DNA of 64,000 nt, taken from positions 278,120-342,119 of the forward strand of contig JANLFL010000001.1 in NCBI GenBank assembly GCA_024655965.1, in the 5' to 3' direction. The first letter of the stretch is position 1. The number at the start of each line of letters is the position of its first letter. The notes below the pieces were generated by a model. That model was not told the origin of the DNA. It made no database searches and saw only the letters and a program-made list of their open reading frames with translations. Positions 1 to 64,000 of this stretch are shown here, piece after piece. The translations under genes were made by a program, and so were the position numbers. This DNA comes from Caldisericota bacterium. GTDB taxonomy: Bacteria; Caldisericota; JANLFM01.

Positions 1-1
1 G

Positions 2-184
2 GAGGTTTCCATCACCTACCTTTCAGGAAAGGGAGAGGAATCCTCAAGGAGGATTCTCCCGATTTCTCTGGAGGAGAAAGAATATCAGGGAACCAGGTTC
101 CTCGGGCTTTCCGCTTATTGTTTCAAAAGAAAAGCAAAAAGGACCTTCAGAGTGGACCGGATAAAAGAGGTCCACCCATTTTAA
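2..184 (+). CDS. WYL-domain protein, C-terminal fragment (5' end outside window)
   Basis: An open frame enters from the left edge and reads 60 residues to a TAA stop. The end of the translation reads GLSAYCFKRKAKRTFRVDRI followed by KEV, which resembles the last strands of WYL domains, where an aromatic/Arg-rich stretch ends in RxDRI. WYL proteins are usually helix-turn-helix regulators that sense nucleotides or act in DNA damage and phage defence contexts. The rest of the protein is not visible, so the full domain layout cannot be given. Its stop codon overlaps the stop of the convergent GNAT gene within a shared TTAA. Confidence 0.6.
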   Translation, partial: EVSITYLSGKGEESSRRILPISLEEKEYQGTRFLGLSAYCFKRKAKRTFRVDRIKEVHPF

Positions 185-747
185 AGATTCGTTTTAGGAT
201 TAAGGGAAATCCCCACGAGAGGGTACTCTGGGTCATCCCGAAGGATGGAGAATCCCCGCTTTAAAAAAAATTCCACTGGCCCGGAAGGGTTTTCCGGGCT
301 CCCTCGCCTCGCAAAGGTTTCCAACCTTTCATACCCTTTTCCCTTAAGCTCCTCGAGGATTTGCGAAAGGAGTCTTTCTCCAAGGCCTAGGCCGCGAAAT
401 TTTTCTTCAGGGATATACAGGCATGCCAGAAAGATCGCTTCCTCGGAAAGAAAGCCAGACTGGTAATTCAGGGAATTGGGGAAAAAGGATGGAGGACCAT
501 ACATGGAAAAACCAACCCCAACCCCCTCTAAAAGTAGGATCTTCCCGCAGGACCCGAACTCCTGGCTTAAAGCTTTGATGAAATGCTTTTTCTTCCTAAA
601 TGATCTCTTTTCCCACCCCGGGGAAGTGTCCATAAAAGCTTCCGGGGATTCCCAGTAAAGACAGTTCTTGCAGGAAAAGGGGAAACGCCCAAATTCTGGC
701 GCCAGAAAAATGGTTTCTGAACTTAATTCGAGAACTTCAAAGTTCAA
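181..747 (-). CDS. GNAT family N-acetyltransferase
   Basis: A 188-residue protein starting at TTG. The acetyl-CoA binding signature of the GNAT fold is seen as FRGLGLGERLL near residues 117-127, fitting the R/Q-x-x-G-x-G/A pattern. The N-terminal part carries a CxxC pair (SCKNCLYW) around residues 26-32, also seen in the linker of the RnfD-GNAT fusion at 40.4-42.1 kb. The substrate is unknown. It lies 19 bases downstream of the next GNAT gene on the same strand, so the two are probably co-transcribed. Confidence 0.75.
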   Translation of the reverse strand: MNFEVLELSSETIFLAPEFGRFPFSCKNCLYWESPEAFMDTSPGWEKRSFRKKKHFIKALSQEFGSCGKILLLEGVGVGFSMYGPPSFFPNSLNYQSGFLSEEAIFLACLYIPEEKFRGLGLGERLLSQILEELKGKGYERLETFARRGSPENPSGPVEFFLKRGFSILRDDPEYPLVGISLNPKTNL

Positions 748-766
748 GGTAATTTCCCCGGTTTTC

Positions 767-1564
767 TCAAGATTGAAATGCCGCTTTTAATTCCCTTGAA
801 AATTCCTCCTCGTCTCCCACAAAAGCCCGAATTGGGGTCCCCCGAACGACTACTCCCTCGAATCCTCCTCTTTTTTCAAACTCCTGGGGTTCCTCAACCC
901 GGTTAATCCACCGAAGGGAAATTTGAGGGTCCTCCCTCTTTATTGCTTCTTGAGCGCGCATATAAAAGAAAAAATCCCACGGACAGAAAGAAGGCTCGAA
1001 AAGGATAAGGGCTTTGTCCAAGTCATCATCCTGGGCAATATATAAAGGAGGCTTCCCCTCTCCCTTCCACCGGAACTCCTCCCCAAGGGGAAGGATTAAT
1101 AAATCTGGATCTTTTTCAAAGAGGCGAAAGCCTTTCTTAAGGAAAAAGTCCCTCAGGGAAAGTTGTCCCTCCAGTTCCCCGGAAAAGGGACGAGCGAAAA
1201 TGATAGACGCACGCTGATGCTCAAAAAATTTTCCGGGCGAGCTTGCCTCCTCGACCAGGGAATTTAAAAGAGAAGAACCAATCCCCCTTTTCCAGTTCTC
1301 CCTGTGAGGAACGAACAGGCAGAGAATTTTAATCGCCCCTTCATAGGGAAAAGCCCTGAACTGAATTATCCCCGCCATTTTTCCATCCCAAAAGGCGACC
1401 TTGGCAAATTTTTCTCCCCTTTTAAAATTCGCTCTCGCCCAGGCCTCTTTAAGGGAGATTCCCCTGGAAAAAATGGGATTTTCTCTTCTTTCGGGATTGA
1501 CGCAAAAAGCGGAAAATTCCGGGATCAAATCCCCGGAAACATCCTCAATAACCAGTTTATTCAT
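767..1564 (-). CDS. GNAT acetyltransferase with YoaP-like C-terminal domain
   Basis: 265 residues, ATG start preceded by the strong ribosome site AAGGGGGGAAA. The GNAT acetyl-CoA loop is visible as WKRGIGSSLL near residues 91-100. The C-terminal ~90 residues (from about LILFEPSFCPW) look like the YoaP-type domain found after GNAT domains, a thioredoxin-fold-like module beginning with a Cys-Pro-aromatic turn. The same GNAT-plus-YoaP-like layout appears as the tail of the RnfD fusion at 40.4 kb. The substrate is not known; it forms a probable two-gene unit with the downstream GNAT gene. Confidence 0.7.
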   Translation of the reverse strand: MNKLVIEDVSGDLIPEFSAFCVNPERRENPIFSRGISLKEAWARANFKRGEKFAKVAFWDGKMAGIIQFRAFPYEGAIKILCLFVPHRENWKRGIGSSLLNSLVEEASSPGKFFEHQRASIIFARPFSGELEGQLSLRDFFLKKGFRLFEKDPDLLILPLGEEFRWKGEGKPPLYIAQDDDLDKALILFEPSFCPWDFFFYMRAQEAIKREDPQISLRWINRVEEPQEFEKRGGFEGVVVRGTPIRAFVGDEEEFSRELKAAFQS

Positions 1565-1650
1565 TTTCCCCCCTTAATATCCGGATACTGCTATTTTAAA
1601 AAAGAAGGAGGGAAAAAGGAATTTCTATTCTTTTTAAAGGTTTTTAGGGA

Positions 1651-2763
1651 TTAATAATTTTTCCCGATATAGTATCGGGGAACGGATTTTCCCATCACAC
1701 AGAGAATTTCGTAGTTTATGGTCCCGATGTAATCCCCGACCTCCGTGGCAGTCAAATCCTCTCCGAAAACAACAACTTCCTCCCCGGGACGAGGATCATC
1801 AAATTCAGACAGGTCAATGGCGCACATGTCCATGCAGACCCTCCCCACCTGGGGGACTCTTTTGCCTCGGAAAAGGAAATAACTTTGGTTGGAGAAAAGC
1901 CGGGAATACCCATTCCCATACCCCAGGGGGATAATCCCGATCCTCATCCTTCTTCGGGCAATGAATTCTCTTCCATAACTTATACCCTCCCCCTCTTCGA
2001 CATCCTTGATGCTCATAACCTTGGTCTTTAAAGTCATGGCGGGTTTTAAGGGGAGATTACACGGGACCTCATTCGAAGGGGGAAGGCCGTAGATCAGTAT
2101 CCCCACCCTGACCATGTCGAACCAGGACTCCGGAATGTTGATAGTTGCGGCACTGTTCGCCATGTGTTTTAAAGGGACGGGGATCCCCTCTTCCTCCATC
2201 TCCCGGAGAAAAGATTGAAATTTCTCAAGCTGGAAACGAGCGAAAGACTGATCGTTTTCATCGGCAGTGGCAAAATGCGAGAACACCCCTTCAAGTTCAA
2301 GGGACTTAAAATTAAAAATCTCCCTGGCAACTTTCAAGGCCTTCTCACATCTCACTCCCAGACGGTTCATCCCCGTGTCAACTTTCAAATGAACCTTTAT
2401 CCTCTTTCCCGCTTTCTGGGCTTCACGGTCAAGGACCTCAAGGGCACCAGGATTTTCGACAGTCTGGCAGAGATCGTATTCCGCAACGATCTTCGCCTCC
2501 TGGGGTTCGATGGGAAGAAGGACGAGAATCGGCCCTTTAATCCCCCCCTCCCTTAGAATTTGCCCCTCAATTGGGTTAGCCACCCCCAGCCAGGTAGCCC
2601 CGTTTTCCAGGGCGACCCTTCCCACTTCCAGGGCCCCGTGGCCATACCCATCTGCCTTGACAACTGCCAGCAGGTGGCATTTTTCTCCGATAAGCCCCTT
2701 GACTGTCCTGACGTTCTGGGCAATCGCTCTCAGGTCTATCTCAGCTTTTGTCGAGTTGGCCAT
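1651..2763 (-). CDS. alr: Alanine racemase
   Basis: 370 residues, the normal length for this PLP enzyme, which interconverts L- and D-alanine for peptidoglycan. The PLP lysine is K36 in VVKADGYGHG. The second catalytic residue is the tyrosine of GISYGREF near residue 265. The conserved VGRVCMDMCAIDLS block follows in the C-terminal beta domain. The ATG is preceded by AAGGATA. It lies on the same strand as the ARPP-1 family gene, 120 bases downstream of it. Its presence indicates a peptidoglycan-containing bacterium. Confidence 0.97.
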   Translation of the reverse strand: MANSTKAEIDLRAIAQNVRTVKGLIGEKCHLLAVVKADGYGHGALEVGRVALENGATWLGVANPIEGQILREGGIKGPILVLLPIEPQEAKIVAEYDLCQTVENPGALEVLDREAQKAGKRIKVHLKVDTGMNRLGVRCEKALKVAREIFNFKSLELEGVFSHFATADENDQSFARFQLEKFQSFLREMEEEGIPVPLKHMANSAATINIPESWFDMVRVGILIYGLPPSNEVPCNLPLKPAMTLKTKVMSIKDVEEGEGISYGREFIARRRMRIGIIPLGYGNGYSRLFSNQSYFLFRGKRVPQVGRVCMDMCAIDLSEFDDPRPGEEVVVFGEDLTATEVGDYIGTINYEILCVMGKSVPRYYIGKNY

Positions 2764-2883
2764 TATCCTTATCCAATTAAGCGGGGCGATCCTTCACCCC
2801 GAGCATGAGCCTGATTTTACTTTTTTTAGACGGGAAATGAAACTTCCTTTTCTCCCTTTTTCCCTCCTTTCCTCCCTTATTTC

Positions 2884-3891
2884 TTATCTCCCCAATGAAT
2901 AATCCACAAAATACGGAGTTCGAAAAACACCTCTGTCCTCGCTCTTGGTAAAGAAGACCCCGTGGATCACTAAACCATTGTATATAAGGGAGGAACCCAC
3001 AATTTTCTCCCCCCAAAGCCTCAAATCCTTTCCGTATCCAACGGAGTTGAAAATCTCCACCTTGCTTTTTTTAATCTGGTCTAGGAAGGATTTCCGGGAA
3101 TAGATACGGAAAATCCCATTGGTCAAATTAAAAAGCGAATCGAAGGCAAAACCCCCGAGGATCCTATGGCAAAGTTTAGAAAAAGCCCTCGGGGAAGAGA
3201 GGAACTCCATTCCCACTATTTTTCCCCGGATTTTCACCATGAAACCAGTCTGTCCTTGTTTTGGGAGGAAACCTTCAAGGTGATCTTTTATTTCCTGGAT
3301 CTGCCGGGAAGCAATGTCACGAAAAGCCCCTGTTTCCGGTCTGAATCCAGTTTCCCAAGCGATTTGATCAATCCTTCCCCAAATTCCCCCTTGATTGGAC
3401 CTGAACCCCCTCTTTTCCTTCAAGGATTGAGTAACCGTCTTCACCTTCTCCTCTCTTATCCGGGAGGAGACAAAAAATTCCGACTTGGCGAAAAAGGTGG
3501 ATTTGTGATGCCATCTTCCCGCTTCCGTACAACTTACCGGTATTATGGTTTTCGATTTCTCCTTGAGGAGAATGGTGGTGTTTAAGGTCCGATTCTGTTT
3601 TGCTCCGATCAATTCCTCGCCGTCGAGGATTAAAACGGGAAGGTCGCCCAGGTTCTCGGCCAAAAGTTCCGATACTTCCGCCCCCTCTTCTTTCTCCCTG
3701 ATTTTCAGAAGCCCCTTTTCCATGGCTTCATCCAGGGTGAGATAGTTTAAACCGGGATCGGGATCATCTACCCCAAAAATGGGAGCCAGGGAAAGGTCCC
3801 TCAGGCTCTCGAATTCCCCCACCTGGATTTGGGAAAGGAACAAACTAAAAGTATCGATCAATTCTTCCACCCCTTTCCATTTTTTTCTCAT
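2884..3891 (-). CDS. ARPP-1 (DUF6569) family protein
   Basis: 335 residues. The block from FGVDDPDPGLNYLTLDEA through LILDGEELIGAKQNRTLN and IPVSCTEAGRWH matches my memory of the ARPP-1 family domain, formerly DUF6569. This domain occurs in prokaryotic proteins linked by genomic neighbourhood to ADP-ribosylglycohydrolase-type genes. No catalytic activity is established that I can state. No signal peptide or membrane segment is visible. The ATG at 3891 has only a weak upstream ribosome site. Its promoter region contains a perfect 8-bp inverted repeat (3906-3926). Confidence 0.75.
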   Translation of the reverse strand: MRKKWKGVEELIDTFSLFLSQIQVGEFESLRDLSLAPIFGVDDPDPGLNYLTLDEAMEKGLLKIREKEEGAEVSELLAENLGDLPVLILDGEELIGAKQNRTLNTTILLKEKSKTIIPVSCTEAGRWHHKSTFFAKSEFFVSSRIREEKVKTVTQSLKEKRGFRSNQGGIWGRIDQIAWETGFRPETGAFRDIASRQIQEIKDHLEGFLPKQGQTGFMVKIRGKIVGMEFLSSPRAFSKLCHRILGGFAFDSLFNLTNGIFRIYSRKSFLDQIKKSKVEIFNSVGYGKDLRLWGEKIVGSSLIYNGLVIHGVFFTKSEDRGVFRTPYFVDYSLGR

Positions 3892-3905
3892 TTTGGAAAG
3901 AGGGT

Positions 3906-3926
3906 TCTGACAGCTTTTCTGTCAGA
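3906..3926. promoter_or_regulatory. Perfect 8-bp inverted repeat between divergent genes
   Basis: TCTGACAG, a 5-base spacer CTTTT, then CTGTCAGA. It lies 15 bases upstream of the ARPP-1 gene start and about 85 bases upstream of the divergent hydrolase gene, in a 119-bp intergenic region. There is no T-run on either side, so a terminator is unlikely; an operator is a reasonable inference. Confidence 0.4.
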
Positions 3927-3980
3927 GAGGAAAAAATTTCCCTTTTTGGGATCCTTGCAAGGAGGGATGGGGATTCTGAG

Positions 3981-3986
3981 TATAAT
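3981..3986 (+). promoter_or_regulatory. Candidate -10 box for the hydrolase gene
   Basis: A perfect TATAAT lies 24 bases before the ATG at 4011. The best upstream -35 match is TTGCAA at 3955-3960, but its spacing of 20 bases is longer than the usual 17, so the -35 assignment is weak. Confidence 0.4.
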
Positions 3987-4010
3987 AGAAAAAAACCCGG
4001 GGCTGAGAAG

Positions 4011-4841
4011 ATGGTACACCGTTTTGGGCATTTTAAAGGCTGGGGAGATTTGGAACTCTTCTTTCAGTGTTGGGGAGAAGAAAAAATGAAACGAGGGAAC
4101 CTGGTCGTTGTTCACGGTTTCGGGGAGCACAGCGGAAGGTATCTGAACCTGGTCTCCCATTTTGTCCCCAAAGGGTTCTGGATTTGGGCTTACGATCTCC
4201 GGGGGCACGGAAGATCTCCCGGGAAAAGGGGTCACATCAACACTTGGGAGGAGATAAGGGAGGACTTGAGGTGTTTTTTAAACTTCGTGAGGAAAGAGGG
4301 AGGGGATTTCCCCACCTTCCTTTTCGGCCATAGCCTGGGGGGCCTCATCGTTCTTGAGTACGCCCTCCATTACCGGGAAGGCATAAAAGGGGTAATCGCC
4401 TCGAGCCCTGCTTTATCAAAGGTCAACTTTTCCCCCATCCTTCAATCCCTTTCCAAGGTTCTGGCTTTTATACTCCCAGGGCTTCCCTTCCCAATCGCCC
4501 TCAACCCCGATCATCTTTCCAGGGACAAAGCGGTCGTGGAAGCTTACCGGAAGGATCCTTTCGTCCATCACTTGGCTACCCCAAGGTTCGGGGAGGAAAT
4601 GGAGAGAGCCAGAAGTTGGACCATAGGCCACGCGGAGGAATGGGGTTTGCCTCTCCTTTTAATCATTGGCACTTGCGACATGCTAGTCCCCCCCGAGGGC
4701 TCTCGCCTTTTCTTTAACCTGGCGAAATTTCCCCAAAAATGGATGATGGAGTGCGAGGGAGGTTTTCATGAACCGCACAATGATTCGGACTTTCCCCGGG
4801 TTTTAATGGGAATGGAAACCTGGATGGAATCCATTCTTTAA
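4011..4841 (+). CDS. Alpha/beta hydrolase, monoacylglycerol lipase-like (serine aminopeptidase S33 family)
   Basis: 276 residues. The nucleophile elbow GHSLGG lies near residues 105-110. The preceding LVVVHGFGEHSGRY and AYDLRGHGRSPGKRGH blocks are typical of the PldB/monoglyceride lipase group (COG2267). The catalytic Asp is likely in GTCDMLVPP and the His in GGFHEPHND near the C terminus, so the triad appears complete. The likely role is hydrolysis of lipid esters in the cytoplasm. It stands alone, with its own -10 box and a large inverted repeat just downstream. Confidence 0.85.
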   Translation: MVHRFGHFKGWGDLELFFQCWGEEKMKRGNLVVVHGFGEHSGRYLNLVSHFVPKGFWIWAYDLRGHGRSPGKRGHINTWEEIREDLRCFLNFVRKEGGDFPTFLFGHSLGGLIVLEYALHYREGIKGVIASSPALSKVNFSPILQSLSKVLAFILPGLPFPIALNPDHLSRDKAVVEAYRKDPFVHHLATPRFGEEMERARSWTIGHAEEWGLPLLLIIGTCDMLVPPEGSRLFFNLAKFPQKWMMECEGGFHEPHNDSDFPRVLMGMETWMESIL

Positions 4842-4873
4842 GGAAATTTCTCTTCTCCGCCAAAAAAGTTAAA

Positions 4874-4909
4874 AAATTTTGAAAACTTTTAGAAAAGTTT
4901 TCAAAATTT
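4874..4909. repeat. Perfect 17-bp inverted repeat with 2-base loop
   Basis: AAATTTTGAAAACTTTT, AG, then its exact reverse complement. It begins 32 bases after the hydrolase stop and ends about 15 bases before a candidate -10 for the DUF2193 gene. It may act as an A/T-rich bidirectional terminator or as an operator. It has no G+C-rich stem, so classical Rho-independent termination is uncertain. Confidence 0.6.
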
Positions 4910-4920
4910 GGGGACTTTTA

Positions 4921-4929
4921 TGCTAAAAT
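4921..4929 (+). promoter_or_regulatory. Candidate extended -10 for the DUF2193 gene
   Basis: TGCTAAAAT fits an extended -10 (TGnTAAAAT). No good -35 is seen at 16-18 bases upstream, where the inverted repeat arm lies. If used, transcription would start around 4936, giving a leader of about 160 nucleotides before the DUF2193 start. I recognise no known riboswitch class in that leader (4936-5097). Confidence 0.35.
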
Positions 4930-5023
4930 GGATTCAAAATCAAGAGGGTGGCCCGAAGTTATCGAATTTGACCCTTCATTTGCTCCGGCGCCCGTATCCT
5001 TATCGCCCTCATGAAGAGAGGTG

Positions 5024-5092
5024 ATGAGCAAGGAAAAAGCTTTTAAGTTCGAGAAGGGGAATTTTTTTAAAAAAAGAAAGGGGGACTTTTAA
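5024..5092 (+). CDS. Possible 22-residue leader peptide upstream of DUF2193
   Basis: An ATG preceded by AGAGAGGTG opens a short, Lys/Phe-rich frame of 22 codons (begins MSKEKAFKFEKG) that stops five bases before the DUF2193 ATG. The ribosome site and start sit inside a small CTCAT...ATGAG hairpin. It could couple translation to the downstream gene or be chance; there is no homology evidence. Confidence 0.3.
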   Translation: MSKEKAFKFEKGNFFKKRKGDF

Positions 5093-5097
5093 GCAAA

Positions 5098-6639
5098 ATG
5101 CCGGATAAAGCAGTTTATGAAAAAATGGTAAATGAGGCTGTAGGCGCAGCCCGTTCAGTTTATGGGGTGATCAAAGAAAAAAGAGGTGGAACCTTCAAGC
5201 TCACTGATGCCAAGCCCTATGTTGACGCTGCAGCTTCAATGAAACCAGGCCCTGGCCAATCAAAAGAGATTTTCGACCTCCATGTTGAATCCGTTAAAGC
5301 CCACTACGATATTCTGGTTGGCCTGACCGATACCATCCGTCCGGAAGATGATCCTTTTGTCGAGCACTACCAGACCCCGCCCATCTTGGAGATACTCTAC
5401 GATGTTGATCCCGCCTTCAAAGCTTCCATGTGGAAGTTCATCGATGCCATCGCTGCCAACAAAGCCTTAATCGGCCGCGAGGCTGCCAGACGGTACGGTG
5501 GAATGTATGGGCCTACCTGCGTCGTGGACTTCGCCATGTCCGTCGGCTCCACCTCCAACGTTGTCAACCAGATTCTGAGGACCCTGGACATCCCTGCCGA
5601 TCACAAAAAGACCATCCTTGCCGCCAAGAGCTGGGGCATGAACACCTCCTACGGAATTGGCGCTGCCTTCCGTGGGGCAGTGGAAGCCGGAAAATCCCTC
5701 GCCGAGGCCGAACAGGCTGAGGTTGAGATGCTGCAGTTCGTCTACCGGGAGCCGGTCGCTGCTCAAGCCCACTTGATGGACACTCACAACCTCGGAGGCC
5801 ATGGTCCCCACACCTCCTTCGATACCAGAAAATACATGGCCCAGTACAAAGAGAGGATTAAACCCTTCGTATTGGCCGCTCTGAATGCCAAGGTGCATCC
5901 TGCGAACATCGTGGTTGTCCCCGCCTACTGCGTAGGCGATGTGGGCCACCATATTGCCCAATCCGCCTACAACATGTTCAAGGATGACATGGCCTTCGGG
6001 ATTTACGAAGCGGTCCTGGATGTCTTCGAGAACACCATGAAGAAGGGGCTTGAGTTGGATGCCTACAAGAGCGAGTGGGACGTCCTTACTGTTGCCACTG
6101 GAGCTCCTGCCGCTGCCACAGCTTACATTCTCTGGCTCGACTCCTTCACCGTTCCCATGGTCATTGACCTCTTCACCAAGCGCTTCTACAACTATGCGGC
6201 AATGAACCCGAAACGGGGCGAGGCCGACGAGCTCCACAATGTGGACTTCATGGACATCCTCCTCCGCGGAGAATCCATCCTGGACATCGCTCCCATTGGC
6301 GGAGGCGCCAAGATCAAGGGCATTCCTCTGGACTTCGGTCCAATTGACAACCACCCCGTTGTTTCCAACCCGCAGCGTTACACCTATCCCGCCTGCGCTA
6401 TCACCCAGCGCTTTGCAGCATTGATGAGCCTGGCGGACTTCCCCTGCTACCTCACACCCGAGTGCGTAACCGCTACCCTGTCCACTAACTGCATCGCCTT
6501 CCACCCCGAGGTCCCTGGTGCTCCTGTGAGGGGATGCAAGCAGTGCGCTGCAACCACCCTTGTTAAGAGGAACGTCCCCTATGTAAAGGGAGTTGGAAAG
6601 GGCAATAAGGGTTACTGCCAGTGGGATGTAGCCGTATAA
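5098..6639 (+). CDS. DUF2193 family protein
   Basis: 513 residues, matching my memory of DUF2193, an uncharacterised family of about 500 residues known mainly from methanogenic archaea. Recognisable blocks are RPEDDPFVEHYQTP (81-94), RRYGGMYGPTCVVDFA (131-146), YCVGDVGHHIAQS (277-289), NPQRYTYPACAIT (424-436) and a Cys-rich C terminus (C450, C456, C465, C480-x-x-C483, C507). The invariant-looking Cys and paired His residues suggest a metal or Fe-S site, but no reaction is known. From about codon 100 the gene uses mostly C-ending codons, unlike its neighbours, which suggests high expression. It is a single-gene unit between a candidate promoter and a strong terminator, directly upstream of the C1 operon. 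Confidence 0.85.
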   Translation: MPDKAVYEKMVNEAVGAARSVYGVIKEKRGGTFKLTDAKPYVDAAASMKPGPGQSKEIFDLHVESVKAHYDILVGLTDTIRPEDDPFVEHYQTPPILEILYDVDPAFKASMWKFIDAIAANKALIGREAARRYGGMYGPTCVVDFAMSVGSTSNVVNQILRTLDIPADHKKTILAAKSWGMNTSYGIGAAFRGAVEAGKSLAEAEQAEVEMLQFVYREPVAAQAHLMDTHNLGGHGPHTSFDTRKYMAQYKERIKPFVLAALNAKVHPANIVVVPAYCVGDVGHHIAQSAYNMFKDDMAFGIYEAVLDVFENTMKKGLELDAYKSEWDVLTVATGAPAAATAYILWLDSFTVPMVIDLFTKRFYNYAAMNPKRGEADELHNVDFMDILLRGESILDIAPIGGGAKIKGIPLDFGPIDNHPVVSNPQRYTYPACAITQRFAALMSLADFPCYLTPECVTATLSTNCIAFHPEVPGAPVRGCKQCAATTLVKRNVPYVKGVGKGNKGYCQWDVAV

Positions 6640-6672
6640 GGCTACTCCTTTTGGCGGTCCGGTGAAATAATG

Positions 6673-6709
6673 CCACTGGTGAGGGAAATCCCTCACCAGT
6701 GGTTTTTTT
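6673..6709 (+). terminator. Strong intrinsic terminator after DUF2193
   Basis: A perfect 14-bp stem, CCACTGGTGAGGGA with its reverse complement around AA, is followed directly by seven T residues. It lies 33 bases after the DUF2193 stop and separates that gene from the C1 operon. Confidence 0.92.
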
Positions 6710-6760
6710 ATCTCAAAGTTGGGTTAAAATTACTCAAAATAAAACCTGATGGAGGTGAAG

Positions 6761-7639
6761 ATGAAAAACATTCTGATATACCTGGACACCGACAAAAGGG
6801 CCAGCATTTTTGACATCCTTTTTTCTTATGACGCGGGGTTCGATGTGGTCGTCCCCCTTGGGGGAGTGACAGCAGATGAAGTGAGGGCACTGGTCCAAGA
6901 CGCAATGTTCCCCCGGGGTCCTCAAGGGGCGAAATGCACTACCCTTTTCTTCGGGGGGAGCAACCCCGAGGAATCCGAGGAGATGGCGGAGATTGCCCGA
7001 AAAACAATGTTTCCCCCGTTTTTGCTTTCCGTGATCATCGATCCAAAGGGCGCAATCACAACCTCCTCAGCTATGGTCGCCAAAGCTGCGGAAGCCCTGA
7101 AGATGAGAAACGAAACCCTTAAAGGGAAAAAAGCCCTGATCCTTGCCGGAACCGGGCCAGTCGGACGAATTGCCGCCAGGATTCTTCTTAAAGAAGGGGC
7201 GGAGGTAATTTTGACCTCCCGGTCCCTGCAAAAGGCGGAGGAGATAGCGGATAAGGTAACTAAAAAGGTTGGCCTTCCCGCAAAGGGAGCAAAAGCCGAA
7301 ACCCCGGAAGAGGTATTCGCTCTGGCCCAGGATTGCGACCTCCTGTTCGCTACCGGGGCTGCGGGGGTTGAGCTAATACCACAAAAATTCGTGGAGCAGC
7401 TGGAAAGGTGCCTTGTCGCGGTTGACGTTAACGCCGTTCCCCCTTCGGGTATTGGAGGGGTTTCTCCGGGGGACGATAAGAAGGAAGTGGGGAAAGTCCT
7501 TGGGATTGGTGCTCTGGCGGTAGGAGGCTTGAGGAACAAGATCGCCCGCCAGATGCTTCAGGTGGCCCTGGAAAAAGGAGGGTCATTCCTGGACTACGAG
7601 AGCGGTTACCAGATCGCCAGGGAGATCGTTGGATTTTAA
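6761..7639 (+). CDS. mtdB: Methylene-tetrahydromethanopterin dehydrogenase, MtdB type
   Basis: 292 residues. It catalyses the NAD(P)-dependent step between methylene- and methenyl-H4MPT, the partner reaction to Mch. The Rossmann nucleotide-binding loop is ALILAGTGPVGRIAARIL near residues 123-140. The N-terminal half (YLDTDKRASIFD, PLGGVT) matches the MtdA/MtdB catalytic domain. An upstream in-frame ATG at 6749 overlaps the GGAGGTG ribosome site (6751-6757), so the ATG at 6761 is the better start. It is the first gene of the C1 operon. NAD(P) dependence here instead of F420 (archaeal Mtd) is a feature shared with methylotrophic bacteria. Confidence 0.88.
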   Translation: MKNILIYLDTDKRASIFDILFSYDAGFDVVVPLGGVTADEVRALVQDAMFPRGPQGAKCTTLFFGGSNPEESEEMAEIARKTMFPPFLLSVIIDPKGAITTSSAMVAKAAEALKMRNETLKGKKALILAGTGPVGRIAARILLKEGAEVILTSRSLQKAEEIADKVTKKVGLPAKGAKAETPEEVFALAQDCDLLFATGAAGVELIPQKFVEQLERCLVAVDVNAVPPSGIGGVSPGDDKKEVGKVLGIGALAVGGLRNKIARQMLQVALEKGGSFLDYESGYQIAREIVGF

Positions 7640-7654
7640 GAGCCAAGGGAAAAT

Positions 7655-8809
7655 TTGCAAATTCTAATTTTGGGCTTTTCTACAAGAGGGATCGCCGAAT
7701 CGGCAGTTAAAAGCGGCTACAGAGTCTTCACTGTGGATTTCTTCGGGGATTACGACCAGAGATTGCTGGTTAAAAATATTTCCCTTTTGCGGGACTTCGG
7801 ACTCCCCTTTTCAGCAAGGAACGTTCTCAAGGCAATAAAAAAGAGGCCCCTTGAATCGGATGCGATCGTCTACACCTCTCCCTTCGAGAATCATCCCCGT
7901 GAGGTCCAAAAAATTGCCCAGGGAAGGGTCCTTCTGGGAAATTCACCGGAATCCCTGAGGAAAGTCCGAAATTGGAAGCTTCTTCGCTCATTTTCGCTCA
8001 ATGAGGGAATTCCCCTCCCCGAAACAATTTTTCCCGGTGAACCACTCCCTCAAGAGGGAGAATGGTTAATCAAGCCGGAAAAGGGAGGGGGGGGTCATGG
8101 GATAAAACTGTGGAACGGGGAGAGGTTAAAAAGGGGCTTCTTTCTCCAGAAAAGGGAAAGGGGAACCCCTTGCTCCGTCGTTTTTGTCGCTGACGGCAAG
8201 AGGAGCCTCCTTCTTGGTATTTCAGAACAGTTGATCGGCCTTCCGGAACTGGGAGCAGGAGGGTTTACCTGGTGCGGGAACATCTCTCCCCTTGAAAAAG
8301 CAAAAGGGGAAACGGAAAATCTGGTTTGCAAGCTTGAGGAGATGACCTCAAAATTAACCCGGGCTTTCGCTTTAAAAGGAATAAATGGGATCGACTTCCT
8401 CCTTTCAGCTTCATCAAATACCCCCCTCCTTTTGGAAATCAATCCGAGGTTTCCCGCTTCCGTGGAGATCCTGGAAAGGGCATTCGATTTTCCCGGTTTT
8501 GATTTTCACGTCAAGGGTTGTCAAGGCCAGCTCCCCGATTTTCGCCTGAAAGAAAGGTTAGATTCGGAGGGATTCCTGGGAAAAGCGATCGTCTACGCTA
8601 AAAGGGACTCGATTGTTCCCACCGAAGTCGCCTCCTGGATTTTGAGGAACAGAAGGGATGTGCCTTTCCCGGGGGAAATAATCAAGAAGGGGCATCCTAT
8701 TTGCACGGTGTTTGCAAAAGGTCAAACAAGGGAGGAATGTTTCCAGGCTCTTCTTCTGGAGGCGGAAAAGGTGGAAGAGGAGTTAACTCCCTGCTTAATT
8801 ACTTCATAA
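7655..8809 (+). CDS. ATP-grasp enzyme of the H4MPT C1 cluster (OrfY/COG1821-like)
   Basis: 384 residues, TTG start 15 bases after mtdB with AAGGGA upstream. An N-terminal Rossmann-like half (LILGFSTRGIAESAVKSGY) is followed by an ATP-grasp fold: EWLIKPEKGGGGHG near 130-143 and the metal-binding LLEINPRFPAS near 261-271. Such proteins, called OrfY in Methylobacterium C1 clusters, are implicated in making methanopterin or methanofuran analogues by ligating an amino or carboxyl group; the exact substrate is not settled. Its place between mtdB and fwdD supports a cofactor-biosynthesis role. Confidence 0.75.
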   Translation: MQILILGFSTRGIAESAVKSGYRVFTVDFFGDYDQRLLVKNISLLRDFGLPFSARNVLKAIKKRPLESDAIVYTSPFENHPREVQKIAQGRVLLGNSPESLRKVRNWKLLRSFSLNEGIPLPETIFPGEPLPQEGEWLIKPEKGGGGHGIKLWNGERLKRGFFLQKRERGTPCSVVFVADGKRSLLLGISEQLIGLPELGAGGFTWCGNISPLEKAKGETENLVCKLEEMTSKLTRAFALKGINGIDFLLSASSNTPLLLEINPRFPASVEILERAFDFPGFDFHVKGCQGQLPDFRLKERLDSEGFLGKAIVYAKRDSIVPTEVASWILRNRRDVPFPGEIIKKGHPICTVFAKGQTREECFQALLLEAEKVEEELTPCLITS

Positions 8810-8821
8810 GGAGAAGGAGTA

Positions 8822-9163
8822 ATGGAAAATTTGAAATTTTTGCTCATTACGGGTCGAAGTCTTAAACAAGGGCAGGCGGCTGAACAGGGGAAGTTCTCCC
8901 CCGAATACATTAAGGAAACCACCACCGTGGAAATGAGCAAGGATGATTTGGATAGACTGGGACTGACCGAGGGAGCCGAGGTGAAGTTAAAAAGCTCCTC
9001 AGGGGAAGGGATTTTTCATATCAGGGTTTCCCAGGGATTGCCCCCGGGAATGCTCTTCATCCCTTATGGACCGCCAGCAAACCTCCTCATCCCTGCCGAG
9101 ACTGCTGGAACCGGAATGCCATGCTGCAAGGGAATTGATGTTGAACTTCTAAAGGAGTGGTAA
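8822..9163 (+). CDS. fwdD: Formylmethanofuran dehydrogenase subunit D
   Basis: 113 residues with AAGGAGAAGGAG before the ATG. This is the molybdopterin-dinucleotide-binding module (double-psi barrel). ITGRSLKQGQAAEQGK at the N terminus and PPGMLFIPYGPPAN near 79-92 match FwdD/FmdD of methanogens. It would hold part of the Mo/W bis-pterin cofactor together with FwdB. To my knowledge a separate FwdD is not part of the formyltransferase/hydrolase complex of methylotrophic bacteria, so its presence points to a true dehydrogenase. Confidence 0.88.
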   Translation: MENLKFLLITGRSLKQGQAAEQGKFSPEYIKETTTVEMSKDDLDRLGLTEGAEVKLKSSSGEGIFHIRVSQGLPPGMLFIPYGPPANLLIPAETAGTGMPCCKGIDVELLKEW

Positions 9164-10429
9164 ATGGAAACTCTAAATGCAACCTGTCCCTTCTGTGGCT
9201 GCCTTTGCGACGACGTACAAGTGGTCGTTGAGGACGGAAAGATAATTGAGGTCAAAAACGGCTGTAGCATTTCCAAAACCCTATTCACTCACCACCATTC
9301 CGAGGACCTTTATCCCGAAGTGAAGGGAAAGAAGACTGACCTGGAGGGTGCAATCAAGGAGGCCACCTCCATTCTCAAGGAAGCCCGCTTTCCCTTAATT
9401 TTCGGTTTATCGATGACCAACTGCGAAGCCCAGAGGAAGGCAGTGGAACTCGCGGAGTTGATTGGAGGGAACATCGACAGCACTTCCACATTTTGCCATG
9501 GTCCCACAACGCTGGCCATGCAAACCGTGGGAGAACCCACCTGTACTCTGGGAGAAGTGAAGAACCGGGCGGACCTGGTGATCTTCTGGGGTTGCAATCC
9601 CGTTGAGGCACATCCCCGCCACATTGCCAGGTACTCCGTCACCCCAAAAGGGATGTTCACCCCCGATGGTAGGAGGGGAAGGAAGGTGGTCACCGTAGAT
9701 GTGAGAATGACCCCCACGGCAAAGGTCTCGGACCTTTTTCTTCAAGTCCAGCCCCACAGGGATTATGAGGTCTTTGAAGCCCTTCGAGCCCTTGTCCAGG
9801 GGAAGGAAATCGGGGCGGATTCTGTGGGAGGGATACCCAAAAACACCCTCCAAGACTTGGCCAATCTGATGAAGGAATGCAAGTTCGGGATCGTCTTCTT
9901 CGGGATGGGTTTGACGATGACCCGGGGAAGGCAATGGAACATCGAGGCAGCGATCGCCCTTGTGAGGGACCTCAACCAGTTCACCAAATTCCTAATCATC
10001 CCCATGAGGGGGCATTACAACGTTACCGGGGCGGACGCGGTAGTGACCTGGCAGACGGGTTACCCTTACGCTTTAAATTTCAGCCGGGGATACCCTCAAT
10101 ACAGCCCGGGGGAGTTCACCACGGTTGACCTTTTAAGAAGACGGGAGGTTGACGCAGCGTTAATTTTAGGGTCAGACCCGATGGCAAGTCTCCCCCGGCA
10201 GGCTTCGAGCCACCTGGAGAGGATACCTTTTGTGGTGCTCGATTGTCGAAAAAGTTACTCCGCAAAATTCGCCACTGTTTTCATTCCGGTGGGTGCCTCA
10301 GGGGTTCATGTCCCTGGAACCGCCTACAGGATGGACGGGGTTCCGGTGACCATGAAAAAAGTCCTCGACTCCCCTAACCCCAGCGATGAAGAGGTTTTGG
10401 AGGAAATTATTAAGAGGTTAAAGCAATGA
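9164..10429 (+). CDS. fwdB: Formylmethanofuran dehydrogenase subunit B, metal ligands retained
   Basis: 421 residues, ATG directly after the fwdD stop with AAGGAG upstream. This is the Mo/W-pterin catalytic subunit that reduces CO2 to formate before it is passed to FwdA. The [4Fe-4S] motif is present as CPFCGCLC (C8, C11, C15) with C34 as fourth ligand. The STFCHGPTT block places C111 where the metal-coordinating Cys of archaeal FwdB sits. Further family blocks are VIFWGCNPVEAHPRH and IIPMRGHYNVTGADAV. Bacterial FhcB homologues are reported to have lost these cofactors, so this copy looks redox-active. No polyferredoxin subunit (FwdF/G) is nearby, so its electron partner is unknown. Confidence 0.93.
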   Translation: METLNATCPFCGCLCDDVQVVVEDGKIIEVKNGCSISKTLFTHHHSEDLYPEVKGKKTDLEGAIKEATSILKEARFPLIFGLSMTNCEAQRKAVELAELIGGNIDSTSTFCHGPTTLAMQTVGEPTCTLGEVKNRADLVIFWGCNPVEAHPRHIARYSVTPKGMFTPDGRRGRKVVTVDVRMTPTAKVSDLFLQVQPHRDYEVFEALRALVQGKEIGADSVGGIPKNTLQDLANLMKECKFGIVFFGMGLTMTRGRQWNIEAAIALVRDLNQFTKFLIIPMRGHYNVTGADAVVTWQTGYPYALNFSRGYPQYSPGEFTTVDLLRRREVDAALILGSDPMASLPRQASSHLERIPFVVLDCRKSYSAKFATVFIPVGASGVHVPGTAYRMDGVPVTMKKVLDSPNPSDEEVLEEIIKRLKQ

Positions 10430-12063
10430 TTACCAAAATTACCGGAGGAAAAGTTTACGATCCAATTAACCGCTTGAACGGAAAATGCCTTGATCTCTGG
10501 ATCGAGGGAGGAAAGATTGTCCGGGTTGGGGAAGCCCCTGACCTTTCTCCGGACAGGGTAATTGACGCGGGCAATTGCATTGTCATGGCAGGAGGAATCG
10601 ACATCCACTCCCACATTGCGGGGGGAAAAGTAAACCTGGGAAGGAAGTTAAGGCCCGAAGATCACCGTAAGGATGTGGTTCCTAGATCGGAAACCACCCG
10701 CTCAGGAGTGGGCTATTCCATCCCTTCCACCTTCGTCACGGGATACCGGTACGCCCAAATGGGATACACAACTGTGATGGAAGCGGCAATGCCCCCGCTT
10801 TCCGCCAAGCATACTCACGAGGAACTTCACGACATTCCCATGCTCGACAAGGGCGCTTATACACTCATGGGAAATAACCATTTCCTCTTGAGTTTTATCC
10901 AAAAAGGGGATATTGAGAAAGCCCGGGCTTTCGTCTCCTGGTTACTAAAAGTGACCCGTGGATATACAGTCAAAATTGTAAACCCCTGTGGGGTGGAAAG
11001 TTGGAAGTGGGGAAAGAATGTCCACGACCTTGATCAGAGGGCAATCGATTATGACGTCACCCCCCGAAAGGTGATCTCCTCCCTTTCACGGATAGCGGAC
11101 GACCTCCGACTTCCCCACTCCATTCACCTTCACTGCAACAACATCGGAACCCCGGGAAACTACGAGGTCACCATCGAGTCCATGAAAGCCGCCGGGGGAA
11201 ACCGGGTCCACATTACCCACGCCCAGTTCAACAGTTACGGGGGAAAGAGCTGGGGGGACATTCACTCTAAAGCTCCCGAGGTTGTGGACTACGTAAATAA
11301 GAATCCCAACGTCACTTTCGATATCGGACAGATCGTATTCGGGGACACCACAACCATGACCGCAGACGGTCCTTGGCAATATCGTCTCCACCTCCTGTCG
11401 GGAAACAAATGGATCAATGCCGACGTGGAAATGGAGACCAGCGCAGGGGTTGTTCCCTACACTTTCCGAAAAAAGAGCCTGGTGAATGCGGTCCAGTGGG
11501 CTATCGGCCTGGAACTGATCCTCCTGGCGGATGATCTCTGGAGGGCGTTCATGACCACCGACCACCCGAATGGGGGGCCCTTCACCTTTTACCCTCAAAT
11601 TATCAAGCTCCTGATGAACAAAGCATTCCGGGAGGAAATGGTCTCTCAACTCCCAAAGAAGGTCCTGGAAAGGATTAACCTTCCTCAGATCACCAGGGAA
11701 TTCTCCCTCTTCGAGATCGCCATCATTACCCGGGCCGCCCCAAGCAAGCTCCTCGGCCTTCATCAGAAGGGACACCTCGGGGTCGGGGCTGATGCAGACA
11801 TCGCCATATATGAGGAGAATCCGGATGTTGAGAAGATGTTTTCTTCAGTGAAATTCCTGCTCAAGGACGGGGATTTGGTCATAGAAAACGGAAAAATTTT
11901 AAAGAGCGTTCCCGGGAGAATCCTCTATGTGGATCCCGGAGAGGAAGGTGAGATCGAAAACTTAATCAGGGATGATTTTGAAAAATTTTACACCCTTAAC
12001 CTGGAGAACTACCGGGTCCCTGACAACTACATGGAACGAGGTGAGTGCGTACCATGCGGATAA
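10426..12063 (+). CDS. fwdA: Formylmethanofuran dehydrogenase subunit A (amidohydrolase)
   Basis: 545 residues; its ATG overlaps the fwdB stop (ATGA). FwdA is a binuclear-metal amidohydrolase that condenses formate with methanofuran. Metal ligands are visible as GGIDIHSHIAGG (H61, H63), SIHLHCNNIGTPGNYE, VHITHAQFNSYGGKSWGD, and the Asp in TTDHPNGGPFTFYP. The length is close to archaeal and bacterial (FhcA) homologues. Gene order fwdB-fwdA-ftr-fwdC equals the fhcB-A-D-C order of methylotrophic bacteria. Confidence 0.94.
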   Translation: MITKITGGKVYDPINRLNGKCLDLWIEGGKIVRVGEAPDLSPDRVIDAGNCIVMAGGIDIHSHIAGGKVNLGRKLRPEDHRKDVVPRSETTRSGVGYSIPSTFVTGYRYAQMGYTTVMEAAMPPLSAKHTHEELHDIPMLDKGAYTLMGNNHFLLSFIQKGDIEKARAFVSWLLKVTRGYTVKIVNPCGVESWKWGKNVHDLDQRAIDYDVTPRKVISSLSRIADDLRLPHSIHLHCNNIGTPGNYEVTIESMKAAGGNRVHITHAQFNSYGGKSWGDIHSKAPEVVDYVNKNPNVTFDIGQIVFGDTTTMTADGPWQYRLHLLSGNKWINADVEMETSAGVVPYTFRKKSLVNAVQWAIGLELILLADDLWRAFMTTDHPNGGPFTFYPQIIKLLMNKAFREEMVSQLPKKVLERINLPQITREFSLFEIAIITRAAPSKLLGLHQKGHLGVGADADIAIYEENPDVEKMFSSVKFLLKDGDLVIENGKILKSVPGRILYVDPGEEGEIENLIRDDFEKFYTLNLENYRVPDNYMERGECVPCG

Positions 12064-12941
12064 ATGGAGTGGAAATAGAGGATACCTTTGCGGAAGCCTT
12101 TAAGATGTATGCGGCGAGGATCATCGTCACCGCCTTCAACCGTAAATGGGCTCTGGAGGCTGCGAATAAACTGACTGGTTTCGCAACTTCCATCATTGCC
12201 TGTGGGTGCGAAGCAGGAATCGAACGGGAGATTTCCCCCGAGGACTCCCCTGATGGCCGGCCCGGGGTCTCAGTCCTCCTGTTCACGATGGGGAAAAAGG
12301 GAATGGAGGAGCAGCTCCTGAACAGGGTCGGCCAGACTGTGATGACCTGCCCGACAACCGCCTGTTTCAACGGCCTTTCCTCCCCGGAGAAGGTCAAGGT
12401 GGGAGGAAAGCTTCGCTACTTCGGGGACGGCTTTCAAATCAGCAAACTGCTCGAAGGTAGAAGGTTCTGGAGGATTCCCGTGATGGAGGGGGAATTCCTG
12501 GTTGAGGACAGTTTTGGAATTCAACCGGCAATCGGAGGAGGAAACTTTCTGATCCTGGGAGAAACCCCTCAAATTACCCTGGAGGCAGCTGAAAGAGCGG
12601 CAAAGGCTTCAAGCGAAGTCCCAGGAGTGGTCCTTCCTTTCCCGGGAGGAATCGTCAGGAGTGGAAGCAAAGCCAGCTCAATTTACAAATTCCTTCGGGC
12701 TTCAACCAACACCGCCTTCTGCCCGACGATCAGGGGGCAGGTGAAATCTGAACTCCCTGAAGGAGTGAACTGCGTCCTGGAGATCGTGATTGACGGCTTA
12801 GACGAGGAGTCCATTCGCCAATCGATGAAAAAAGGGGTGGAAGCTGCCTGCATTGACGGCATAAAACGGATTTCCGCCGGGAATTATGGAGGGAAACTTG
12901 GTCCTTTCCACTTTCACCTCCACGAATTATTCAAAAGTTGA
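12054..12941 (+). CDS. ftr: Formylmethanofuran:H4MPT formyltransferase
   Basis: 295 residues, the family length. It transfers the formyl group from formyl-methanofuran to N5 of H4MPT. The N terminus MRINGVEIEDTFAEAFKMY is diagnostic. Other conserved blocks are GCEAGIE, GGIVRSGSKASS and GGKLGPFHFHLHEL. I chose the ATG at 12054 over the upstream GTG at 12045 because GAGGTGAG (12038-12045) is well spaced for it and it gives the canonical N terminus. It overlaps the fwdA end by 10 bases. In bacteria the homologue is FhcD. Confidence 0.95.
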   Translation: MRINGVEIEDTFAEAFKMYAARIIVTAFNRKWALEAANKLTGFATSIIACGCEAGIEREISPEDSPDGRPGVSVLLFTMGKKGMEEQLLNRVGQTVMTCPTTACFNGLSSPEKVKVGGKLRYFGDGFQISKLLEGRRFWRIPVMEGEFLVEDSFGIQPAIGGGNFLILGETPQITLEAAERAAKASSEVPGVVLPFPGGIVRSGSKASSIYKFLRASTNTAFCPTIRGQVKSELPEGVNCVLEIVIDGLDEESIRQSMKKGVEAACIDGIKRISAGNYGGKLGPFHFHLHELFKS

Positions 12942-12955
12942 GCGGGGTAAAAGAT

Positions 12956-13783
12956 ATGGACAATATTGTGATCAGACCGAAAACTGAATTCGAGGTTCCC
13001 GTGGAAGCGGAGGTGATTTCCCCGGACATCCTGGCCCGGAAAAGCCCCGGGGAAATTGGAAACCTTCCGGTTTATTTGGGAAACAGGAAGATGGCCCTAA
13101 AAGATCTTTTCGAGATCGAAGGCAATCCCTCGATGAACCTCCTCCTTGAAGGGGATTTCTCCAGGGTGAAAAAAATCGGCTTCGGAATGACCCAAGGAAA
13201 GATTCACATTAAAGGAAACGTGGGGATGCACACAGGGGCGACCATGAAAGGCGGAGAGATCCTAATTGAAGGGGACGCTTCAGACTGGTTGGGTGCAGAG
13301 ATGACCGGAGGAATCATTCGCGTTCTTGGTAACGCCGGGAACTTCGCAGGAGCCACCTACTGGGGCGGAAAATTCGGAATGAACCGGGGGACAATCCTGA
13401 TATTCGGAAACACCGGAAACGAAACAGGCAAGAAGATGCGTCGTGGCTTGATCGCCATCCGGGGATACACCGGTGACTACCTTGGAGGAGGGATGATTGG
13501 AGGATCGATCTTCGTCTTTTCCGGGATCGGACAAAGGCCGGGTGCAGAAATGAAGAGGGGAAGCATCGTCCTTTTTCAGGAAAATTCCCCAAATCCCCCG
13601 GAACTCCTGCCCACCTTCATCTACAATTGCACCTTCAACCCCACTTTTCTAAGGCTTTATCTCAAGGCCTTAAAGGACTATGGCTTCCCTGTAAAGGAGG
13701 AATACATCCAGGGAAATTACCGGAGGTTCGCCGGGGACATTGTTGAACTTGGGAAAGGAGAGATTCTTGTCTATGAACCCTGA
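12956..13783 (+). CDS. fwdC: Formylmethanofuran dehydrogenase subunit C
   Basis: 275 residues from the ATG at 12956, preceded by GCGGGG; an in-frame TTG overlapping the ftr stop at 12938 is the alternative. FwdC is a structural subunit related to the C-terminal beta-helix of glutamate synthase. The GxGxG-type repeats are plain between residues ~65 and 200 (GFGMTQGKIHIKGNVG, GATMKGGEILIEGDAS, GAEMTGGIIRVLGNAG and so on). It scaffolds FwdA and FwdB/D. Confidence 0.93.
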   Translation: MDNIVIRPKTEFEVPVEAEVISPDILARKSPGEIGNLPVYLGNRKMALKDLFEIEGNPSMNLLLEGDFSRVKKIGFGMTQGKIHIKGNVGMHTGATMKGGEILIEGDASDWLGAEMTGGIIRVLGNAGNFAGATYWGGKFGMNRGTILIFGNTGNETGKKMRRGLIAIRGYTGDYLGGGMIGGSIFVFSGIGQRPGAEMKRGSIVLFQENSPNPPELLPTFIYNCTFNPTFLRLYLKALKDYGFPVKEEYIQGNYRRFAGDIVELGKGEILVYEP

Positions 13784-14714
13784 TTTTTCTTTGAATGATC
13801 GGGCTTTTCAAATCGTGCAAAGGATGATCAAGGATGCCCCTGCCCTGGGAATAAAAGTCGGGGAACTGACGAACGGAGTCAAAGTCCTCGACGCCACCGC
13901 TTCAGGATACCAGGCGGGGAAATTATTTGCTGAGGTCTGCCTGGGAGGGCTTGGGGAGGTATCCTTCACCTCTCTTGATTTTCCCGAGTTCTCCCTTCCG
14001 GGGGTCTCGGTAACCGTCGAGCACCCCTTCCGGGCTTGCCTTGCCTCTCAGTACGCCGGCTGGAGCATCAAGGTGGGAAATTTCTTCGCCTTAGGCTCGG
14101 GACCGGCAAGGGCCTTGGCCCGGGTAGAGAAGTTGTTCGAGGAGCTGGAGTACTCGGAGGAAGGGGAAAATGGGGTTCTCGCCCTCGAGTGCCGCACTGC
14201 CCCTCCAGATGAGGTGGGGGCATACATCGCCAAGCAGTGCCGGGTGAAACCCCAAAATCTCTTCATCCTCTTTGCACCCACCGCAAGCCTAGTGGGCTCG
14301 ATCCAGATTTCCGCAAGGATTGTGGAAACGGGAATGCACAAAATGAGAGAGCTTGGCTACGATATAAAAAAGGTAAAAGCAGGATTCGGAACCTGCCCCC
14401 TTGCTCCTGTGGCCAAGGATGATCTTCAAGCCATCGGTTGGACAAACGATTGCGTCCTTTATGGAGGCAAAGCTTATTACCTCGTTGAGGATAGGGAAAA
14501 CAGAATCGAAGAGGTGATCTCTAAAATTCCCTCCTCCGCTTCAAAGGACTACGGGGTTCCTTTTTTAGAGCTGTTTAAACGTTACGGGAACTTTTACGAT
14601 ATAGACCCCATGCTCTTCAGCCCCGCGGAAGTATATGTGAACAACCTCTCCAACGGGAAAACCTTACACTCGGGAGGAGTAAACCTGGAAATCCTCAAGA
14701 GACTCATGAGTTGA
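13773..14714 (+). CDS. mch: Methenyl-H4MPT cyclohydrolase
   Basis: 313 residues, close to the family length of about 315-320. It interconverts formyl- and methenyl-H4MPT between Ftr and MtdB. Family blocks include NDRAFQIVQRM, GSGPARALARVEKLFEEL, and AGFGTCPLAPVAKDDLQAIG. The ATG at 13773, preceded by GGAAAGGAGA, is preferred over an upstream TTG. It overlaps fwdC by 11 bases, consistent with translational coupling. Confidence 0.94.
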   Translation: MNPDFSLNDRAFQIVQRMIKDAPALGIKVGELTNGVKVLDATASGYQAGKLFAEVCLGGLGEVSFTSLDFPEFSLPGVSVTVEHPFRACLASQYAGWSIKVGNFFALGSGPARALARVEKLFEELEYSEEGENGVLALECRTAPPDEVGAYIAKQCRVKPQNLFILFAPTASLVGSIQISARIVETGMHKMRELGYDIKKVKAGFGTCPLAPVAKDDLQAIGWTNDCVLYGGKAYYLVEDRENRIEEVISKIPSSASKDYGVPFLELFKRYGNFYDIDPMLFSPAEVYVNNLSNGKTLHSGGVNLEILKRLMS

Positions 14715-15592
14715 GAATCGGGATTTTAGGGCAAAGGAGGAGCTGGCACGTCCAGACCCTCCAGGATGCCTTTTTAAAGAGGGGAATCCCCTGCGATTTT
14801 CTTTCCATAACAAAAATTATCGCGGGGGTTTCCCATCAACCTTACGCTTCTTCGGAGGGCGTGAACCTCGAGGAATTCGATGCCCTTGTAATCAGGAGCA
14901 TACCTTCCGGATCCCTTGAGCAGGTCATTTTTCGCGTGGACGTGCTCCACAGGCTGGAGAACCTGGGGGTAATGGTGATTAATTCTGCCACCACCCTTGA
15001 AAGAAGCGTGGATAAATACTTTACCTCCTCCCTCCTTGAGGACGCGGGAATCCCCACCCCGAGGACCGTGGTTACGGAAAGATTCGAAAGCGCCATGGAA
15101 GCCTTCGTTCAATTTAAGGATGTGGTAGTGAAACCCCTTTTCGGCTCCGAGGGGAAGGGAATTGTCAGGGTCCAGGATGAGGACATGGCTTACAGGGTGT
15201 TCAAGGCTCTGGAGCTTGGGAATTACGTTTTCTACGTTCAGGAGTTCATCCCCCATTTTAACCGGGACATAAGGGTCTTTATAATCCAAGACGAGCCAGT
15301 TGCAGCAATGGTCAGGGAAAGCGATCTCTGGAAAACAAACATCGCCCGGGGGGCGAAGGCTCGACCTCTGGATATTACCCCGGAATTCAGGGAATTGAGC
15401 GTCAAAGCCGCCAAAACCCTTGGGGCTTTCTATGCTGGTGTGGACATCCTTGAAGCTGAAGATGGGAGACTTCTGGTAACGGAGATCAATGGAATTCCAG
15501 GGTGGTACGGCTTACAAGGAGCAACGGGAATCCACGTCGCCGACCTAATCGCCAAAAACCTGATCGAATTCCTTTCCCAAAAGAGGAAATAA
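14711..15592 (+). CDS. RimK/MptN-family ATP-grasp ligase (Orf17-like)
   Basis: 293 residues, TTG start overlapping the mch stop (TTGA). It is an ATP-grasp ligase of the RimK/MptN group: VVVKPLFGSEGKGIVRV near 138-154, the PHFNRDIRVFI strand, and the metal-binding LLVTEINGIPGW near 257-268. MptN adds glutamate to tetrahydromethanopterin in archaea. The Methylobacterium homologue Orf17, also next to mch, is needed for the C1 pathway. The most likely role is therefore late-stage modification of the H4MPT or methanofuran analogue; the exact substrate is an inference. Confidence 0.8.
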   Translation: MRIGILGQRRSWHVQTLQDAFLKRGIPCDFLSITKIIAGVSHQPYASSEGVNLEEFDALVIRSIPSGSLEQVIFRVDVLHRLENLGVMVINSATTLERSVDKYFTSSLLEDAGIPTPRTVVTERFESAMEAFVQFKDVVVKPLFGSEGKGIVRVQDEDMAYRVFKALELGNYVFYVQEFIPHFNRDIRVFIIQDEPVAAMVRESDLWKTNIARGAKARPLDITPEFRELSVKAAKTLGAFYAGVDILEAEDGRLLVTEINGIPGWYGLQGATGIHVADLIAKNLIEFLSQKRK

Positions 15593-15594
15593 AA

Positions 15595-16464
15595 ATGGGA
15601 TCGGGAAGGTTCACTCCCTTTGAGGTCGCTCAAATGGCCCAGATTTCCTGCATACTGGAGGCAACAGCTGAAAAGCCGGGAAACGTAACCCGATTTAAGG
15701 ATGCCTCCGATATGAGATACACCCATTTTCTCTTGAGTGCCATCGCCATCGGCCCGGCCTTCGAAAAGGCAAAGGATTTAGGAGTCGGGGAGATCATTTT
15801 TTCAGCAATCCGGGATACCCATCGCTTCGTTCATTGCAACACCAACTTGGGAATCGTCCTGCTCCTCGCCCCCTTAGCCAAGGCGTGTCTTGAGGGAGGA
15901 GAATGGGAAACCTCCCTCAATCGCCTCTTGAATTCCCTCACCGTGGAGGACGCCATATTTGCCTATCGGGCGATCCGGATCGCCAACCCGGGTGGAATGG
16001 GAAAGGTCAAGGAATACGATGTGCAAGAAGGGGACCCGGATATCACCTTGAAGGAAGCGATGGAGTTAGCCCGGGAAAGGGACTTGATTGCCCGGGAATA
16101 CGTGTCCGATTTCGAAATCACCCTTTCTTTTGGAGCGCCTGAACTTCTTAAAAATTGGGAAAAATCCGGGGATATCCTCGACTCAATCGTCCAGACCTTC
16201 CTATTACTCCTCTCCGAATTTCCCGACTCCAAGATCTCCCGGAGCCGGGGGGAGGAGATCGCCAGAGAAGTCTCGTCCAGAGCAAGCGAGGTCTTGAAAG
16301 AGGGGGGAATATATACCCGGAAAGGGCGGGATTCCCTTTTTAATTTTGACCTCTTCCTCAGGGAAGGGAAATTGAACCCGGGGACAACCGCGGATCTCGT
16401 TACTTCCTCCCTCTTCGTTGTCCTGATTGAAAAAGGTCCCGAGGATTTTTTAAAAAAACTTTGA
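15595..16464 (+). CDS. CitG-like protein of the H4MPT cluster (Orf5-like), copy 1
   Basis: 289 residues from the ATG at 15595, two bases after the previous stop; an upstream in-frame ATG at 15502 lies inside the preceding gene and is rejected. It belongs to the triphosphoribosyl-dephospho-CoA synthase family (COG1767): TAEKPGNVTRFKDASDMRYT, then IRDTHRFVHCNTNLGIVLLLAPLA near 62-85, where acidic and His residues would bind metal and ATP. CitG itself makes the citrate lyase prosthetic group, but the Methylobacterium homologue Orf5 is tied to H4MPT-dependent C1 metabolism. A divergent second copy lies at 19.3-20.4 kb. Confidence 0.82.
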   Translation: MGSGRFTPFEVAQMAQISCILEATAEKPGNVTRFKDASDMRYTHFLLSAIAIGPAFEKAKDLGVGEIIFSAIRDTHRFVHCNTNLGIVLLLAPLAKACLEGGEWETSLNRLLNSLTVEDAIFAYRAIRIANPGGMGKVKEYDVQEGDPDITLKEAMELARERDLIAREYVSDFEITLSFGAPELLKNWEKSGDILDSIVQTFLLLLSEFPDSKISRSRGEEIAREVSSRASEVLKEGGIYTRKGRDSLFNFDLFLREGKLNPGTTADLVTSSLFVVLIEKGPEDFLKKL

Positions 16465-17477
16465 ACCGAGAAGGTTATCCCATCGAAGGTTTTTACCTGG
16501 AAACACCGGAGAGATTTTTCTTTGCCGCTAAAGGGGTAGTGCAGAGCCCCGCAAAGGTCTTCGCGGTCCTGAGGTACATCCCTCATCCCCAGGGTGATAG
16601 GATCAGGGGAGGGGAAAAATTCAAAAGGCTCTATGATTTTCAGGAACAGGAAAAATTCCTTGAGAGTTTTCCTCACTACCTTTTTTTTGATCCTTTCCTT
16701 GGCATCCGGCTTCAGTGCGTGCCTCGAGACTTGATCAAAAAAGTTTTCGATCCCCGGGAAAAACTGAGGGAGTTGAAAAACCATGCCCAGGACCCCTTGG
16801 AAGAGGCAGTTTGTGATTTTGCAAACCTTCTCAAATCCATATCCGGTGTCCCCTGGGAAAACTTTGGGGTCTCGGGATCATTGCTCCTTTCCCTCCACCT
16901 ACCCCAATCGGACCTCGACCTCCTGGTTTACGGGGAGGAAAAATCAAGGAGGGTGTATGCCGCTTTGAAAGAAATTTTTAAATCCGCAAAAGGTGAATTA
17001 AAAGCCCTTGACGAGGAAGATTTAGTCCGGCTCTACAGGCAGCGCTCCCAAGAACCGGCCCTTTCCCTCGAAGAATTCAGGAGGACAGAAAAGGGTAAGG
17101 TCCTCCAGGGCAGGTTTCGGGGGAGAGAATATTTCATCAGGCTTGTAAAGGAGCCATGGGAGATCGGGGAAAAATACGGGGAAATAAAATATTCCCCGGC
17201 GGGGAAGGTAAAAATCAGGGCAAGAGTAATTGACGCCAGCCAGGGGATTTTTACCCCCTGTCTTTACCAAATTGACCGGGTGAAAGTCCTGGAGGGGGAA
17301 AAGGGCGAAATTCCCCAGGAGGTCTTCTCCTTCCGGGGGAGATATTGTGAGCAGGCAACCGAGGGAACGGAGGTCTTAGTTAGGGGCAATCTGGAGCGAA
17401 TGGATTTCCAGGACGGGAGGGTCCAATTTAGGGTGCTTCTAACCGGAGCGGATGATTTCTTTATCCCCTGCCCCTGA
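16461..17477 (+). CDS. Nucleotidyltransferase-fold protein (COG1665-like)
   Basis: 338 residues, TTG start overlapping the upstream stop (TTGA). The central block FGVSGSLLLSLHLPQSDLDL near 134-153 matches the nucleotidyltransferase signature GS-x(9-11)-D-x-D. The N-terminal region (VFAVLRYIPHPQGDR) and C-terminal beta-rich region (PCLYQIDRVKVLEG) resemble an archaeal family of predicted nucleotidyltransferases. No substrate is known. As the last gene of the C1 operon it may act in cofactor synthesis, which is inferred only from position. Confidence 0.6.
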   Translation: MNREGYPIEGFYLETPERFFFAAKGVVQSPAKVFAVLRYIPHPQGDRIRGGEKFKRLYDFQEQEKFLESFPHYLFFDPFLGIRLQCVPRDLIKKVFDPREKLRELKNHAQDPLEEAVCDFANLLKSISGVPWENFGVSGSLLLSLHLPQSDLDLLVYGEEKSRRVYAALKEIFKSAKGELKALDEEDLVRLYRQRSQEPALSLEEFRRTEKGKVLQGRFRGREYFIRLVKEPWEIGEKYGEIKYSPAGKVKIRARVIDASQGIFTPCLYQIDRVKVLEGEKGEIPQEVFSFRGRYCEQATEGTEVLVRGNLERMDFQDGRVQFRVLLTGADDFFIPCP

Positions 17478-17497
17478 TTTTCCGGAAAAAACTCACT

Positions 17498-18595
17498 TCA
17501 CCCCTGAAGGGCAATCGGTTCCCAGTCCTTTCCTTCAATAAAAGCCTCGGTTTTTAAACGGGCTTCCTCGTCTGAGAATTGAAGGGGAGGGGATTTCATA
17601 AAGTAGGCGGAGGGGCCGACAATTGCCCCGGATAGACCCCTCTCCATGGCAAGCTTGCAACACCTGATGGCATCTATTACCACTCCTGCGGAATTGGGGC
17701 TATCCCATACCTCCAGCTTGAGCTCAAGCGATAAGGGAGAATCCCCGAAAGCCCTTCCCTCCATACGGATGTAGCAGAATTTCCGATCCTCCAGCCAGGG
17801 GACGTAATCGCTTGGACCCACGTGGATATCGCTGGGAGGAAGGGGATAATCGAGTTGAGAAGTTACGGAGGTGGTTTTGGAGATTTTCTTGGATTCCAGC
17901 CTCTCCCTCTCTAACATGTTTAAGAAATCGGTATTTCCCCCGAAATTTAACTGGTATGTCCTCTCAAGTTTCACTCCCCTTTCGCGGAAAAGGCGGGTGA
18001 GGACCCGGTGGACAATCGTCGCCCCTACCTGGGACTTGACATCGTCCCCTATTATGGGGAGCCCTCTTCTGGAAAATCTCCTCTGCCAGTAAGGTTCCCG
18101 GGCAATGAAAACCGGGATACAGTTCACAAATCCACAGCCGGCTTCAAGGACCTGCTCGATATACCATTTTGTTGCCTCCTCGCTCCCCACGGGGAGATAA
18201 TTTACAACCACGTCGGTTTTGGTCTCCTTGAGTATCCCCACGATGTCCGCAGTTGGTCCAGGGGCTTTTGTGATAATCTGGGAAAGATATTTCCCCAAAC
18301 CGTCGTGAGTCATCCCCCTGGAGACCTTGACCCCCGTGAGGGGCACCTCCGCAAATTTCCTGGTGTTATTCGGGGGGGTGAAAATGGCCTCCGCGAGGTC
18401 CTTACCAACCTTATTCACATCGATATCGAAAGCGGCGACGAAATTGATATCCCTCACATGGTATCCCCCCAGCCGGACATGCATCAGCCCGGGGACGAAG
18501 TCTTCCTCACTGGCGTTTTTGTAATACTCCACTCCCTGGACAAGGGATGAGGCACAATTTCCCACTCCGATAATTGCCACGTTAATCTTTCCCAT
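17498..18595 (-). CDS. ino1: myo-Inositol-1-phosphate (inositol-3-phosphate) synthase
   Basis: 365 residues, the length of the actinobacterial/archaeal form. It converts glucose-6-phosphate to inositol-phosphate with bound NAD. The N-terminal NAD loop is [14 protein letters not shown], followed by [39 protein letters not shown] and [13 protein letters not shown], all characteristic. Products feed inositol lipids or thiols such as mycothiol in actinobacteria, or compatible solutes in thermophiles. AAGGAG precedes the ATG, and a promoter candidate lies upstream. It is convergent with the C1 operon (20-bp gap containing only a short TTTTCCGGAAAA palindrome). Confidence 0.95.
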
Positions 18596-18616
18596 TGACC
18601 CGGCTCCTTCTACCTG

Positions 18617-18644
18617 AAGATATTTACCTTTAAGAAATTGCCAA
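18617..18644 (-). promoter_or_regulatory. Candidate promoter of ino1
   Basis: On the minus strand TTGGCA (18644-18639) and TATCTT (18622-18617) are separated by 16 bases, ending about 20 bases before the ino1 ATG. It fits a sigma-70-type promoter moderately well and would make ino1 independent of mobA upstream. Confidence 0.42.
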
Positions 18645-18659
18645 CAGGCTTAATATAAC

Positions 18660-19295
18660 TCAATTTTTCCCTTGGTTCCCCAGTTGAGCGATCAAATTTA
18701 GAGCTTTTTCCAAATCAGCCGGGGAGTTGATGTTGAAAAAACTGATCAAGTGGGGGTCAAAGGCTTTTATCTCCTCCTGGGAAAGGTACCTTACCTTGAG
18801 CAGGGAGAGGCTTCTGGTCAGTTTCAAAAGGCCCTTTTCCAAATCCCCCCTGAAGGCTTCCAGGCAGCTTTTCGAATAGAGGGCGTGAAGGGGTTGGGGT
18901 TTTCCTCCGATTAAGGGTACAACCGCGTCGAAACCTGGGGAGACTAAAGCAATCAATTTTAAAACTGAGGGCTGGATGAAAGGCATGTCACACCCGAAGG
19001 CGAAAGCCCATTCATTCTTGGAGGCATTCAAACCGGAGTAAATTCCCCCCAGGGGTCCACCCTGGGGGAAAACATCGGGAATTAAAAGGACCTTGGGATG
19101 ATCAAAGGGAAGTTTTAACTCATCGGAGACAATCAAGATTTCTTCGGCCAATTCCTCAACCCTCTTTAGCACATGCTCAATTAGGGGCCTTCCCATAAAC
19201 GAAAGCAGGGCTTTATTTCCCCCCAGGCGCTTCCCTTTCCCTCCCGCAAGGACAATTACGCTGAAGCTCTCCTTTCCGGATCCCTTAACCCTCAA
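18660..19295 (-). CDS. mobA: Molybdenum cofactor guanylyltransferase
   Basis: 211 residues. MobA attaches GMP to molybdopterin, giving the (bis-)guanine dinucleotide cofactor used by enzymes such as FwdB. The nucleotide-binding N terminus is IVLAGGKGKRLGGNKALLSF; FGCDMPFI near 106-113 supplies the metal-binding Asp and PLIGGKPQPLHALY follows. The start is taken as TTG at 19295, but no well-placed ribosome site decides it. It sits 22 bases downstream of the second CitG-like gene and close to the C1 operon, fitting supply of the FwdB/D cofactor. Confidence 0.88.
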   Translation of the reverse strand: MRVKGSGKESFSVIVLAGGKGKRLGGNKALLSFMGRPLIEHVLKRVEELAEEILIVSDELKLPFDHPKVLLIPDVFPQGGPLGGIYSGLNASKNEWAFAFGCDMPFIQPSVLKLIALVSPGFDAVVPLIGGKPQPLHALYSKSCLEAFRGDLEKGLLKLTRSLSLLKVRYLSQEEIKAFDPHLISFFNINSPADLEKALNLIAQLGNQGKN

Positions 19296-19317
19296 GGAGA
19301 TTTCCCCGCCTTCTCCT

Positions 19318-20364
19318 TTAGAACCTCAAGCCCAAAAGGAAGGCTATAAAAAGGGTTGCGGCAGTGAAATCGGCGGCAGTTGCGGGATACAATTCTCCCT
19401 CGGATTGACTCAATTCATGATCAAGCTCCAAAAGGGCTCTCGTTCCCTCGCTGGTTTTCAGGCCACCGAGTTTCAAGATCTCCTTGGCTCTGGCTGAAAT
19501 TTCCCGGGCTTTGTTCCTTCCTATGTTCACCGCCTCCCGAATATCCCGGGAATTTTTTAATCCAACCCAGCGGGCGATGCAGGGGTCTCCGTGCTCGAAG
19601 CTCGAAAGGATGGTTAAAAAAGTCCCCACAGTCGCCGTGTTTATGTTCCCGGTCTCCCGGAAACAGTTTATTAAAGTTGGGTAACCGATCCGGAAACAGG
19701 TGGATTTCAATCCATTTGCCCACTCCTGAGCAAATTCATCCCAAGTGCAGGCTTTCATGGCTTCATACAGGGTGATCCCCTGGGAGATGATCTTGCTTTC
19801 CGCCGACTCGTCAAATATATCAGGAACCTCAACCTCCCCCGCCTCGGAAATCCTCCCCAGCTCTTCGGGGGAACAACCCGTTCTCATCACTTGATAAAAA
19901 TCCACGGCATCATGGGAGGTGGTTGAAGAAATTACCTCGTTTGTATTTTCCTCAAGGCCTTCAAGGGTCAGGGTCCCCTTTTCCGCGAAGGTTTTTCCGC
20001 TTGCTGCAGCAATAGGAATGAAAAGGAGAATTGGTCCCGAATGAGTGTCACCTCCGAGGTGCCACAGGCGGACGCTCTCCATCCCCTGTTTGATCAAATT
20101 CCCGATCCTGATGTTGGACATTTTTAGTTTCTTTTCCCCGGCTCGAATTCCCCTGAGCGCTGCTTCCCGAATTGTTGGGCCAATGGCCACCGCTCCGGTC
20201 AAAAAATGTTCATAGGTTCCTGCCCGACGAACGGGAAGGTCGGTGGCCTTGCTGACGCTTCCAGGTTTGGGGCCCGCGCTCACCTCCATAATGGAGGCAA
20301 GCTGTCCGCAAAGCATCACGTAATCGGCGATCTCTTCCTTTGATGAGGAAAGCAGCCTTTTCAT
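19318..20364 (-). CDS. CitG-like protein, copy 2
   Basis: 348 residues, longer than copy 1. Triphosphoribosyl-dephospho-CoA synthase family: VSAGPKPGSVSKATDLP, HLGGDTHSGPILLFIPIAAA and STTSHDAVDFYQVMR are the conserved blocks. Compared with copy 1 it has an extended N terminus and a different central region, so it is a paralogue, not a recent duplicate. It probably forms an operon with mobA. Its substrate is unknown; proximity to the C1 operon suggests a second ribosyl- or phosphate-transfer step in pterin or furan cofactor synthesis. Confidence 0.78.
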   Translation of the reverse strand: MKRLLSSSKEEIADYVMLCGQLASIMEVSAGPKPGSVSKATDLPVRRAGTYEHFLTGAVAIGPTIREAALRGIRAGEKKLKMSNIRIGNLIKQGMESVRLWHLGGDTHSGPILLFIPIAAASGKTFAEKGTLTLEGLEENTNEVISSTTSHDAVDFYQVMRTGCSPEELGRISEAGEVEVPDIFDESAESKIISQGITLYEAMKACTWDEFAQEWANGLKSTCFRIGYPTLINCFRETGNINTATVGTFLTILSSFEHGDPCIARWVGLKNSRDIREAVNIGRNKAREISARAKEILKLGGLKTSEGTRALLELDHELSQSEGELYPATAADFTAATLFIAFLLGLRF

Positions 20365-20462
20365 CTCCGTGGAATTTTCACTTTGATATCACTCCCCTTA
20401 ACGCTGGTCAAGGTGCCCTCAATTCAAGTTGAACCACCGAAAAGAGGTATTTCCCCCTTCCG

Positions 20463-20491
20463 TTTCTGTGTTTATTTTAATAGATTATACT
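20463..20491 (+). promoter_or_regulatory. Candidate promoter upstream of the DUF5668 gene
   Basis: TATACT at 20486-20491 is a reasonable -10; the -35 TTTCTG at 20463-20468 is 17 bases away but weak. GGAGGAGAAAGG then lies just before the ATG at 20523. Confidence 0.35.
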
Positions 20492-20522
20492 TAAATCATC
20501 CCTGGAGGAGAAAGGAATCCAA

Positions 20523-20927
20523 ATGGAAAATAAAACGGGTCCAGAAACTGGAGAAATCATCCCCCCCAATGTTCCCGGTGGAGGAAAAAGGGACTCCCTA
20601 AAACATACCGGGTCCTTAACGGGGGCTTTCATCCTGATTGTCATCGGGATCATCTTTCTTCTGGATAATGCCTGGGGAATCAAGGTGGGGAACTGGTGGG
20701 CTTTATTGATCCTTATCCCAGCAATAGCAGCATTTTCCAGGGCTTGGTCCTCTTATAGGCAACGGAAAGTATTTAACCCCGAGGCGGCGAGTTCGCTTAC
20801 CGGAGGATTGATCCTCTCCCTGGTGGCTTTCATTTTCCTCTTTAATTTAGACTGGGGAAAAGTCTGGCCAGCATTCCTGGTGGTCATCGGCTTGGGAGCC
20901 CTCATAGGAGCTTTGTCCAGGCATTAA
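20523..20927 (+). CDS. Small membrane protein, LiaF/DUF5668-like transmembrane region
   Basis: 134 residues with four hydrophobic segments: LTGAFILIVIGIIFLLDN (32-49), WWALLILIPAIAAF, SLTGGLILSLVAFIFLF and VWPAFLVVIGLGALIGAL. The repeated G-(3)-IxxGxxFLxxN...W-x-(L/I)xLIP pattern is typical of DUF5668/LiaI-LiaF-like membrane modules, associated with envelope stress systems. A DUF4097 protein, often found with such modules, is encoded far away at 58 kb. Confidence 0.72.
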   Translation: MENKTGPETGEIIPPNVPGGGKRDSLKHTGSLTGAFILIVIGIIFLLDNAWGIKVGNWWALLILIPAIAAFSRAWSSYRQRKVFNPEAASSLTGGLILSLVAFIFLFNLDWGKVWPAFLVVIGLGALIGALSRH

Positions 20928-21036
20928 TGAGGGTTTCCATTCCGGGGTTAGGGATTTGGAAAACGGGGGAGGGGGATTGGTAAATAAAGAGGGGAAAACA
21001 ACCAAGGGGAAATCCTCAAAGTCCTAGGGGGAAAAA

Positions 21037-21491
21037 ATGGAAAATCCCCAGGAAAAGAAAATTATTCCGATTCCCCAGAAGTGGAGGAAACAATATGGCC
21101 ACCGGAGGATGCTCGTCCCCAGGCCCCTCGATCTGGATTCCTTTATAAGGAAAATCCCTAGTGGAAAACTGATAACCTTTCCTCAGTTGAGAAACCGATT
21201 TGCTTTCACGCTTGGGGCGGATTCCTGTTGTCCCTTTACCAGCGGAAATTTTTTGAGGATCTCCGCTGAAGCTGCGGAGGAGGATCTTGTAATGGGGGGT
21301 GCCTCTTGAGGGAGTAACCCACTATTGGAGGGTCGTAAGCGAAGATGGCTCCCTGTTCGAAAAGTTCCCCCAGGGAGGAAAGCTTCAAAAGGCGCCTGGA
21401 GGGCGAGGGCTTCAAGTTAGAAAAGGACAAAGGAGGGAAATTAAGGGAATTGGACTCCAAGAAATTCCTGCCCCCTTTTTATTCCCTTTAA
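21037..21491 (+). pseudogene. MGMT-like (alkylguanine methyltransferase fold) protein, broken by two frameshifts
   Basis: Three successive frames each carry part of one protein of about 150 residues. Frame one gives MENPQEKKIIPIPQKWRKQY ... FIRKIPSGKLITFPQLR ... ADSCCPFTSGNFLRISAEAA. Frame two resumes with THYWRVVSEDGSLFEKFPQG. Frame three ends with ESFKRRLEGEGFKLEKDKGG and stops at 21491. This matches the MGMT-like DNA-binding domain family. Both shifts are single extra bases, the first at a G6 run (21294-21299) and the second near a C5 run (21367-21371) or just after. AGGGGGAAAAA precedes the ATG. Either a recent pseudogene or homopolymer sequencing error. Confidence 0.7.
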
Positions 21492-21495
21492 AAGG

Positions 21496-22413
21496 ATGCT
21501 TCCCCAGTTATTAGCCCAATCCCTCCCCATTTTCTTCCTCCTCTTAGGGGGTTTCCTCTTCTTCTTTTATTTTAAAAAGGGCCCCCTTCTTCTTGTGTTT
21601 TCCTTAATCCTCCTTTTTCTGGGCTCGATTATGTTCTTTTCGGTGTTCATTTCCCCTTTTCTTCTGAAAGTGTACCGGGTGTCCTATGATCTTTCTTCTA
21701 TTATTCAAAAACAGTCCTACCGCATCGCTTTCTTCTCCGATTTTCATTGCGGAGCGCTCAAGGGGAAAAGTTGGGTCAAAAGAGTTGTGGAAACTGTTAA
21801 TCAGGAAAAGCCAGATTTAGTTTTAATTGGAGGGGATTTCGTGCTAAAGGCAGAGGCCTCCGCCCTGAAGGACCTCTTTTCCCCCTTAAAGGATTTGAAA
21901 GCCAGGGATGGGGTCTTTGCGGTTTTGGGTAACCATGACTTCGGCATCCCCGGCGAGGATCTTTCCCTCCCTTTGAAGGAAGTCCTGGAAGAGCTAAACA
22001 TCACTTTGCTTCAAAACGAATGCGTAGAGCTGGAAAATTTCAACCTGGTTGGGCTTGACGAAGTCTGGGCGGGGAAATCAGATCTTGAAAGGGCTTTCTT
22101 GAAAGTCAACCCTGAAAAACCGGTGATCGGGCTCTGCCATAATCCTGACTTATTCCTTTATCCCGCTTCCACAAAAGATCGCTCATCTTTTCGGGCGGAT
22201 CTTTGGCTCCTGGGCCATACTCACAACGGGCAGTTGAGGCTTCCCATCATTGGCCCCGTCGTCCAGTCCACGGGGACAGGGATGGAATGGGGGTTTTACA
22301 ATACTCCCCTGGGAAAGGCTTTCGTCTCCCAGGGGGTGGGCGAAAGCGGAGCAAGGGTTCGCCTTTTTACCCGCCCGGAGGTGGTAATTATTGATTTAAT
22401 AGCTGACCTTTAA
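21496..22413 (+). CDS. Membrane-anchored metallophosphoesterase (YaeI/YkuE-like)
   Basis: 305 residues. Two N-terminal membrane segments (about 5-26 and 30-58) are followed by a calcineurin-like phosphoesterase domain facing one side of the membrane. All metal motifs are present: AFFSDFHCG, LIGGDFVL, VLGNHDFG and LLGHTHNGQLRLP. Related proteins act on lipid-linked or nucleotide phosphoesters; the substrate here is unknown. It starts 5 bases after the broken MGMT-like gene. Confidence 0.87.
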   Translation: MLPQLLAQSLPIFFLLLGGFLFFFYFKKGPLLLVFSLILLFLGSIMFFSVFISPFLLKVYRVSYDLSSIIQKQSYRIAFFSDFHCGALKGKSWVKRVVETVNQEKPDLVLIGGDFVLKAEASALKDLFSPLKDLKARDGVFAVLGNHDFGIPGEDLSLPLKEVLEELNITLLQNECVELENFNLVGLDEVWAGKSDLERAFLKVNPEKPVIGLCHNPDLFLYPASTKDRSSFRADLWLLGHTHNGQLRLPIIGPVVQSTGTGMEWGFYNTPLGKAFVSQGVGESGARVRLFTRPEVVIIDLIADL

Positions 22414-22452
22414 TATTGCCTCACGGCAGATAATTTGAGTAAAGTAAAGGGC

Positions 22453-23634
22453 ATGAAAGAAAGGCCCTGGAACCTCCAACTGATCTTAATTAGTTTTGTT
22501 CGATTGATCCTCACCACCGGCCTGAGAATGGCTTACCCTTTCATTCCGGAAATTTCACGGGGTCTTTCTGTTTCCCCCGAGACAATCTCCCGGATGATTT
22601 CCTTTCGTGCTTTGGCGGGATTTTTCAGCCCCCTTTTTGGCCCTCTCTCGGAAATCTGGGGGAGAAAAACCTTGATGCTTTTGGGTATCTTAGTCTTTTC
22701 ACTCGCCTCCCTCCTCGTGACCCTCTTCCCTTCCATTTGGACTCTTGGGGCCGCTCTCTTTCTCATCGGCTTATCGAAGGCAATTTTTGACCCTCCGATG
22801 CAGTCCTACCTGGGCGATAGGGTTCCTTACAAAAGCCGGGGGTGGGCTGTGGCGGTGACAGAATTCTCCTGGTCGGGTTCGCTCCTCTTAGGAGCTCCCC
22901 TGGTAGGGCTTTTGATCCAGAAAGAAGGCTGGTCCTCCCCATTCCTTGCCTTATCCCTGGGGGGATTTTTTGTGGCTCTTCTCCTTTTCTGGGGAATCCC
23001 AAAAATAAAAACTATCGGGGAAGAAAAAGACAACCACTTCCTAAAAACCAAAAAGGGGAGTCCGATCATCCTGTTCGCCGGTCTATTTGCCACTTTAGTC
23101 CTTTTGGCTAACGAAACCCTCTTGATCGTTTTTGGAGTGTGGATGGAGGGAAAATTCAAACTGAGCATATCTGGTCTGGGGCTAACCGCGGGATTAATCG
23201 GGGGAGGAGAGCTTCTGGGAGAGCTTTCCGCAGGGCTGGCGGTTGACCGTTTTGGAAAGAGAAGGGTAATCTTGTTTTTTTCCGGAATCACTGCCCTGAC
23301 CTACCTTCTGATCCCCTTTTTGAGCAAATTCTTGTGGAGTGCCCTCCTTTCGTTGTTCTTCCTCTTCTACGCCTTTGAGACCACCATCGTTGCTGCGATC
23401 CCCCTTTTCACTGAACTTGTGCCCGGTGCAAGAAGCGTGATGATGTCCGCTTCGGTTGCTTCTCAGAGCCTGGGGAGGGCGCTGGGAGCTTTATTTGGTC
23501 CAACGATTTTCGCCTGGAAGGGCTTTGGGTTAAGCGGAATTGTCGCTTCCGCGCTCATGATACTCGCTCTTTTGATTTTCGCTTTCCGGATTAAAGAGCC
23601 CCCTACTTCGGATTGGGGATTTCAAAAACCCTGA
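22453..23634 (+). CDS. Major facilitator superfamily transporter
   Basis: About 393 residues with about 12 hydrophobic segments. The cytoplasmic loop between segments 2 and 3 reads GPLSEIWGRKTLM, the MFS motif-A region (G-x-x-x-D/E-x-x-G-R-K/R), repeated more weakly as GLAVDRFGKRRVI in the second half. It is probably a drug or sugar efflux permease; no substrate can be named. The start is uncertain: ATG at 22453 or an in-frame TTG at 22435, neither with a good ribosome site. Confidence 0.82.
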   Translation: MKERPWNLQLILISFVRLILTTGLRMAYPFIPEISRGLSVSPETISRMISFRALAGFFSPLFGPLSEIWGRKTLMLLGILVFSLASLLVTLFPSIWTLGAALFLIGLSKAIFDPPMQSYLGDRVPYKSRGWAVAVTEFSWSGSLLLGAPLVGLLIQKEGWSSPFLALSLGGFFVALLLFWGIPKIKTIGEEKDNHFLKTKKGSPIILFAGLFATLVLLANETLLIVFGVWMEGKFKLSISGLGLTAGLIGGGELLGELSAGLAVDRFGKRRVILFFSGITALTYLLIPFLSKFLWSALLSLFFLFYAFETTIVAAIPLFTELVPGARSVMMSASVASQSLGRALGALFGPTIFAWKGFGLSGIVASALMILALLIFAFRIKEPPTSDWGFQKP

Positions 23635-23654
23635 GAAGGTTAAAGAAGAAGGCC

Positions 23655-24096
23655 TTATTCAAGTTTTGATGTGCAGTGGGGGCACCTCGTCGCTTTCAGG
23701 GGGATTTGGGGGAGACAGAAGGGACACTCCTTGGTATTCTGGAGGGCTTGCTCCTTTTTTCTCCTTAAACGGTTAATTGATCGGACCAAAAGGAACAGCA
23801 CAAAGGAAACCAGAAGGAAGTTCAATAACTCATTGATGAAAACCCCGTAATTGATGGTTGGAGCCCCCAGCGCTTTTTGCTTCAGCAAGTGCTGAGTAAT
23901 GGGGGGAGGAAAGGTTGATGAATAAATTGGAAAAATCAACTTTTCCCAGCAACAACCCTATTGGGGGCATGATCACGTCATTAATTAGGGATTTGACCAG
24001 GGTGGTGGTGGCTGCCCCCAAAACTATTCCCACGGTCATGTCCACCAGTGAACCTTTTAAGGCAAACTCCTTAAATTCCTTGAACAACAAGATCAC
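23655..24096 (-). pseudogene. mscL: Large-conductance mechanosensitive channel MscL, frameshifted
   Basis: Starting at GTG, frame one gives [20 protein letters not shown] and [20 protein letters not shown], the first membrane helix and loop of MscL. The frame then shifts at a run of five A on the coding strand (plus 23874-23878). The second frame continues with [20 protein letters not shown], the second helix, and a C-terminal zinc-ribbon-like tail (ECPFCLPQIP, RCPHCTSKLE). Removing one A restores [16 protein letters not shown], the family sequence. The CxxC tail is a variant found in some bacteria. Error or true inactivation cannot be told from sequence alone. Confidence 0.88.
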
Positions 24097-24112
24097 CCCT
24101 TTTATTTGTGCC

Positions 24113-25504
24113 TCAAAGCATTATGCTTTTCCCTCGCTCCGGAAAAATAACCTTGGGGAAAAAATCGAGGAACTTCTGGGGGTGAACGGTATGGATGGGG
24201 ATCAAGACTTCGGGATTTATCGAGTTCACCAGATCCGCCAGCTCTTCCCGGCAGGCATGCCCCGAAGCGTGAGACACAAAATATTCCAAGTTGAAGCGCT
24301 GACACCAGTTTTTGAGGATTTCCGATTCCAGTTCATCTATCGGATCCTCGAGAATCTCCGACATGGAGAAGAGGTAAAGGCTCCCCGGCTTGGGCTTTGC
24401 CTCAACAAGTTCGGTTAAATGAAAAAAATCCAGAACCCAGATATACTCCTCCTGCCTTTTCCCTATTTCCTCCGCTGTAATCCTTCTTTCCCTCAAACAT
24501 GCCCTTTCAGGGCTGGAAAAACCTTGATCCTTTAAAATGCAAGGGCGGTAATCCTTTTCCAGAAAATCCCCGGATTTGGCCCGGTGGAAGTGCACGAACA
24601 CGTTTTCCTTATCCTCCCAGATGTGTCTCGCAAGGTCGAGGTGGGGATCCTCTTTTAAACTATCTATGACACAGGCCGTCTTCAAAGGAATTGCCAGTTT
24701 CCTCCCGCATTCCCTGGAGATGCGATAAAAGGTATGCAACCGGTCAAGGTCCTTAGGGTAAACCCCTACTACCACCAGGTTCCGGGTTTGTTTAACCTTA
24801 TCAAGGCAATCATTAAAAACCCTCTCCTCGGAGTCCTTGCGCGAGGAATCGACCCTCGTCCCCTCCAGGATCAGGGCCTTTGGTCGAACCTTTAAAGCCT
24901 TCTCCACGAAGTCCTGGGAAAGCCGGGAAAGGGGACCGTGAAAGCGAATGTCCCCTGAATAAACAATATACCCGTCAGGAGTCTCCACGATGAAGCCGTA
25001 AGCTCCGGGGACCGAGTGGTCGACATGTACGGGCCTGATTAGAAAATTATTTCCAATGGAAATTTCACTTCCGGTCCGAAAACATGCTAAATTTCGATGC
25101 TCTCCGATTTGGAAGCTGTGGCTGGTCGTCTCCACCACCTCGAGAATGGACCTGGTTGTTTCTCCCATGTAAAGGGGGATTTCCGGATGGAGAAATTTTA
25201 TAAACATACAGTGGTCCCCGTGAGCATGGGATATGAAAACCCCGGCGAAACGGGGGTCCGAAACCTCCAGGTTTGTCAGTCTGAGAAGTTTTGGATCGTA
25301 TAGGCCAGGAAGGGGAGGAATTAAATCGAATTCCAGGTAATCGAGAAGTCCGGCACCAATCCTTGGTTTAAGGAACTCATAGAAATATTCATTTCCCCGG
25401 GAAAAGCTCTGCCCGAAATCCAGGATGACCCTTTCCCCTCCTGCTTCGATTTCCACAATGTTCCCACCTATCTCCCCTACCCCTCCCCAAAGTTTAATCT
25501 TCAT
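24113..25504 (-). CDS. Metallo-beta-lactamase-fold nuclease, RNase J-like
   Basis: 463 residues. The zinc site signature is FISHAHGDH near 89-97, with further His/Asp in [13 protein letters not shown] and YSGDIRFHG. The C-terminal [11 protein letters not shown] and [12 protein letters not shown] are the beta-CASP motifs seen in RNase J and related RNA exonucleases. It is shorter than RNase J (about 555) and lacks the usual C-terminal domain, so it is a distinct subgroup. It ends just downstream of mscL on the same strand and starts 14 bases after the WYL regulator. Confidence 0.78.
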
Positions 25505-25517
25505 CCTTTTCCTCCTT

Positions 25518-26477
25518 TTAATACTTGCGCAAAAGTTCCCCGGCGATCCTTTTTGCCTCGCCCCTCAACTCCGGGGGGCTTAATATTTCCGCTTTCTCCC
25601 CCCAGGAAAAAGCCCACCTGAGGACTTCCCTGGGTTCTGCGACTCTGACCGAAAAAAGGAGGTAACCATCCCTGGTCTTCTTCAACTCCTGGGTCGGATG
25701 CCAGACGACCTCCTGGATCAGGGGAGCGATTGATGGTTCAAACTTGACCACCACCTCCTTCAAATCCGTCCCACCGATCACTTGGAAAGCGCTCTCTAAA
25801 AATGAATCCAGGTTGAATCCATCCTGAACGCAAAAGGAAAAGGGGGTCAAGTTCGCCCTGCTGAAGCGGTTTAACCTGTATAGCCTAACCCCCTTGTCCT
25901 CATGAGAATATGCAACAACGTACCAGGAATGATGACGGAAGAAGACCCGATAAGGGTCAATCCTTCTTTTTAGAGGCTTGTCCTCCCCGATTGCCTGGTA
26001 AAGGACATCCACGCTCCGCTTTGACCTTGCTCCATCCTCAAGAGTCTTGAAGATCAAACGATGTTCCTGGCTTAAGGGAGTATAGGGACCCCGGAAAATA
26101 GCGGTGGATCTCTCCATCTCGTTCACCCGGGCAAGAAGGGAAGAGGGGAGGGAATTCTTTAACTTCACTAACGCCCCTTCGAGCTCCTCCCCGAGGATGC
26201 CCTCGAGGGGAAAGCTACCCCGGGAAGCGAAGACCATCGCCAAGGCTTCCTCAAGGGTAAAGTTCAGGGAGGGGAGGAGGGTATCCCCCTTTATCTTGTA
26301 CCCGTTTTGATCTCCGGAGATGTTAATTCCCAATTGCCTTAAACTTTCAACTGTTCGAAAAATTGTCCTTGGGCTCACTTCCAGGATTCTGGCGAGTTCC
26401 CTGGATTTTACTCCCGGTTTCGCCTTAATTATCGCCAGAGCCTTCAGGACCCGAAAGAAGCTTCCCTCTTTGAACAA
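25518..26477 (-). CDS. HTH and WYL-domain transcriptional regulator
   Basis: 319 residues. The N-terminal winged helix-turn-helix (SRELARILEVSPRTIFRTVE, about 25-45) is DeoR-like. The WYL domain (about 140-215) carries RIDPYRVFFRHHSWYVVAYS, where the usual W-Y-L is WYV, and RLYRLNRFS. The C-terminal WCX-type extension follows (EPREVLRWAFSWGEKAEILS). Such proteins bind DNA and are controlled by nucleic-acid or nucleotide ligands. No defence genes are nearby; it may regulate the nuclease gene it precedes. Confidence 0.9.
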   Translation of the reverse strand: MFKEGSFFRVLKALAIIKAKPGVKSRELARILEVSPRTIFRTVESLRQLGINISGDQNGYKIKGDTLLPSLNFTLEEALAMVFASRGSFPLEGILGEELEGALVKLKNSLPSSLLARVNEMERSTAIFRGPYTPLSQEHRLIFKTLEDGARSKRSVDVLYQAIGEDKPLKRRIDPYRVFFRHHSWYVVAYSHEDKGVRLYRLNRFSRANLTPFSFCVQDGFNLDSFLESAFQVIGGTDLKEVVVKFEPSIAPLIQEVVWHPTQELKKTRDGYLLFSVRVAEPREVLRWAFSWGEKAEILSPPELRGEAKRIAGELLRKY

Positions 26478-26587
26478 TTTCTCCCTCCCGTGGCTTTTCT
26501 TCTATTGTACCTCGGGAGGAAGGCGGAGGGACCTCCCCCGGCAGGGGTTAAAGACAAACCCTCCGCCTGGATAAAAATTAAAAGAAA

Positions 26588-26614
26588 GGGGGTGACAACT
26601 TGTCTGTCACCCCC
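26588..26614 (-). terminator. Intrinsic terminator of the M29 aminopeptidase gene
   Basis: A perfect 10-bp stem, GGGGGTGACA with its reverse complement around a 7-base loop, is followed on the minus strand by TTTCTTTTAATTTTT. It lies 13 bases after the aminopeptidase stop. The remaining gap to the WYL gene (26478-26587) shows no clear promoter. Confidence 0.8.
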
Positions 26615-26627
26615 AAAAAATCTCTTT

Positions 26628-27731
26628 TTAGATCAACCAGACCGAATCCCTTTGAATGACCTCGCCATCGAGCCGGATCTCGGACTCCTCCCTTAAATCG
26701 CAAATCATGTCCCAGTGAATTGCGGAGGAGTTTTTCCCGCCCGTGGAAGGATAAGCACTACCTAAGGCAAGGTGCAGGGTGCCCCCCATTTTTTCGTCGA
26801 AAAGGATGTCCCTGGTGAATCTTGTAATCCCGTAATTGTTCCCGAAGGCAAATTCGCCAACGTACCTAGCCCCTTGATCGATTTCCAAAATACCCTTCAG
26901 GAACTCCTCCCCCACTCTGGCTTCAGCCTTGACCACCCTGCCATCCTTAAAAACCAGCCGAATTCCCTCAACCTCCCTTCCTTGATATATTGCGGGGAAG
27001 GAAAAGAAGATGTGCCCCTGAACGCTTTCCTCTATGGGGGCGGTGAAAATTTCTCCATCCGGTAAGTTCCTCATCCCGTTTCCATTGATCCAGCGTCTTC
27101 CTTCGATTTTTAAGGTCAGGTCGGTTCCCTTTCCCAGGACCCTGATCTCCTTCCCCTTTTCTATGGCGGAAATTATCCGGGATTGCCTTCGGGCCACTTC
27201 GTCCCAGAAAGAAGCGGGGTCCTCTTCCTCCAAATGCAAGCTGGAAAAGACGAAATCGGCATAATCCTCAAGGGACATCCCGGCGTCCTGGGCGTTCGCC
27301 TGGTTGGGGAAACGGGTGTAGCACCACTTAAGGTCTCCTTTCCCGTCCCTTTCCATAAAAATTTGCGTTAGCTTTCCCTTGGACCTCTGCCAGGAAGTCT
27401 GCTTTTGAGGGGGTACCCCGTTCAAACAACGGGTGTTATAAGGGGCATCGATGGTCAGGATGGCATCAGCTCTATTCTGCTCCTCAACTTCAAAGGGTGA
27501 GAGAAAAGTCAAAACATCCTCCGGGGCTTCCTTCAGGAATAACTCCCTCAAGCCATCGAGTTCAGCCCGGACGACTGGAAACGCCCCTTCAATTAAAGCC
27601 TGCCTGAAGACTTCCTTTAACAGGGGAAGGGAAATGGGAGTGGTACGGATTAACAGGAGATCCCCTCTTTTCAAGGAAAGGGAGCGCTTCACAATTAACT
27701 CGGCGAATTTTTTTAGGATCTCGTTTTCCAA
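26628..27731 (-). CDS. Aminopeptidase, peptidase family M29
   Basis: 367 residues, family length. M29 enzymes are thermophilic cytosolic aminopeptidases (AmpS, aminopeptidase T) with two metal ions. The ligand motifs are visible: NLPDGEIFTAP (Glu), ARYVGEFAFGNN (Glu), GTLHLALGSAYPSTGG (His, Tyr) and SAIHWDMICD (His, Asp). It is divergent from hypA, with an 88-bp A/T-rich gap between them, and ends at a terminator, so it is probably a single-gene unit. Confidence 0.93.
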   Translation of the reverse strand: MENEILKKFAELIVKRSLSLKRGDLLLIRTTPISLPLLKEVFRQALIEGAFPVVRAELDGLRELFLKEAPEDVLTFLSPFEVEEQNRADAILTIDAPYNTRCLNGVPPQKQTSWQRSKGKLTQIFMERDGKGDLKWCYTRFPNQANAQDAGMSLEDYADFVFSSLHLEEEDPASFWDEVARRQSRIISAIEKGKEIRVLGKGTDLTLKIEGRRWINGNGMRNLPDGEIFTAPIEESVQGHIFFSFPAIYQGREVEGIRLVFKDGRVVKAEARVGEEFLKGILEIDQGARYVGEFAFGNNYGITRFTRDILFDEKMGGTLHLALGSAYPSTGGKNSSAIHWDMICDLREESEIRLDGEVIQRDSVWLI

Positions 27732-27819
27732 GATTTCCTCCTTGTGAAAAAAGGGTGATTTTAATAAGATTTATTAGTTTATTCCGGAATTATTTTAAGC
27801 CAAATTGAAAAGAGGAAAA

Positions 27820-28170
27820 ATGCACGAATTCTCCTTGATGGAAAGCGTCCTCAGGATAGCGAAAGAAGCGGCCGAAAGCAACAACCTCTCCCGACTAAAT
27901 TCCATCACCCTGGTCGTGGGAAAGTTGAGCGGGGTGAACATAGAGGCCTTGAGGTTCGCTTTCGAAGCCTTAAAGACCGAGGAACCCCTGATCAAGGAGG
28001 CCACCCTTGAAATAGAGGAGAAGGAGGGGGAGGGAAAATGCCCTCAATGTGGAAAGATTGTCCCTGTGTGGCATTACGACCTCCTCTGCAGGGACTGCAA
28101 CATGCCACTCCAGGTGGCGGGGGGCGATGAGTTTTACGTAAAATCCATTACAGGTGAGAGAGATGGCTGA
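27820..28170 (+). CDS. hypA: Hydrogenase nickel insertion protein HypA
   Basis: 116 residues from the ATG at 27820, preceded by AGAGGAAAA; an in-frame TTG at 27805 lies upstream of that ribosome site. HypA delivers nickel to [NiFe] hydrogenase precursors with HypB. The nickel-binding N terminus MHEFSL and the zinc loop CPQCG...CRDC (about 71-92) are intact. It overlaps hypB by 8 bases. It serves the hydrogenase encoded at 60-64 kb, while hypFCDE are in a separate operon. Confidence 0.95.
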   Translation: MHEFSLMESVLRIAKEAAESNNLSRLNSITLVVGKLSGVNIEALRFAFEALKTEEPLIKEATLEIEEKEGEGKCPQCGKIVPVWHYDLLCRDCNMPLQVAGGDEFYVKSITGERDG

Positions 28171-28819
28171 AATAATTGTTATGAAAGCAGTAAACGCTGA
28201 AAACGAGCTCCACGCTCAAAAAGTAAGGGAATTGGTGGATCACTTTGGAGTCCTGTTAATCAACCTCCTTTCCAGCCCCGGATCCGGGAAAACAACCCTC
28301 CTTGAAGCCACTTTAAGGGAATGGAGAGGGAAATTCCGCATGGGGGCGATAGAGGGAGATTTATTCACCGATGAGGACGCCCGGCGACTTGAAAGGTTTG
28401 GAATTCAAGTGGTTCAGCTGAACACCCAGGGGTCCTGTCACCTGACAGCGAACATGATCGAAAAAGCCCTGGAGAAATTGGATTTAAAAGCCCTTGACTT
28501 CCTGTTTATCGAAAATGTGGGGAACCTGGTGTGTCCGGCATCATTTAACCTGGGAGAGCATAAACGGGTGACCCTGCTTTCAGTTACGGAGGGGCAGGAC
28601 AAGATTAAGAAGTACCCAAAAGCCTTCTTCACCGCAGACCTCCTTCTCGTTAGCAAAATTGACCTTCTTCACTTAACCGAGGTAAAGCTTGAAAATCTGA
28701 AAGAGGATTTCTTCAGGGTGAACCCGAAGGGGGGATTCCTCCCTCTATCTGCGAAGACAGGCGATGGGATGCCTCAGTGGCTTGGATTCCTGGAAGCCTG
28801 GAAGAAGGAGCTCCTTTAA
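28163..28819 (+). CDS. hypB: Hydrogenase nickel incorporation GTPase HypB
   Basis: 218 residues from ATG 28163 with GGTGAGAGAG upstream. It is a G3E-class GTPase: P-loop LLSSPGSGKTTLLE near 34-47, EGDLFTDEDARR, FIENVGNLVCPA (metal-binding Cys at the dimer interface) and VSKIDLL. There is no His-rich nickel-storage N terminus. It is co-translated with hypA. The 135 bases after it, up to dnaE, show no clear gene or terminator. Confidence 0.95.
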   Translation: MAEIIVMKAVNAENELHAQKVRELVDHFGVLLINLLSSPGSGKTTLLEATLREWRGKFRMGAIEGDLFTDEDARRLERFGIQVVQLNTQGSCHLTANMIEKALEKLDLKALDFLFIENVGNLVCPASFNLGEHKRVTLLSVTEGQDKIKKYPKAFFTADLLLVSKIDLLHLTEVKLENLKEDFFRVNPKGGFLPLSAKTGDGMPQWLGFLEAWKKELL

Positions 28820-28954
28820 TACTCACCCCGAACAAACTTGTCTAAAAGGAAAAATCCTAAGAGAAAATATCTGGTTCAAAAATTTTCCCCTGGTTATGTT
28901 TCATTAACCTTCCTGTGACCCATTTAACTTTTCAGTCCGTGTTAGAATAAATTC

Positions 28955-31900
28955 ATGGCTTTTGTACATCTGCACGTTCATTCCGAATACAGCCTTTTAG
29001 ATGGCCTCTCCAGAATTAAGGATTTAACCCGCATGGCCAGGGAGATGGGAATGAACGCTCTGGCTTTAACAGACCACGGCGTGATGCACGGGGTGATTTC
29101 CTTCTACCAGAAGGCCAGGGAGCAGGGGATTAAGCCGATCATCGGCTGCGAGGTCTATGTGGCTCCCAGGACCCGCTTTGACCGGGAGGGAAAAATTGAC
29201 CAGGCCTACCATCTCGTCCTCCTCGCCAAAAACCTCGAAGGTTACCGGAATTTGATTCAGCTCGTCTCCCTTGCCCACATCGAAGGCTTTTACTACCGCC
29301 CCCGGGTGGACAAGGAACTCCTAAAGAAATATTCCTCGGGCTTGATCGCCCTCACAAGTTGCCTGAAGGGAGAAATCCCCCAGCTACTCCTCCAGGGGGA
29401 GAAGGAAAAAGCCCGCCAGGTTGCCCTCGATTACGCTTTGACTTTTGGGGAGGATAACTTTTTCCTGGAAATTCAAAACCACGGCCTGGAGGATGAGAGG
29501 ATCTTCAAAGAGGAGATGATTCAGCTTTCCCGGGAGACAGGGCTACCCCTGGTTGCCACGAACGATTCCCATTACAGTTTGAAAGCTGACTACCGCACGC
29601 ATGACATTATTCTGTGCGTGGGAACGGGAAAGACCATCGAGGACAAGGACCGATTGAGCTTTGAAAACGACCAGTTCTACTTCAAGTCCGAGGAGGAGAT
29701 GGCCGCTCTTTTTGCCGATTTCCCCGAAGCCCTGGAAAATACCCAGAAGATCGCCGATTCCTGCAACCTTGAACTCGATTTTAATCAACTTTACCTTCCC
29801 AAATTTGAGGTCCCCCAGGGGTACGACGTCGATTCCTACCTCGAGGAAATCGCCCGGGAGGGTTTGTCCCGAAAATTCCAGGAAATCACCCCGGAAGTCC
29901 AGAGCCGGTTCCAGTACGAACTGGAAACCATTAAAAGGATGGGTTTTTCCTCTTACTTCCTGGTGGTCTGGGACATGGTCCGCTTCGCCCGCAGTCAGGG
30001 AATCATGGTCGGACCTGGGAGGGGCTCTGTATGCGGGTCGCTCGTGGCTTACGCCCTGGGAATCACGGAGATCGACCCCTTAAGATACGGGCTTTATTTC
30101 GAGAGGTTCTTAAACACGGAAAGGGTCACCATGCCCGATTGCGATATCGATTTCTGCTCCAGAAGGCGAGACGAAGTGCTAGATTACCTCAAAAGGAAAT
30201 ACGGAGAGGAAAGCGTCGCCCAGATAGCCACCTTCGGAACAATGGCAGCCAGGGCAGCGATCAGGGACTGTGGCCGGGTCTTGAGGGTCCCTCTGAGGGT
30301 CGTGGACCGCATCGCCAAAAAAATACCCTTTAACTCCACCATCTCCCAGGCTCTGGACACGGTCGAGGACTTGAGGGAGGAGTACCTGAATGACCCTCAG
30401 ATAAAGGAGCTTCTCGATTCTGCCAGAGGTCTTGAAGGAATTGCCCGCCATGCTTCAACTCATGCAGCGGGAGTTGTGATCTCGTCTGAACCCTTAACCA
30501 TGCATGTCCCTCTGATGAAGGATACCGAGGGGGAGATTACTACCCAGTTCGCCAAGGACGATATCGAAAAAATTGGCCTTTTGAAGATGGATGTGCTGGG
30601 TTTGAACACCCTTACCATGGCGCAGGAGACCGTTCGGTTGATCAAGGAACGCCAAGGAATCGAGCTCGATTGGCAAAATATCCCCCTTGATGACCAAAAA
30701 ACCTTCCGGATTCTCCAGCAGGCGGAGACCTCCGGGGTCTTCCAGCTGGAGAGCCTGGGAATGAGGCGCATCCTGAAGGATTTGAAGCCCACCCGAATTG
30801 AGGACATCATCGCCGTGGTTGCCCTTTTCCGTCCCGGTCCCATGGACATGATTCCCGACTTCATCCGCGCCAAAGAAGGCAAGATCAAAATCGAATACCT
30901 CCATCCGAAACTGGAGCCAATTTTGAAGGAGACCTACGGGGCCATCGTCTACCAGGAGCAGGTCATGCAGATCGCTTCAGCCCTTGCAGGTTATTCCCTC
31001 CAGGAAGCCGATGTCCTCCGCAGGGCGATGGCCAAGAAGGACAAAGCCGCCATGGATAAGCAGAGGCCCCAGTTCATAGCCAGGGCGAAAGAGTTGGGCA
31101 CGCCCCCTGAGGTTTCTGGCCAGGTATTTGATTTCATGGCCAAATTTGCCCAGTACGGTTTTAACAAATCTCACGCCACGGCATACGGGGTCCTCGCTTA
31201 CCGGACTGCCTACCTCAAAGCCCATTACCCCCTTGAGTTCATGTCAGCCCTCCTTACCTCGGTAATCGGTGACGAAAATAAAATTCGAGCCTATATCGAG
31301 GAATGCAATAATTACGGGATCAAGGTCCTTCCCCCAAACATCAACCAGGGTGGTATCGGTTTCAAACCAGGAGACGGAAACACCATCCTCTTCGGCCTGG
31401 CGGCGATTAAGAATGTTGGGGAGGGGGCAGTGGAAGTAATCGTTAAGGAAAGGGAAGAGGGGGGTCCATTCCAGTCGCTGGGGGACTTCCTCAAGCGAAT
31501 CTCCTCCCACCTCGTAACCCGCAAAACTGTGGAGAGTCTGATCAAAGCCGGCGCATTCGATTTCACCGGAAAGCCTCGCCCTCAACTCCTTTACAATCTC
31601 GATTTCCTCCTGGGGGCCGCGAAGAAGGTCTCAAAGAGAAATCAAGCCACCCTTTTTGGAGGAGAGGAAACCCAGGAGGTGGAAGAACCGGATTACGAGG
31701 GTGGTTACTCCGAAGGAGAGGTACTTGCCTGGGAGAAGGAAGCTTTGGGATTTTATCTTTCCGAACATCCCCTCGTGCGGTATGAAAAACTCCTTTCCAC
31801 CTTCAATACCACTCCCATCGCCCACCTGCTCGAACTCGAGGACGGGCAAACCGTAACCGTTTACGGGAACATTTCCCGAAGCCGGAAAATTCAGGCAAAA

Positions 31901-32368
31901 AATGGAAGCCAGGTCTTGATTCTGACCATTGAAGATCTCACTTCCTCGATCGAGGTTGTGGTCTACTCCCGTCTGATTGAGGAATTTAAAACAGCATTAG
32001 AAAAAGAGGGAGTGGTGGTCATTTCCGGAAGGCTTTCCCTTGAAGAGGAGCGAGCAAAGGTCACCGCCTCAAAACTGGTGAAATTCGTGGAGAAAGAGGT
32101 CCTGGAACTCCAATTAAAGGACCTGGAAAAGAAGGACTTTTTCCTGTACATCACTATTCCTCTGGGAACCACTTTCAACACCCTTCTTAAATTGAAGGAA
32201 ATTCTGGAAACCTATCACGGAAGGTGCCCGGTGACCATTTTCCTTCCCTTGAACGGGAAAAAGGTGATAATTTCCCCCTCCAACAGGTTCTGGGTCCAGA
32301 ACAGCCCCAAGCTGATAAAAAAGCTTCAGGATCTGCTTGGTCCGGAAAACGTTTCCATCTCCTCCTGA
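28955..32368 (+). CDS. dnaE: DNA polymerase III subunit alpha
   Basis: 1137 residues, DnaE1 type. The N-terminal PHP domain begins FVHLHVHSEYSLLDG with metal-binding His residues, plus ALTDHGVMHG. Catalytic aspartates lie in TMPDCDIDF near residue 395. Further blocks are PGRGSVCGSLVAYALGI, FNKSHATAYG and a C-terminal OB domain (TVTVYGNISRSRKI). It replicates the chromosome. The gene stands at the head of a run with the MrfA-type helicase. Confidence 0.97.
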   Translation: MAFVHLHVHSEYSLLDGLSRIKDLTRMAREMGMNALALTDHGVMHGVISFYQKAREQGIKPIIGCEVYVAPRTRFDREGKIDQAYHLVLLAKNLEGYRNLIQLVSLAHIEGFYYRPRVDKELLKKYSSGLIALTSCLKGEIPQLLLQGEKEKARQVALDYALTFGEDNFFLEIQNHGLEDERIFKEEMIQLSRETGLPLVATNDSHYSLKADYRTHDIILCVGTGKTIEDKDRLSFENDQFYFKSEEEMAALFADFPEALENTQKIADSCNLELDFNQLYLPKFEVPQGYDVDSYLEEIAREGLSRKFQEITPEVQSRFQYELETIKRMGFSSYFLVVWDMVRFARSQGIMVGPGRGSVCGSLVAYALGITEIDPLRYGLYFERFLNTERVTMPDCDIDFCSRRRDEVLDYLKRKYGEESVAQIATFGTMAARAAIRDCGRVLRVPLRVVDRIAKKIPFNSTISQALDTVEDLREEYLNDPQIKELLDSARGLEGIARHASTHAAGVVISSEPLTMHVPLMKDTEGEITTQFAKDDIEKIGLLKMDVLGLNTLTMAQETVRLIKERQGIELDWQNIPLDDQKTFRILQQAETSGVFQLESLGMRRILKDLKPTRIEDIIAVVALFRPGPMDMIPDFIRAKEGKIKIEYLHPKLEPILKETYGAIVYQEQVMQIASALAGYSLQEADVLRRAMAKKDKAAMDKQRPQFIARAKELGTPPEVSGQVFDFMAKFAQYGFNKSHATAYGVLAYRTAYLKAHYPLEFMSALLTSVIGDENKIRAYIEECNNYGIKVLPPNINQGGIGFKPGDGNTILFGLAAIKNVGEGAVEVIVKEREEGGPFQSLGDFLKRISSHLVTRKTVESLIKAGAFDFTGKPRPQLLYNLDFLLGAAKKVSKRNQATLFGGEETQEVEEPDYEGGYSEGEVLAWEKEALGFYLSEHPLVRYEKLLSTFNTTPIAHLLELEDGQTVTVYGNISRSRKIQAKNGSQVLILTIEDLTSSIEVVVYSRLIEEFKTALEKEGVVVISGRLSLEEERAKVTASKLVKFVEKEVLELQLKDLEKKDFFLYITIPLGTTFNTLLKLKEILETYHGRCPVTIFLPLNGKKVIISPSNRFWVQNSPKLIKKLQDLLGPENVSISS

Positions 32369-32379
32369 AATTTAAATTT

Positions 32380-34647
32380 ATGTCCCGGATTTCTTCCATT
32401 CTCCAGGATTTACGGGAGTCCCTGGCAAAGGAAGGGCAACTGGTTCATCTCGAGGTTCTCTCCGGAAAACCCCCGGTTCACGGGGAAATCCTCCGCCCTT
32501 TGCCCGATTCCATTGAGAAAATTCTCAACTCCCAGGGCCTTCGCTTGTACTCCCACCAGGGTCAGGCAATCAACCTTCTCCGCGAAGGTAAGGACGTGAT
32601 TATCGCCACCCCTACAGCTTCGGGAAAAAGCCTGGCCTTTAACATCCCCGTGATGGAAAGCCTCCTTCTCGACCCTTTTGCCTGCGCCCTCTATATTTAC
32701 CCCTTGAAAGCCCTGGCAAACGACCAGTTGAAAACCCTCCTCTTTTGGGACCGCCACCTTAAAGCGAACTTCAGGCCGGCAATTTACGATGGGGACACCC
32801 CCTCCTCAGCAAAAAGGAGGATCCTTGAAAGGTCAAGGATAATACTTACAAACCCCTACGCCCTTCACGAATACCTCCCATGGCACCATCTCTGGCGCCG
32901 GGTCTTCATGAATTTAAAATTCGTGATCATCGATGAAGCCCATGTGTACCGGGGGATTTTCGGCTCTCATTTTTCCTGCCTCCTTCGCCGCTTAAAAAGG
33001 ATCGCCCGCTATTACGGTTCTGAACCTCAATTTGTCCTATCCTCGGCTACTTTATATAATCCCCAGGAGTTCGGGGAAAAGCTCCTCGGTAGAAAAGTCG
33101 AGGTGATCACTACCGATGGGGCTCCCCGGAGCCAAAAATTCTTCCTCCTTTGGAATCCCCCCCTTACCGAAAAGGGGGAAAGGCGCTCCCCTCACCTCGA
33201 AACCAGGGACCTCGTTTGGAAGCTCGCTTCCTCTGGAATCCAAGTCCTCTGCTTCACAGGGTCAAGGTATCTCTGCGAGCTTTTAACAAGGTGGACCCGG
33301 GAGGTGGCAGAAAGGGAGGGCGGGTTGGAGCCCAAAAAAATTGCCTCCTACCGAGCGGGGTACCTTCCCGAGGAGCGTCGAGAATTGGAACATCGATTGA
33401 AGGAAAAGGATCTGAGGGTGATATTTTCCACCAACGCCCTGGAGCTGGGGATTGACATTGGCTCCCTTGACGCGGTCGTGATTTCGGGATACCCCGGGAC
33501 GATGATTTCCACCTGGCAGCAAGCGGGGAGAGCAGGAAGGGGAAGGGCTGATTCCCTGGTGGTCCTGGTAGCCTTTCCCGATCCTCTTGACCAGTACTTT
33601 GCCCAGCACCCGGAAAGGTTCTTTTCCCACCCCATGGAAAGCGCTCTGCTCAATCCCCAAAACCCTCACGTCCTTCGGGGTCATCTTCAATGCGCGGCCC
33701 TGGAATTGCCCTTTGAAAGCAAAAACGAGGTGGAAGAAGTCTTCGGGACCCCAGCCCTTGAGGTGCTCTCCGATCTGGAAAAGGAAGGGATCATCGTTTC
33801 AGGTTCATACCGGGGGAGCCAGAAGCGATCATCCGAGATCGTAACACTAAACAATCTCGGGACCCGGACCTTTCTCCTCCTTTCGGAAGGGGAGGTGATT
33901 GAGACCCTCGACCTCGCCCAGGTGTACCGGGAGGCTTACCCGGGGGCTGTTTTCCTTCACCAGGGAGAAACATTCCTGGTTCAAAAGATCGAAGGGGAAA
34001 GGGGCTTGATCCATTTAAGTCCGGTCGAGGTAGACTATTACACCCAACCCCGGAAGGACACCGAGGTCCGGATCAAAAAAGAGATCAAGAGGAGAATCAC
34101 CCCCGAAGGGATTGAGGTCTTCCTGGGAGAGGTCGAGGTCTGCGAGCAACTTTTGGGGTATTACGTGAAAAAATTCGACCGGGTGCTGGATTTTAGGGAC
34201 CTCCTCCTCCCTCCCCTGACCTACTCCACGATTGCCACCTGGTTCTTAATTCCTCAAAGTTTGAAGGAGGAATTCCCTAAAACTGGTTTTGATTTCGAAG
34301 GAAGCCTTCACGCCCTGGAGCATTCGATGATCGCTTTAACACCCATTTTTGCCCTCTGCGATCGCTGGGACCTGGGAGGGGTTTCCTATCCCCACCATCC
34401 TGAGCTCGATGCCCCAGCGGTCTTTATCTACGATGGGGCTCCGGGAGGAGTGGGAATTGCGGAAAAGGTTTTCGAGGTCCTGCCAGAATTGATTAAGGTA
34501 ACCTGGGAGATGGTCAGGGATTGCCCATGCGAAGAGGGGTGTCCCTCATGCGTCCTTTCGCCAAAATGCGGAAATAATAATCAACCAATGAGCAAGGGAG
34601 GGGCCATTTTTCTCCTGGAAAGGTTAAAGCGGGGCGGGTTTAAATAA
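32380..34647 (+). CDS. DEAD/DEAH-box helicase with DUF1998 domain, MrfA/Hrq1-like
   Basis: 755 residues from the ATG at 32380; the longer frame upstream lies inside dnaE. Superfamily 2 motifs are IATPTASGKSLAF (Walker A), IIDEAHVYRG (DEAH), VLSSATLYNP (motif III) and QQAGRAGRGR (motif VI). The C-terminal DUF1998 domain ends with CPCEEGCPSCVLSPKCG, the four-Cys metal site of MrfA. MrfA-type helicases repair mitomycin adducts and crosslinks. It directly follows dnaE (11-bp gap) and precedes a flavodoxin gene without a gap. Confidence 0.88.
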   Translation: MSRISSILQDLRESLAKEGQLVHLEVLSGKPPVHGEILRPLPDSIEKILNSQGLRLYSHQGQAINLLREGKDVIIATPTASGKSLAFNIPVMESLLLDPFACALYIYPLKALANDQLKTLLFWDRHLKANFRPAIYDGDTPSSAKRRILERSRIILTNPYALHEYLPWHHLWRRVFMNLKFVIIDEAHVYRGIFGSHFSCLLRRLKRIARYYGSEPQFVLSSATLYNPQEFGEKLLGRKVEVITTDGAPRSQKFFLLWNPPLTEKGERRSPHLETRDLVWKLASSGIQVLCFTGSRYLCELLTRWTREVAEREGGLEPKKIASYRAGYLPEERRELEHRLKEKDLRVIFSTNALELGIDIGSLDAVVISGYPGTMISTWQQAGRAGRGRADSLVVLVAFPDPLDQYFAQHPERFFSHPMESALLNPQNPHVLRGHLQCAALELPFESKNEVEEVFGTPALEVLSDLEKEGIIVSGSYRGSQKRSSEIVTLNNLGTRTFLLLSEGEVIETLDLAQVYREAYPGAVFLHQGETFLVQKIEGERGLIHLSPVEVDYYTQPRKDTEVRIKKEIKRRITPEGIEVFLGEVEVCEQLLGYYVKKFDRVLDFRDLLLPPLTYSTIATWFLIPQSLKEEFPKTGFDFEGSLHALEHSMIALTPIFALCDRWDLGGVSYPHHPELDAPAVFIYDGAPGGVGIAEKVFEVLPELIKVTWEMVRDCPCEEGCPSCVLSPKCGNNNQPMSKGGAIFLLERLKRGGFK

Positions 34648-35112
34648 ATGGAAATTAATCCCGCGATCCTTTTAAAATCGCAACATCATGGAAATACGGA
34701 ACGGGTGGCAAAGGCCATCTCCGAGGAATTCGGGATCCCGATTTTGGACCCTCTGGAGATCCCACCCGAGGAAGCCTTAAGGTTCGATCTTTTGCTTTTC
34801 GCTTCCGGGATTTACTTCTGGAATTTGCACCCCGACCTCCTCTATTTTGCCAAAAAACTTCCCCCCGCCCGGGGGAAGGCGGCAGCGATCATTTCCACGG
34901 CCGGGCTGCCGTCCCTCAGATGGCACAGAAATTTGAGGGGGATCCTCAAGGAAAAAGGGTTCCGAATTTTGGGGGAGCTTTCCCTCCCGGGATACGATAC
35001 CTATGGAGTATTAAAATTCATTGGGGGGATCAGGAGGGGAAGACCCGGGGAAGAGGACCTCAAAAAGGCGAAGGAGTTTTTTGCATTTATTGAAAAGAAG
35101 TGGCCTTCTTGA
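34648..35112 (+). CDS. Flavodoxin-domain protein
   Basis: 154 residues starting directly after the helicase stop. The FMN phosphate loop is degenerate (KSQHHGNTERVAKAI, about 10-24, versus T/S-x-T-G-N-T), but the fold is recognisable through FDLLLFASGIYFWNLHPDL and KAAAIISTAG. It resembles the flavodoxin/protoporphyrinogen oxidase-like group. The redox partner is unknown. Its 3' end overlaps the convergent thrC by 26 bases. Confidence 0.72.
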   Translation: MEINPAILLKSQHHGNTERVAKAISEEFGIPILDPLEIPPEEALRFDLLLFASGIYFWNLHPDLLYFAKKLPPARGKAAAIISTAGLPSLRWHRNLRGILKEKGFRILGELSLPGYDTYGVLKFIGGIRRGRPGEEDLKKAKEFFAFIEKKWPS

Positions 35113-36334
35113 GATATTCCTCGACGCTGGAGAGGGATGGCTCAATCGGTTCCGGCATCCTAACCGCTTTTAAAGCGGAGGAAATATCCTTCAAACCATT
35201 CCCGGAGATGATTACTACGACCGCCTCCTCTTTTTGAACTATCCCTTCCTTGGAGGCCTTGATAAGGCCAGCCAAACTGGCAACTCCTGCAGGCTCCCCG
35301 AAAACTCCGGATTGGCGCCCCAGAACCCTCATGGCTTCGAGGATCTCATCGTCCGTTACGGTCATCATCAGCCCCTTCCAGGTCTTGAGGTCCCGTAATG
35401 CCATTACCCGGTTTCTGGGAATGCCCACGGATATCGAATCCGCGATCGTAACGGGTTCCACTGGTTCAAATGGCTTCCCCTCCTTCCAGGCTCTATACAG
35501 CGGGGAAGCTCCCTCGGCCTGAACACCGATTATTTGAGGGAAGCGGTCGATCCAGCCCAGGTTCAAAAGGTCCGCAAACCCCTTGAATACCCCCGAAAGG
35601 ATGCAACCATCCCCTACCGAGACGAATACCTTATCCGGGGCTTTCCAGGCTAACTGCTCGGCAATTTCCAAAGCCACCGTTTTTTTACCTTCTACAAGGT
35701 AAGGGTTAAAAGCGGTGTTCCTGTTGTACCACCCAAATCTTGAGGAAGCCTGAATGCAAAGGTCAAAAGCCTGGTCATAGGAACCTTTGACCGGGAAGAT
35801 GGTCGCCCCAAAAATCAGAAGTTGGGCAAGCTTCGCCCGGGGGGCGGTCTGGGGAACGAAAATGTATGATTTCAAGCCAACGGAAGCAGCGGCTCCCGCC
35901 CATGAGGAGGCCGCATTCCCGGTGGAAGCGCAGGTGACCTCCCTTGCCCCTTTTTCCAGGGCTTTCACAATTCCCACCGCAGAAGCCCTGTCCTTTAAGG
36001 AGGCAGTGGGATTCCTTCCCTCGTCCTTAATGAACAAATGGGAAAAGCCGAGTTTCTCGTTCAAAAGTCGGGGGCGGTAAAGTGGTGTCCACCCCACATG
36101 AAGGGGAGGAATGGGGGAATCTTCCCTTACCGGGAGAAGGGGTTTATACCTCCAGATGGAGAAATCGGGGTCCTCTTTCAGGCTCCTTGGGGAAATCCTC
36201 CTGGAGATTAATTCGTAATCATAAAGGACCTCAAGAATTCCCTCCGGCCCGCAAGCGGGGCAGGTGTATTCAACCTCTCCGGGGGAATACTCCTTTCCGC
36301 AGAGGACGCACTTTAAGGCTTTGATCTGGTCCAT
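35087..36334 (-). CDS. thrC: Threonine synthase
   Basis: 415 residues. It converts O-phosphohomoserine to threonine using PLP. The PLP lysine is K114 in NPTASLKDRASAVG; the phosphate-binding loop is CASTGNAASSW. The N terminus has a zinc ribbon (C9, C12, C25, C28) as in the thermophilic and archaeal subclass. AAAGGAGAGG precedes the ATG. It lies downstream of the terminator of the carbamate kinase operon. Confidence 0.93.
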   Translation of the reverse strand: MDQIKALKCVLCGKEYSPGEVEYTCPACGPEGILEVLYDYELISRRISPRSLKEDPDFSIWRYKPLLPVREDSPIPPLHVGWTPLYRPRLLNEKLGFSHLFIKDEGRNPTASLKDRASAVGIVKALEKGAREVTCASTGNAASSWAGAAASVGLKSYIFVPQTAPRAKLAQLLIFGATIFPVKGSYDQAFDLCIQASSRFGWYNRNTAFNPYLVEGKKTVALEIAEQLAWKAPDKVFVSVGDGCILSGVFKGFADLLNLGWIDRFPQIIGVQAEGASPLYRAWKEGKPFEPVEPVTIADSISVGIPRNRVMALRDLKTWKGLMMTVTDDEILEAMRVLGRQSGVFGEPAGVASLAGLIKASKEGIVQKEEAVVVIISGNGLKDISSALKAVRMPEPIEPSLSSVEEYLKKATSFQ

Positions 36335-36352
36335 TTCCTCTCCTTTAAAGAA

Positions 36353-36381
36353 AAGGGCTGGTCATTGAATGACCAGCCCTT
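36353..36381 (-). terminator. Intrinsic terminator of the carbamoyltransferase/carbamate kinase operon
   Basis: A perfect 13-bp stem (AAGGGCTGGTCAT and its complement, 3-base loop) is followed on the minus strand by TTTTCTTT. It lies 12 bases beyond the carbamate kinase stop. Confidence 0.88.
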
Positions 36382-36393
36382 AGGACTTTACTT

Positions 36394-37344
36394 TTAATCC
36401 GGGACGATGTGGGTCCCTGTTTCCCCTCTCAAAGCGCGGGCGATGTTTTCCGGGTTTGTGATGATTGCCTTCTTTCCCCCAGCTTCGAGGAACCAGATAA
36501 TGGCCTGGATTTTGGGAAGCATGCTTCCCTTGGCGAAATGACCTTCCTGAATGTATCTCTTCGCCTCGGAGACGGTCATCAGGTCGATCGCCTTTTGATC
36601 TGGTTTATTGAAGTTAAGGAAGACCTTCTCCACTGCGGTGGAGATAACGAAAAGTTCAGCCTTTAAGGATCGAGCAAGAAGGGAGGAGGCGTAATCCTTA
36701 TCGATTACCGCGGCCACACCCCTGAGATTCCCCTCCTCGTCCTCAATCACCGGGATACCTCCACCCCCCACGGTGATGGTAACCACCCCGGCGTCGATCA
36801 GGGTCTTAACTGCTTCCAGCTCGACGATCCTTTGGGGAATCGGGGAGGCAACCACCCTTCTCCATCCTCTTCCGGCATCCTCGACGACCACCCAACCTTC
36901 TCTCTCCGCTCTGGCTTTTGCCTCTTCCTCGGTCATAAACCCCCCGATTGGCTTGGTGGGATTCTTAAAGGAAGGGTCATTGCGGTCCACCACGACCTGG
37001 GTGACAACCGTTGCCGCGTGCTTCTTCATTTTTCGTCTGAGGAACTCGTTCTGAAGGTTCTGTTGGAGGGCATATCCAATGGCACCCTGGGTGTCAGCAC
37101 CGCAAACATCTAAAGGCACCTCGTGCATTCCCTCAACCTTATGGGCGATCTCGGACCGGCGGAGGACGAAACCCACCTGGGGACCATTTCCATGACCAAT
37201 TGCCACCGTCCATCCATCCTCAATCATGTCCGCGATGTAAAAACAGGTTTCCTTTGCTGCTTGATACTGGTCTTCAACCGTTTTGTGCTTCTCGTCCTTG
37301 ATCAGGGAATTACCCCCGATCGCAACTACTGCAACCCTTTCCAT
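36394..37344 (-). CDS. arcC: Carbamate kinase
   Basis: 316 residues, family length. It makes ATP from carbamoyl-phosphate and ADP, giving ammonia and CO2. Motifs: VVAIGGNSLI (N-terminal phosphate loop), IGHGNGPQVGFVL, VVASPIPQRIVE, VTITVGGGGIPV and DKDYASSLLA. It is the last gene of an operon with two transcarbamylases, 23 bases downstream of the second. The operon therefore looks catabolic, releasing energy from a carbamoylated compound. Confidence 0.96.
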   Translation of the reverse strand: MERVAVVAIGGNSLIKDEKHKTVEDQYQAAKETCFYIADMIEDGWTVAIGHGNGPQVGFVLRRSEIAHKVEGMHEVPLDVCGADTQGAIGYALQQNLQNEFLRRKMKKHAATVVTQVVVDRNDPSFKNPTKPIGGFMTEEEAKARAEREGWVVVEDAGRGWRRVVASPIPQRIVELEAVKTLIDAGVVTITVGGGGIPVIEDEEGNLRGVAAVIDKDYASSLLARSLKAELFVISTAVEKVFLNFNKPDQKAIDLMTVSEAKRYIQEGHFAKGSMLPKIQAIIWFLEAGGKKAIITNPENIARALRGETGTHIVPD

Positions 37345-37367
37345 AAAAAGATCTCTCCTTTAAAAAA

Positions 37368-38408
37368 TTATTTTTGGCGAATTCCCATCGTGAGAGCCAT
37401 GATCGCTTTCTGAACGTGCAACCGGTTTTCGGCGACCTCATAGATAATGGAATTTGGTCCCGAAGCAACTTCATCTGTCACCTCATGTCCCCTGTCCACG
37501 GGCATGGGGTGAATGAAGAGGCCCTTTCCTCCCCTGGTGAGTTTCATTTTTTGGGCGTCGCAGATCCATTCGGGGTATTTCAGGGCTTTTTCGATCTCCC
37601 CTTGCTTGTCAAACTCTCCGTTTCGGTAAGCCTGTGGGCTCATCCAGTTGCGGCAATAAACCACATCTGCGTCCTGGTAGCCTTCATAAGGGTCGTGAAT
37701 GGTTGAAAAATCAGCGTTGTTTTTTCGGCAGTTCTCCCTGACGGCCTCGATGACCTCCGGATCGAGATCGTATCCCTCGGGATAAGCAAGGGTTACGTCC
37801 ATGCCAAACCGGGAGGAAATGAGAAGGTTTTCCTGAACCGAGCACCAGGAACGGGCAAGAGCCCCGTGCCCCCAGACCATGAGAAGCCTCTTTTTCCTGA
37901 GATCCTTGCCTAAATTCCTCCGGAGGCCCATGATGTCCGCAAGCCCCTGGCAGGGATGGAACTTGTCATCTGCCATGTTAACGATGGGAATATCCGCCCA
38001 GTAGGCGTATTCCTTTAAAAGGGCGTCTCCCTCCCCGTAGGCGGAAATCTTGTCCTCCAGGATGCGGATCCCGATGCCCACAGCGTAACGGCTCATTACT
38101 TTCGCCGCATCCTCGATGGTTTCCCCGGCGGTGGTTGCGGTCTTCAATCTCATGGCCTTTGGTTCCAGGAATTGGGCATGGCCTCCCAGCTCCGTTGCCG
38201 CGCACTCAAAGGACTGCCTGGTACGAACGGAAGGGTTATAAAAGAACATGAAGAAGGTCCTGTTGCGGAGGGAATTTGAATAAGGGTGTTCAAAACGGTT
38301 AGCCTTCATCTCCTCGGCCAGGTCGAGGACCTTTAAAAGATCCTCAAAAGCCCAATCCTGAGTGCAGATTAAATCTTTCCCGAACAGGTTCTTATCTATC
38401 GGTTCCAT
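37368..38408 (-). CDS. Ornithine/aspartate carbamoyltransferase-family protein B (unusual HPMP motif)
   Basis: 346 residues. The carbamoyl-phosphate loop is PSVRTRQSFE near 60-69 and KFHPCQGLADIMG near 148-160 is the second conserved block. The ornithine carbamoyltransferase HCLP motif is replaced by FIHPMPVDRGHEV near 308, closer to the HPxP of aspartate carbamoyltransferase. It is about as long as copy A (4-base gap), with which it shares an identical ENRLHVQKAIMALTM tail. It probably uses carbamoyl-phosphate with an amine other than ornithine, or forms a complex with copy A. Confidence 0.8.
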   Translation of the reverse strand: MEPIDKNLFGKDLICTQDWAFEDLLKVLDLAEEMKANRFEHPYSNSLRNRTFFMFFYNPSVRTRQSFECAATELGGHAQFLEPKAMRLKTATTAGETIEDAAKVMSRYAVGIGIRILEDKISAYGEGDALLKEYAYWADIPIVNMADDKFHPCQGLADIMGLRRNLGKDLRKKRLLMVWGHGALARSWCSVQENLLISSRFGMDVTLAYPEGYDLDPEVIEAVRENCRKNNADFSTIHDPYEGYQDADVVYCRNWMSPQAYRNGEFDKQGEIEKALKYPEWICDAQKMKLTRGGKGLFIHPMPVDRGHEVTDEVASGPNSIIYEVAENRLHVQKAIMALTMGIRQK

Positions 38409-38412
38409 CTTC

Positions 38413-39456
38413 TTATCTCATTGTCAGGGCCATTATGGCTTTCTGAACGTGGAGTCTGTTTTCCGCCTGATCGAATACCACGGATTGAGGACCGTCGATT
38501 ACCTCGTCGGTCACCTCGAAACCCCTATCGCAGGGAAGACAATGCATGTAAACTGCATCGGGTTTCGCGTTTCTCATCATGCTGGAATCGCAAATCCAGT
38601 GCTTATTGGCGTCAAAAAGTTGCTGGGTCTTCTCCAGGTCGGGCTTGGGAGAGAAAGGAGGGATGTTCCACTTGGAGGTCCAGGCTTTGGGATAGACCAC
38701 ATCGGCACCCTGGAAAGCCTCAGCCATATCGTTGGAGATTTCAAAAGAGCCTCCGTACTTCCTCACGTTCTCCCTGACAGCATCCAGGACATTGTCGTCC
38801 AGCTCCAACCCCTTGGGGTGAGCAAGGACGATGTTCATCCCGAATTTGGAGGCCACCGAAATCGCCGAGTGAGGAACGGCGAGGGGCTTCTCCACCGAAG
38901 GGGAGTATGCCCAGGACATGACGAACTTCTTTCCCCTAAGATCCCCCAGCTTTTCCATCATGGTCATGATATCCGCCATTCCCTGGCAGGGATGGTAGAT
39001 ATCATCCTCCATATTGATCACGGGGATTGATGCCCAGTGAGCGAACTCCCTGATCATGTAATCCGCTTTTCCGTAGACCCATTCCACCGGTTCCCCGTAA
39101 CAGCGGATGGCGATCCCGTGTCCCATTCGGGAAAGGGTTCGGGCAACATCGGAGACCCTTTCAGTGGAATAGGCTTTCTCCATTCCCACTAAAGCCGGAG
39201 AGTAAATCTTGGACGGATCGAGGAAATGGGCATGCCCCCCGAGCTGGGTCATTCCGGCTTCGAAGGAGTTCCTGGTTCGAAGGGACTGATTATAAAAGAT
39301 CATAAAAAGGGTCTTGCTCTTCAAAAGCTCGTGGGGTTCTCCCACCGCAAATTTCCGTTTTAGGTCAAAAGCAACATTGAGGATAGTTTCGAGCTCCTCT
39401 TTGGTATACTCTAAATCGGTGATCCAATCTCTTCCCCGGAAGGAATCGGTCTTCAT
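38413..39456 (-). CDS. Ornithine carbamoyltransferase-family protein A (YgeW-like)
   Basis: 347 residues from ATG 39456, preceded by AAAGGAGAGC; an in-frame TTG further upstream is rejected. Motifs are QSLRTRNSFE (carbamoyl-phosphate), YHPCQGMADIMT and YMHCLPCDRGFEVTDEV (HCLP retained). The stretch VMSWAYSPSVEKPLAVP and NIVLAHPKGLELDD resemble YgeW and the knotted acetylornithine-type transcarbamylases rather than classical ArgF. In the catabolic direction it would produce carbamoyl-phosphate for ArcC. The acceptor is not known. Confidence 0.82.
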   Translation of the reverse strand: MKTDSFRGRDWITDLEYTKEELETILNVAFDLKRKFAVGEPHELLKSKTLFMIFYNQSLRTRNSFEAGMTQLGGHAHFLDPSKIYSPALVGMEKAYSTERVSDVARTLSRMGHGIAIRCYGEPVEWVYGKADYMIREFAHWASIPVINMEDDIYHPCQGMADIMTMMEKLGDLRGKKFVMSWAYSPSVEKPLAVPHSAISVASKFGMNIVLAHPKGLELDDNVLDAVRENVRKYGGSFEISNDMAEAFQGADVVYPKAWTSKWNIPPFSPKPDLEKTQQLFDANKHWICDSSMMRNAKPDAVYMHCLPCDRGFEVTDEVIDGPQSVVFDQAENRLHVQKAIMALTMR

Positions 39457-39514
39457 TTTGCTCTCCTTTCTCAAATCTGTTTTAGGAAACCCATTTTAAG
39501 AAATTGGGAATTTG

Positions 39515-39538
39515 CATTTGTCTGACATCATACAAATG
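39515..39538. promoter_or_regulatory. Candidate GntR operator upstream of the transcarbamylase genes
   Basis: CATTTGT, ten bases CTGACATCAT, then ACAAATG: a perfect 7-bp dyad, 59-82 bases upstream of the first transcarbamylase ATG and just after the GntR gene. GntR-family operators often have such TTGT/ACAA half-sites. No consensus promoter was identified beside it. Confidence 0.5.
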
Positions 39539-39559
39539 GACCCTGGGGCTGTCAATAAA

Positions 39560-40318
39560 TCAACTTCCTGAAGGTAACCGCCTGATCACGTGGAATTTAA
39601 AGAATTCCCTGACGAAATAATTAAGGGAATACCCCACCCTTTCCCCATCCTTGGTAAAAAGGGTTTCTTCAAGGAGCAAGATTGGTGCCTGAAGCGGCAC
39701 TTTCAGTTTTCGCGATAAATTTCGGGGAGCATTCGTGGGAATGATGTTTGCCCGGGCATAAGCGATGGGGATTTTCCTTTCAAGGATAAAATCAAGGGCC
39801 GAGCCCCGAAAGTTCCTCTTCAAATCATCGAAATCCACGAACTTCTCCCGAAGGATATCCAGCATGTAAGCGACCGGGTGGTCGGCTGTGGTTTTGATCC
39901 TGGAGATGGAGATCACTCTTTCCTCTTTCGAAGCTCCCAGTTTTTCTTGAACCGTGCGATCTGCGCGGGAGAGGGAAAATTTAAGGTCCCTGGTTCCAGC
40001 TTCCAGGCCATACCTCTGGGCCAGGCTATCCAGGCTCTCTAAGGTCTCAAGGCCAGTCTCAATTATCCTCAGGCCCTCTTCCTTGATGAATGTCCCCAAT
40101 CCCCTCCTTCGGGAAATGAGGCCTTCCTCCTCGAAGACCCTCAGTGCTTCCCTCAATGTGGAACGGGAAATCCCGAGTTCTTTGGCTAAAACCGGCTCGG
40201 AGGGAAGTTTTTCCCCGGGTTTAAAGTATCCCTGCTCCAGAAGGTCGAGCAGCCTCTCCTCAACGAGGACATAAAGCGGACGGGTATCAAGTTTTAGCTT
40301 TTTCCGGTTCAAATCCAT
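39560..40318 (-). CDS. GntR-family regulator, HutC/UTRA subfamily
   Basis: 252 residues. The winged helix (PLYVLVEERLLDLLEQGYF to GISRSTLREALRVFEEEGLI) is the GntR DNA-binding domain, with RRRGLGTFI as wing. The C-terminal half (VISISRIKTTADHPVAYMLD) looks like a UTRA effector domain. It is directly upstream of, and on the same strand as, the transcarbamylase operon and probably controls it through the dyad at 39515-39538, perhaps sensing the carbamoylated substrate. Confidence 0.9.
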   Translation of the reverse strand: MDLNRKKLKLDTRPLYVLVEERLLDLLEQGYFKPGEKLPSEPVLAKELGISRSTLREALRVFEEEGLISRRRGLGTFIKEEGLRIIETGLETLESLDSLAQRYGLEAGTRDLKFSLSRADRTVQEKLGASKEERVISISRIKTTADHPVAYMLDILREKFVDFDDLKRNFRGSALDFILERKIPIAYARANIIPTNAPRNLSRKLKVPLQAPILLLEETLFTKDGERVGYSLNYFVREFFKFHVIRRLPSGS

Positions 40319-40386
40319 GTCAAAAAATTCAATTATTCAATATTACCAAAAAATGGGCTCTCATACCTGTATCTGATAATTTCTTT

Positions 40387-42147
40387 TTAGGAAGCCTGTT
40401 CTTCAAGTCCCTTCAATATGGTTTCTTTAAGTTTTTCGCTCTCGACCAAACCGGTCTTTAAAAGCTTTCCCTTGAGATAAATGCCCCAAACGGGGTATTG
40501 CTTGAAATCCTCTCTTTTGAATATCAGATGCTCCTTAAAGCCAAACCTTTCCTGGGAAAGCCCAAGGGCAAGGACTGCTTCCCGGTAATTTTTCAAAAAC
40601 AGAGAACAATAAGGGGGTAGGACTGCCTCAAGGATTACTTCCCCTTTTTCCTCTCCTCCCTCTTCCGCCTCTAAAAAATTCACCGCTCCTTCCTTTAAGG
40701 ATTTTAGGTGTAACCCCCACTCCCCCCTCTTGTCCACCATGATAAAGCCCATTTTGTCCAAAAATGCAGGCGGGATCAAGGAATTATGGGATAGAGCGAA
40801 AAGCCCCGAGGAATCCTCAACCGCTTGAAAGGCATAATCCAGAAGTTCCCTTCCCAGTCCCTTTCCCCTGTGTTCCTGCCTTACCCTTAAGCAGGCCAGA
40901 ACCCAAAAATCATCACCATTAGCCGGAAATGGAGAATCCTCAGCTTTCCCCAGAATTACTCCCCCCTGAACTCCGGAATTGTCGGAAAGGGAGAAAAACC
41001 TCCAACCCTTCTTTTGGGCGGAAGCAAGGAAATCCTGACATTCCTTTAAAGGTTCAGTGCAAAAGGAGCAGAATTGGGAGGGGTCTCCTTGGAAGGGGGA
41101 ACACTTGAAATTTGAGGAAAAGGCAGGTTCAATCTCCGGCCCTTTCTCGGGGGGCTTTTCCCTAACCGGAAATTTGGAGAAAGGTTTCCAGCCTTTCAAA
41201 ACCCCAAAAAACCCTCTCAAGGAGGAGAAAGCCTTACCGGTTATCGGTTTTGGTGGCTGAAAGAGAAAATTCCTCGCTTTTGGAAGGAAGAGAAAGTTCC
41301 ACAAAGGGACGGTTGCATTGGCAAAGGGAAGGGAAAAAATGATCCCTAAAACAGGCCCGAAAATAAGCCTGAATGGAATGGAGATTAAGCCTCCCAGGAC
41401 CCCGAAAGCTAATTTTCCCTTTAAGGTCAAAGGGGTGGTCCCGGAAAGGGGAACCACAAAAACGCCAAAGAATAGGGCGTCGTTGGCCACAAACTGGGAA
41501 AGCACAGGAACCTGGGAAAAAATGAGAAAAAAGACCGAACCCAAAAGATAGGAGAGGGAAACTAATGTATTCAGGCTCCTCCTCAGGGCAAGATAAATTC
41601 CCCCAAGAATGATCGCCAGGAAGGAGTAGCTCCCAAGTGCCTGGTTTCCCGAGGAAAGCAATAGGAGCTGATACCACTCCTTTGTCCGGACGACGGTTTG
41701 TCCCGATTCCTCAAGCGCTGGCCATTTATAAGTTAAGACTCCCGGAAAGAGGAAGAAAACAAGGATCAGGGAAAGGATCAAAGGATGAAACACGCTCCTC
41801 CCCAGACCTCCGGGAATTACCTTTCCCAGAAGGACAGCAAATGCGGCCACAAGAACTGGGATGTATAGTGGAGAATTGGGAGGAAGGACGAGGGCGGAGA
41901 GAAATCCCATGGAAATCGCCCACCCATCATCGAGGGAAAAACTCTGGGAAAGAGCGAAGGAAAAGATGACCTCGGCGAAAACCGCTCCCAGGACGGAGAG
42001 AGTTAAAAAGAGGAAGGAAGGACCAATCCCGTAAGAGAGGGAGCCTGCAAGAAAAGCGGGGATTAAAGCGATGATTAAATCCCAGTTTGTGCGGTAATAA
42101 TTCTTTCCAAAAATGAAGGGGGGGAAGACCTGGGATCTTTTTCTCAT
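40387..42147 (-). CDS. RnfD/NqrB-like membrane subunit fused to GNAT and YoaP-like domains
   Basis: 586 residues from the ATG that overlaps the RnfC-like stop (ATGA). Residues ~20-300 are an NqrB/RnfD membrane domain with about nine hydrophobic segments. ESGQTVV (S148-T151) stands where RnfD/NqrB carry the SGAT motif for covalent FMN. Residues ~345-375 hold four Cys (C349, C360, C363, C370). A GNAT domain follows with acetyl-CoA loop RQEHRGKGLG (423-432), then a YoaP-like tail (~505-586) like that of the GNAT at 0.8-1.6 kb. Such a fusion is not one I know. No RnfA, B, E or G genes are present in the window. Confidence 0.8.
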   Translation of the reverse strand: MRKRSQVFPPFIFGKNYYRTNWDLIIALIPAFLAGSLSYGIGPSFLFLTLSVLGAVFAEVIFSFALSQSFSLDDGWAISMGFLSALVLPPNSPLYIPVLVAAFAVLLGKVIPGGLGRSVFHPLILSLILVFFLFPGVLTYKWPALEESGQTVVRTKEWYQLLLLSSGNQALGSYSFLAIILGGIYLALRRSLNTLVSLSYLLGSVFFLIFSQVPVLSQFVANDALFFGVFVVPLSGTTPLTLKGKLAFGVLGGLISIPFRLIFGPVLGIIFSLPFANATVPLWNFLFLPKARNFLFQPPKPITGKAFSSLRGFFGVLKGWKPFSKFPVREKPPEKGPEIEPAFSSNFKCSPFQGDPSQFCSFCTEPLKECQDFLASAQKKGWRFFSLSDNSGVQGGVILGKAEDSPFPANGDDFWVLACLRVRQEHRGKGLGRELLDYAFQAVEDSSGLFALSHNSLIPPAFLDKMGFIMVDKRGEWGLHLKSLKEGAVNFLEAEEGGEEKGEVILEAVLPPYCSLFLKNYREAVLALGLSQERFGFKEHLIFKREDFKQYPVWGIYLKGKLLKTGLVESEKLKETILKGLEEQAS

Positions 42148-43385
42148 GATCCCCTCCGTTCCTTTGCCTTCTTCAAATACTTCTGGTGAGGGATGTGGGC
42201 GGGGCATACATAAGAACAAGTCCCGCAGAAAATACAATTTTCGGGTTCGAGTCCCTTTAAAGCCCCCCAATTTCTGGACTTCACCGCTTCGCAAATGAAG
42301 ACCGGATAAAGTCCCTGGGGGCAGGAATCTATGCAGGACCCGCAAAAAACACAGTTTGTCTGAAGGAAAGGATTTCTCTGGGGGAGAAAGACGAACCCCC
42401 GGGAATTCCGCATGATGGGAACTTCGAGGGTGTGAATTACCTGGCCTCTGAGGGGCCCACCCATGATGATCATCCCGGGATCGATCGAGAAACCGTCGCA
42501 CTGAGCCACAAGCTCTCCAAGCATGGTCCCGATCCTCGCCCTTATGTTCTGGGGGTTCCTCAGGGCCGGACCGGTAACTGTTACTACAACTTCGGTCAAG
42601 GGTTGCCTGAAGGTTATTGCCTCATGGGAATCCACCGCTTTGGGGAGCTCAAGGATGATCGACTTTCCCTCAGAAATTCCCAGGACTTTTCTGATTAAAA
42701 CTGGGTGGTCAAGGGGATAACGAGGAGGAAAAAGGAAAAGCTCGATCTTTTTTGAAAAGATCAGGTCCCTGAGATCCTCCAAAATCCCCCTATTTTCTGT
42801 TGATACCACGAGAATCGCTCTCTCCGCTTCAACCGCCCTTGAGAGGTACTCAATCCCTGATACAACCTCCTTGGTCTTTTCCTCCAGCAAGCGTTCGGTG
42901 GAGGTCAAATACGGCTCGACTTCGCAGCCATTGATCACCAGAGTGATTGGCGGTTCTTTTCCTGAAAGTTCCAAATCAAGATCGATCACTCCCAGGCGAA
43001 AAAGGAGCGAGCGGAGCTCTTGAGGGGAGAAATCCCTCTTGGGGATGGTTATCGGCAGAAGCTGTTCGTCTTTCCGGGGAGCGATGATGATCGTATCCAC
43101 TGGTTCTGTGGACCAGGGAAGAACGGACTTCTCCAGGGCAACGACCTCTCCCCAAACCGGGGAGAATAGGGGCAGGGACTCTTTTTTGTCAGGTGTTGCC
43201 ACCTGCTGTCCCTTCCTCACCGGGCTTCCCGGGCGAACCAGGGGTTTTAAGGGGATCTGGTTCCCTTTTTCCTGAAGAGGCAAGCAGATTTTTTGTGGCA
43301 GGATTGAGGGCCGGATCATTTTGTCAATAGTCGCTTCCTGACGTAAGGGGATCCAGACGCCTGGAAGAGATAATCTGGGCTCCAA
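42144..43385 (-). CDS. RnfC-like iron-sulfur protein lacking the glycine-rich flavin loop
   Basis: About 413 residues. RnfC-like barrel-sandwich N terminus (KPLVRPGSPVRKGQQVATP), Complex1_51K-like core (TLVINGCEVEPYLTSTERLL, VTVTGPALRNPQNIRARIGT, GMIIMGGPLRGQVIHTLEVP) and two [4Fe-4S] motifs, CVFCGSCIDSCPQG and CIFCGTCSYVCPAHIP. The canonical GLGGAGFPTHVKL flavin/NADH loop is missing; the region reads LGVIDLDLELSGK. The start is uncertain: TTG 43385 with AAGGAG six bases upstream is chosen; TTG 43400 (overlapping the hypE stop) or ATG 43319 are alternatives. It probably passes electrons to the RnfD-like partner. Confidence 0.82.
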   Translation of the reverse strand: MEPRLSLPGVWIPLRQEATIDKMIRPSILPQKICLPLQEKGNQIPLKPLVRPGSPVRKGQQVATPDKKESLPLFSPVWGEVVALEKSVLPWSTEPVDTIIIAPRKDEQLLPITIPKRDFSPQELRSLLFRLGVIDLDLELSGKEPPITLVINGCEVEPYLTSTERLLEEKTKEVVSGIEYLSRAVEAERAILVVSTENRGILEDLRDLIFSKKIELFLFPPRYPLDHPVLIRKVLGISEGKSIILELPKAVDSHEAITFRQPLTEVVVTVTGPALRNPQNIRARIGTMLGELVAQCDGFSIDPGMIIMGGPLRGQVIHTLEVPIMRNSRGFVFLPQRNPFLQTNCVFCGSCIDSCPQGLYPVFICEAVKSRNWGALKGLEPENCIFCGTCSYVCPAHIPHQKYLKKAKERRGS

Positions 43386-43396
43386 CAATTTCTCCT

Positions 43397-44401
43397 TCAA
43401 CAGATTCTGGGCAATTGTTCTCCCGCAAGCGGGGAGAGGACCCTTCTTCCCCCAATTTTGGTGGAAAGCAGGGCAATCCCGGGAGGTTTTTCCAAACACC
43501 TGCCGATACTCACGGCTCCCCTTCCCAGAGGGTGTTCTTTTAACAGGTTTAACCCCTTCAAAGAATCCTCAGGAGGCAAAATGATTATCATCCTTCCCTC
43601 GCACGCCAAATAAAGTGGGTCGAGTCCGAGCATCTCACAGGCTCCCCGAACGGTTTCCTGAACGGGGATTTTTTCCTCCTCGATTTCCAGGCAAAGATTA
43701 GACTCCCGGGCAAGTTCGGATAATGCAGTTGCCAGGCCACCCCTCGTGGGGTCCCTCATGGCGTGTATTTTAACCCTCTCTTTTAAGAGGATCTCCACCA
43801 GGGGCCAGAGAGGAGCGCAGTCGCTGTTCACCTCCAGGTCTTTAAAGAATCTTTCCCTGGCCTGGAGGACAGCAATTCCATGTTCCCCGATTCCCCCGGT
43901 CACCAGGATCAAATCCCCGGGCCTGATCAACCCCGGCCTGGGGTCCGGGTTCTGCTTTCTTGCGCCAATTCCGCTCGTGGAAATGTAGATTTTATCCCCT
44001 GCTCCCTTTTCCACCACCTTGGTGTCTCCGGTTGCCAGCTTCATCCCCACCTCATCACAGGTCTTTTTCATGGATTCAAGGACCAGGTCCAGCTCCTCCA
44101 GCTCAAGCCCTTCCTCTAATATCAATGAAACTGAAAGAAAAAGGGGCTGGGCCGCAACAGCCGCCAGGTCGTTTACCGAGCCGGAGACCGCGAGTTTCCC
44201 GATGTCCCCCCCGGGGAAGAAAATAGGCCGAACCACGAAAGCGTCTGTGGTGAAAGCCAACCTTCCCGAAAATTCCAGCAGGGCGCTATCCAGCAGTTCC
44301 TCAAGAGGAGGAAAGTCAAAACGGGAAAGGATGTGATCCTTGATGAAATCCTGGGTTGTCTTTCCTCCGCTTCCGTGGGAAAGGGTGACAATCTTTTTCA
44401 T
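43397..44401 (-). CDS. hypE: Hydrogenase maturation protein HypE
   Basis: 334 residues, complete, ending in the essential C-terminal PRIC. HypE dehydrates the carbamoyl group on its terminal Cys to thiocyanate, the source of the cyanide ligands of [NiFe] hydrogenase. SHGSGGKTTQDFI at the N terminus and the PurM-like GDTKVVEKGAGDKIYISTSG block are typical. ATG overlaps the hypD stop (ATGA). Confidence 0.97.
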   Translation of the reverse strand: MKKIVTLSHGSGGKTTQDFIKDHILSRFDFPPLEELLDSALLEFSGRLAFTTDAFVVRPIFFPGGDIGKLAVSGSVNDLAAVAAQPLFLSVSLILEEGLELEELDLVLESMKKTCDEVGMKLATGDTKVVEKGAGDKIYISTSGIGARKQNPDPRPGLIRPGDLILVTGGIGEHGIAVLQARERFFKDLEVNSDCAPLWPLVEILLKERVKIHAMRDPTRGGLATALSELARESNLCLEIEEEKIPVQETVRGACEMLGLDPLYLACEGRMIIILPPEDSLKGLNLLKEHPLGRGAVSIGRCLEKPPGIALLSTKIGGRRVLSPLAGEQLPRIC

Positions 44402-45447
44402 TCGGGATCCTCGTAATTATATGAGGCGGCACAGGAACCTTCAGAGGAAACCATGCAGGGTCCCACAGGATTCTCGGGGTTGCATACGGTGCCAAACAGT
44501 GGACAATCTCTTGGGCTAATAACTCCCCGCAGGACCGCCCCGCAACCGCACGCTGGGTATTCCTTCGATCCTGAAATCTTGATAGGAAATCTGTTTTTGG
44601 CGTCAAAATCCAAATACTCCTCTTTTAGCCCGAGCCCGCTATCGGGAATGACTCCCAGGCCTCTCCAGTTTGCTTCCCGGGGTTCAAAGACCTGCTCCAT
44701 GGCTTTAATTGCTTCGGGATTCCCTTCTGGCCTGACCGCTCTCTTGTACTGAATTTCTACTTCCGCCCTCCTTTCCCTTTTTTGTTTTAAAAGCATAAAA
44801 AGGGATAGGAGGATATCCTCCGGCTCGAAACCGGTTATCACGCCCGGCTTCTGGAATTCTTCTATTAAAAATTGGAAGGGCTTGGAGCCAATGACCGCGC
44901 AAACGTGCCCGGGAAGGATAAATCCGTCGAGTTGAACCTCCTTTTTTTCCAAAAGGACCCGCATTGCAGGAGGAATCAATTTATGCATCAGGAAGAAGGA
45001 AAGGTTGGGGATCACCATCCTCTTTGCCTCCTGGATGGTCCGAGCAACGAGGGGTGCGGTAGTCTCAAACCCTACCGCAAGAAAAACCACCTCTTCCTGG
45101 GGGTGTTCCAAAGCCAGGCGCAGGGCATCCATTGGGGAATAAACAATCTCCACTTGGGCCCCATTTGCCCGGGAATCAAGAAGGCTCCCCTTTGTCCCCG
45201 GAACCCTTACCATGTCCCCGAAGGTCGCTATGATGACCTTGGGCAGGTTTGCCAGAGCGATGGCGTAATCGATATCCTCCTGGGAGGTGACGCAAACAGG
45301 GCATCCCGGGCCGGAAATAAGCCTTAAGGATTCAGGAAGGACTTTCTTTAACCCGGATCGGGCTATGCTCACGGTGTGGGTTCCACAGACCTCCATGAAA
45401 CGCCCACCAATGCCCAGGGATAAAATTCGGGAGAGGACCTCCTTCAC
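44398..45447 (-). CDS. hypD: Hydrogenase maturation protein HypD
   Basis: 349 residues, GTG start one base after the hypC stop. HypD is the [4Fe-4S] scaffold on which Fe(CN)2CO is built with HypC. Conserved motifs are FMEVCGTHT, ISGPGCPVCVT, AVGFETTAP, LPGHVCAVIGS, and the C-terminal EYPACGCGAVLRG and DCPLFGTVCNPENPVGPCMV cysteine clusters. All are intact. Confidence 0.97.
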   Translation of the reverse strand: MKEVLSRILSLGIGGRFMEVCGTHTVSIARSGLKKVLPESLRLISGPGCPVCVTSQEDIDYAIALANLPKVIIATFGDMVRVPGTKGSLLDSRANGAQVEIVYSPMDALRLALEHPQEEVVFLAVGFETTAPLVARTIQEAKRMVIPNLSFFLMHKLIPPAMRVLLEKKEVQLDGFILPGHVCAVIGSKPFQFLIEEFQKPGVITGFEPEDILLSLFMLLKQKRERRAEVEIQYKRAVRPEGNPEAIKAMEQVFEPREANWRGLGVIPDSGLGLKEEYLDFDAKNRFPIKISGSKEYPACGCGAVLRGVISPRDCPLFGTVCNPENPVGPCMVSSEGSCAASYNYEDPE

Positions 45448-45448
45448 T

Positions 45449-45667
45449 TCAGGGAAAGACCTCCGCTTCCCTCAATAGTTTAAGGGTTTCCTCCGCCTCC
45501 TCCTCATTCAGTATGGAGATTGCAAAGCCGGCATGGACTATTACGAAATCCCCTGTTTTCACCTCGGGAACGAAATCGATCCTTACCGTTTGCTTGAGCC
45601 CCCCAACCTCCACGAGAGCTTCCTGCCCGTTAATTTCTTTTACTTTAACCGGAATTCCTAAACACAT
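45449..45667 (-). CDS. hypC: Hydrogenase maturation chaperone HypC
   Basis: 72 residues with the canonical N terminus MCLGIPVKV, whose Cys2 (after Met removal Cys1) carries the Fe(CN)2CO unit to the hydrogenase large subunit. GDFVIVHAGFAISILNEEEA closes the OB-like fold. It overlaps the hypF end by 10 bases. Confidence 0.96.
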   Translation of the reverse strand: MCLGIPVKVKEINGQEALVEVGGLKQTVRIDFVPEVKTGDFVIVHAGFAISILNEEEAEETLKLLREAEVFP

Positions 45668-47919
45668 TTCTCCTCCAATTTAGCACAAGAAATGGCAACC
45701 TGTCCCACGGAAATGCTTCCGTCGTTAAAGGGGATGTTTTTGGGAAGAAGAACCTCAAATTCATTTTCCTTGAGCATTTCCAAAAGCCGGGAAAGAAGAA
45801 GCAAGTTCTGGAAAACCCCTCCTGAAAGAGCGACTTTTCGGACCCCAAACCTTTCCCTTCCCCAAGAGCATGCCTCGAGGATTCCCCTGGCAAAGGCCTC
45901 ATGAAAAGAGAGGGCAAGGTCCCTGGGGTCTTCACCTTTTAGCTTGCGATACGCAATCTCCCTTATCAGAGGAGAGGGATCGAGAATGAATTTTTCCTCA
46001 CCTTTGTTGGGAAAATTCAGGGGAAAAACGTTTTTTCCGAACTCCCCCTCCCTTTCCAGGATGATGGCCGCCTGTCCCTCGTATGTGATCTCTCCTGAGA
46101 AACCGAGGATTGCCGAGACAGCGTCAAAAAGCCTTCCAGCTGAAGAAGTGAGAGGGGACCCGAAGCTCTTCCTCCACTGGGACTGTAAAACCTCGAGTTC
46201 CCTTTCAAAGGCGGGGAAAACCTTCCTGGGAAGCGCTAATGAGCCCCCTTCGCAATTTAATAGATGGCTCACCCCCATCCTCCAGGGCTTCCTGATTGCC
46301 TCTTCCCCTCCCAGGAGGGGAACGTACTCCAGGTGCCCGAACCTCTCGAAAGAATTGAGCCGGGAAAGGAGAAACTCCATTCCCCAGATTGCTCCATCTT
46401 CGCCGTAACCGGTCCCATCGCAGGAAACCCCGATCACGGGGCCGAAATCCCTGTTTTCAAAGAGAACCGAGGCGATGTGAGCGTGGTGGTGTTGAACCGG
46501 AATTTTCATTTCTGCATCCAGCGACTGAGCATACTGGGAAACAAGATACTGGGGATGGAGGTCGTAAGCGATCACCTCTGGCTCCACTCTGTAAAGTTTT
46601 TTTAAATGCTCAAGGGAGGAGAGGAAGTGCTCAAAACTTTCCCAGTTCTCCAGATCCCCGATGTGGTGCGAAAGGAACAAGTAATCCCTCTTGGTTAAGG
46701 AGAATGTGTTCTTCATCTCCGCCCCAACCCCAAGGATCGAGGGGAACTTTCCCCAGAGTTTGAAGGGGGAGGGGGCGCATCCCCTGGCTCTCCTGATCAC
46801 CTGTATTCCCTGGGGAAAAGAAGCAAGAACCGAATCATCGAGTTTCTGGACTATTTCCCGGTCGTTTAACAGAAATGCATCTGCCACACCGGAAAGCTTT
46901 TCCATCGCCTCCTCGTTCGAGGAGACCAGTGGCTCACCGCTTTCATTGGCGGAGGTCATCACCAGGGCGGAAAAATCCTCCATGAGAAGATGGTGAAGAG
47001 GGGTATAGGGAAGCATTATCCCGATCCGGTTATTGTCCGGGGAAAGGGAAGGCGCAAGAGGAGTCCTCTCCTTCTTGGGGGAGATTACTATCGGCCTCCT
47101 CCAGGAAATCAGTTCCTTCTTTCCCTCAGGAGATAGGCTGGAGTACCTTTCTGCGGTTTCCAGATCGGAAACCATTATTGCCAGGGCCTTATGGGGTCTT
47201 CCCTTTCTCTTCCTAAGTTCTAAAACCGCAGCCTCCTGGGTGGCATCGCAGGCAAGGTGAAACCCTCCCAACCCCTTTATTGCCAGGATTTTTCCCTCCT
47301 TCATCAAGGACTTCGCCCTTTTCAGGGCTTCCTCATCGAAGAGGGTAGCCTCTCCTTCCTTTAAAAAAAGCCTCGGTCCGCACTTTGGACAGGCCACCGG
47401 TTGAGCGTGATACCTCCGGTCATTTAAATCACGGTATTCCCTCTGGCAGTCAGGGCACATGGAAAATCTCTTCATCGAGGTCCTCGAACGGTCATAGGGG
47501 AGCGATTCGATGATTGTGAAGCGGGGACCGCAGTTCGTGCAGTTCAGGAAGGGATAACGGTACCTCCGATCCGAGGGGTCCCTCATCTCCCGGAGACAAT
47601 CATCGCAGGTGGCCACATCGGGAGGGATCAAGGTTATTGGTTCTTCCTCGGTCCGGGAGGAGCGAATCTGGAACCCTTCGTAACCAACTGGCTCAAGCTC
47701 TTCAACTTCAAGGGATTCCACAACCGCAAGAGGAGGGGGATCCTCTTTGAGCTCCCGCAAAAAACAAGGAGCTTGTTCCCCTTCCACTTCTATTAAAACG
47801 CCATCGGGTGAGTTCAGCACCCACCCTTTGAGGTTATATTTCAGGGCGAGGTTGTGAATAAAGGGCCGAAATCCAACTCCTTGGACGATTCCCTCCACCC
47901 TGATCCGGAATCTGCCCAT
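45658..47919 (-). CDS. hypF: Carbamoyltransferase HypF
   Basis: 753 residues with all HypF modules in order: acylphosphatase (VEGIVQGVGFRPFIHNLA), two zinc fingers (CDDCLREM...CTNCG and CPDCQREY...CPKCG), a YrdC domain (IKGLGGFHLACDAT) and a Kae1-like domain (PVQHHHAHIASVLFEN, CDGTGYGEDGAIWG). It uses carbamoyl-phosphate and ATP to carbamoylate the HypE C-terminal Cys. It is first in hypF-C-D-E-rnfC-rnfD, 34 bases downstream of the sensor kinase stop. Confidence 0.97.
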   Translation of the reverse strand: MGRFRIRVEGIVQGVGFRPFIHNLALKYNLKGWVLNSPDGVLIEVEGEQAPCFLRELKEDPPPLAVVESLEVEELEPVGYEGFQIRSSRTEEEPITLIPPDVATCDDCLREMRDPSDRRYRYPFLNCTNCGPRFTIIESLPYDRSRTSMKRFSMCPDCQREYRDLNDRRYHAQPVACPKCGPRLFLKEGEATLFDEEALKRAKSLMKEGKILAIKGLGGFHLACDATQEAAVLELRKRKGRPHKALAIMVSDLETAERYSSLSPEGKKELISWRRPIVISPKKERTPLAPSLSPDNNRIGIMLPYTPLHHLLMEDFSALVMTSANESGEPLVSSNEEAMEKLSGVADAFLLNDREIVQKLDDSVLASFPQGIQVIRRARGCAPSPFKLWGKFPSILGVGAEMKNTFSLTKRDYLFLSHHIGDLENWESFEHFLSSLEHLKKLYRVEPEVIAYDLHPQYLVSQYAQSLDAEMKIPVQHHHAHIASVLFENRDFGPVIGVSCDGTGYGEDGAIWGMEFLLSRLNSFERFGHLEYVPLLGGEEAIRKPWRMGVSHLLNCEGGSLALPRKVFPAFERELEVLQSQWRKSFGSPLTSSAGRLFDAVSAILGFSGEITYEGQAAIILEREGEFGKNVFPLNFPNKGEEKFILDPSPLIREIAYRKLKGEDPRDLALSFHEAFARGILEACSWGRERFGVRKVALSGGVFQNLLLLSRLLEMLKENEFEVLLPKNIPFNDGSISVGQVAISCAKLEEKCV

Positions 47920-47926
47920 TTTTTAA

Positions 47927-47932
47927 ATTATA
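47927..47932 (-). promoter_or_regulatory. Candidate -10 box upstream of hypF
   Basis: TATAAT on the minus strand, 7 bases before the hypF ATG, inside a very A/T-rich gap. It would give an almost leaderless mRNA, there is no clear -35, and no ribosome site precedes the hypF ATG. It may therefore be chance. Confidence 0.25.
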
Positions 47933-47953
47933 TCATATAAAAAATTTTCTCAC

Positions 47954-50900
47954 CTATTCGCGAGGGAGAACGAGGGAAACCACCGTTCCCTGGTTAAGGT
48001 TGCTTTCCACATTGATTTCCCCCTGATGGGCATCCACAATCAATTTGGTGATATGGAGCCCTAGACCGGTCCCGGAGATAATGGCCTTGGAACCCTGGGT
48101 GGAGCGAAAGAACTTTTCAAAGATGTGGGGCAAATCCTCTGGCGGAATTCCCATCCCTTGATCCGCAACTTTCAGGATTACCTTTTCCCTTTCGCTTTTA
48201 AGCTGGACTCTTATGGACCCCCCGGAGAGGGAAAATTTTACCGCGTTTGTGAGAATATTGGTCACCGCAAGCCTGATTAAAAATGGATCCATCTTGATAA
48301 CTGCTGGTTCCTCCGGGAGATCGAGATCGAGGGAAATTCCCTTTTCCCTGGCATAGGGCTCGATGAAATCTACCTCGTCTTTAATAATATTTCTCAAGTC
48401 TTCCCTCTTCAGCTCAAGGGTGGTCAGGGTTTCCTTCTTTGAGGCGATCAAAAGGTTTTCCACAAGGATGGAAAGCCTCCTCAGGTTCCTCTCCAGAACT
48501 TCTGCATACTCCGGCCCTTTACTGCCAGAGTGCTTCCCGTATTTCAAAAGCTCAAGTGCTGATTGGGAAATCATCAACGGGGTTTTGAACTCGTGAGAAA
48601 TTGTGTAGAGAAAATCCTCCTTGACCTGGGCAAGGTCCCTGATAGTCTCCATGTCTCGCTCCAGCTGGCGCACTATTTCCTCCTTTTCCTTGAAGAGAAG
48701 GGCATTTTCCACGGCAACCGAGGCCTGCTGGGCAAAAAGCCAGAGGGCTTCCTGAGACTCTGCCCCGAAAGCGTCCCGGCGGTCATGATTTTCCAGGTTG
48801 AAATAGCCGAATAATTGTCCATGGGCGAATATGGGAGCGGAGAGGATCACCTTTAAAGTATCTTGTTTGCCGGCTTCCGTAAGCTGTCTTTTTACCGTTT
48901 CCGGGAGCTCCTGATTTTCAATTTCCTCCCTGAAAGTCAGAACAGCCCCCTGGGAGGTTAATTTCCGCGAGACCGCGTTTGGCGGAAGCCTGATTTCCTT
49001 CAGTTTTTCCAGGTCGTAGCCCACAGCCTCCCCGTAGAGGAAATGGTCGTTTTCCCTTACGCAGATTGTCCCCGTCTGGGCTCCGGGAACGACTTGAACC
49101 GCCATCCGCAGGAGCTCCCTCAACAATTCCTTGATCTCGATTTTTTGGGAAATGCTCCTTAACGCCACGTTGAGGCTCTCCATTAAATTCCGCCTTTTTT
49201 CCACCTCAAGGTATAGCTGGTTATTTTCAAGGGCAACTGCCACGCTGGAGGCGAAAGTGGTGAGCATCTGCAGGTCTTTTTCCCCGAATTGGTTTAATCC
49301 GAGTTTCACCACGGAGATAACCCCCGTGATTTTGTCCTTTAATTTTAAAGGTACCGCCATGAAGGATTCGTCAATTACCGGGGTTCCTTCTATGTGATGG
49401 CTTCTTGGGTCCCTGTCCGCGTCATTTAATACCAGGGGTTCTCCAGTTTGGGCTACCAATCCAGCCAGGCCCTGACCCACCTTTCGTGGGAGCCTCTTGG
49501 GAAGTTCCTCTTCGGGGAAGTTCAGGTAATCGGGCCTGTAGCGCCAGTAAAGGGGAATCATTTCCCCATCCTTTACCTCGTAAATGATCACCCCCTGGGC
49601 ATCCAGAAGGAGCCGAAGAGTGCTAACCGCCCTTTCCAAAGCAGCGTTGATGTCCAGACCGGAGACAAGCTCGAGGGAGGATCGATGGATGAACTCCAGA
49701 TCCCGCACCCTTTGCCTCAGGATTTCCTCAAGTCGCAAGCGGGCAAGCCCCAGGCTCAAATATTGAGAAATGGTCCCCAGGAAAAATTTTCCCTCCTCAG
49801 AAAAAGCCCCTTTTCTGGAGGAAAACAGGCATAACATCCCCATGAGGTCCCCTGACTGGATTAAAGGGAATCCCAGGTATGAGCCAATTTTTATTCCCTC
49901 TTTTTCAAGCCTCGAAAAGTGGGATTCTGCCCCATCCAGAAGGACCCCGCTCTGGGCCTCGTGAATTGGCTGAAAAAGCCAGTATTCCTTCTTTGAAGGG
50001 GGCATTTTATCCCAGGCATGTTCGAGGACGGTTTTGAAGGAAAACCTCTCTCCCTTTTCCCCGTAAAAGACCACCCCTCCCCCGTCGGCTTTGAAAAATG
50101 AAACCAGTTTATTTAGGATTTCCTGGAGTATGGAGTCCGCCCCTTGAAGGTCCATTACCCTGCTCATCTCCCGGGAGACTTCGAAAAGGAGAGCGATCTC
50201 CTGAGCCCTCCTTTCCCTCTCCATAGCAACCCGTTTCTCTTCGGTGATATCCGCAAAAAGCCCGATCACGAATTCGGGCCTGGGGATTCTCCCCTTTACC
50301 GGGAAAATTGTTATCCGCACCCATTTGGGGGTTCTTGCGGGAAGAAGAACGTGCCTCAGGGAGGAAAAATCGTATTCCACCTCCGCGTGAAATTGTGCTC
50401 CTTCTTCAAAAACCCTTAGAATCTCCCGGGTAAAGCCTTTTGCCCCGAGGATCTCGTCCCTGAGGATGTTGTATTTTCCCAGGAGCATCGTCTCCCTCTC
50501 AAGGGAAAAAAACCTCATCGCCGCCTGGTTCAAGCGAATCGCGGTCCCCAGGCGGTCGAAAACCATGATCCCCAGGGGGGATTGGTCAATAATGGAGGAA
50601 AGAAAATGAATAGAAGACTCAAGAGCCTGCCTTCCCTTAACCAGCTGGGTGATATCGAGTAACAAAACGGAAATGGTCGGTTCTTTTTCGGGTGATTCCT
50701 TGCGGAAAAATCCCCTCACCCATTTCAAGTTCTTCCCCTGTTCGAGAGGAAATTCCAATTCAAGGTCCCTATCCTTTGAGCCTGCAAACTGGGTCAAGGC
50801 GGATTGGATATTCTCCCGAAATTCGCCGGGGATGAGGGCCAACCAGCCCGTGGAATTCAAGTGGTTCTCCCACTCCATGCCCTGAGCGGAGGCTCCTGGG

Positions 50901-51490
50901 GAAACATAGACAAGTTTCAGGGAATGGTCCAATTTCAAAAAAATAATCTGGGCTTTGGCCATCTGGTATTCGAGCAGATCCCCGACTTCCCGGAGTTTGA
51001 CCTCGGTCTTCCTTCTCTCGAGTTCGGAAATTAAAGCCTGAGCTAAAAGTGCGTAGTAATAAGTGTCCGGACCGTAAGGAACCCGGGGTGGGGTCCTTTG
51101 CTCTCCCAAAAGGAGGATCCCCAGGGTCTCATCCCTGGACAACAGGGGAAAGACAGCTACCGCACCCAATTCCACCCCAAAATCCTGGACCAGTTTTTGA
51201 AATTCATCGGGATCCGCCTCCCCTTTTATTAAAATCCTGGGCTTTCCTTCCCCAAGGACTTCCCAAAAAAGCGAGGGTTCCCCTGTGTAGACATGCTCTA
51301 AAGCTGGATTCCACTGGGTTTCCCTAATTGGCTGGGCGGCCCTCACCCGGAGGCTATCGTCTTCCTTCAAAAGGATGCGGCAAAAGGTGGTGGGGAGCTT
51401 ATTTACGATAAAGGAAGCGAGTCTTGAAAGGGCCTGGTTTTCGGAAAGGTCCTCCCCTAAAATGCCCAAAAACTCAGAAAATTCCTTCAT
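47954..51490 (-). CDS. Large soluble sensor histidine kinase (GAF-PAS-PAS-GAF-GAF-GAF-HisKA-HATPase)
   Basis: 1178 residues from ATG 51490, preceded by AGGAGG. Order of domains: GAF (~20-155), PAS (~175-290), PAS (~295-420), three more GAF-like units (~440-600, 615-780, 795-950), HisKA with phospho-acceptor His in YTISHEFKTPL (about H966), and HATPase with NILTNAVKFS (N box), ADQGMGIPP (G1) and GTGLGLHITK (G2). No membrane segment, so it senses a cytoplasmic signal. No response regulator is nearby. It lies just upstream of hypF on the same strand, suggesting but not proving a link to hydrogenase control. Confidence 0.92.
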   Translation of the reverse strand: MKEFSEFLGILGEDLSENQALSRLASFIVNKLPTTFCRILLKEDDSLRVRAAQPIRETQWNPALEHVYTGEPSLFWEVLGEGKPRILIKGEADPDEFQKLVQDFGVELGAVAVFPLLSRDETLGILLLGEQRTPPRVPYGPDTYYYALLAQALISELERRKTEVKLREVGDLLEYQMAKAQIIFLKLDHSLKLVYVSPGASAQGMEWENHLNSTGWLALIPGEFRENIQSALTQFAGSKDRDLELEFPLEQGKNLKWVRGFFRKESPEKEPTISVLLLDITQLVKGRQALESSIHFLSSIIDQSPLGIMVFDRLGTAIRLNQAAMRFFSLERETMLLGKYNILRDEILGAKGFTREILRVFEEGAQFHAEVEYDFSSLRHVLLPARTPKWVRITIFPVKGRIPRPEFVIGLFADITEEKRVAMERERRAQEIALLFEVSREMSRVMDLQGADSILQEILNKLVSFFKADGGGVVFYGEKGERFSFKTVLEHAWDKMPPSKKEYWLFQPIHEAQSGVLLDGAESHFSRLEKEGIKIGSYLGFPLIQSGDLMGMLCLFSSRKGAFSEEGKFFLGTISQYLSLGLARLRLEEILRQRVRDLEFIHRSSLELVSGLDINAALERAVSTLRLLLDAQGVIIYEVKDGEMIPLYWRYRPDYLNFPEEELPKRLPRKVGQGLAGLVAQTGEPLVLNDADRDPRSHHIEGTPVIDESFMAVPLKLKDKITGVISVVKLGLNQFGEKDLQMLTTFASSVAVALENNQLYLEVEKRRNLMESLNVALRSISQKIEIKELLRELLRMAVQVVPGAQTGTICVRENDHFLYGEAVGYDLEKLKEIRLPPNAVSRKLTSQGAVLTFREEIENQELPETVKRQLTEAGKQDTLKVILSAPIFAHGQLFGYFNLENHDRRDAFGAESQEALWLFAQQASVAVENALLFKEKEEIVRQLERDMETIRDLAQVKEDFLYTISHEFKTPLMISQSALELLKYGKHSGSKGPEYAEVLERNLRRLSILVENLLIASKKETLTTLELKREDLRNIIKDEVDFIEPYAREKGISLDLDLPEEPAVIKMDPFLIRLAVTNILTNAVKFSLSGGSIRVQLKSEREKVILKVADQGMGIPPEDLPHIFEKFFRSTQGSKAIISGTGLGLHITKLIVDAHQGEINVESNLNQGTVVSLVLPRE

Positions 51491-51509
51491 CAAACCTCCT
51501 ATTCCCCCG

Positions 51510-51540
51510 GTTGACGAAAAGTTGACGAAAAGTTGACGAT
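51510..51540. repeat. Three tandem 11-bp repeats upstream of the sensor kinase
   Basis: GTTGACGAAAA occurs twice in direct tandem and a third time in part (GTTGACGAT). The period of 11 bp is about one helical turn. The array ends 19 bases upstream of the kinase ATG, between the lipoprotein 3' end and the kinase 5' end. It resembles direct-repeat binding sites of response regulators. Confidence 0.6.
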
Positions 51541-51541
51541 T

Positions 51542-51994
51542 TTACTTGCTCTTTTTCAGCCCCGTTACCAACCAGGGTCCTTTTTCCCAAAGCCTGCTCA
51601 ATTCAATCACCCAAACACCTTTATTTTGAACAATTAACTTAACATAAGTCGTTTGAGGATTCTGGTCCGACTCCTCCCCCTCGTAATATGCCAGGAGCTG
51701 GTGATCACTTCCCAGGACCGTTATCCCCTTTCCGGAAACCAGGAGGTCCACTTTCTGATCGGGATTTAAACCCACGAGGTCTGAGGTGAAGAAAACCGCG
51801 GAATTCAGGGGCTCGTAAGCCCAATTCTTCCCCATTACCGGAAATCCCTGGGGCTCGGAACTAACCAATTTTTCGATTTCCTCCCTCTCAAAGTTCTCCC
51901 ACCGTCCCTGATTGTAGATTTGATAACCGGAGGCGGAAGAGCACCCAAAAAGGAAAATAAAAAAAGAGAGAAGGACAATGCCTATTTTCTTCAT
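51542..51994 (-). CDS. Predicted lipoprotein of unknown function
   Basis: 150 residues from ATG 51994, preceded by AAGGGA; a longer frame begins upstream but lacks the signal peptide start. The N terminus MKKIGIVLLSFFIFLFGCSS is a lipoprotein signal with lipobox Cys at residue 18. The mature part is beta-rich (VDLLVSGKGITVLGSDHQLL, YVKLIVQNKGVWVIELSRLW) and of no family I recognise. It follows the ABC exporter genes by 32 bases. Confidence 0.72.
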   Translation of the reverse strand: MKKIGIVLLSFFIFLFGCSSASGYQIYNQGRWENFEREEIEKLVSSEPQGFPVMGKNWAYEPLNSAVFFTSDLVGLNPDQKVDLLVSGKGITVLGSDHQLLAYYEGEESDQNPQTTYVKLIVQNKGVWVIELSRLWEKGPWLVTGLKKSK

Positions 51995-52026
51995 GTATCC
52001 CTTTATACCTAAACCTTTCCCAGAGG

Positions 52027-53790
52027 TCAAGGATTGTCTCCTCCTGCCATTTCCAGGGATGCGGCCTGGGAGGTATAAAGAAGGTAGTACAGCCCTCTCT
52101 TTTCCATCAGGGAATCATGGTCTCCCTCCTCAGCGACCTCCCCTCCCTCGAGGACAAGAATTTTGTCCGCATTTCGGATTGTGGAAAGGCGGTGGGCGAT
52201 GACCAGGGAGGTCCTTCCTTGCATGATTCGTCCCAGAGCTTCCTGAATCAGTTTTTCGGTATCAGAATCAATGTTGGAGGTTGCTTCATCCAGAAGAAGG
52301 ATCGAGGGATGGCGATAGATCGCCCGGGCGAAGGAAAGAAGCTGTCTCTGTCCCGCAGAAAGGTTGGCACCGTTAGGGGCGAGCATCGTCTCGTACTTTT
52401 CCGGAAGTTCCTCAACGAAGAAAGCGTTGGCAAAATGGGCGGATTCCCTTGCCCTTTCCAGGTCCTTCTCCCAGAGGGTAATGTTGTTCAGGACCGAGTC
52501 CCTGAATAATGTCACATCCTGAAGCACAAGGGAAACCCGCTCCCTCAGCGCCTGAAGATCGAGGGAACGGAGTTCCACCCCGTCGATTAGTATCTCCCCC
52601 TGGTAATCCCAATAGAACCCGAGGAGGAGGTTAAAGATGGTGGTCTTCCCCGCTCCGGTTGGTCCCACAATAGCCAAAGACTCTCCGGGGAGGACCTTGA
52701 AGGAAACATCCTTTAAGACCGGGGTTCCGTTGTAGGAAAAACTGACCTTTTTGAATTCCACCTCCCCCTGGATGGAAATCCTCGTCCTCCCTCCCCTGTA
52801 CTCTCGGTCGTCCTCCTCGAAAAAGTCCAGGATTTTCTCCAGAGATGCGAATGCGGTCTGGAAAATCGAGTACTTGTCAGAAAAATCTGCAATGGGCTCG
52901 AAGAACATATCAAGGTAGAGGAAGAAAGCCACGAGGACCCCCATGGTGCTGTATCCCTGGTATAAAGCCCAGCCACCATAAAGAAGGATCACCGCCCTGC
53001 TGAATTGCTTCAAGAAGTTTATTGAGGGATAAAAGAGGGTTCTCAGGCGGAAGGCTTTCAAATTTTCCTCCAGATACCTCTGATTAATTTGCCTGAACTC
53101 CTCTCGATTTTTCCCCTCCCTGTTGAAGGCCTTGATGATCTGAAATCCAGCAAGGTTTTCCTGAAGGTAGATGTTCATTTCCGCGACGATTTTCCTTACC
53201 TTTCGGAAGATCATCCTCATCTTGATCCCCAGATACTGAAGCATGAAGGCCACGGGAACGATGAAAAGAAGGGTGATCAAAGTCAGGCGCCAGTCCATCA
53301 AAAACATCACGACCAGAATTCCGAGGAGCATACCCACGTCGGCTACCAGAGCGGAAATACCGGCGGTCAAGAGTTCGTTCAAATTCTGGATGTCGTTGGT
53401 TAACCTGGTGATGATCTTTCCCACCGGGTTCTGGTTATAAAACCGGAGGGACAGGGAGAGAAGGTGGTTCATCAAATCCGTCCTCATCGACCACATCAAC
53501 TTCTGACCAAGGGAGTTGGAAATCAGGGCCCTTCCCCATCCCAGGACGAAGGAAAGCCCGGCAAACCCCAGGATCAGGAAGGCAACAAGCTGGATACCCT
53601 GAAAATTCCCGGGGACGATGTAGGTGTCGATTCCCAGCTTGAAGAGGTAAGGCAATGCGACGTTGGTCAGGGAGGCCAGCAGGATTACCAGTACCGTGAA
53701 GGCAAGGTGGGCGGGGTATCTTTTCAAGTACCCGAAAAAGAAACGAAGAAGTTGCCAGTCTCTCCTTTTACGTTCTAATTCCTGCTCCAT
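52027..53790 (-). CDS. ABC exporter half-transporter with consensus ATPase site
   Basis: 587 residues from ATG 53790, preceded by GGAAGAG; an in-frame TTG at 53805 is the alternative. Six membrane helices (to ~320) and one ATPase domain: IVGPTGAGKTTIFNL (Walker A), NLSAGQRQLLSFARA (signature), ILLLDEATSNID (Walker B with catalytic Glu) and IAHRLSTI (H loop). It overlaps its partner gene by 23 bases and pairs with it as a heterodimeric exporter, likely for lipids, drugs or peptides. Confidence 0.93.
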   Translation of the reverse strand: MEQELERKRRDWQLLRFFFGYLKRYPAHLAFTVLVILLASLTNVALPYLFKLGIDTYIVPGNFQGIQLVAFLILGFAGLSFVLGWGRALISNSLGQKLMWSMRTDLMNHLLSLSLRFYNQNPVGKIITRLTNDIQNLNELLTAGISALVADVGMLLGILVVMFLMDWRLTLITLLFIVPVAFMLQYLGIKMRMIFRKVRKIVAEMNIYLQENLAGFQIIKAFNREGKNREEFRQINQRYLEENLKAFRLRTLFYPSINFLKQFSRAVILLYGGWALYQGYSTMGVLVAFFLYLDMFFEPIADFSDKYSIFQTAFASLEKILDFFEEDDREYRGGRTRISIQGEVEFKKVSFSYNGTPVLKDVSFKVLPGESLAIVGPTGAGKTTIFNLLLGFYWDYQGEILIDGVELRSLDLQALRERVSLVLQDVTLFRDSVLNNITLWEKDLERARESAHFANAFFVEELPEKYETMLAPNGANLSAGQRQLLSFARAIYRHPSILLLDEATSNIDSDTEKLIQEALGRIMQGRTSLVIAHRLSTIRNADKILVLEGGEVAEEGDHDSLMEKRGLYYLLYTSQAASLEMAGGDNP

Positions 53791-55507
53791 CTGCTCTTCC
53801 TTCAAGTATTTGGCTTCGATAAAGGTGGGAGAAATATCCCCCTCTTTGCAGGAGCTCGCTGGGCGTCCCCAACTCCTTCACCTTTCCTCCCAAAAGGACG
53901 AGGACCGAGTCCGCCCACAGAAGGGTGGAGACCCGGTGCGAGATTGTAATTACGCTTTTTTCCCATTTTCGGGCATGGTCCTTCAAGTTCGCCACCAGTT
54001 TCTCCTCGGTTACCGTATCCACGGCGGAAAGGGCGTCGTCTAAAAGAAGAACTGGCCTCCCTGAGATTAGGGCCCGGGCGATGGCCACCCTCTGCCGCTG
54101 CCCCCCGGAAAGGGTGACCCCCTTTTCTCCTACGAGAGTTTCTAAGCCATCGGGGAATTGCTCGATTTCTTCATCCAGGCAGGATATCCGCGCTACCTCC
54201 TCAACTTCTTTGACCTCCGCATCCGGCCTGGAATATCTAATATTTTCCAGAAGCGTTGCCGAAAAAAGGTAGTTGTCCTGGGGGACCAAGGCGAAAAATT
54301 TTCTCAGCTCCGGGAGGGGGATGCGCTTAACATCAATCCCGTTGAGGAAGATCCTCCCCTCCTCCGGCTCCACCAGACGCAGGATTAGCCTGAAAAGCGT
54401 GCTCTTTCCGGCCCCCACCGGCCCGACGATTCCCAGGACCTGTCCCCTCTCAAGGTGGAAAGAAACCTCGTCCAGGACCTTCCTTCCCTCCAGAATGAAG
54501 GAAAGCCCGGAAACCTTCAAGCTCCGGAATTCCTCTCCCGGGTCGAGGGGAGGCCCCTCGGTTATTTTTTCCTTGGAAGCAGTGAGAATCTCTTCCACCC
54601 TCTTCAAGGACGCTTTCGACCGCTGAAAAACCGTGGTGGTGAAACCCAGGGCCATCATCGGCCAGGAAAGGGTATTGATGTAGTTGACGAAAGCCACGAG
54701 CAATCCCAAAGACATCTCCCCCGACTTCACCAGGTTGCTCCCGAAGAAGAAGGCCAGGACTACGGAAACCATCACCAGGAAGCCCATCGACGGCTCAAAA
54801 ATCCCCTCCAGCTTCACCAGGCGCATGTTCGTTTGATAGTATTCCCGGTTGACTTGCTGGAATAGCTCCATAACTTTCGATTCCTTTGAAAAAGCCCTCA
54901 AAACCCTGATCCCGGAGATAAACTCCTGAGCTCTTTCCGTGAGCTTTCCAAAGACATCCTGGACAACCTTAAAAAGGCCGAAGATATAGCGGCTGAAAAA
55001 CAAAGCGAGGATGGCGATTATGGAAATAGGTCCCACGGTGGCCAGGAACAATTTCACGTTCAGGGAGAGCATCAAGACCACGGTGGAAATGCCCAGGACG
55101 ATCACATCGGTGAAGCCGATCAATCCAAAGATCAAAAATTGCCTGACCGCCTGCATGTCATTGGTCGCCCTTGCCATGATGTCCCCAATGTCCTCTTTCT
55201 GGAGGAAATCGAGGGGAAGGCTCAATACTTCGCGGAAAAACTCCTCCCTTAAGTTCCGGTCAAAGAACAGCGCCAGTTTTCCCATCTGCCAGCGATAAGC
55301 GTAGCGAAGGAGGGTGATCATTATTGCAAGGGCCAGGAAATAGAGACCGTAGATATAGGTCCCGGTAGCCTTCCTGCTCACAGCGTCGATGAAATAGCCA
55401 AAAACCAAGGGGAGCAAAAGCTGAAGGCCATCCACGAGGATCAGGGCGAGGATGGCCCACAGGTATTTCTTCCAATTTTTAAAAATATACTTCCAGACCC
55501 TCTCCAT
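53768..55507 (-). CDS. ABC exporter half-transporter with degenerate ATPase site
   Basis: 579 residues, six membrane helices then an ATPase domain: IVGPVGAGKSTLFRLILR (Walker A), VTLSGGQRQRVAIARALI (signature) and VLLLDDALSAVD, where the Walker B Glu is replaced by Asp. This one-degenerate-site layout is normal for heterodimers such as TmrAB or LmrCD. It is the first gene of the exporter-lipoprotein unit. Confidence 0.93.
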   Translation of the reverse strand: MERVWKYIFKNWKKYLWAILALILVDGLQLLLPLVFGYFIDAVSRKATGTYIYGLYFLALAIMITLLRYAYRWQMGKLALFFDRNLREEFFREVLSLPLDFLQKEDIGDIMARATNDMQAVRQFLIFGLIGFTDVIVLGISTVVLMLSLNVKLFLATVGPISIIAILALFFSRYIFGLFKVVQDVFGKLTERAQEFISGIRVLRAFSKESKVMELFQQVNREYYQTNMRLVKLEGIFEPSMGFLVMVSVVLAFFFGSNLVKSGEMSLGLLVAFVNYINTLSWPMMALGFTTTVFQRSKASLKRVEEILTASKEKITEGPPLDPGEEFRSLKVSGLSFILEGRKVLDEVSFHLERGQVLGIVGPVGAGKSTLFRLILRLVEPEEGRIFLNGIDVKRIPLPELRKFFALVPQDNYLFSATLLENIRYSRPDAEVKEVEEVARISCLDEEIEQFPDGLETLVGEKGVTLSGGQRQRVAIARALISGRPVLLLDDALSAVDTVTEEKLVANLKDHARKWEKSVITISHRVSTLLWADSVLVLLGGKVKELGTPSELLQRGGYFSHLYRSQILEGRADGAGIRT

Positions 55508-55576
55508 GGGTTCAAAATAATTTAGGCCAAAATTGAGGTGATGGCAAATGAAAATTGAGGGAGCCCGGAGGGTTTT

Positions 55577-56752
55577 TTAGATTATGCCCTCCTTTCGGTG
55601 GCTTTCAAGGACGGAATCCGCTAAGCGATCGAGGGCCTTGAAGTCCGACTCCCTGGGGAATCCTCTTGCCAGAACCGGTTCCAGAATTTCCACCTTCAGG
55701 TTCCCCAGAAGCCCGGAAATCTGCTCCACGGTCTTCCCTCCCCAGCCGTAAGACCCCACCAGCGAGACAAAACGAAGCCTGGGGCGAAGGGCGTTCACCA
55801 GAAATGCCGCAAAAGCCGCATAGGGGTGGGCTCCGGCAAGGACCGTTGGCGTCCCCAAAATCAATGTTGGCGCCTCGACCAAACCCATGGCAATCCTTCC
55901 TAAATCCGTGTGAGGCAATTCGAACCTCTCCACCTGAACCCCCCTTTCAATCAGGGCATCGGAGAGGTAGTCAACCATGATCCTGGTAGAATCGTGCATG
56001 GAAACGAAGGGGATTAAAACTTTGTTCTCCCCTTTTTCCCCCGTCCATTGCCGGTATCTTTCCATAATTAGGTCGGGATCCCCCCAGATGGGGCCGTGGC
56101 TGGGTGCGATCAAGGAAATTTTCAGGCTTTTGATCTTTTCCAGGTTCTTCTGAATTATGGGGCTGAAGGGCATCATGATTTCGGCGAAATAACGCTTTGC
56201 TGCTTCAAGTGGATAGGTTCCCCGGACGAAGGTTTCTGAAGTCGCCAGGTGCAATCCGAAAAAGTCACAGGAAAAAAGGATGTTTTCCTCCTGAAGGTAG
56301 GTCACCATCGTCTCGGGCCAGTGAACCCAAGGGGTGTAAATGAACTGGAGTGTTTTTCCCCCCAAATCCAGCGTCTCGCCGTCCTCCACCACCTTGACCC
56401 TCTCCTCATCGATCGGCAAATGAACCAGGAGGATCTCCTTTCCCTTTGAGGAAACAACCAGCTTGGTTTCCGGATACCGCTCAAGAACATCGGGGATCAA
56501 GCCCGAATGATCCTGCTCTCCGTGGTGGGCAATGAGGTAATCGATCCTTTTTATCTCCTTTAAACTGGAAAGAAAGGAGTCCCTCATCTTCAAATCTGCG
56601 GTATCCAGGAGGGCAGTTTTTTCTGACCCTTCAATCAGGTAGGCATTATAGGTCGTTCCATCGGGAAGGGGAATTAACGAATCGAAAAGTCGTCTGTCCC
56701 AATCAATTGAGGGGAGAAAGAAAACGCCATCTCCGATTTTTCTTAAGACCAT
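55577..56752 (-). CDS. Flavodiiron protein (FprA type)
   Basis: 391 residues. N-terminal metallo-beta-lactamase domain with all diiron ligands: AHHGEQDHSG (His, Glu, Asp, His), YTPWVHWPETM, LFSCDFFGLH and APSHGPIWG. C-terminal flavodoxin domain (SMHDSTRIMVDYL, GSYGWGGKTVEQI). It reduces O2 or NO with electrons from rubredoxin, F420H2 or similar, protecting anaerobes. It stands alone. The 69-bp gap to the ABC gene holds nothing recognisable. Confidence 0.94.
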   Translation of the reverse strand: MVLRKIGDGVFFLPSIDWDRRLFDSLIPLPDGTTYNAYLIEGSEKTALLDTADLKMRDSFLSSLKEIKRIDYLIAHHGEQDHSGLIPDVLERYPETKLVVSSKGKEILLVHLPIDEERVKVVEDGETLDLGGKTLQFIYTPWVHWPETMVTYLQEENILFSCDFFGLHLATSETFVRGTYPLEAAKRYFAEIMMPFSPIIQKNLEKIKSLKISLIAPSHGPIWGDPDLIMERYRQWTGEKGENKVLIPFVSMHDSTRIMVDYLSDALIERGVQVERFELPHTDLGRIAMGLVEAPTLILGTPTVLAGAHPYAAFAAFLVNALRPRLRFVSLVGSYGWGGKTVEQISGLLGNLKVEILEPVLARGFPRESDFKALDRLADSVLESHRKEGII

Positions 56753-56818
56753 GAATCTCCTCCTTAAACAGTTGTTAAAAAATAGACAGGAATCCGCCTT
56801 TCCTTATTCCCGCTCCCT

Positions 56819-57850
56819 TCAGGAAAGTTCGTAATAAGTGGCCCTTCCCAGTCCCCTCCTCACTATTAGGCCATTTTCAATTAAAGGATCTAAAATTCGG
56901 TTGGCCATCTCCCTTGAAACTTGAAACATCCTTTGGATCTCTGATATGCGCAACCTTCCCTCCCTCTTGAGGACTTTGATGATCTCCCTTTGCCTTTCAT
57001 CGAGGAAGATCTGTCCCCTTTTCTCTTTGAGCCTGGATTCCAGGGAGAGTTCCGAGATGGCCTCTTTGACCTTCTTTAGGGAAACCGCCACCCCTTCGGC
57101 GAAATACTCCAGCCATCCGGTTAGCTCTCCTGTCCTGTCCGCGGAGGCCAGGGCGGAATAATACCCTTTCAAGTCCTGGTTATAAAACTCTTCAAGGACG
57201 AAGAACCGCTTTGTATCGAACCCCCTTAAATATAAAATCATCGTGGCCAGGAGTCGGGCAGTCCTTCCATTTCCATCCATGAAAGGATGAATCCGCACCA
57301 ATTCGTAATGGGAAACACCGGAGACGATAACCGGGTGAAATTCCTGCGAAGGACCGTTAATCCATCCCAGGAGATCGTCGAGGAGCGAGGGAACAGATTC
57401 CGCTTTTGGAGCTTGAAAGACGATTCTCCCCATGTGGTCCAGGACCGCCACCTCCCCCCTCCTGATCTTTCCCAGATCCTCCGGAGGAAGTAACCCCTTC
57501 ATCAGGATGGAGTGGAGCTCCAGAATGACCCGGAAATCGATGGAGGGAATTCCCCGGGCTCCCAAATCGTCAACAAACTTTAAGGCTTGAAGGTAGTTCA
57601 GGACTTCCTGCTTGTCCTTTTCCCGGGCTGCTACATCCTTTCCCTGAATCAGCGAGGAAACCTGCTCCGGGTTTAATGGATTGCCCTCAATAGCGGTGGA
57701 GTGGTGGGCGATTTGGAGCATCGCCTCCCTTTTTAATTTTAAATCCAATTGGGGAAGGATGTAGGCAGAATTAATCAGTTCCCGGACGCTGGATATCTCC
57801 GCAACCAGGTTTAAAAGCCTGGGTGTGATTTCAAAGTTCGGGCGATACAC
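56819..57850 (-). CDS. Fic-domain AMP transferase, class II, with C-terminal winged helix
   Basis: 343 residues. The catalytic motif is HPFMDGNGRTAR (H188). An N-terminal inhibitory helix motif STAIEGN (51-57) matches S/T-x-x-x-E-G/N, so it is an autoinhibited class II Fic protein. The C terminus (EGRLRISEIQRMFQVSREMA) is a winged helix. Fic proteins add AMP to target proteins; the target is unknown. There is no separate antitoxin gene, as expected for class II. Confidence 0.92.
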   Translation of the reverse strand: MYRPNFEITPRLLNLVAEISSVRELINSAYILPQLDLKLKREAMLQIAHHSTAIEGNPLNPEQVSSLIQGKDVAAREKDKQEVLNYLQALKFVDDLGARGIPSIDFRVILELHSILMKGLLPPEDLGKIRRGEVAVLDHMGRIVFQAPKAESVPSLLDDLLGWINGPSQEFHPVIVSGVSHYELVRIHPFMDGNGRTARLLATMILYLRGFDTKRFFVLEEFYNQDLKGYYSALASADRTGELTGWLEYFAEGVAVSLKKVKEAISELSLESRLKEKRGQIFLDERQREIIKVLKREGRLRISEIQRMFQVSREMANRILDPLIENGLIVRRGLGRATYYELS

Positions 57851-57891
57851 AACAAAAGTTTATAACAAAATTGATTCCCGGGTCTCCAATT

Positions 57892-58998
57892 TCAGGAAAG
57901 GGGCCTTAAAGTGATGTCCCCGGAAATGGTCTTTATTTCAAGCATGGCGTCCTTTTCATTCAAAACTCCCGTGAATTTGTGTCCCACCCTGATCCAATCC
58001 TTTTCCAGCCAAATGGGTCCGCTCTTTTGCCCTTCGTCGATCTTTTCCTCGAAGACCTTCTCCGAACTCAAATTTAGGTTGCTGAAAAAACTTCCCGAAA
58101 GGGTTGCAATTTTGACTTCCATTCTGGCTGAAGGGGGAACGCGAAGGATTATGTCACCAGATGTGGTTGCCAGTTCGTATTTTCCTCCAGATACGGGGAT
58201 CAGGGAGAGGGAAAGATCGCCAGAAACGGTGCTTACTTTAAGGGAGGGGGAATTGATTACCTTGGCCTGGAGGTCCCCAGAGGTTGTGGAGGCCTTCAGC
58301 TGCCCCTCGATTTCCTCCACCCTTAAATCACCGGAGATCAGGGAAAAGCTCCCATCCCCTTTAACTTTCCCCAGAGTAACATCCCCGGAAACCGTTTCGA
58401 CCCTCAATTCACCTTTTATTTCATCCAGGTTAACGTCCCCTGAAGTGGAGTTAATGCTCAAGGGGCCTTCAAAATCTTCCACCCGGACATCCCCCGAGCT
58501 GGTGCGCATTTTCCCCTCCCCTTTCACGTTTCTCAGCTTGCAGTCCCCGGAGGAGCTTCGGAAAAGGATCTCCCCTTCCCAATCCTGGACGGTAAGGTCC
58601 CCGGATGCGGTGAGAAAATCCAGGATCGTTCCCCGAGGAAGAAGGATTTCCAGGTCCACCTCGTCCTTCACCCGCTTTTCTATATCCACGCTCAAGCTGA
58701 TACCAACCTCCCTTAAACTGGAGGAGACTGCCCCCCAGATTGTGTCCCAGAGATCTCGCCCCAGGTTCCGGTCGGCTTTGCTATCCCATTCTTCCCCGGC
58801 CTTTTTCTCCCCACTTCTGATCAAAAGCTCATCCTCTGAGGCTTCGATGACGGGAAGGATGGATTCAGGTTTGCGCTTCAGAACGATTACCCTTGCCTGG
58901 TCCCCTTCCGCTCCCTTGATGAAAACATCCGCTGAGGATAGGCGAATAGCCACCCTCGCTCCCCTTTTTAAACTAAAGACGCTCTCTATTCTGTCCAT
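57892..58998 (-). CDS. DUF4097 family beta-repeat protein
   Basis: 368 residues. From about residue 135 the sequence is a run of ~20-residue beta repeats, most with the S-G-D turn (TASGDLTV, SSSGDCKL, TSSGDVRV, STSGDVNL, TVSGDVTL, LISGDLRV, TTSGDLQA, TVSGDLSL, TTSGDIIL, TISGDITL), ten in all. This is the DUF4097 beta-helix fold, often tied to LiaF-like membrane proteins and envelope stress. No signal peptide is seen. It overlaps the MerR regulator gene by 26 bases and is probably co-transcribed. Confidence 0.9.
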   Translation of the reverse strand: MDRIESVFSLKRGARVAIRLSSADVFIKGAEGDQARVIVLKRKPESILPVIEASEDELLIRSGEKKAGEEWDSKADRNLGRDLWDTIWGAVSSSLREVGISLSVDIEKRVKDEVDLEILLPRGTILDFLTASGDLTVQDWEGEILFRSSSGDCKLRNVKGEGKMRTSSGDVRVEDFEGPLSINSTSGDVNLDEIKGELRVETVSGDVTLGKVKGDGSFSLISGDLRVEEIEGQLKASTTSGDLQAKVINSPSLKVSTVSGDLSLSLIPVSGGKYELATTSGDIILRVPPSARMEVKIATLSGSFFSNLNLSSEKVFEEKIDEGQKSGPIWLEKDWIRVGHKFTGVLNEKDAMLEIKTISGDITLRPLS

Positions 58999-59416
58999 TT
59001 TTGGCTCCTTTTTTTACCGTCCATTCAAGAAGCTCCAGGGTCCTGTCCCCCACAAGCTTGGCATAAAGGCTTTCAAGAAGGATCATCAACCAGACCGGGT
59101 CGTCCTCTTCCTGAATTTGCCCGCTTTTCAGTTTCGTCAGGGCGAGCTCCTTGCAGCCAAGTTTCTGGATAACCCTTATTTCCGCGGTGGAGAGTTCATA
59201 TTCCTTTATTAGCCGGTTGATCAAGGACAGGATCCTGATCTCCTCCTCGGAAAACCGCCTCTGGTTCCCGGGGGTTCGCTTGGGAAAGATCAACCCAAGG
59301 TCCTCCCAGTACCGGAGCATCCGGGGAGAAACCCCCACTTTGGAAGCGGCTTCCTCAATCGTGTAGTATTTCTCGTTCGTCCTCTCCAGGGCGGAAACTC
59401 CTTTCAAGCTTTGCAC
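58973..59416 (-). CDS. MerR-family transcriptional regulator
   Basis: 147 residues, GTG start (no ATG available; ribosome site unclear). The MerR helix-turn-helix is YTIEEAASKVGVSPRMLRYW followed by EDLGLIFPKRT and the wing QRRFSEEEIRIL. There are no metal-binding Cys typical of metal sensors; a short C-terminal helix region is the likely effector or dimer part. It likely regulates itself and the DUF4097 gene. Confidence 0.9.
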   Translation of the reverse strand: MQSLKGVSALERTNEKYYTIEEAASKVGVSPRMLRYWEDLGLIFPKRTPGNQRRFSEEEIRILSLINRLIKEYELSTAEIRVIQKLGCKELALTKLKSGQIQEEDDPVWLMILLESLYAKLVGDRTLELLEWTVKKGAKNGQNRERL

Positions 59417-59524
59417 AGCACAATGATAATTTAGGAGAAAATTATGTCAAAAGTTTGTTAAGTTTTTGGATCTTTTTTCCCAAAAATATTTTTTTTCAAA
59501 CCCCATAGCCACTTCCAAGGGCAA

Positions 59525-59545
59525 AGGAGAAAAACGATTTCTCCT
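59525..59545 (-). terminator. Weak hairpin after the zinc-ribbon gene
   Basis: AGGAGAAA and TTTCTCCT form an 8-bp stem with a 5-base loop, 12 bases past the zinc-ribbon stop on the minus strand, followed only by TTTGCCC. It may terminate the hydrogenase operon. The rest of the gap to the MerR gene (59417-59524) is A/T-rich with no gene seen. Confidence 0.4.
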
Positions 59546-59557
59546 GGGGTGTGAACT

Positions 59558-59752
59558 TTAGGCTTTCGGGGCTTCCCCGGATTTAAGTTCCTCTTTGATC
59601 TTTCTCAGGAATCGTCCACAGTTCTGGCAGGCAAGGACCCCCAGGACGTTTTCGTAGCCGCAGTAGGGACAGGAGGTGGTTAGTTTCGTTCCGCATTTAA
59701 CGCAATTTAAGGCCCCAAAAACGTTATCTTCCCCGCATTTTGGACACTTCAT
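59558..59752 (-). CDS. Small double zinc-ribbon protein
   Basis: 64 residues from ATG 59752, preceded by GGAGGTTAGAGG. Two zinc ribbons are clear: CPKCGEDN...CVKCG and CPYCGYEN...CQNCG. The function is unknown; such ribbons bind nucleic acid or protein. It is the last gene after the hydrogenase protease, on the same strand. Confidence 0.8.
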   Translation of the reverse strand: MKCPKCGEDNVFGALNCVKCGTKLTTSCPYCGYENVLGVLACQNCGRFLRKIKEELKSGEAPKA

Positions 59753-59813
59753 CCCTCTAACCTCCAAGCCCATTTTACCAAAAGAAGGGTTTACTTTGAA
59801 TTTCCCAAAAGCC

Positions 59814-60380
59814 TTATTTCCACAGAGAGAGGAAGGCTTGAAGAAGATTTTCCATTCCCTTCTTCACTTCGGGGGATAATTCTTCGCTAAACTCCACGTT
59901 CTTGGGCTTCATCAGGAGGAGGTGCACCCCGGCTCCGGTCCTTTTCTCAATTTCGGAAGCCAGAAATTTGAAAGGAAGGCGGTGAGAGAAGAAGGGCTCC
60001 TGAAGAAGGTCCTCTGGATCGAAAAGACCAACTTCTCCCGGGTCCCCCGGAAAATCACCCGAATCAAGGACCAAAACCTCGAGGGGTTTTATCCTCTCCA
60101 TCCTCCCGATGAGGTTCTCGGGCGTGGTCTCTCCCCAGAGGAGATGGACCCCAGACGGAGAAAGGGGTTTTAATTTTTCCAGAAAATAAAAAGCCCACCC
60201 GTCATCCCCCCTGAGGGTTGACCCGGCCCCGAGGATGACCAGCGGGCTTTTTCTCAGTATCGCCTCGAGATCAGACAGCCTGCCCTTCGTCCTTCTTCTC
60301 TTCCTCCTGGGCTTTTGGCTCCGGAGGGGTCCCCGCCTTTCGATCAACAAGGCTATCCTTTTTAAATGCCGCGAGTTCAA
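59814..60380 (-). CDS. Hydrogenase maturation endopeptidase (HycI/HyaD family)
   Basis: Up to 188 residues. The family motif GxGNxLxxDDG is present as GAGSTLRGDDG. The protease removes the C-terminal peptide of the large subunit after nickel insertion; the large subunit here keeps such an extension. The start is uncertain: the frame's ATG at 60380 overlaps the upstream ferredoxin gene by 110 bases and yields an Arg/Lys-rich N terminus unlike the family. The conserved core begins near 60278, where only a CTG is available as start. Confidence 0.82.
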   Translation of the reverse strand: MNSRHLKRIALLIERRGPLRSQKPRRKRRRTKGRLSDLEAILRKSPLVILGAGSTLRGDDGWAFYFLEKLKPLSPSGVHLLWGETTPENLIGRMERIKPLEVLVLDSGDFPGDPGEVGLFDPEDLLQEPFFSHRLPFKFLASEIEKRTGAGVHLLLMKPKNVEFSEELSPEVKKGMENLLQAFLSLWK

Positions 60381-60681
60381 AAATCTGGCTCATGGTGATC
60401 GCTTTCCTGGGACAGGAATCCGCACACTGCCCGCAGAAAATACATTTGTCCAGGGAAAAAGTACAGGCGAAGGTCTTTTCGGCAACTTTCTCGATGGTGA
60501 TTACCCCGGAAGGGCAATCCCTCTCGCAGATCTTGCACCCTACGCACTTCTCGGGATCGAAAACGGGCCGCCCCCGAAAATTTGAGGGGATTGGCAACCT
60601 TTCTTTAGGGTAAAGCACTGTCGCCGGTTTCCGTCCGAGGTTCTTGGTGATTTCGCGCCAAATGGCACCGGGACGAGTCAC
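60271..60681 (-). CDS. Two-[4Fe-4S] ferredoxin subunit of group 4 hydrogenase (NuoI/MbhN-like)
   Basis: 136 residues, GTG start overlapping the NuoH-like stop. Two motifs, CVGCKICERDCPSG and CIFCGQCADSCPRK, bind clusters that carry electrons to the small subunit. The Lys/Glu-rich tail (PKAQEEEKKDEGQAV) is probably flexible. Confidence 0.92.
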   Translation of the reverse strand: MTRPGAIWREITKNLGRKPATVLYPKERLPIPSNFRGRPVFDPEKCVGCKICERDCPSGVITIEKVAEKTFACTFSLDKCIFCGQCADSCPRKAITMSQIFELAAFKKDSLVDRKAGTPPEPKAQEEEKKDEGQAV

Positions 60682-61637
60682 AGGATCCCTCCTTTCCTGA
60701 AAAGGACGACGATGAGCATTCCCAGAAGGCTTAAAGGGGCAAGAACCTTCCAGCCAAAGCTGATCATCTGGTCGATCCGGATCCTCCCCAAAGCGGCTTT
60801 GATATAAGCCAGAATGAAGATAACGATTAAGGTCTTAATCAAATAGGCAATGAACCCCGGGATTCCGATTAAGGAGTTAGCCCCTCCCAAGAATATGGCA
60901 GAGAGAAGGGATGCTCCCACCACCATTTCCATGTCCAGTGAAAGGCGGAAAATGGCGAGAAGCCTTCCCGAGTATTCCGTAAATGGACCTGCGACCAGTT
61001 CGGTTTCCGCATCCGGGATATCGAAGGGCTTTCGTTCAAGCTTTCCCTGGAGGGCAACGATCCCCACCAGGAAGGAGAGGATCACGGGAATGAAGTAGAA
61101 GGGATTTTGAACCAGGAAGGAGGGAAGATTTCGGGAGATCTCGGAAATGTTCCAGGTTCCCAGAAGGAGAGCCGGGGTTAGCAGTGCCAGGAAAAAGGGG
61201 ACCTCGTAAGCGAAGAGCTGGGTAAGACAGCGAATCCCCCCCAGAATGCTGTAAGCAGTGGCGGAATTCCACCCCGAGAGGGCAAGGACGAGTGTGGGAA
61301 CGGTCAGAAGATAAGCCACTACCACCAGGTCCCCTTGATAGGAATAAAGAGCCTGCGAGGACCAGACGGGGATGAAGAAGAAGGCGGTTACCACCGCTGC
61401 GAAGGCGAAGTACGGTAGAAGGATGTAAAGGTAATGACCGGCGGAGCGAGGGATGATCACCTCTTTGGAGAAGAGCTTGATTAAGTCAGCCAGAGGTTGC
61501 CAGAGGGGAGGTCCCACCCGGTTCTGCATCCTGGCGAATAACTTCCGGTCCATCCATTCCGCAAATATGGCGTAAACCATCAGGAAAAGGAAGCCCGGGA
61601 AAATCAGAATTTGCAGGATAAATAGAAATTCGTTCAT
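60678..61637 (-). CDS. Membrane subunit of group 4 hydrogenase (NuoH/MbhM/EchB-like)
   Basis: 319 residues, about eight membrane helices. Family blocks: DRKLFARMQNRVGP near the N terminus, ERKPFDIPDAETELVAGPFTEY in the quinone-site-like loop, and RIRIDQMISFGWK. It anchors the peripheral arm and couples electron transfer to ion movement. ATG overlaps the end of the large-subunit gene by 4 bases. Confidence 0.94.
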   Translation of the reverse strand: MNEFLFILQILIFPGFLFLMVYAIFAEWMDRKLFARMQNRVGPPLWQPLADLIKLFSKEVIIPRSAGHYLYILLPYFAFAAVVTAFFFIPVWSSQALYSYQGDLVVVAYLLTVPTLVLALSGWNSATAYSILGGIRCLTQLFAYEVPFFLALLTPALLLGTWNISEISRNLPSFLVQNPFYFIPVILSFLVGIVALQGKLERKPFDIPDAETELVAGPFTEYSGRLLAIFRLSLDMEMVVGASLLSAIFLGGANSLIGIPGFIAYLIKTLIVIFILAYIKAALGRIRIDQMISFGWKVLAPLSLLGMLIVVLFRKGGIL

Positions 61638-62809
61638 AGGGGTTTTTTCGCTATACTCCTCCTTCTCAGTTCTTCCCAGGTGAGGATTTCTCCCTCTTTC
61701 TTCCCCACCTGTTCCAGGAGAATTAACCTGTCCGTGCAGGAAAGGCAGGGGTCAATTGCCGCGATGATGATCGGGATATCCGCCACTTGCTGGTTCAAAA
61801 GGCAATGTCTGATGGACATCAAATTGGCCATTGTGGGGGCGCGCACTTTCACCCTATCGGGGATTTCCGTGCCGTTCGACCTCACGAAATGAATGCACTC
61901 GCCCCGGGGGGCTTCATATCGCGAGGTTGCTTCACCTTTGGGGACCTTCCTCGGGACCCTGGTGACAATGGGGCCCTCGGGAAGGTTTTCCAGGGCATAC
62001 CTGATGATCCTCACCGATTCGATGATCTCCCCAACGCGAACAATGGTCCTCCCGAGCACATCGCCCTTATCGGAGGTAATCACTTGGAAGGGAATTTGAT
62101 CATAAGCGGCGTAAGGTAAATCCTTCCTCACGTCGTAGGTCACACCGGATCCTCTTGCGGTTGGGCCCACCGCACAATAGCTGAGGGCAATGTCATGGGG
62201 CAAATACCCGACTCCCGAGACCCTGGCAATGAAAGTCGTCTCCTCGGTGGCAACCTTGGCGTAGTAATTCGTCCGCTCCTCGAGGGTTTTTATCCCCTTC
62301 AAGGTCTGGTCGATCTCCTCCTGTGTCATATCCTTGCGGACTCCGCCGAAGGTGTTCATTCCGTAGTTCACCCGGTTCCCGGTGATGATCTCCAGAAGGT
62401 CCATCACGATCTCCCGATCCCTCCAGGAGACCATGAACAGGGTATCGAAGCCTATTTCGTGGCCAGCGACTCCCAGCCAGAGGAGGTGACTGTGAATTCT
62501 CTCCAGTTCTGCAACCACCGTCCTGAGGAACTTCGCCCGGGGAGGAATTTCCACGTTGAGGATCTTCTCCACTGCTTGCACGAAATTTGTGGCATGGGTG
62601 TGGGAGCAGATCCCGCAGATCCTCTCAATCATATACAGGTCCTGGATATAAGTTCTCTCTTCCGCTGCTTTTTCTATACCCCGGTGGTTGTACCCCAGCC
62701 TGATATCCGCGTCGACAATCGTCTCTCCATCGAGGGTAAAGCGGAAATGTACTGGTTCCTTTAAGAGCGGGTGCTGGGGCCCGATCGGTAAAGTAAGCCT
62801 CTCACTCAT
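61634..62809 (-). CDS. Group 4 [NiFe] hydrogenase large subunit (NuoD-like)
   Basis: 391 residues. Both nickel-binding motifs are intact: ERICGICSHTHA (C65, C68) and DPCLSCTDR (C355, C358). This separates it from complex I NuoD, which lacks them. A 30-residue C-terminal extension after R361 is the expected substrate for the protease encoded downstream. The enzyme would reduce protons with ferredoxin, or the reverse, coupled to ion translocation. It overlaps the NuoC-like gene by 8 bases. Confidence 0.96.
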   Translation of the reverse strand: MSERLTLPIGPQHPLLKEPVHFRFTLDGETIVDADIRLGYNHRGIEKAAEERTYIQDLYMIERICGICSHTHATNFVQAVEKILNVEIPPRAKFLRTVVAELERIHSHLLWLGVAGHEIGFDTLFMVSWRDREIVMDLLEIITGNRVNYGMNTFGGVRKDMTQEEIDQTLKGIKTLEERTNYYAKVATEETTFIARVSGVGYLPHDIALSYCAVGPTARGSGVTYDVRKDLPYAAYDQIPFQVITSDKGDVLGRTIVRVGEIIESVRIIRYALENLPEGPIVTRVPRKVPKGEATSRYEAPRGECIHFVRSNGTEIPDRVKVRAPTMANLMSIRHCLLNQQVADIPIIIAAIDPCLSCTDRLILLEQVGKKEGEILTWEELRRRSIAKKPL

Positions 62810-63176
62810 TGACTTTCACCTCCCCTGGTTTGAAATCCTTTCTCAGGGGATAAACCCCTTCCGGCCAGTGCTCTGGCAAAATCAACCTTCTTCCATCGAT
62901 TATCCCTTCGAATTTCACCCCCAGAAGGTCCTGAATCTCTCTTTCATAGAGGATTCCTCCTGGAAGCACCGGGCTAATCGAGGGAAGAACCGGGTTATCC
63001 TTGGGGACGGAGGTTCGGACATCAACGTCTCCATCCATATCCAGGAAGTGGTAAACGATGAAATATTTGTCCCCCTCTTCGTACCCAGAAATCGTGGAAA
63101 GAAGGCGAAATTTTCCGCTCTTTATAAACTCCTCGACCCAGTTCCGGATCTGGGAGGAACTCACTTCAACCCACAT
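62802..63176 (-). CDS. NuoC-like subunit of group 4 hydrogenase
   Basis: 124 residues, shorter than NuoC of complex I, as usual in group 4 hydrogenases. The family signature is at the C terminus: YEREIQDLLGVKFEG and LPEHWPEGVYPLRKDF. It bridges the large subunit and the small subunit. Confidence 0.92.
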   Translation of the reverse strand: MWVEVSSSQIRNWVEEFIKSGKFRLLSTISGYEEGDKYFIVYHFLDMDGDVDVRTSVPKDNPVLPSISPVLPGGILYEREIQDLLGVKFEGIIDGRRLILPEHWPEGVYPLRKDFKPGEVKVNE

Positions 63177-63179
63177 TTT

Positions 63180-63608
63180 TCATCCTCCTTTTTTGAGCTT
63201 TTGGAGAAGCGCGTACACCCCTTGAATGATGGCATCGGGCCGCGGAGGGCAACCTGGTACGTAGGCGGTAACGGGAATCACATCGTCCATCCCCCCGAGG
63301 GTGTTGTAGCAACCCCGGAAGACCCCACCGGAAATGGCGCATGCTCCAACAGCAACCACAAATTTTGGGTGTGGCATCTGGTCGTAGATCCTCTTCAGCC
63401 TGCTTTTTATCTGCTCGTTTACGGGACCGGTGCACACCAGGACATCAGCATGCCTGGGAGTACCTTTGAGAAGAATCCCAAAACGCTCCACGTCGAAACG
63501 GGGGGTCAGGGCGGCGAGAACCTCAATATCGCAACCGTTGCAACCACCGGCGTTGAAGTGGATGATCCAGGGTGAGGCTATTCTCGACCATTGAACAATT
63601 TTGGACAT
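63180..63608 (-). CDS. Group 4 [NiFe] hydrogenase small subunit (NuoB-like)
   Basis: 142 residues. The proximal [4Fe-4S] cluster ligands are FNAGGCNGCDIE (C23, C26), VGACAISGG and VPGCPPRPDAI. VCTGPVNEQ is also typical. It transfers electrons to the nickel site in the large subunit. Confidence 0.95.
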   Translation of the reverse strand: MSKIVQWSRIASPWIIHFNAGGCNGCDIEVLAALTPRFDVERFGILLKGTPRHADVLVCTGPVNEQIKSRLKRIYDQMPHPKFVVAVGACAISGGVFRGCYNTLGGMDDVIPVTAYVPGCPPRPDAIIQGVYALLQKLKKGG

Positions 63609-63612
63609 TTCA

Positions 63613-63924
63613 TCACCTCAAAATTATTGACAGCAGGGCGAGCACAATTATTCCTGAATATACCAGCCCCACCCATGCAAGCCCCTGAGGGAGCAATCCC
63701 AGAAGAAGCGCAAGCACGTGTAAAACCGTGAAGAACAGGGCAATGGGAAAAAACACCTTGTAACCGACGAACTTCTTCTCTCCGGGGATATCCTCCCCTC
63801 CCGCATAGGAGGTGGCGGCTTCACTGTCCGGGGGAACTTTGGGGGCCAATTTCCTTCCTCCGGCGCCTAAAATTAAAGCGATCAGGAGGAAGAGGACAAA
63901 AGCTAAGGGAGGAACGAAAGCCAT
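63613..63924 (-). CDS. NuoA-like small membrane subunit
   Basis: 103 residues with three hydrophobic segments. The loop SYAGGEDIPGEKKFVGYKVF aligns with the conserved NuoA loop (YECG-x-x-P), but the NuoA Cys is replaced. Similar subunits occur in some group 4 hydrogenases. It probably helps attach the peripheral arm to the membrane. Confidence 0.72.
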   Translation of the reverse strand: MAFVPPLAFVLFLLIALILGAGGRKLAPKVPPDSEAATSYAGGEDIPGEKKFVGYKVFFPIALFFTVLHVLALLLGLLPQGLAWVGLVYSGIIVLALLSIILR

Positions 63925-63999
63925 TTAAAACCCTCCTTTGAGTAAGGAGAAAGCCCGAAAGATCCAGTCTCTCACTGGGTCGGGTTGAACTCCAAGATA
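63925..63999 (-). CDS. C-terminal end of an antiporter-like membrane subunit (partial)
   Basis: A minus-strand frame enters from the right edge and stops one base before the NuoA-like ATG, giving 24 residues that include YLGVQPDPVRDWIF. This resembles the ends of NuoL/M/N or MrpD-like antiporter subunits (xGIxPxPLL). It fits the operon context, but the visible part is too short to be sure. Confidence 0.5.
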   Translation of the reverse strand, partial: YLGVQPDPVRDWIFRAFSLLKGGF

Positions 64000-64000
64000 G

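Follow-up and report, generated by a model that had tools for sequence, protein, structure and literature searches.

What do H4MPT and methanofuran genes do in bacteria that are neither methanogenic nor methylotrophic? The locus described here bears on that question and reduces it to a narrower one, namely what supplies or drains methylene-H4MPT. Genes of this kind were reported in 2016 from Synergistetes, Firmicutes, Actinomycetes, Chloroflexi and NC10, some of which retain fwdD, and in non-methylotrophs they were termed "enigmatic" (PMC5020050). An actinobacterial fwdDBA-ftr-fwdC cluster with the catalytic Cys118 has been described (PMC7325909), and Fwd genes are found in hydrogen-producing Acetomicrobium (PMC6025917). 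Given these precedents, the kind of operon is already known, and the genus treated here is a new member.

The eleven-gene operon and its Fwd complex

The DNA analysed, hereafter the window, is a 64,000-nucleotide stretch from a small, anaerobic Caldisericota bacterium. It encodes a bacterial DNA polymerase III alpha, which marks the host as bacterial. Between 6761 and 17477 lie eleven plus-strand ORFs that overlap or are at most about 15 bases apart, in the order given below together with the other features discussed in the text.

5098..6639, + strand: DUF2193 protein, 513 aa, upstream of mtdB (PF09959, 5e-227)
6672..6703, + strand: strong intrinsic terminator, 14-bp stem and T run, between the DUF2193 gene and mtdB
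6761..7639, + strand: mtdB, NAD(P)-dependent methylene-H4MPT dehydrogenase (PF09176 N domain, 1.4e-25; 3e-52 to M. extorquens MtdA structures)
7655..8809, + strand: ATP-grasp ligase, MfnD-like (PF02655, ATP-grasp_3, 1e-20; placement recurs in many bacterial operons)
8822..9163, + strand: fwdD, molybdopterin-dinucleotide-binding subunit (PF01568, 2e-15; NF042908, 3.7e-24)
9164..10429, + strand: fwdB, catalytic W/Mo subunit (TIGR03129, 2.8e-174; alignment to PDB chains)
10426..12063, + strand: fwdA, amidohydrolase-type formyl-MFR hydrolase subunit (TIGR03121, 1e-235; alignment)
12054..12941, + strand: ftr, formyl-MFR:H4MPT formyltransferase (TIGR03119, 6e-132)
12938..13783, + strand: fwdC (TIGR03122, 5.5e-80)
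13740..14714, + strand: mch, methenyl-H4MPT cyclohydrolase (TIGR03120, 7e-116)
14711..15592, + strand: mptN-like, RimK-family H4MPT:glutamate ligase (NF040720, 4.5e-85; 285 bits, below the cut-off of 350)
15502..16464, + strand: CitG-like protein (PF01874, 2e-69; recurrent in such operons)
16461..17477, + strand: nucleotidyltransferase-domain protein (NTP_transf_2, PF01909, 1.8e-5; relatives also in archaeal clusters)
40387..47919, - strand: RnfD- and RnfC-like proteins, HypE-like, HypD and HypF (ferredoxin/NADH and hydrogenase maturation context)
59814..63924, - strand: group-4 type membrane-bound [NiFe] hydrogenase genes, continuing past the window end

The preliminary description of this DNA had proposed a compact eleven-gene C1 operon with an NAD(P)-type MtdB; the ORFs and family models bear out the former and the match to the MtdB/MtdA family the latter. 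The mtdB start at 6761 is plausible, with a GGAGGTG Shine-Dalgarno sequence directly 5′ of the ATG. The ftr ORF opens at 12045, and translation probably starts at the ATG at 12054, which fits MRINGVEIEDT. A role of the ATP-grasp_3 ligase in methanofuran biosynthesis, as an MfnD-like protein, is inferred. The same gene order is found in a second species of the genus (genome G001; loci L032/L033) and, since it also recurs in many other bacterial phyla, it is not a product of chance. The DUF2193 gene and the terminator ahead of mtdB had both been overlooked.

The description had also held that the dehydrogenase content is archaeal in type, and this stands: FwdABCD are of the archaeal, catalytic type. 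FwdB scores 430–437 bits against methanogen-type PDB chains versus 63 bits against the FhcB of M. extorquens. Alignment to these chains reveals that FwdB keeps the catalytic, W-ligating Cys111 in the motif STFCHGP and the 4Fe-4S cysteines C8, C11, C15 and C34. A separate alignment shows that FwdA conserves H61, H63, K183, H265 and D379, the residues expected as metal ligands. With these sites intact, the complex is predicted to be a redox-active formylmethanofuran dehydrogenase, unlike methylotroph Fhc, which is defined by an FhcB devoid of the redox site and by the lack of FwdD; the window has both the catalytic cysteine and FwdD. Polyferredoxin subunits FwdF/FwdG belong to the methanogen complex and are not part of every fwd cluster. 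Neither these nor any other 4Fe-4S ferredoxin-like (CxxCxxCxxxC) protein was found in or near the operon. Compared with the tungsten Fwd of Methanothermobacter (PDB 5t5i), FwdA/B/C/D are thus homologous, with the catalytic and FeS cysteines in both, whereas the window differs in having no nearby FwdF/FwdG, in an NAD(P)-type MtdB that replaces the F420 dehydrogenase, and in a FwdB that falls in a separate bacterial clade.

Genome context and proposed function

The genome (G000) is a bin that is 98% complete and 5% contaminated, so that absences from it are not proof. Family searches found no Fae (PF08714) in G000 or in G001, and no MetF, Mer or CdhD in G000. The first result bears on the suggestion that Fae elsewhere in the genome would reveal ordinary methylotrophy, and the second on whether a methylene-H4MPT reductase is encoded there; an archaeal-type Wood-Ljungdahl pathway, recognised by Mer or MetF together with CdhD, is not indicated. 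FolD is present in G000, and the glycine decarboxylase P protein (GcvP) is found in both species. Contig C22 of G000 carries an H4MPT biosynthesis cluster composed of DUF447, RFAP synthase, FolK-MptA, a dihydromethanopterin-reductase-like flavoprotein, a DHPS-like protein and DUF1464. By its RFAP synthase and pterin biosynthesis genes, this organism makes H4MPT. The hydrogenase region at the window end encodes a HycI protease, a Fer4 protein, NuoH-like, NuoD/large-subunit-like, 30 kDa-like and 20 kDa-like proteins and one ORF without a family, and this group-4 enzyme is a possible electron partner of Fwd.

We consider it likely that the operon is a bacterial H4MPT/methanofuran module that interconverts CO2 and methylene-H4MPT by means of a redox-active Fwd; the module would trade electrons with NAD(P) and, probably, ferredoxin/H2. 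By the families searched, the gene content fits neither acetogenesis nor methylotrophy of the ordinary type. During oxidation, MtdB would take methylene-H4MPT to methenyl-H4MPT with NAD(P)+, Mch would convert this to formyl-H4MPT, and Ftr would move the formyl group to methanofuran. FwdA would then free formate within the complex for oxidation to CO2 by FwdB/FwdD. The electrons could then reach either an Rnf-type complex or the group-4 [NiFe] hydrogenase, with ferredoxin as the presumed carrier. The MfnD-like and MptN-like proteins would serve methanofuran and H4MPT synthesis, the remaining H4MPT genes being those on C22. With no MetF, Mer or CdhD found, the pathway appears to end at methylene-H4MPT. 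As to its physiological direction, we lean modestly towards oxidation.

Possible, if on the unlikely side, is the reductive use of the same enzymes, in which electrons from H2, by way of the group-4 hydrogenase, or from Rnf would allow Fwd to fix CO2, and methylene-H4MPT would feed serine, glycine or other biosynthesis in a glycine-pathway-like assimilation. FwdB/FwdD are redox-competent by sequence, hydrogenase genes lie in the window, and the glycine decarboxylase P protein of both species would suit such a route. However, glycine cleavage is widespread in bacteria regardless, folate enzymes run in parallel, and no enzyme has been shown to transfer the methylene group from H4MPT to serine or glycine.

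Relationships to bacterial and archaeal operons

A GTDB genome scan for FwdB was used to compare gene neighbourhoods at the best 80 loci. Among these, loci from at least six further bacterial phyla (Chloroflexota, Synergistota, Actinobacteria, Desulfobacterota, Bacillota and NC10) repeat, in varied form, the arrangement (DUF2193)-mtdB-mfnD-fwdD-fwdB-fwdA-ftr-fwdC-mch-mptN-(citG). The NC10 loci have no mfnD match at its usual place. Most Synergistota loci carry an insert between fwdA and ftr, which the window lacks; in one annotated Synergistaceae locus the insert includes H4MPT biosynthesis genes, for FolK-MptA and a DHPS-like protein. The operons of the Hakuba Actinobacteria (PMC7325909) and of Acetomicrobium/Synergistota (PMC6025917) share with the window the order fwdD-B-A-ftr-C and a set of FwdABCD plus Ftr with no FwdFG in the operon. 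In contrast to the genome studied here, with its biosynthesis cluster, no H4MPT biosynthesis genes were observed in the Hakuba lineage.

The preliminary description had set a bacterial gene order against archaeal content. This contrast dissolves, since the Hadarchaeota locus L036 (fwdD-B-A-ftr-C-mch-mptN) and Bathyarchaeia (fwdD-B-A-ftr-C-mptN) have the same core order, which is therefore not specifically bacterial. The Hadarchaeota/Bathyarchaeia clusters compared (L036, L037 and L045) do differ from the window in having no MtdB match and in falling on the archaeal side of the trees. The presence of a methanogen-like fwdD holds (NF042908, 3.7e-24), but its supposed oddness does not, as fwdD beside mtdB is common in bacterial phyla.

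The FwdB tree, from which two long rows were left out, comprises 42 bacterial and 39 archaeal sequences. A single branch (100/99), present in 200/200 bootstrap trees checked, parts every bacterial sequence, among them that of the window, from the archaeal ones. The window's FwdB lies outside the proteobacterial Fhc. This large bacterial clade contradicts a claim that bacterial FwdB representatives are absent (PMC7331816). The remaining trees were quick ones with SH-aLRT support only. The domain split is repeated for FwdA (97), Mch (94) and MptN (95); FwdC is the exception, with two changes needed. Ftr forms one bacterial clade (97) that includes the window and M. extorquens FhcD and is sister to Hadarchaeota (95); within it the window, G001 and a variant contig of the same bin (C2, discussed below) join (93), beside two Chloroflexota (88). 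MtdB comprises two subclades, with the window grouped with a Chloroflexi locus (L070) and NC10 (100). The Ftr placement (88) and DUF2193 suggest that the window nests with Chloroflexota. In the sample of the window's own phylum, FwdB proper and Ftr are found only in G000 and its congener G001, and viral contigs with Ftr yielded no relatives. The archaeal origin of this branch is dealt with by Adam et al. 2019 (Nat. Microbiol. 4:2155), as cited in PMC7325909; the same authors reportedly also noted colocalised genes in archaea.

Of the notion that the operon is intermediate between archaeal and bacterial versions, the combination of an archaeal-type catalytic FwdABCD with an NAD(P)-type MtdB remains; its position between the domains does not, as FwdB, FwdA, Mch, MptN and Ftr all group with bacteria. 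It is improbable that the operon truly stands, in phylogenetic terms, between the CO2-reducing forms of archaea and the formaldehyde-oxidising forms of bacteria: although FwdB branches early and alone among the bacteria, near bacterium 42_11, in a part of the clade with uncertain branch order, and the bacterial Ftr clade is sister to Hadarchaeota, the window sits inside well-supported bacterial clades and the same gene mix is found in many other bacteria. In kind, the operon belongs to a broad clade of similar bacterial operons and is not a transition form.

Ordinary methylotrophic formaldehyde oxidation with Fhc-like release of formate is very improbable, for although the window resembles Methylorubrum extorquens (PDB 6s6y, 1lu9) in its FhcB-A-D-C-like order, Ftr inside the cluster, NAD(P) dehydrogenase and Mch, and MtdB, Mch, Ftr and FwdA/B/C are common to methylotrophs, its FwdB is only distantly related to the redox-site-free FhcB (63 vs 437 bits), FwdD is present, and Fae is missing in both species of the genus.

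DUF2193 and a variant locus in the same bin

The strong terminator at 6672–6703 indicates that DUF2193 is probably a separate transcription unit. Its product is the most conserved protein of the locus, 94% identical between G000 and G001 and 73–83% in four loci of other phyla, compared with 55–89% and 32–73%, respectively, for the operon proteins. It has been described as a methanogen-conserved protein of unknown function whose C-terminal Cys motif may hold a metal cluster (PMC9431491). An AF2 model is all-helical (pLDDT 80.8, pTM 0.86), and a PDB fold search with it returned no neighbour at E <= 0.001. A corrinoid methyltransferase with its activator was considered for DUF2193 and rejected, the neighbours being a sigma-54 regulator and a MIP channel.

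Within 386 sampled genomes DUF2193 is found in G000 and G001 only, and Ftr exceeds the cut-off in six further genomes. Among 46 Fwd/Ftr-bearing bacterial genomes, DUF2193 occurs in 21, none of which has a canonical Fae, compared with 13 of the 25 without DUF2193 (Fisher p = 5e-5, uncorrected for relatedness). The exclusion is limited to bacteria, since the sole archaeon compared, Baldrarchaeota G106, has both proteins, as does Methanosarcina acetivorans. Several DUF2193-bearing Chloroflexota have divergent Fae domains within longer ORFs. The gene that follows DUF2193 encodes a MIP channel in three Bacillota genomes as well as in a Baldrarchaeota archaeon, and H4MPT biosynthesis genes follow in at least two of these Bacillota loci. 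We hypothesize that DUF2193 is a candidate for the C1 donor or acceptor step at methylene-H4MPT.

The same bin includes a contig of 8860 bases, C2 (GC 42% vs 51%), that bears the genes mfnD-fwdB-fwdA-ftr-fwdC-mptN, with fwdD, mch and mtdB absent from the contig. Its flanking genes (ARPP-1, MobA-like, LiaF) are those of the window, in the same order and relative orientation. The C2 FwdB is 41% identical to that of the window and has SLWLGP in place of STFCHGP, the catalytic Cys being replaced by Trp, and LGNDLNF in place of MRGHYNV; the FwdA ligands are kept. C2 groups with the window and G001 in the FwdA (100), FwdC (95) and Ftr (91) trees, with just 60 for FwdB. Import of a proteobacterial Fhc was rejected on the basis of the FwdA, FwdC and Ftr groupings and the matching flanks. 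C2 has the appearance of an allele from a sibling population, one whose redox Fwd has turned into an Fhc-like complex, apparently by independent evolution. It may be bin contamination (5%) or a duplicate within the same genome; the difference in GC makes a sibling species in the bin more likely than the duplicate.

A joint proposal is offered tentatively and is rather doubtful as a whole: DUF2193 would catalyse C1 entry or exit in an H4MPT module that works without Fae, and C2 would represent an independent shift from Fwd to an Fhc-like complex. The users of this module would be non-methylotrophic bacteria and some archaea, and the substrate of DUF2193 could be a small, uncharged compound that permeates aquaglyceroporins. 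If the reading of C2 is true, it shows a fwd-to-fhc transition outside the Proteobacteria and at the same locus. The window belongs to a small genome with the module, cofactor synthesis and hydrogenases, in which Fae, MetF, Mer and CdhD were not found, and DUF2193 provides a concrete and testable candidate for the missing step of the H4MPT module.

DUF2193 and its neighbours

The DUF2193 protein just upstream of the operon is extremely conserved, and its gene adjoins the operon in many phyla. Among the bacteria tested, DUF2193 and canonical Fae did not occur together in any genome. In Bacillota and one Baldrarchaeota archaeon, the immediate neighbour of DUF2193 is a MIP aquaglyceroporin gene, found at four of the comparison loci.

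Window 5098-6639: DUF2193
L147 6879-7667: MIP aquaglyceroporin
L148 9354-10109: MIP aquaglyceroporin
L149 8843-9565: MIP aquaglyceroporin
L150 8790-9551: MIP aquaglyceroporin

Separately, divergent Fae domains are found in two copies per genome in five Chloroflexota genomes (G065, G072, G073, G075 and G082), within ORFs of approximately 480-670 aa.

Other genes

The region right after the operon is also kept in G001, a second species of the genus. The group-4 type hydrogenase operon includes two antiporter-like subunits.

Window 17498-20364 (-): inositol-1-phosphate synthase, MobA-like nucleotidyltransferase, second CitG-like protein
Window 59814-63924 and L156 1385-5413: membrane-bound [NiFe] hydrogenase operon, group-4 type
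L156 11712-13139: further [NiFe] large subunit

Variant operon and bin composition

Contig C2 of the window's own bin (G000) carries a variant operon syntenic with that of the window, lacking fwdD, mch and mtdB and encoding a FwdB with Trp in place of the catalytic Cys.

L031 1-8860: variant operon

This contig is probably derived from a sibling species. The bin holds three FolD genes, on C43 (L143), C12 (L144) and C11 (L145); because the FolD-bearing stretch of C12 resembles the C43 copy (66% DNA identity), sequence comparison suggests that the bin contains mixed species.
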